This document shows positions 1 through 16,242 of a stretch of 16,242 nt of DNA, piece after piece (position 1 is the stretch's first letter; each line of letters begins with the position of its first letter). The notes beneath the pieces are model-generated. The model did no database searches and was not told where the DNA came from. It saw only the letters and a list, made by a program, of their open reading frames with translations. The position numbers and the translations under genes were made by a program. Origin of the DNA: Chloroflexota bacterium (GTDB taxonomy: Bacteria > Chloroflexota > Dehalococcoidia > Dehalococcoidales > UBA2162); assembly GCA_016202525.1 (NCBI GenBank), contig JACQOM010000128.1, forward strand, positions 1-16,242. Direction: 5' to 3'.

Positions 1-500
1 CTGCCAGTTACCAGTTCTACGCCGATGGGAAGCTGCTCAAGGAGGGGATTACTACCATCGCCCCCGGCTTCGGTAAGAGTTATAAGTATGCTTATGAAAG
101 TCACTTGCCGCTGGGGGAACGGATGAACTTTCTGGTCAGGACCGAATCGGCAGAGGGAGATTACGAGGTATCTCTATCCACGCCGCCGTATCCTCCTCAT
201 ATCTGGAGTAGCTTTGTCAGTTTCGCCTCCTTTTCGACATCGGTGATGAGCTTTATGGCCACCATGACCTATTACCAGAGTGCCTTTGGCAACGGCGTGG
301 GATTCAATGTGGGACTGCTCTATACTGTTGTCCTTATTGCTCTGCTCATTTTCTTGGAGTTGAGCCAGCCGCTGCTTCAAGGGAAGACTTTTATTGTCTT
401 GAGGAGACTGAGGATAAGGTTTAACATGGTTACCTGGCTATTGTTCATCATCTTCATGGGGATAGTCTATACCAGGGTGGTGATGATTCTTACCGGCTGA
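1..500 (+). CDS. C-terminal part of a multi-pass membrane protein (5' end outside window)
   Basis: The frame is open from base 3 to a TGA at 498-500, so the gene begins upstream of the window; TTG at 105 and ATG at 123 are internal. The visible 165 residues begin with a soluble, beta-rich-looking stretch (about residues 1-60, containing QFYADGKLL). Three hydrophobic segments follow: roughly SSFVSFASFSTSVMSFMATM, VGLLYTVVLIALLIFL and TWLLFIIFMGIVYTRVVMIL. The product therefore ends in the membrane with a short tail. I do not recognise the family. It is followed by the glycosyltransferase gene after 52 bp on the same strand, which suggests a shared envelope-related operon, but this is inference from spacing only. 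Confidence 0.7.
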   Translation, partial: ASYQFYADGKLLKEGITTIAPGFGKSYKYAYESHLPLGERMNFLVRTESAEGDYEVSLSTPPYPPHIWSSFVSFASFSTSVMSFMATMTYYQSAFGNGVGFNVGLLYTVVLIALLIFLELSQPLLQGKTFIVLRRLRIRFNMVTWLLFIIFMGIVYTRVVMILTG

Positions 501-552
501 TGGTTCGACTCCGCTCACATGAAAATAATCTTTGCCATGAGGTAAACTCTGG

Positions 553-1527
553 TTGATGCAAGGCGTAAGTATTGTCATCCCGGCCTATAACGCCGAGCTT
601 ACACTTAAGGAGTGTCTGCAAGCGATGACAACTCTCAGGTGGGATGGCGAACTCGAAGTTATCGTAGTCGATGACGGCAGCACCGATAAGACCTCTGGTA
701 ATGCTATCTCTTTCTCCGGAGTCAGGGTTATCGGTATCTCTCACGGGGGAGCGGCAAGGGCAACCAATACCGGCATCAAGGCGGCGCGATATGATATTGT
801 GGTTTTGTTCGATGCCGATGCCGTGCCGGAAGAAGGCTGGCTGAAGAAGATGATTCCTTCTCTGGGTGACCCTTCGGTGGGCGCCGTGGCCGGCTCGGCG
901 GTAACGGCCAACAGGAGTATCATCGGCCGGATTGCTGGCTATGATGTGGAATGGCGTATCAGGCGTATTTCGGGGGATACCGACCATCTCTCGACATTGA
1001 ATACTGCCTACCGCCGCGAGGTTCTGCTTGAAGTCGGGCTGCTTACTGAAGAGTTGAAGGCAGGTTATGACGTCGACCTGAGCCGCCGGTTGAGAGCCGC
1101 CGGTTATCGCCTGCTCTTGAGGAAAGATGTTAGCTGCCGTCACTACTGGAAGGATGACCTCAGGGAGTATCTCCGCCAGCAATACAACTATGCTTATTAT
1201 CGTATGGAGTTGACACGGCGCTTCGGCAAGCCCCATGACCGTGTTGCCGGGCTGGGGATGGTTTTGCAGGTCCCCTTTACGGTACTCATCCTTCTTTTGG
1301 CTGTATCCGGCAGTCTGGTATCTCCTTGGGCGCCGCTACTACTTTTCTCACTGCCTCTCATTCACCTGCCGGAAACCTTTTCTTTACTCTACAAAAGGAA
1401 AAAATTAAGCCTGCTTCTTCTGCCGTTGCTCTTTACGGTGAGAAATCTTGTCTGGGTGTGGGGGGCTGTGAGGTGGGGGATAGGTAAAGTACCCCTGCCG
1501 GGACTCGAACCCGGGCACACGGTTTAG
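553..1527 (+). CDS. Family 2 (GT-A) glycosyltransferase with C-terminal membrane anchor
   Basis: Transfers a sugar from a nucleotide-sugar to an unknown acceptor at the inner face of the membrane, as GT2 enzymes do. The GT2 signatures are visible: SIVIPAYNA (residues 6-14), VVDDGSTD (38-45), the metal-binding DAD (87-89) and an acceptor-region motif GYDVDLSRRLRAAG (171-184). Two or three hydrophobic segments follow (about 236-253, 256-275, 285-305). The start may be TTG 553 or the adjacent ATG 556; GAGG lies at 539-542. Residues 313-324 and the stop codon are antisense to the tRNA-Arg gene, so the last dozen residues (VPLPGLEPGHTV) are tRNA sequence and not a domain. The stop at 1525-1527 falls inside the attachment-site repeat. 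The substrate cannot be read from sequence. Confidence 0.9.
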   Translation: MMQGVSIVIPAYNAELTLKECLQAMTTLRWDGELEVIVVDDGSTDKTSGNAISFSGVRVIGISHGGAARATNTGIKAARYDIVVLFDADAVPEEGWLKKMIPSLGDPSVGAVAGSAVTANRSIIGRIAGYDVEWRIRRISGDTDHLSTLNTAYRREVLLEVGLLTEELKAGYDVDLSRRLRAAGYRLLLRKDVSCRHYWKDDLREYLRQQYNYAYYRMELTRRFGKPHDRVAGLGMVLQVPFTVLILLLAVSGSLVSPWAPLLLFSLPLIHLPETFSLLYKRKKLSLLLLPLLFTVRNLVWVWGAVRWGIGKVPLPGLEPGHTV

Positions 1528-1562
1528 GAAACCGCTGCTCTATCCGCCTGAGCTACAGGGGC
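1490..1562 (-). tRNA. tRNA-Arg (anticodon CCU), intact copy at the left element junction
   Basis: Read on the minus strand, the sequence folds as a 73-nt cloverleaf. The acceptor stem GCCCCTG/CAGGGGT has a terminal G-U, the D arm is GCTC/GAGC, and the anticodon stem GCGGT/ACCGT has the 7-nt loop TTCCTAA. The variable loop is 4 nt, the T arm is CCGGG-TTCGAGT-CCCGG, and the discriminator is A. The anticodon CCU reads AGG. CCA is not encoded. The 5' half (tRNA nt 1-39) is the attachment core and is duplicated at 10532-10574; the 3' half is chromosomal. Everything upstream of the tRNA is now element DNA, with the integrase stop codon 48 bp away in the same orientation. Expression may therefore depend on element transcription. 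It overlaps the end of the convergent glycosyltransferase gene by 38 bp. Confidence 0.95.
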
Positions 1563-1566
1563 ATGA
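1524..1566 (-). repeat. attL core: 43-bp direct repeat within tRNA-Arg
   Basis: The sequence is identical base for base to 10532-10574. It covers tRNA nucleotides 1-39, from the 5' end through the anticodon loop, plus four bases upstream. Identity stops immediately on both sides (t versus a at the left, a versus t at the right). Because the identity block begins in the anticodon loop and runs toward the 5' end, strand exchange probably occurs at or near the anticodon stem-loop. This copy is attached to the chromosomal 3' half, so the tRNA here is complete. Confidence 0.93.
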
Positions 1567-1605
1567 AGCTAAATTAAGAGTTTGCAACGCCGTTATGTTT
1601 ACTTC

Positions 1606-1625
1606 TGGCGTTAATTTGGCGTTAA
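1606..1625. promoter_or_regulatory. Left integrase arm-type sites (two 9-bp direct repeats)
   Basis: Two copies of TGGCGTTAA sit 11 bp apart, about 40 bp inside the left core, overlapping the last codons and stop of int. The same 20-bp block recurs exactly at 10406-10425, 107 bp inside the right core. Paired direct repeats near both ends of an element whose integrase has an N-terminal arm-binding domain are the expected layout of arm sites. The assignment is by position and repetition, not by binding data. Confidence 0.7.
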
Positions 1626-2765
1626 TACTATTTTCTTGTCCTGTTTTACCCCGGCGGGTAGCACTTCGTCCAGTAACGCCATAGCATCCTCTTGCATCCC
1701 ATCAATTATATGAGAATACACATCCATAGTAAAGGCTACGCTGGCATGTCCAAGAGCCTCGGAGATAACTTTCGGCTTTGCGCCACGCATCAGCATCAAT
1801 GAGGCGAATGTATGCCGCAAGTCATGGAAGCGGCATCCTGAGATACCGGCGTGTGCTGCCATCTTGTGAAAATTATGAGTTATCACTGACGGGTTAAGCG
1901 GCTCTCCCGATATACTGGTGAATACCAGGTCATCCAAGCTGAGTATCTTCCCTAATTCCAGGTACAACACTTCACGACAAGCCCGGTAGTCCTTCAAGAA
2001 CAAGGCTAATTTCGGCGTCAATCTGACACGGCGCCGGCTATGGCTTGTCTTAGGCTCTTTGAACTGGGATATGCCCCGGCGCTTGTATAGCACCTGGTTA
2101 ACCGATAGTGAGAGAAGGTCGAGGTCAATATCACGCCACCTTAACCCTAATAGTTCGGCCTCTCTAAGTCCAGTGCTCACGGCGGTGTAGACTACCGGGT
2201 AATAGTAGTTACCCTGTGCGTTCTCAAGAAGGGCCGTAACTTCTGAGGGGGTCAAGCTACGCATGACCTTCTTACGTGGTGAAGGTGGGTCAACCATCTC
2301 AGCAGGATTATGGCCTAGATAACCCTGTCTCACGGCGTATTTTAACGACTGAGATAACACCCTATGGTGATGGTGTACCGTCCTTGCTGATAGCTTCTCG
2401 CAAGCTTTGCCGTAATAGTTCTGAATTGCCTGGGGGTTAAGGTTCTTTAGTTGGACTTGACCTAAAGCTGGCATTAAGTGGGTCTCTATGATGGACTGAT
2501 AGCCGTCAAGAGTGCGTTGTGAGCAGTTGGTCTTAACGTAGCCTTCAAGCCAGTTATGAAGGTGCTCGGTCACTGTAAGGCGTCCCGGTGGGGTATATAC
2601 GCCTTTGTCAAGGCTAGATAGTAGTTCGGTTAATCGCCTTTGGGCGTCACCTTTACGGCCTCTTACCGTCTCAAAGTGTCTGCGGGGCTTACCGTCCGGC
2701 CCGGTGCCAGTGTAAATTTGAATCTGCCACGAGCCTCTACTCTTTTCACGTATGCTACCTCTCAT
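1611..2765 (-). CDS. int: Tyrosine recombinase (integrase) of the element
   Basis: Catalyses site-specific integration and excision between the tRNA-Arg attB and attP. The protein is 384 aa, the usual length for phage and ICE integrases. It has an N-terminal AP2-like arm-binding region (about 1-50, SWQIQIYTGTGPDGKPRR), an SAM-like core-binding domain (about 65-145) and a catalytic domain (170-365). The catalytic residues are R201 (TGLREAE), K239 (KTSHSRR), H314 and R317 (FHDLRHTF), H340 (LGHAS) and the nucleophile Y350 (MDVYSH). All are present, so it should be active. Its ATG overlaps the stop of the upstream excisionase-like gene (ATGA), implying translational coupling. The stop codon lies inside the left arm sites, and the tRNA-Arg follows 48 bp downstream with no evident terminator between. 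Confidence 0.96.
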   Translation of the reverse strand: MRGSIREKSRGSWQIQIYTGTGPDGKPRRHFETVRGRKGDAQRRLTELLSSLDKGVYTPPGRLTVTEHLHNWLEGYVKTNCSQRTLDGYQSIIETHLMPALGQVQLKNLNPQAIQNYYGKACEKLSARTVHHHHRVLSQSLKYAVRQGYLGHNPAEMVDPPSPRKKVMRSLTPSEVTALLENAQGNYYYPVVYTAVSTGLREAELLGLRWRDIDLDLLSLSVNQVLYKRRGISQFKEPKTSHSRRRVRLTPKLALFLKDYRACREVLYLELGKILSLDDLVFTSISGEPLNPSVITHNFHKMAAHAGISGCRFHDLRHTFASLMLMRGAKPKVISEALGHASVAFTMDVYSHIIDGMQEDAMALLDEVLPAGVKQDKKIVLTPN

Positions 2766-2935
2766 TTGGCGCCTCCTTTTGGCTTCCTTTTCCTGATATA
2801 ATCTAGGTCTAGCACTACCCAGTCGTGCCCTAGCTTCTTGGCTCTAATAAGTCCAGTTCTTGCTAACAATCTAACGTGGTCTTGGGACAATCCCAATTTC
2901 TCGGCAGCTTCTTTTGTCGAGTATATACGTTCCAT
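2762..2935 (-). CDS. Excisionase-like helix-turn-helix protein (57 aa), coupled to int
   Basis: A short gene beginning ATG at 2935 and ending with TGA at 2762-2764, overlapping the int start by 4 bp. The product starts MERIYSTKEAAEKLGLSQD and continues with HVRLLARTGLIRAKKLGHDW and VVLDLDYIRK. This is the MerR-like winged HTH_17 pattern: Y-S-T-K-E-A-A-E-K-L-G-L-S recognition unit, then a wing around KKLGHDW and a terminal helix. Small proteins of this family directly upstream of int act as recombination directionality factors or int regulators. No Shine-Dalgarno sequence precedes it: the promoter -10 box ends 8 bases before the ATG, so the mRNA would be leaderless. Excisionase function is inferred from fold and position; a pure repressor role is possible. 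Confidence 0.85.
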   Translation of the reverse strand: MERIYSTKEAAEKLGLSQDHVRLLARTGLIRAKKLGHDWVVLDLDYIRKRKPKGGAK

Positions 2936-2943
2936 ACTTTAGT

Positions 2944-2972
2944 ATTATAACTGTTATCAGTTATAATGTCAA
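2944..2972 (-). promoter_or_regulatory. Consensus sigma-70 promoter of the xis-like/int operon with palindromic operator
   Basis: On the minus strand there is TTGACA (2972-2967), a 17-bp spacer and TATAAT (2949-2944): a perfect consensus promoter. The spacer and -10 box form a palindrome, ATTATAACTG / CAGTTATAAT with 4 bases between (2944-2967). A dimeric repressor bound there would cover the promoter. The likely start site is at 2938-2937, only 2-3 bases before the ATG at 2935. Promoter call high confidence; operator function inferred. Confidence 0.88.
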
Positions 2973-3009
2973 GAGAGAAACAAACTGGAAGTGATGCGGC
3001 GGGAAGAAA

Positions 3010-3039
3010 TTGACTGAGGCAGAACGTTTGTGTTATATT
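3010..3039 (+). promoter_or_regulatory. Promoter with extended -10, divergent from the int operon
   Basis: TTGACT (3010-3015), an 18-bp spacer ending in TGT, and TATATT (3034-3039) give an extended -10 promoter. The -10 context TTGTGTTATATTGGGAC matches the chromosomal promoter before the CheB/CheR gene (TTGTGTTATAGTGGGAC at 13886-13902) at 16 of 17 positions, which supports recognition by the same sigma factor. It would start transcription near 3046 into a long region without a clear gene. Confidence 0.7.
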
Positions 3040-3045
3040 GGGACA

Positions 3046-3471
3046 AAGCAGTACATTTACAATTGAATAGAGCAAGGTCAAGCTGCCAGGAGAGACACCA
3101 ACGTATCTGGAGGTTGGCGAGTAATCTTCACTAATCGGGCACTATGCCGGAAACAGAAGGGCGTAAAAATATATCCCCGGCTGAAGAAGGCAAACCCCTC
3201 GGATTCTGGAGAGAAACGACCCAACTTCGGGTCCGTATGGCTTTCTCACACGCTGGAATTTCTTGACCCTCAATGACGGAGAGTGACAACTTAGTATCAG
3301 TAAGTCGTGACCAATATATCTTGGTTGTGTTCGATGTTCCGATTAACGACTTTCTCTTCTGACGAAATCATGCTTCGCTTGAGGCAATAGGGTTTCAGGG
3401 GAAACTGTTAAGTAAGACTTTGCGCAGGTGATAATCTGCGCTTAGTTTTTGTTTCCCCGAACCCCTTTTTT
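3046..3471 (+). ncRNA. Candidate structured non-coding RNA or long regulated leader (about 425 nt)
   Basis: The region is bounded by the extended -10 promoter and a nested hairpin with T-run at 3390-3471. No open frame in it has a start with a ribosome site. A 40-codon frame at 3144-3266 (MPETEGRKN...) lacks one, and a longer open frame at 3067-3276 has no ATG, GTG or TTG. Local hairpins include GACCC/GGGTC around an AACTTC loop (about 3218-3235) and ACCAA/TTGGT (about 3309-3324). I do not recognise tmRNA, RNase P, SRP, 6S or group I/II intron landmarks. Alternatives are an untranslated attenuator leader of the replication operon or degenerate coding DNA. Confidence 0.4.
3390..3471 (+). terminator. 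Nested intrinsic terminator
   Basis: The outer stem pairs 3390-3405 (with GGGGAAAC at 3398-3405) with GTTTCCCCGAACCC at 3451-3464, with small bulges, and is followed by TTTTTT at 3466-3471. It encloses an inner hairpin GCGCAG (3422-3427) / CTGCGC (3436-3441) with an 8-nt loop and its own T-rich tail (TTAGTTTTTG). Either could end transcription, and the two pairings are compatible. It lies between the promoter at 3010 and the next gene at 3556. Confidence 0.7.
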
Positions 3472-3475
3472 ATTT

Positions 3476-3522
3476 GAGCCGACTAAAGCAGATACGTACC
3501 TGCAAGTCGGCTCTTTTGTTTT
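3476..3522. terminator. Intrinsic terminator just before the replication operon
   Basis: A perfect 9-bp stem GAGCCGACT (3476-3484) / AGTCGGCTC (3505-3513) encloses an inner GCAG/CTGC pairing and is followed by TTTTGTTTT. It lies 42 bp before the first replication-operon start codon, and no promoter is recognisable in between. The operon is thus probably reached by readthrough or antitermination. Confidence 0.75.
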
Positions 3523-3555
3523 GGCTGCTGAAAAATTACAGGAGCAAAGAACGAA

Positions 3556-3753
3556 ATGGAAAAAGACGAAAGGTTGACAATGACTATCCCTGAGTTCGCT
3601 CAGGCTACCGGTATTTCAAGGAATTTAGCGTATTCCCTGGCCAGACAGGATTCATTGCCTGTCGCTGTAATCAAGCTGGGGCCAAAGCGCATGGTGCTGA
3701 GTCGCAAGGCTGTCTTAGCATTGCTTCAAGACAATAAAAAGCTGGAAAGCTAA
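3556..3753 (+). CDS. Small HTH_17/excisionase-family DNA-binding protein (65 aa)
   Basis: The product carries one MerR-type helix-turn-helix (about residues 9-55): a TIPEFAQATGISRNLAYSLA helix pair, a wing around IKLGPKRMVLS, and a final helix RKAVLALLQD. Proteins like this act as excisionase or as transcriptional regulators of mobile elements; as first gene of the replication operon it could autoregulate the operon. ATG 3556 is preceded by AGGAG at 3540-3544, a rather long spacing of 11. The next gene starts 19 bp after its stop. It resembles the other two HTH proteins of the element in fold but not closely in sequence. Confidence 0.82.
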   Translation: MEKDERLTMTIPEFAQATGISRNLAYSLARQDSLPVAVIKLGPKRMVLSRKAVLALLQDNKKLES

Positions 3754-3772
3754 AACAGGAGTGAGAGAAAGA

Positions 3773-3961
3773 ATGAAGGACTTGAGGAAAGTTGATTTTC
3801 AAGATAAACAGTTGACCTGTACTGATTGTGATGCCACTTTTACATTCACTAAAGGCGAACGATTTTACTACGCTTCAAAGGGACTATGCGAACCTAAACG
3901 TTGCCCCAACTGTCGGCTAAGGCGAAAGCTCACTCTAGTTAGAGAAGGGGGTGAGCTATGA
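3773..3961 (+). CDS. Small zinc-ribbon protein (62 aa)
   Basis: It contains the pattern of the probable zinc-ribbon domain found in many bacterial and element proteins: LTCTDCDATFTFTKGERFYY (residues 14-33), then KG..EPKRCPNCR. The four predicted zinc ligands are C16, C19, C44 and C47. I chose ATG 3773 (AGGAG at 3757-3761) over GTG 3761, because GTG 3761 overlaps that ribosome site. Its stop overlaps the ATG of the large replication protein by 4 bp (ATGA), so the two are translationally coupled and probably made in fixed ratio. The fold suggests nucleic-acid or protein contact; the exact role is unknown. Confidence 0.8.
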   Translation: MKDLRKVDFQDKQLTCTDCDATFTFTKGERFYYASKGLCEPKRCPNCRLRRKLTLVREGGEL

Positions 3962-6279
3962 CTTTGGAGAAGCACCACATTGAACAGCTACAAAGCAGTG
4001 CTATATCACCTGAGATAATTGCCGAACGCGGGTATCGCTCTATTACTAATAAGAGTGAGTTGGCCGGTCTGGGTTTTAGTAGCTCACAACAACGTGTGCC
4101 TGGGCTGTTGATTCCGCAATGGGGTGTTGATGGCAAAGAAACAGGCTATCAATACCGGCCTGATAATCCCCGCACGAACGGTAAACATAAGGCGATTAAA
4201 TACGAGAATCCTACCGGTGGCAGTATTCGTCTGGACTGCCCGCCACGCTGCCAGAAGATGCTTGGTGACCCGTCAATTCCGTTGTGGATTACTGAAGGCA
4301 GCAAGAAGGCGGATGCCCTGGCTTCGCATGGAGCCTGCGCTATTTCGCTGACTGGTGTTTGGGGCTTCAAAGGCAAAAATGAGCTTGGTGGCATTACTAT
4401 GCTGGCCGACTGGGATTATATCGCTCTCAAAGAGAGGCTGGTATACCTGGCTTTTGACTCAGACATTGTTGATAAGTCTGCGGTGAAAAAGGCACTGCAA
4501 AGGATGGCGCAACACCTTGAAACCAGAGCGGTTATCGTCAAAATTGTGCGACTACCCAGTAGCAACGGGGCAAAGGTTGGCATTGATGACTACCTGGCTG
4601 CCGGGCATACCCTTGCCGATGCCGAGGCTCTTAGTGAAGCGCATGAAGCCGATGTAGAGGAGCAAACTATCAGGCGTCCTTATTTCTACTACGATGGCAG
4701 ACTGTATCTTCAGGTTAAGATGGTTGATGGTAAAATGGCCTTTGCCTATCTTGATGGGGGAAAGGTAAAGTATGCCGAGGCGCTTCCAATTGGGAACGGC
4801 CGCAATGTGGTTCCGCAATTCCTGCCAAAAGGCGAGGATAGTGTAGAACTCGACCTTGTTGGTTTGCCCGATGAGGGGATTGCCGCCACCGCATTACTCA
4901 ACTCTGCCGAACTATTCGAACGGATAAAGGGTTATATTAAGAGGTATGTTGACCTGGACCCGCTAGACCTGGAGCTTTGTTGTTATTACAGCCTGTTTAC
5001 CTGGTTCTATCGTAAGGTCAACACTTTGGGCTACTTACGGTTCATTGCTGACACCGGCAAGGGGAAGACGAGGGCGCAGAAGGTCGTGGGGGATTTATGC
5101 TTCTATCCTTTCCATACCAGCGGCGCCAGCAGTTTTAGTGGCATGGCCCGAACTAGCCAACATTGGAGGGGCACGCTGATTATGGATGAGGCTGACATGG
5201 ATGGAGATATGGCTAGTCAAGTTATCAAGTTCTTAAACCTGGGCTTTGAACGGGGCCAGTATTACGTTCTCTCCGATAAACAGAATCCCCGACTACAGCA
5301 GTACTTCGACCCCTTCATGACGAAGATTTTGGCGATGCGGAAACCATTTCCGGATAATGCCACTGAGGGCCGATTGCTCAGCATTACCACCTACGAAACT
5401 ACAAACTTGGACATTCCGATACTACTACCCCCCGAATATCCTGCTGAAGTTGAGACATTGCGTAACACTATCGCTCGGTTCGTTCTGGAATACTGGGATA
5501 AAGTTGATGGTAGCAAAATGACCGACTTTAGACACTTACCTATCGAACCACGATTAAAGCAGTTGGCTATGCCGCTGTCTATCATCTTTCAGGTGTGGCC
5601 CGATGGGGTAGAGCAGTTTGAAGATTATCTGCTCGCACGCCAGAGGGAATTGAGACGTGCGAGGTCAACATCCTGGGAAGGCACGCTCTTTAACCTTGTT
5701 TACTCTATCGCTGTGGGTGACATAGACCTGAAGGATTCTTTCCTTGAGTATTATTCTCAGGGCGGGAATATCGAGGCCATAACTCCGACTATGATAGCCA
5801 AGCAAATGAGCAGCAAGCCGAAGTCAATAACACAGGGACTAACAAGCATTGGCTTCGAAGTGGAAAGCCGAAGGTTACCATCAGGCAATAAGAAACCGAG
5901 GCTCTACTGTGTGCCGGATGCGAGGAAGTGGCGGGAAGTGGTATCCAGATATTATTACTCTGAAGATGATGCCCCCCCAGCCGAAGCTCCAGAGGTATTG
6001 CGCGGTTCGAAATATATCGTGTTCCCTGAACCGTCCCAAGTGTCCCAAGTGTCCCCACCGCTTACAAAACCTGCCGCACCAAAGGAAACGGGGACGGATG
6101 GGACGGATGGGACACTTACCGGCACACGGAATAATGGCTATGATGACACAACGGGTATGCCGGACTATCCAACTAAGCCGTGTTTCAATTGTAAGGGTAT
6201 TGCTTTCTGGCCTGATTTTAAGAATAAACGCTGGATATGCTCACGCTGTCACCCAAAGCCAGAGGCGAACAATGTTTAA
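3958..6279 (+). CDS. Replication protein: DUF3854/TOPRIM-like domain plus P-loop ATPase (primase-helicase type)
   Basis: 773 aa. The N-terminal third shows the TOPRIM-like arrangement of DUF3854 proteins: ITEG (111-114), a nucleotide-region glycine GVWGFKG (133-139), FDSD (166-169) and GIDDYL (208-213). The middle has a P-loop ADTGKGKT (364-371), whose first Gly is Ala, and a Walker B TLIMDE (406-411), as in DnaB/SF3-like replicative ATPases of elements. A helical, probably winged-helix region follows (about 600-660), then a low-complexity linker (680-730) and a C-terminal zinc ribbon with C742, C745, C761 and C764. This order fits a protein that primes and unwinds the excised circle. Start at ATG 3958, coupled to the zinc-ribbon gene. 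The linker DNA contains 9-bp iterated repeats (6033-6113). A helicase-only or integrity-checking role cannot be excluded. Confidence 0.85.
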   Translation: MTLEKHHIEQLQSSAISPEIIAERGYRSITNKSELAGLGFSSSQQRVPGLLIPQWGVDGKETGYQYRPDNPRTNGKHKAIKYENPTGGSIRLDCPPRCQKMLGDPSIPLWITEGSKKADALASHGACAISLTGVWGFKGKNELGGITMLADWDYIALKERLVYLAFDSDIVDKSAVKKALQRMAQHLETRAVIVKIVRLPSSNGAKVGIDDYLAAGHTLADAEALSEAHEADVEEQTIRRPYFYYDGRLYLQVKMVDGKMAFAYLDGGKVKYAEALPIGNGRNVVPQFLPKGEDSVELDLVGLPDEGIAATALLNSAELFERIKGYIKRYVDLDPLDLELCCYYSLFTWFYRKVNTLGYLRFIADTGKGKTRAQKVVGDLCFYPFHTSGASSFSGMARTSQHWRGTLIMDEADMDGDMASQVIKFLNLGFERGQYYVLSDKQNPRLQQYFDPFMTKILAMRKPFPDNATEGRLLSITTYETTNLDIPILLPPEYPAEVETLRNTIARFVLEYWDKVDGSKMTDFRHLPIEPRLKQLAMPLSIIFQVWPDGVEQFEDYLLARQRELRRARSTSWEGTLFNLVYSIAVGDIDLKDSFLEYYSQGGNIEAITPTMIAKQMSSKPKSITQGLTSIGFEVESRRLPSGNKKPRLYCVPDARKWREVVSRYYYSEDDAPPAEAPEVLRGSKYIVFPEPSQVSQVSPPLTKPAAPKETGTDGTDGTLTGTRNNGYDDTTGMPDYPTKPCFNCKGIAFWPDFKNKRWICSRCHPKPEANNV
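6033..6113. repeat. Three-by-three 9-bp spaced repeats in opposite orientation inside the replication gene
   Basis: GTCCC occurs at 6033, 6042 and 6051, and GGGAC at 6091, 6100 and 6109, each set exactly 9 bp apart. The unit AAGTGTCCC is found twice on the left, and its complement GGGACACTT once on the right. They encode SQVSQVS and TDGTDGT in a linker. The symmetric arrangement could act as iterons or a cruciform at an origin; simple codon-level repeat expansion is the alternative. Confidence 0.6.
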
Positions 6280-6317
6280 GGGAAGCAAAGAGGCTAGTGA
6301 GGGGGGGGAATACTCGG

Positions 6318-6617
6318 ATGACTGACAAGAGGCTTCAAAACAACCCACCACGAGGGACAGAACGGGTTAAGGGACTGGTGGTAGGGCAGGACTGGCGAGT
6401 TGGGGCGGATAGCTTGAATATCATCCTTTACCGGCGTCAGGTTAATAATAAGACTGGTAAGGAATACTGGCGGGCACACAGCTATTATGCTATTGTTGCT
6501 AATGCCCTGGTAGGACTGGTCAATCAGGGTGTTAGAGATACGGAACTGGCAGAGCTGAAGGCAGTTTGCGACAAGATAGACGAGCTACGCAGAGATATTT
6601 TCAAGGTATGCTCTTAA
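6318..6617 (+). CDS. Hypothetical protein (99 aa) of the replication operon
   Basis: ATG 6318 follows a purine-rich site containing eight consecutive G at 6301-6308, which must serve as the Shine-Dalgarno sequence. The product is soluble, with a central WRVGADSLNIILYRR segment, an aromatic EYWRAHSYYAIVANAL segment and a C-terminal amphipathic helix (TELAELKAVCDKIDELRRDI). It lies 38 bp downstream of the replication protein and looks like an accessory protein of that operon. I do not recognise the family. An earlier in-frame ATG at 6237 lies inside the replication gene and has no ribosome site. Confidence 0.72.
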   Translation: MTDKRLQNNPPRGTERVKGLVVGQDWRVGADSLNIILYRRQVNNKTGKEYWRAHSYYAIVANALVGLVNQGVRDTELAELKAVCDKIDELRRDIFKVCS

Positions 6618-6735
6618 TGTTACCCAAACTATCGAATCATAGTGAAACAGGCATGGTGACAGGCGTGAAATACAAGGTTAATTGATGATAATTCCCTAAT
6701 GATTTCGTTAAAAAGTAAAAAGACGGAGGTCGTAA

Positions 6736-7362
6736 TTGGGCGGAGCGGGTTCTGGACGCAGGTATAGATACGATGCAAAGGAAACAACGAGTGGTTTAAT
6801 AAGTCTCGATGTGAACTATCTGAAACGAAATGGTAACTTCGCTTCTAATCAGCTATCGTATATGACCTGGTCACGAGATAACGAGGCCACTTGTACCATA
6901 AACACGAGAATGGAAGGTCTGTACTTGGTGCTGGGATACAGGCGCCGGCTCCGGGATGGGGATTGGCAGGGTAGTGAAGAGAGTGTGCTACTTTCGTACA
7001 CCTCATGTAACTATGGCGGTCGGCGTCCCTGGTTTATTTGTCCTGGAGTAAAGAATGGTGTTCCCTGTCAGAGAAGGGTGGCTAAACTGTATGCGGCAGG
7101 CAGTTATTTGCTTTGTCGGCATTGCTACAACCTTGCTTACGATTCCCAGAGGGAAGCATTACGGCATCGTCTGTTGTACAAGGCGCAGGACATCCGGAGG
7201 CGTTTGGGTGGTTCGGCTGATATGGGAGCGCCGTTTCCCTGGAAGCCGAAAGGGATGCACTGGAAGACTTACGAGAGACTACGGCGAAAGGCGGAGCAAG
7301 CTGAGCTTCGCAGTGACGGCATGTTGGGTGAGTGGATGATGGCACGGTTCGGAATCTCATAG
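6736..7362 (+). CDS. MGGxGSGR-type zinc-binding protein of mobile elements (208 aa)
   Basis: The product starts MGGAGSGRRY, a conserved N-terminus in an uncharacterised family common near integrases and in phage-like elements. This supports the rare TTG start at 6736, which has GGAGG at 6725-6729. Ending each half of a presumed zinc site are C102 and C111, then C127 and C130 (LLCRHCYNLAYDSQRE), followed by a basic helical tail with RRRLGG and KPKGMHWKTYERLRRKAE. The basic tail and zinc knuckle suggest nucleic-acid binding. The function is not established. The gene follows the 99-aa gene by 118 bp and ends the rightward block; the next gene is convergent. Confidence 0.8.
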   Translation: MGGAGSGRRYRYDAKETTSGLISLDVNYLKRNGNFASNQLSYMTWSRDNEATCTINTRMEGLYLVLGYRRRLRDGDWQGSEESVLLSYTSCNYGGRRPWFICPGVKNGVPCQRRVAKLYAAGSYLLCRHCYNLAYDSQREALRHRLLYKAQDIRRRLGGSADMGAPFPWKPKGMHWKTYERLRRKAEQAELRSDGMLGEWMMARFGIS

Positions 7363-7436
7363 CGACTATCTTAGCTCATAAACAAACGTGATGACTTTTA
7401 GCTTCACACCGCGCCCTGGGGGTGGGATACCCCACG

Positions 7437-7461
7437 TACCTCAGATTCCGAAGGGGGCCGC
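7437..7461 (+). repeat. Left copy of an imperfect inverted repeat flanking a lipoprotein gene
   Basis: Begins TACCTCAGA and ends GGCCGC. The reverse complement of 8148-8175 begins TACCTCAGA, ends GGCCGC, and differs in between by small indels. A short GTGGG-ATAC-CCCAC hairpin lies immediately to its left, between the convergent genes. It may be part of a dispersed palindromic repeat family or a transcription-end structure. Confidence 0.5.
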
Positions 7462-8073
7462 TTATTTTCCGATTTCGTTGAGTGGTTTATCGGGCAGACT
7501 TTTCAAAGTTTCTTCTATGGATTGTGCCTCTTTCCAGAACTTTAGGAGTTTGCTATCCTCTCGCGGTGTCCAGGGCGTCCCAGTGTACCAGGCAGGGCGG
7601 TATTGTAGGTCTATGCCCAATTCCTGTCGCAACCCGTCTACATAATCATACACCTTCTTATACGCTAACAGATGCTGTTGTTTGAAGTCATTTTGATAGA
7701 TATAGTCGTCCGGTGCCCAAATCAATTTCGGGGGCTTTCCGTCTTCCCACATCACAGCGCGGAGTGAGGAATACTCCTGTAAGTTATCGATAAATTCAAT
7801 TGCGGCAGCCTCTGAAAAGTAGATTTCATGGAATCTCTGACCGAGTTCCTTCATATCCATTCCCCCAGCTCTCATTTCACTCTCAGCTTCAATAAGTCGA
7901 GACTCAGTTATTGTAGTAAGTGAATTCATTTCGTGTAGATAGTCAGCGGCCGCCGCAAAGAATTGCTGGGCTGCCTGTTCTTTAGCAGTTGGCTGATTAC
8001 TGCAACCTAATATTGGAAACGCTGTTAGCAGAATTAGTGACAACATAGCGAATGAGGCATACTTCAATTTCAT
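7462..8073 (-). CDS. Predicted lipoprotein of unknown function (203 aa)
   Basis: The N-terminus has a basic start (MKLK), a hydrophobic stretch and the lipobox ILGC with C24, so it should be lipidated and held on the outer face of the cytoplasmic membrane. The mature part is helical and acidic (AAADYLHEMNSL, EAESEMRAGG, KLIWAPDDYIYQ, WYTGTPWTPRED). No catalytic motif is recognised. ATG at 8073 is preceded by AGGAG with good spacing. It stands alone, 187 bp from the next minus-strand gene and flanked by imperfect inverted repeats, so it may be a separate cargo cassette. Confidence 0.8.
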   Translation of the reverse strand: MKLKYASFAMLSLILLTAFPILGCSNQPTAKEQAAQQFFAAAADYLHEMNSLTTITESRLIEAESEMRAGGMDMKELGQRFHEIYFSEAAAIEFIDNLQEYSSLRAVMWEDGKPPKLIWAPDDYIYQNDFKQQHLLAYKKVYDYVDGLRQELGIDLQYRPAWYTGTPWTPREDSKLLKFWKEAQSIEETLKSLPDKPLNEIGK

Positions 8074-8147
8074 TCACATCTCCTTTCACTGAAAACCTTA
8101 CAACACCTGATATTTTCACCGGATGTAGTAATCGTCACCCCCCGGGG

Positions 8148-8175
8148 GCGGCCACCCACCTCGAATTCTGAGGTA
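8148..8175 (-). repeat. Right copy of the imperfect inverted repeat, in a GC-rich spacer
   Basis: Partner of 7437-7461 in inverted orientation; it also contains its own small hairpin ACCTC/GAGGT around GAATTC. The surrounding spacer (8074-8260) holds a C5G5 palindrome at 8139-8148 and G-runs at 8176-8181, 8193-8195, 8198-8202 and 8204-8206, which could form a G-quadruplex on the plus strand. No gene is seen in this spacer. Confidence 0.5.
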
Positions 8176-8260
8176 GGGGGGAGTCATAATCAGGGTAGGG
8201 GGAGGGAGACCCCAGTATTATCAGAAAGGAAGCATAAAAGCCCTAAAGCGGTCAAGCCTC

Positions 8261-8494
8261 CTATGAGTTATCCTTCAGACTTGCGAGAACGATTAGTCCG
8301 ATGGGTGATAACAGGCCCCAAAACATATGAGTCCATCGCCTATTCTTTAATTTTGCCCAAAGATACGTCCCCCACAGGATAACACCCAAACCGATAACCC
8401 ATCCGATGAGGCTTGAGTTACGGGAAATCAGCAGGATTAGACACCCCGTAATAACCAGGAACGTTCTCCGCCGCTCTAGCGATTTTTTGTTCAT
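8261..8494 (-). CDS. Small membrane protein (77 aa), last gene of the nuclease operon
   Basis: Predicted segments are a basic start (MNKKSLERRR) and then three hydrophobic stretches at about 11-24, 28-47 and 55-72. ATG at 8494 is preferred to the upstream in-frame ATG at 8551, because AAGG lies just before it and the upstream codons overlap the preceding gene. It begins 14 bp after the stop of the 60-aa membrane gene. No family recognised. Confidence 0.65.
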   Translation of the reverse strand: MNKKSLERRRTFLVITGCLILLISRNSSLIGWVIGLGVILWGTYLWAKLKNRRWTHMFWGLLSPIGLIVLASLKDNS

Positions 8495-8508
8495 TTTGAC
8501 CTTCTCTC

Positions 8509-8691
8509 CTACCAAAGCCAGAGATTTGCCAAGATTAGAAGTAGCATCCATATACCAGCGCCAATTATTGCATAGACTTTCCAGTGAGGCTCAGTGGGCT
8601 TACCAGCACCTAAAACCCAAGCTGGAATATGAGCAGCATTGAAAAACAGAGAGCCTATAATAAAAAGGATAATAAATAGTGCTATTTTCAT
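8509..8691 (-). CDS. Small membrane protein (60 aa)
   Basis: Two hydrophobic segments (about 1-18 and 39-59) flank a short loop with HIPAWVLGAGKPTEPHW. ATG at 8691 follows a GAGG site. It begins 51 bp after the thermonuclease stop and 14 bp before the next small membrane gene, so it belongs to the same minus-strand operon. It could anchor or protect an envelope complex, but nothing in the sequence states its function. Confidence 0.62.
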   Translation of the reverse strand: MKIALFIILFIIGSLFFNAAHIPAWVLGAGKPTEPHWKVYAIIGAGIWMLLLILANLWLW

Positions 8692-8742
8692 ATCCTCATC
8701 ACCTCAATTATCGGGGCTGCTATCTGCCACCTGCTTTTTATC

Positions 8743-9297
8743 TTATTGACCCCATATCCCTCGTTGTCTCAGCTTGGCATATTGTTCCAATTGCACTAAG
8801 GTCTGACTATACCAATCATCGGGGTCGAATATCGAAGCCCTGGCATAGCCTTCGGCAACCAGTTCAGCGTTAACAAAAGTGCCGTCTACATAGACGTATC
8901 TGAGTAAGCGACCATACTCATCAAGGTCACGGCTACCCTTCTGTAAGTAGACTTGCTTCCCTTCAACCAATTCCTTGTTGCGTATTGTGGCTTCGGGGCC
9001 GAAGGGTTGCACCGGCTTATCAGGATGCACGGTCTCCGGGGTGTCAATGCCCAGGTAACGCACATGAAGACCATTCTGTAATTCAATGGTGTCTCCATCA
9101 ATCACCCTGGAGACAATAGCCGTTTCATACGCCGGTATGCTGGCATGATGCCAAACGGAATAGCCAATACCCAAACCAGCACTAATGCCCAGTAATAAGG
9201 CTATGACTAGCCAGAGACTATTTAACTTGTATCTGGCTAGGGGAATTAACGATAATCTCGGCAGAGCCTTTATAGGGTTCAATAAGCCCATAAACAT
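8743..9297 (-). CDS. Membrane-anchored thermonuclease (staphylococcal nuclease family)
   Basis: A calcium-dependent sugar-nonspecific nuclease by family. With the start at 9297 (AGGA 6 bases upstream) the protein has 184 aa: a basic N-terminus, one membrane segment (about 27-47, WLVIALLLGISAGLGIGYSV) and an SNase domain to the end. The active-site set known from the S. aureus enzyme is complete: D69 (VIDGDTIEL), R80 (VRYLGIDTPE), D85, T86, E88 and R130 (DEYGRLLRY). The domain should face outside the cytoplasm. The gene overlaps the upstream OB-fold lipoprotein gene by 80 bp; starting at ATG 9291 or TTG 9281 would only shorten the overlap. Cargo of the element; the substrate is probably extracellular DNA or RNA. 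Confidence 0.9.
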   Translation of the reverse strand: MFMGLLNPIKALPRLSLIPLARYKLNSLWLVIALLLGISAGLGIGYSVWHHASIPAYETAIVSRVIDGDTIELQNGLHVRYLGIDTPETVHPDKPVQPFGPEATIRNKELVEGKQVYLQKGSRDLDEYGRLLRYVYVDGTFVNAELVAEGYARASIFDPDDWYSQTLVQLEQYAKLRQRGIWGQ

Positions 9298-9688
9298 AAA
9301 TAGTCCTACCTTTATACTGAATTTCGGGAGCGGGAGAGAACTTGCTACGGTCACTGCCCCAAATGACGACTGTGAAGCGGGCGGGGTCTGGATAGTTCTT
9401 GCCTACATTCAGGAAGGTGGGTTGTCCTTTACTACTACTGGCATAAGTCGCACCGATTACTGGCCCATAGACCGTTGTCTTTTCGCCAATATGGTTTATC
9501 GCTTCTGACCAAGGAATGGCGGTCGCTGCCTGGGTTACTGGTGCGCTTGTGGTCGGTGTTGTTTCTGCCTGCTGAGTTTGAGCGGGCGGTGGCGTTGTTG
9601 GTGCTGGCTGACAAGCCACAACCGAGCTAGCTAATAGAAGAACTAATCCAATGAGTAAGAGTGAGTGCCATTTACGCTTATTCTCCAT
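9218..9688 (-). CDS. OB-fold-like lipoprotein upstream of and overlapping the thermonuclease gene
   Basis: 156 aa from ATG 9688, chosen because AAAGGAGG lies 6 bases upstream; the in-frame ATG at 9754 lies upstream of the transcription start. The signal peptide ends in the lipobox VVAC with C26. A Pro/Thr/Gln linker (27-58) is followed by a compact domain of about 100 residues: WSEAINHIGEKTTVYGPVIG, TFLNVGKNYPDPARFTVVIWG, GRTIYVYGLIEPYKGSAEII and SQIQVK. Strand pattern and motifs resemble OB-fold nucleic-acid-binding domains that are elsewhere fused to SNase domains in secreted nucleases (YhcR-type). It likely captures nucleic acid or positions the nuclease at the cell surface. The OB assignment is from pattern only. 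Confidence 0.8.
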   Translation of the reverse strand: MENKRKWHSLLLIGLVLLLASSVVACQPAPTTPPPAQTQQAETTPTTSAPVTQAATAIPWSEAINHIGEKTTVYGPVIGATYASSSKGQPTFLNVGKNYPDPARFTVVIWGSDRSKFSPAPEIQYKGRTIYVYGLIEPYKGSAEIIVNSPSQIQVK

Positions 9689-9741
9689 TATTGCCTCCTT
9701 TTGTTCTCTTAATTGGCTTTGGAGCAATATCAGGTGATGAC

Positions 9742-9770
9742 ATTGTAAGAGCATGGACTGCCAGTGTCAA
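9742..9770 (-). promoter_or_regulatory. Promoter of the OB-fold lipoprotein/thermonuclease operon
   Basis: On the minus strand there is TTGACA (9770-9765), a 17-bp spacer and TACAAT (9747-9742). The start site would be near 9735, giving a 5' untranslated region of about 47 nt before ATG 9688. This is a strong sigma-70-type promoter for the four-gene minus-strand block down to 8261. Confidence 0.8.
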
Positions 9771-9885
9771 TCTATCTATATCAATTAGAAACTGTTAATA
9801 GCAGGGTATAGCAATCAAATACTATCAGTGCCTTTGCTTCTCCGCATTGGTAACATTAGTCTCAAACTGCGGGAGGCGATTGCCA

Positions 9886-10068
9886 ATGCAACCAGAACCA
9901 AAGAAAGTTGAGCGGATATTTTATACTTTCCAAGAAGCCCAGGAGTTTCTAGGAATTAGTCATCAGACGATATACGAGCTTATGAAGCAGGGGCTTCCTT
10001 CTCACAAGATTGGTAGGAAACGGGTCTTCTTAAAGGAAGACCTTGTCCGGTGGATAAATGAGCATTAA
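9886..10068 (+). CDS. Small HTH_17/excisionase-family DNA-binding protein (60 aa)
   Basis: The product is MQPEPKKVERIFYTFQEAQE..., with a MerR-like HTH: FLGISHQTIYELMKQG, a wing SHKIGRKRVFLK and a terminal helix EDLVRWINEH. ATG 9886 is preceded by GGGAGG at 9871-9876; the earlier in-frame GTG at 9847 lacks a ribosome site. It is the third such protein in the element and stands alone near the right end, divergent from the nuclease operon. It may be the true excisionase, a repressor of int, or a regulator of the nuclease operon. The spacer to its neighbour (9689-9885) contains the lipoprotein promoter; no clear promoter for this gene is seen. Confidence 0.82.
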   Translation: MQPEPKKVERIFYTFQEAQEFLGISHQTIYELMKQGLPSHKIGRKRVFLKEDLVRWINEH

Positions 10069-10405
10069 GCTTGAAGCGCATTGATTAGGCTAAAAGTCTT
10101 AGATGCTGTAACAGGCGGGACGATTTACTGCCTGAGGGGGTAAGGCCGGGCTACGGCACGGAGCGCACTAACACTTTATGTATGTGGCTTCCTGTCTCCT
10201 GCCAAAGGACATAAGACTTGTTAGTGCGCTGGGGTGGTATCGTCTCTTCGTGGGGTGGGCTGACCCGTAGGGTGAGCAGGTCGGCGAAGGCTGACCGCTC
10301 CTACTCTCCTACCGGTGAGCCTGAGCAAGTGGGGGACGTTGATTGCGGGTGCTGTCAAATTCACGTTACCATTATCGGCTCACGCTTAAAGTGAAGCTAG
10401 AGTTT
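10069..10405. other. Non-coding right end of the element
   Basis: No open frame with a plausible start is seen. The segment holds a large imperfect palindrome (10163-10229) and a 7-bp inverted pair GTGAGCC (10315-10321) / GGCTCAC (10377-10383). It lies between the last HTH gene and the integrase arm sites. Such placement suits an origin of replication or transfer, or a structured RNA, but no relaxase or known nick-site motif is recognisable. Confidence 0.55.
10163..10229. repeat. 67-bp imperfect palindrome
   Basis: Outer arms GCGCACTAACA (10163-10173) and TGTTAGTGCGC (10219-10229) pair perfectly over 11 bp. After a small asymmetric bulge, TTATGT (10176-10181) pairs with ACATAA (10209-10214), leaving a 27-base loop. 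There is no T-run on either side, so it is unlikely to be a simple terminator. Candidate origin, transfer site or protein-binding structure. Confidence 0.7.
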
Positions 10406-10425
10406 TGGCGTTAATTTGGCGTTAA
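10406..10425. promoter_or_regulatory. Right integrase arm-type sites
   Basis: Exact 20-bp copy, in the same orientation, of 1606-1625: two TGGCGTTAA units 11 bp apart. It lies 107 bp inside the right core repeat. Together with the left copy it frames attP in the circular form, as expected for a recombinase with an arm-binding domain. Confidence 0.7.
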
Positions 10426-10515
10426 ACTGCCGACAACGGATTGTTACCAGATGGTATTTTAGCTTTGAGAGCCAAAACACAAAATAACTGTTTTGAAGCT
10501 AAAGCTACCCTTTGA

Positions 10516-10574
10516 TACCCCTAGCCTGGAATTAGGAAACCGCTGCTCTATCCGCCTGAGCTACAGGGGCATGA
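10516..10574 (-). pseudogene. attR: tRNA-Arg 5' half joined to a degenerate tRNA 3' end
   Basis: Bases 10532-10574 repeat the 43-bp core (tRNA nt 1-39). On the element side, minus-strand bases 10531-10516 read TTCCAGGCTAGGGGTA. The last eight, TAGGGGTA, could close an acceptor stem with GCCCCTG and resemble the true 3' end CAGGGGTA. The variable loop and T arm are missing, so this is not a functional tRNA. It looks like the element's own partial tRNA copy from attP joined to the old chromosomal 5' half. Confidence 0.75.
10532..10574 (-). repeat. attR core: 43-bp direct repeat
   Basis: Identical to 1524-1566. Chromosomal DNA resumes at 10575. The 90 bp between here and glgC should contain the original tRNA-Arg promoter; a -10-like TAAAAT on the minus strand at 10604-10599, 29 bases upstream of the tRNA 5' end, fits but has no convincing -35 box. 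Confidence 0.93.
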
Positions 10575-10665
10575 TTCCGGGGTAGCGATAGTTTTACTAT
10601 TTTACCATTCGTCAGGGTAACAAGGCTAGTAACGCATGGTGGACTGGGGTATCAATCGCTAGTAC

Positions 10666-11919
10666 TCAGATTGAATCGATATCCGCGCCCCGGGGAACGA
10701 CCACGATGCCATTATCCGAAACTGTGCAGCCTCTCCGCCGGTCAGCCTCCAGGTCATAGCCAATCGTGACGCCGGCCCTGATTTTGGACTCCTTATCGAT
10801 AATGGCGCGTTTGACCCTGGCTCCAGGCTCGATGATGACATCATCAAAGATTACAGAGTCTTCCACTGAAGCATCCCTTTCGATAACTACTCCCGGGGAG
10901 ATTACGGAATGCTGTACCAGGCCGCCGCTGATGATGCAGCCATCGGCCACGATTGATTCCAGAGCTTTGCCCCCGATGACGTATTTGCTGGGGGGGAGCG
11001 ACCTTTCATAGGTGCGGAACCCCCATTTTTCACCATAAAGATTGAATAGCGGGTCTACCATTATCAAATCCATGCTGGCTTCATAATAGGAATCTATCGA
11101 GCCGACGTCCCGCCAGTAAGTTGAATCACGTGTTTTCTCCACCAGAATCTTCTTTCTTTTCCCGTTTTCGACTTCAACCACATAGTCCTCAATCTTGTTG
11201 TTTTCGGTGAAGTCATAGACAAAGATGTCTGACCACTCTCTGGTCAGCCCGGCAATTATATCTCTGCCGAAATCATCCCCCGTCCGTTTCAGGATATCCA
11301 TCAGGGCATCGACTTTGAAGATGTAGATACCCATTGAAGCCAGGACAAAGTCCGGAGCCTGTGGCATTACTCTGGGTTGGGCCGGTTTCTCGGCAAAGCC
11401 AATAGCTCTCATATCCTGGTCTACTTCGAATATACCCAGACGTTGCGCCGCTTGCTCCTTTCTCGTCCTGGTGGCGGAGACAGTCAGGCGTGCCTTCTTA
11501 GCCCGGTGATACAGCAGCATTTGTTGATAGTTCATTTTGTATACGTGGTCTCCTGAGAGAACCAGTATATCGTCAAAACCCTCGGTGATAAGGTCGAGGT
11601 TCTGGCGGATGGCGTCAGCCGTGCCTTGATACCAGACCGCCCCCACTTTCTGTTGGGCGGGGACACAATAGATAAATTCTCCCAGCCTTGAAGCGGAGAT
11701 GCCCCAGCCTTCCTGGATATGCGTCTGCAGAGACCATGACCGGTATTGAGTAAGAACGAAGATTTGGCGGATGCCGGAGTTAATGCAGTTACTGAGTGGA
11801 AAATCGATGAGGCGGAATTTGCCAGCAAAAGGCACGGCTGGCTTGGAGCGCACCTGAGTTAAGGGCTGTAGCCTGTCGCCCATCCCCCCGGCCAGTATAA
11901 TCGTCAATACTCGGTCCAT
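10666..11919 (-). CDS. glgC: Glucose-1-phosphate adenylyltransferase (ADP-glucose pyrophosphorylase)
   Basis: Makes ADP-glucose from ATP and glucose-1-phosphate, the committed step of bacterial glycogen synthesis. 417 aa, the normal length. The nucleotidyltransferase domain has ILAGGMGDRLQPLTQVRSKP (residues 8-27), WYQGTADAIRQN (96-107), LSGDHVYKMNY (120-130), GFAEKP and YWRDVGSIDSYY. The C-terminal left-handed beta-helix shows hexapeptide-like repeats (IVADGCIISGG, SVISPGVVIE, SVEDSVIFDDVIIEPGA). ATG at 11919 follows a GAGG site. It is divergent from the phosphorylase gene, which supports a glycogen module. Its product ends 91 bp before the element's right repeat. Confidence 0.96.
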   Translation of the reverse strand: MDRVLTIILAGGMGDRLQPLTQVRSKPAVPFAGKFRLIDFPLSNCINSGIRQIFVLTQYRSWSLQTHIQEGWGISASRLGEFIYCVPAQQKVGAVWYQGTADAIRQNLDLITEGFDDILVLSGDHVYKMNYQQMLLYHRAKKARLTVSATRTRKEQAAQRLGIFEVDQDMRAIGFAEKPAQPRVMPQAPDFVLASMGIYIFKVDALMDILKRTGDDFGRDIIAGLTREWSDIFVYDFTENNKIEDYVVEVENGKRKKILVEKTRDSTYWRDVGSIDSYYEASMDLIMVDPLFNLYGEKWGFRTYERSLPPSKYVIGGKALESIVADGCIISGGLVQHSVISPGVVIERDASVEDSVIFDDVIIEPGARVKRAIIDKESKIRAGVTIGYDLEADRRRGCTVSDNGIVVVPRGADIDSI

Positions 11920-11974
11920 GCCAACCTCGACAAATTAACATCGTTATCTGTTTGTCCTTCCCTCTGGGATTTAC

Positions 11975-12002
11975 ATTATAAAGGACTGTGGACGATAAGT
12001 AA
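11975..12002 (-). promoter_or_regulatory. Putative glgC promoter
   Basis: On the minus strand, TTACTT (12002-11997), a 16-bp spacer and a perfect TATAAT (11980-11975), about 55 bp before the glgC start codon. The -35 box is weak. It lies in the 205-bp divergent region shared with the phosphorylase gene. Confidence 0.55.
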
Positions 12003-12124
12003 AATCCTGGTCGATAAATTTTGCCACGGATTTTATTGCCATCTGATACTAACATTGCAGTTTTGCGGAGTTTGCGCTTTAATGTTTTACCATAAGCTTG
12101 GAATATAACGTTTAAGGAAGCTTT

Positions 12125-13840
12125 TTGGCAGATACGCTCACTGTTGCCTATTTCTCAATGGAGTTTGGTATTAACGCCACTATCCCGACTTATAGCGGTG
12201 GTCTGGGGATACTGGCCGGAGATACCATGCGTACCGCCGCTGACTTAGGTTTGCCGGCGGTCGGCGTAACGCTGCTGCATCACCGTGGCTATTTCCGGCA
12301 GAAGCTCGATGCCAATGGTAATCAGTATGAAGCTAGCGCCGAGTGGTCGCCGGAGGCGTGTCTGGAGTTACTGCCTCTCCGTGTCGTCATCCATGTTGCC
12401 AACCGGCAGATACATGTCGGGGCATGGCGCTACCATATTGCCGGTCAGTTCGGTCAGACGGTGCCGGTAATTTTCCTGGATACGGATATCCCTGAAAATA
12501 TGTCTGAGGACAGGCATATCACTGATTATTTGTATGGCGGCAACAGTCAGTACCGTCTTTATCAGGAGGCGGTATTGGGTCTCGGCGGCCTGGCTTTGCT
12601 ACGGGCGATGGGCTACCATCGTATCCAGGCATATCATATGAACGAGGGACACTCGGCTCTGCTTGTTTTGGGTTTGTTAGAAGAGCAGGTGTGGGGCCGC
12701 CGACTCGTTGAAGCGACTCATGCGGACAGAGAGGTGGTACGGCAGCGCTGTATCTTTACTACCCATACACCGGTTCTCGCCGGACATGATAACTTCCCGA
12801 TTGGTATGGTCCGTGAGATTCTCGGCGAGGAGCGGTCCGGTTTTCTGGCGACGACGCGGAGCTTTGCTAATGGCCAGTTTAGTATGACCGATTTAGCCCT
12901 GGAATTTGCCCGCTATGTCAACGGTGTCTCGATGCGCCACGAGGAAACCGCCCATGCTATTTTCCCTAACCAGCGTATCGACTCTATTACCAATGGTGTC
13001 CATGCCTTAACCTGGACATCGTCACCCTTTTGCCGTCTTTATGACCGGTATATTCCGGAATGGCGCCGCGATAATCTGTATCTCAGGTATGCTATAAAAA
13101 TTCCCCTGGCGGAGGTCTGGCAGGCGCATCTGGAGGCAAAAAAATCGTTGCTGGCTGAGGTTAAGAATCGTGTCGGTGTGGACCTCGACCCTGAAGCTAT
13201 GACGATCGGCTTTGCCCGCCGTGCCACTCTCTACAAGCGGACGGATTTGATATTTTCCGATATCGAGAGGCTGAAAAGAATCGCCCGGCAGAACGGCCCA
13301 ATACAGATTATCTGTGGCGGTAAAGCGCATCCCGCCGATAAAGATGGCCAGGAGCTTATACGGCGTATCTTTAATGCCGCCAGCGCTCTTAAGGGCCTGG
13401 TTAAGATGGTCTATCTTGAGGAGTATGACATGCTGCTGGCGACGTATGTGTGCTCGGGGGTAGATTTGTGGCTGAATACTCCCCACAAACCATATGAGGC
13501 TTCCGGCACCAGCGGTATGAAGGCGGCCCTTAACGGGATACCCTGCTTCAGTGTTCTGGATGGCTGGTGGGTCGAGGGGCATCTGGAGAATGTCACCGGT
13601 TGGTCTATTGGCGGCGGCTGGCAGGCTGAGGCTAACTCTGAACAGGATGCGTTATCGCTCTATGACAAGCTGGAAAACACCATTACCCCGTTGTTTTACC
13701 AGCATCAGGAAGAGTTTGTGGGGGTGATGCGTTCGGCTATTGCCATTAACGGCTCCTATTTCAATACACAGCGGATGCTGACACAGTATTTGCAGAACGC
13801 CTACATGCATAACAGCAATAACAATACCCTGCCAGAATGA
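12125..13840 (+). CDS. glgP: Alpha-glucan (glycogen) phosphorylase, short GT35 type
   Basis: Releases glucose-1-phosphate from glycogen or maltodextrins using pyridoxal phosphate. 571 aa, shorter than the roughly 800-aa classical enzymes and typical of the short bacterial and archaeal form. Motifs run in order: SMEFGIN (11-17), YSGGLGILAGD (23-33), HMNEGHSALL (171-180), FTTHTPVLAGHDNFP (211-225), SITNGVHALTW (287-297), GFARRATLYKR (362-372), KAHPADKDGQ (400-409), and the PLP-lysine site EASGTSGMKAALNG with K466. TTG at 12125 is the start, with AAGGA at about 12114; the family N-terminus matches. Divergent from glgC, so synthesis and breakdown genes share one intergenic region. Confidence 0.93.
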   Translation: MADTLTVAYFSMEFGINATIPTYSGGLGILAGDTMRTAADLGLPAVGVTLLHHRGYFRQKLDANGNQYEASAEWSPEACLELLPLRVVIHVANRQIHVGAWRYHIAGQFGQTVPVIFLDTDIPENMSEDRHITDYLYGGNSQYRLYQEAVLGLGGLALLRAMGYHRIQAYHMNEGHSALLVLGLLEEQVWGRRLVEATHADREVVRQRCIFTTHTPVLAGHDNFPIGMVREILGEERSGFLATTRSFANGQFSMTDLALEFARYVNGVSMRHEETAHAIFPNQRIDSITNGVHALTWTSSPFCRLYDRYIPEWRRDNLYLRYAIKIPLAEVWQAHLEAKKSLLAEVKNRVGVDLDPEAMTIGFARRATLYKRTDLIFSDIERLKRIARQNGPIQIICGGKAHPADKDGQELIRRIFNAASALKGLVKMVYLEEYDMLLATYVCSGVDLWLNTPHKPYEASGTSGMKAALNGIPCFSVLDGWWVEGHLENVTGWSIGGGWQAEANSEQDALSLYDKLENTITPLFYQHQEEFVGVMRSAIAINGSYFNTQRMLTQYLQNAYMHNSNNNTLPE

Positions 13841-13868
13841 CAAAACCAACCATACCCGGACAACAGCG

Positions 13869-13897
13869 TTACTGTACATGTAAAATTGTGTTATAGT
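13869..13897 (+). promoter_or_regulatory. Extended -10 promoter for the CheB/CheR gene
   Basis: TTACTG (13869-13874), 17-bp spacer ending TGT, TATAGT (13892-13897). The -10 context is almost identical to the element promoter at 3010-3039. The leader to ATG 13971 would be about 67 nt. Confidence 0.7.
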
Positions 13898-13970
13898 GGG
13901 ACGTGGCGGTCACAGTTGAAAAGGCATTTCGATGTGGCCATACTGCTGTGACAAACAGAGGCTTGAGTAT

Positions 13971-16242
13971 ATGCCGAAAAAAGCTAAAGAGCCTGTAGGT
14001 CGCCCGCAAAAAACGCCTCGGCGCAGGACTGCTAAGTCGCCCACCAGGAAGGCTGCCTTACCAGCCGAAACGAAACTTCGCATTGTCGGTATCGGCGCTT
14101 CTGCCGGCGGTCTGGAAGCGTTGGAACAGATATTCACCCAAATGCCGACTGATAGCGGGATGGCATTCGCCGTCGTGCAGCACCTCGACCCCACCCGGCA
14201 CAGTTCCATGCCGGAAATACTCTCCCGTATTACCAAGATGCCGGTACATACTGCCACCGACGGTATGAAGATTGAGTCAAACTCGATTTATCTCATTCCG
14301 CCCGATAAGAACATGGGGATACAGGGCAACTCACTGTACCTGCAAGATGTGGCGCAGCCTCGTGGGCTGAGGCTCCCCGTGGATTTCTTCCTGCGCTCCC
14401 TGGCTCAAGAAAAGGGGACGGATGCCATCTGTATCATACTATCCGGGACGGGCACGGACGGCACGCTCGGTTTGAGGACAATCAAGGCGGAGGGAGGGAC
14501 GGTCTTTGTGCAGGACATCGAAACCGCCCGCTATGACGGCATGCCCCGCAGCGCCATAGATACCGGCCTCGCCGACTTCATTTTACCTCCCGGACAAATA
14601 CCTCAGAAGCTCATTGATTTCGTCAAGCATTATGTATCTAACGGCACTAAAATCCCGTTCGGCAAGCTCAGGACAAGCGGCGCCGTCAACGGCGAAACTA
14701 AAGAACCCATGCAGCAGATATTTGCCATCCTGCGAGCCCGTACCGGCCATGACTTCTCCCTTTACAAGCAGTCCACAATCCATCGCCGTCTGCAGCGCCG
14801 GATGGGCATGAATGACATTTCCGATATTGTCGACTATGCACGCCTCCTCAGGGACAGCGAGGTCGAGGTAAAGGCTCTGCTGAAGGATGTCCTCATCAGC
14901 GTCACCAGCTTCTTCCGCGACCCGGAGGCATTCGATGCCCTGAAAGAAAGTATAAAGGAGCTTATCGGCAGCGCCCAGGGCGAGCTGCGGGTCTGGGTAG
15001 CTGGCTGCGCTACGGGAGAAGAGGCTTACTCCATTGCCATTCTGGTGGCGGAATGCCTGGATGAACTGGACAAACACCTGCCGGTCCAGGTATATGCTAC
15101 CGATATCGATGCCGATGCCCTTAATGTAGCCCGGGCGGGTGTTTACCCGGACAATATCGCCGCTGATGTGACGCCGGAAAGATTAAGGCGCTTCTTTGTC
15201 AAAGAGGAAAGGGGATACCGGGTTAAGAAAGAGATAAGGGAAATGCTGGTCTTCGCCCCGCAGGACCTCATCAAGGACCCGCCTTTCTCCAAAATGGACA
15301 TCATCTGCTGCCGCAATCTTTTAATCTATCTGGAAAGTGCGGTGCAGAAAAAGCTGGTGGTGCTGCTGCACTATGCCCTTAAGCCCGGCGGACAGCTCTT
15401 TTTGGGCACCTCAGAAAGCATCGGCGAGGCTACCGACCTGTTCAGCGTTCTGGACAAGAAGTGGAAGATATACCAGCGACGGGAAGTAATTATCTCCCCG
15501 GAGAGACTGAAGTTTCCGGCGGCTTTCGCCCCGTCTTTACGCCAGCCGCCCATTGAGCCAGCGGTCGGTTTGACCGAAGTCAAGCTTCCCGAGCTCACCG
15601 AAAAGATATTTCTGGATAACTATGCACCGACCTTCGCCGTTATCGACGAGAAATATCGTCTGGTCTATGTCCGGGGTCGGACGGGGAGATACCTGGAGGT
15701 CGCTTCCGGGCAGCCGAGCCTGAGTATCCTGGAGATGGCACGGGAGGGTTTGAGGACCGAGCTGGCATCGGCGCTCTACCGAGCGACTTCCGAGAAGAAG
15801 ACGGTCGTCCATGAGGGGGTGCAGGTCAGGTACAACGGCGGTTTCCAGACTGTGAACCTCACCGTAGCGCCGCTCGGTGAGCACGGGATGCCTTTGGGAT
15901 TGATGATGGTCGTGTTCCAGGAGGTGGGGTCGGCTACCGGGGAAGCTAAGACAAAACCTGCCCGTCGCCGCAAACAATCCCCCAGTGTGGAAGAGGAACT
16001 CAAACTGACCAGGGAGACATTACAGTCTACGATAGAAGAGCTGGAGGCGACCAACGAAGAACTGAAGTCGGCTAATGAGGAGCTACAGTCCAACAACGAG
16101 GAACTGCAGAGCACCAATGAAGAGCTGGATACGTCCAGGGAAGAAATGCAGTCACTCAACGAAGAGCTGGTGACCGTGAATGCCGAGCTTTCCGCCAAGA
16201 CCGATATGCTCACCAAAGCCAATGACGACCTGAAGAACTACC
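13971..16242 (+). CDS. CheB-CheR-PAS hybrid signalling protein (3' end outside window)
   Basis: A fused chemoreceptor methylesterase and methyltransferase with sensory and coiled-coil parts. After a basic N-terminal tail (1-33) comes a CheB esterase domain without a receiver domain. Its catalytic triad is visible as S44 (GIGASAGG), H71 (VVQHLDP) and D163 (SGTGTDGT). The CheR domain follows: VTSFFRDPEAF (311-321), SAM-binding VWVAGCATGEEAYS (341-354), YATDID (375-380) and DIICCRNLLIYL (443-454). A PAS-like domain starts near 545, and a long coiled coil from about 674 carries repeated NEEL units. It is open to the last base, so more (often PAS, GAF or histidine kinase) lies downstream. ATG 13971 has GAGG about 9 bases upstream. 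Confidence 0.93.
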   Translation, partial: MPKKAKEPVGRPQKTPRRRTAKSPTRKAALPAETKLRIVGIGASAGGLEALEQIFTQMPTDSGMAFAVVQHLDPTRHSSMPEILSRITKMPVHTATDGMKIESNSIYLIPPDKNMGIQGNSLYLQDVAQPRGLRLPVDFFLRSLAQEKGTDAICIILSGTGTDGTLGLRTIKAEGGTVFVQDIETARYDGMPRSAIDTGLADFILPPGQIPQKLIDFVKHYVSNGTKIPFGKLRTSGAVNGETKEPMQQIFAILRARTGHDFSLYKQSTIHRRLQRRMGMNDISDIVDYARLLRDSEVEVKALLKDVLISVTSFFRDPEAFDALKESIKELIGSAQGELRVWVAGCATGEEAYSIAILVAECLDELDKHLPVQVYATDIDADALNVARAGVYPDNIAADVTPERLRRFFVKEERGYRVKKEIREMLVFAPQDLIKDPPFSKMDIICCRNLLIYLESAVQKKLVVLLHYALKPGGQLFLGTSESIGEATDLFSVLDKKWKIYQRREVIISPERLKFPAAFAPSLRQPPIEPAVGLTEVKLPELTEKIFLDNYAPTFAVIDEKYRLVYVRGRTGRYLEVASGQPSLSILEMAREGLRTELASALYRATSEKKTVVHEGVQVRYNGGFQTVNLTVAPLGEHGMPLGLMMVVFQEVGSATGEAKTKPARRRKQSPSVEEELKLTRETLQSTIEELEATNEELKSANEELQSNNEELQSTNEELDTSREEMQSLNEELVTVNAELSAKTDMLTKANDDLKNY

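Follow-up and report, generated by a model that had tools for sequence, protein, structure and literature searches.

Integration of a mobile element into the 5' half of a tRNA gene raises the question of how the tRNA continues to be transcribed, as the rebuilt gene would then be separated from its own promoter. Such a case is found in the window, i.e. the whole 16,242-nt stretch of Chloroflexota DNA analysed here (contig JACQOM010000128.1, positions 1 to 16,242), in which a tRNA-Arg(CCU) gene directly follows the integrase gene (int) of an element. Based on this locus and on comparisons within a family of related integrases, we propose that the element probably replaces the tRNA promoter with a sigma-70-type site that is embedded in int and reads into the tRNA.

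An integrase family that targets the front half of tRNA genes

A 9-kb element is bounded by a direct repeat of 43 nt, 100% identical in its two copies and consisting of a 4-nt leader plus tRNA nt 1-39 (Table 1). This repeat and the intact tRNA at the int end bear out the preliminary description, which had placed the duplicated tRNA 5' half (nt 1-39) in this orientation and spacing, with 48 nt between the int end and tRNA nt 1 on the same strand. Since the 5' half is the duplicated core, the DNA on the 5' side of the intact tRNA belongs to the element, and the former flank lies at the far end; the 5' half of tRNA-Arg(CCU) derives from the element and the 3' half is native, its 3' flank aligning with the unoccupied locus L252. 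With a full tRNA at one end, a 5' fragment in the same orientation at the other and an integrase in between, the element is a tRNA-targeting island of the 5'-fragment type. Int is a tyrosine recombinase by its PF00589 match and its conserved R...H-x-x-R...H...Y pattern; R201, H314, R317, H340 and Y350, which we take to be the catalytic residues, with Y350 as the catalytic tyrosine, are invariant in 27 aligned homologues.

Table 1 Features of the window that bear on the element, its repeats and the tRNA
Feature	Position	Strand	Evidence or detail
tRNA-Arg(CCU), intact	1490-1562 (lower limit 1489/1490)	minus	ARAGORN and Rfam, 63.2 bits
int, tyrosine recombinase, 384 aa, complete ORF	1611-2765	minus	PF00589, 2e-24
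att repeat copy, int end: TCAT plus tRNA nt 1-39	1524-1566	minus	repeat comparison
att repeat copy, far end: displaced tRNA 5' half	10532-10574	minus	repeat comparison
Putative arm-type repeat TTAACGCCAAATTAACGCCA, int end, overlapping the int stop	1603-1625	minus	predicted recombinase-arm role
23-nt repeat TTAACGCCAAATTAACGCCA, second copy, far end	10403-10425	minus	repeat comparison
Displaced tRNA flank, with extended -10 TGGTAAAAT at 10607-10599	10575-10665	minus	
Excisionase-like HTH_17 ORF, upstream of int	2761-2935	minus	profile match
TTGACA-17-TATAAT, 12/12 matches, ahead of the xis-like and int genes	2944-2972	minus	
Proposed tRNA promoter in int	1705-1733	minus	-35 TTTACT 1733-1728, 17-nt spacer, -10 TATAAT 1710-1705
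int-tRNA gap, with weaker site TAAACA-17-CTTAAT and family motif TTTAGCTTC beside the tRNA	1563-1610	minus	

The scanned ORFs between the repeats include an excisionase-like HTH protein, int, a nuclease, a second excisionase-like HTH protein, a DUF3854 protein with primase-like PHROG matches and a replication-initiation-like ORF, with no relaxase among the matches of these larger ORFs. Apart from the target, no tRNA was found in the window, nor were tandem arrays, and the right flank (10532-11700) has no match in the plasmid collection. A 23-nt inverted repeat, 87% complementary (3045-3067 and 6184-6206), flanks the region of the primase-like gene.

Homologues of int are numerous: of 7998 candidates scored, 3467 proteins reach E ≤ 0.001, and among the matches listed, 119 others (self excluded) are 76-91% identical. 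The 3086 records of the phage collection that match int are all below 60% identity. A genome scan by protein similarity yielded 53 int loci, and a tRNA gene starts at most 250 nt downstream on the same strand in 48 of them. Three of the exceptions lie at contig ends (L013, L043 and L022, the last with a partial tRNA-Thr visible); in L021 another ORF follows, and L053 is at 34% identity. None of three int loci on viral contigs has a downstream tRNA, the contig of the closest, L054, ending soon after int. Including further genomes, we distinguish 90 int/tRNA junctions with 11 anticodons (Thr-CGU 26, Arg-CCU 12, Leu-UAA 12, Ser-UGA 10, Arg-UCU 7, Arg-UCG 6, Trp 5, Lys-CUU 5, Ser-CGA 3, Phe 2, Met 2), counted after merging junctions that share the last 60 nt and skipping tRNAs preceded by another one at a distance below 60 nt. 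At these junctions int is intact in 32, truncated in 42, at a contig edge in 9 and broken in 7, the last two classes being excluded from comparisons of intact with truncated loci. That the last 40 codons are retained carries no weight of its own, since a locus entered the first scan only if it had either of two int peptides, and one of these lies at residues 328-335.

Several observations accompany this survey. Element-type DNA lies upstream of five tRNA genes (Arg-UCU, Ser-UGA, Leu-UAA, Lys-CUU, Thr-CGU; L215-L218, L233) in one genome, G002. Close relatives in L013, L022, L040 and L042 belong to bins titled Phycisphaeraceae or Deltaproteobacteria, through binning error or transfer. The int of L021 is 68% identical and contains the internal site described below; a non-tRNA ORF follows directly, with a tRNA-Thr at a distance of 1.3 kb downstream.

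We detected the tRNA 5' half a second time, at the far end, in 8/49 loci (48 plus the window), many of whose contigs stop before the element does, and in 7/12 extended regions, with L001 in both sets. In 13 of these 14 loci (the window, L001, L002, L007, L014, L019, L020, L031, L051, L091, L094, L097, L098 and L027, the far copies of L098 and L027 having mismatches) the copy ends at tRNA nt 37-40, on the 3' side of the anticodon loop; that of L019 ends at nt 30, and L051 shares only nt 10-40. Lone tRNA 5' halves ending at nt 39-42 also occur in 4/8 genomes searched with the window tRNA (G461, G318, G196, G003). The far flanks of L014, L020 and L001 resemble older junctions, having an int tail or a TAGCTTC motif before the half tRNA, which points to repeated integration of several elements at one tRNA. 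At the level of sequence, it is thus shown that this integrase family of Dehalococcoidia elements duplicates the tRNA 5' half up to the anticodon loop and leaves the intact tRNA directly downstream of int. DNA resembling TTCTAGGCTAAAA follows the half tRNA at several far ends and is possibly a recombinase or accessory site, as may be TTTAGCTTC (window 1567-1575), which directly precedes the tRNA in many main-group junctions.

The empty site and further copies of tRNA-Arg(CCU), both of which the preliminary description had proposed to seek in relatives, were recovered in part. In G484, window positions 4-1566 align with L252 4161-2614 at 70%, and the glycosyltransferase gene (68%) and an intact tRNA-Arg(CCU) are present there without an element. 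L252 contains no int match and no GlgC match, and when the sequence preceding its tRNA is aligned to either flank of the window, the score does not exceed that of shuffles; hence, this locus confirms the 3' side only and does not decide the native 5' flank. Upstream of the L252 tRNA, TTGCAG-17-TAAAAT with an extended -10 box (TGCTAAAAT) is seen by eye at a distance of 23 nt. The glycosyltransferase search gave a one-sided syntenic empty site (2/156 genomes), the GlgC search none (16 matches listed, in 15/156 genomes), and no glycosyltransferase match at E ≤ 1e-60 was found in 393 genomes of a wider class sample. Full tRNA-Arg(CCU)-like matches of at least 85% identity, anticodons not read, occur once in 7/8 related genomes and twice in G001, over a search span of nt 1-73 (nt 1-61 in G484). 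G001 contains two full-length matches (L267, L268), one of them behind a short int fossil (L214).

Displaced promoter-like sites and a further one inside int

The view that the element replaces the promoter side of the tRNA holds up, as the layout recurs across the integrase family and the displaced flanks outscore the junctions. In the promoter DISPLACEMENT comparison the displaced flank exceeds the tRNA-proximal junction in 9/9 non-tandem pairs, and promoter-like sites at p ≤ 0.05 are present in 7/9 far flanks versus 0/9 near junctions, with a scoring scheme that counts extended -10 boxes and was settled after some flanks had been seen. Under an earlier scheme the far flank scored higher in 6/9 pairs, with one tie (p = 0.11) and the window reversed. 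The near score covers only -10 boxes ending at most 32 nt from the tRNA and does not reach the interior of int, which is intact in seven of the nine pairs, broken in L019 and truncated in L031. Left out were three tandem pairs (L001, L014, L020); L051 and L027, having a truncated int and partial or mismatched copies, were also not among the nine. Displaced flanks carry TTGACA-17-TAAAAT in L091, TTGACA-17-TAGAAT in L097 and the extended -10 box TGGTAAAAT in the window (p = 0.013).

Ordinary tRNAs of related genomes have TTGACA/TATAAT-type sites in 16/31 cases at p ≤ 0.05, ending 8-16 nt before the gene in a scan restricted to 3-30 nt upstream, from which L048 was omitted. These 31 tRNAs, from 30 loci, are among the best Rfam matches in 8 genomes and constitute a non-random set unscreened for element junctions. 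With the 100 shuffles of the flank comparison, borderline cases are unstable, truncated loci reaching p ≤ 0.05 in 3/20 cases in one set and in 6/14 in its subset, and this count is given no weight.

Within int, TTTACT-N17-TATAAT (10/12 matches) reads toward the tRNA and overlaps codons 345-354 (FTMDVYSHII), Tyr350 included. Its hexamers are near TTGACA and TATAAT, their spacing lies within 16-18 nt, and they are conserved, in agreement with a sigma-70-type promoter. The site was singled out after data inspection. In the form TT[T/C]ACN-N17-TATAAT it occurs in 23/23 intact ints of at least 65% identity, compared with a frequency of 0.21 (maximum 0.36) expected from synonymous-codon shuffles, as well as in 35/42 truncated, 5/7 broken and 7/9 contig-edge loci. 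One pass of this survey covered 86/90 junctions, as 240 nt upstream were needed, and the final pass all 90. In the truncated, broken and contig-edge loci it lies 99-150 nt before the tRNA; among ordinary tRNA upstream regions (80-260 nt upstream) it is found in 1/31.

The third codon bases indicate where the constraint resides. In the 23 intact ints, F345 is TTT in 22, H352 is CAT and I353 is ATA in all 23, and T346 is ACA in 18 and ACT in 4. Among 195 degenerate conserved codons, with a mean third-base conservation of 0.61, only H352 and I353 are invariant, and both codons fall in the -10 box; the next-highest value is that of F345, part of the -35 box, and T346 ranks about 28th. If shared ancestry is ignored, a chance of about 3e-6 is calculated for three of the four hexamer third bases occupying the first three ranks.

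Truncated loci point in the same direction. Where conservation among intact ints is at least 90%, hexamer cells have changed in 6/391 cases (1.5%) versus 200/2498 (8.0%) for other cells (Fisher p = 1.3e-7, nominal, as cells share ancestry); per position the values are 0.015 versus 0.083 (p = 7e-5), and against nearby positions only, 0.015 versus 0.059 (p = 6e-4). The underlying alignment is codon-based and makes no use of the promoter score. Tyr350 itself is replaced by C or H in 5/36 truncated loci. The contrast with the spacer is modest, as conserved spacer positions have changed in 0-11% and hexamers in 0-6% per position.

The site is missing from 9/32 intact ints, all less than 65% identical; subfamilies without it include Lys-CUU, Ser-CGA and some Arg. 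Of these ints, the three at Ser-CGA, together with one at Ser-UGA, carry TATAAT or TAAAAT at a distance of 9-10 nt from the tRNA, and three Lys loci have a common TTGCTA-17-TAAAAT further upstream; apart from the Ser-CGA loci, most show no clear promoter. Of the 7/42 truncated loci without the site, two (L160, L185) show a strong site at the junction, two (L162, L218) other candidates, and the remaining three (L214, L167, L031) no strong one.

These patterns strongly suggest that the int-embedded site serves as the replacement promoter. Following integration, RNA polymerase would start at TT[T/C]ACN-N17-TATAAT, 104-150 nt before the tRNA, and read through the int tail and the spacer into the tRNA, and RNase P would presumably trim the long leader of this precursor, about 100-150 nt. 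A leader of this length speaks against the model, as the significant sites of ordinary tRNAs, in the scan of 3-30 nt upstream, end at 8-16 nt. As the internal site does not depend on the promoter of int itself, the tail of int could be kept as the tRNA promoter after decay of the remainder, with selection on tRNA supply preserving int fossils. A second site, TAGACA-N17-TANAAT, stands beside the tRNA; intact copies have weak versions of it, and some truncated copies strong ones.

Other sources of the tRNA transcript

Alternatively, the tRNA could be transcribed mainly by readthrough from the operon of the xis-like gene and int, so that decoding would depend on the state of the element, which we consider unlikely. 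The local observations from which the preliminary description derived this dependence of tRNA-Arg(CCU) supply stand: int ends 48 bp upstream in the same direction, and no terminator-like site was found in 1300-3100, where shuffles give a mean of 2.2. Likewise, no good promoter is present in the gap, where the best site with a -10 box ending 3-30 nt before the tRNA, TAAACA-N17-CTTAAT (8/12), is equalled by 34% of shuffles, and the xis-like and int genes of the window are preceded by a 12/12 promoter. However, a significant consensus promoter ahead of int (p ≤ 0.05) is found in only 6/31 intact loci, and readthrough from a strong int promoter was dropped as a general mechanism. Furthermore, the 42 truncated loci keep the tRNA despite having lost much of int, and the conserved promoter-like site, in the last 40 codons of int and downstream of int's own promoter, persists in 35 of them. 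These findings argue against dependence on readthrough and for transcription from the site inside int. The accompanying suggestion that retention of the element is favoured is doubtful: precise excision should restore the native tRNA and its native promoter, and hence no addiction is seen. What would resist loss is not the element but the final stretch of int.

It is rather improbable that transcription starts mainly from the junction-proximal TAGACA-N17-TANAAT, situated 8-11 nt ahead of the tRNA, and that intact copies just carry a weaker form of it. This family consensus, with which the gap site of the window is in register, is also in register with ordinary tRNA promoters, and a strong junction site (score at least 9.5) is present in 15/34 truncated main-group loci. 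No intact main-group copy (0/21) has one, though, and the threshold was chosen after seeing the data. As many later loci were found with a model favouring consensus junctions, the fair counts are those from main-group loci found by protein alone, which are 0/20 intact versus 7/14 truncated (Fisher p = 6e-4); rank tests of junction scores are weaker, with p = 0.05 in this protein-found set and p = 0.18 over all loci (earlier p = 0.23). Outside the main group, 3/11 intact and 0/8 truncated loci have a strong site, and a test of internal/junction complementarity (37 versus 5 loci) gave no clear effect, with mean junction scores of 8.28 versus 8.80. As a side observation, the truncated copies hint at junction promoters becoming stronger once int has decayed. 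GACATAAYGTC, an imperfect palindrome in a number of junctions, though not all, overlaps the -35 box of this second site and is a possible operator.

Finally, the conserved bases of codons 345-354 could reflect a DNA site for protein or recombination binding, as the int gene end beside att could hold accessory sites and L021 keeps the motif without an adjoining tRNA, or a codon-usage effect, but this has little likelihood given the sigma-70-type hexamers with exact 17-nt spacing, the survival of the site in truncated copies unable to make a whole recombinase, some of which have lost Tyr350, and the 21% obtained from synonymous shuffles.

Comparison with known systems and implications

Integration into the 5' half of a tRNA gene is already known, from archaeal pTN3 and from 159 islands in Islander. 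For pTN3 of Thermococcus, the cited accounts report use of the 5' tRNA half and separation of the rebuilt tRNA from its original promoter (PMC5495485, PMC8371274); the site described is a tRNA-Leu gene, and integration disrupts the integrase gene (Cossu et al. 2017, PMC5495485). The window element resembles these pTN3-like elements, as described there, in using the tRNA 5' half as attB and in displacing the original promoter, judged here from promoter-like sites. It is not a member of that group, since its int is whole (384 aa) when integrated and not disrupted by integration. In addition, the host is bacterial, the sigma-70-like site lies in the 3' codons of int, 11 anticodons are involved, and the site persists in truncated copies.

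Islander lists 3760 islands with a 3' tDNA fragment and 159 with a 5' fragment (PMC4383910), and in Sinorhizobium meliloti 9/88 insertions match the tRNA 5' end (PMC11476347). The window element shares with these cases the minority class with a displaced 5' fragment. The word "promoter" was not found in their main texts (PMC4383910, PMC11476347), and the descriptions cited do not deal with a single integrase family whose int reads into the tRNA. Among the titles and abstract starts listed by searches of open-licence papers, none describes an int-embedded tRNA promoter in bacteria.

In the tRNA-dependent lysogeny of mycobacteriophages, according to the text cited, the phage carries a whole tRNA gene that complements a host tRNA which is not rebuilt (PMC10865867). 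There, as here, the element must compensate for the effect of integration on an essential host tRNA; unlike these phages, the window element restores the tRNA gene and would itself supply the promoter. TRNA-dependent lysogeny was rejected for the window, as the tRNA is rebuilt and the sole tRNA found is the target. Islands of Dehalococcoides, from the same bacterial class, also have tRNA or tmRNA targets, but in the descriptions cited they use the ssrA T-loop, tied to serine recombinases (PMC3146451), or 3' fragments of tRNA-Arg and tRNA-Ala (PMC2764846), which differs from the window element.

In conclusion, the signal described here is a DNA-level constraint laid over highly conserved recombinase codons. 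It is likely that the codons around the catalytic tyrosine also serve as a promoter from which a host tRNA is transcribed after integration, that selection keeps this stretch of a dead int, and that many tRNAs of Dehalococcoidia are transcribed from integrase fossils. In contrast to the majority of elements, which use the back half of a tRNA gene, this family occupies the front half, and our analysis offers a way in which it could do so without silencing the gene. At many tRNA genes, moreover, dead mobile elements may have become regulatory DNA of the host.
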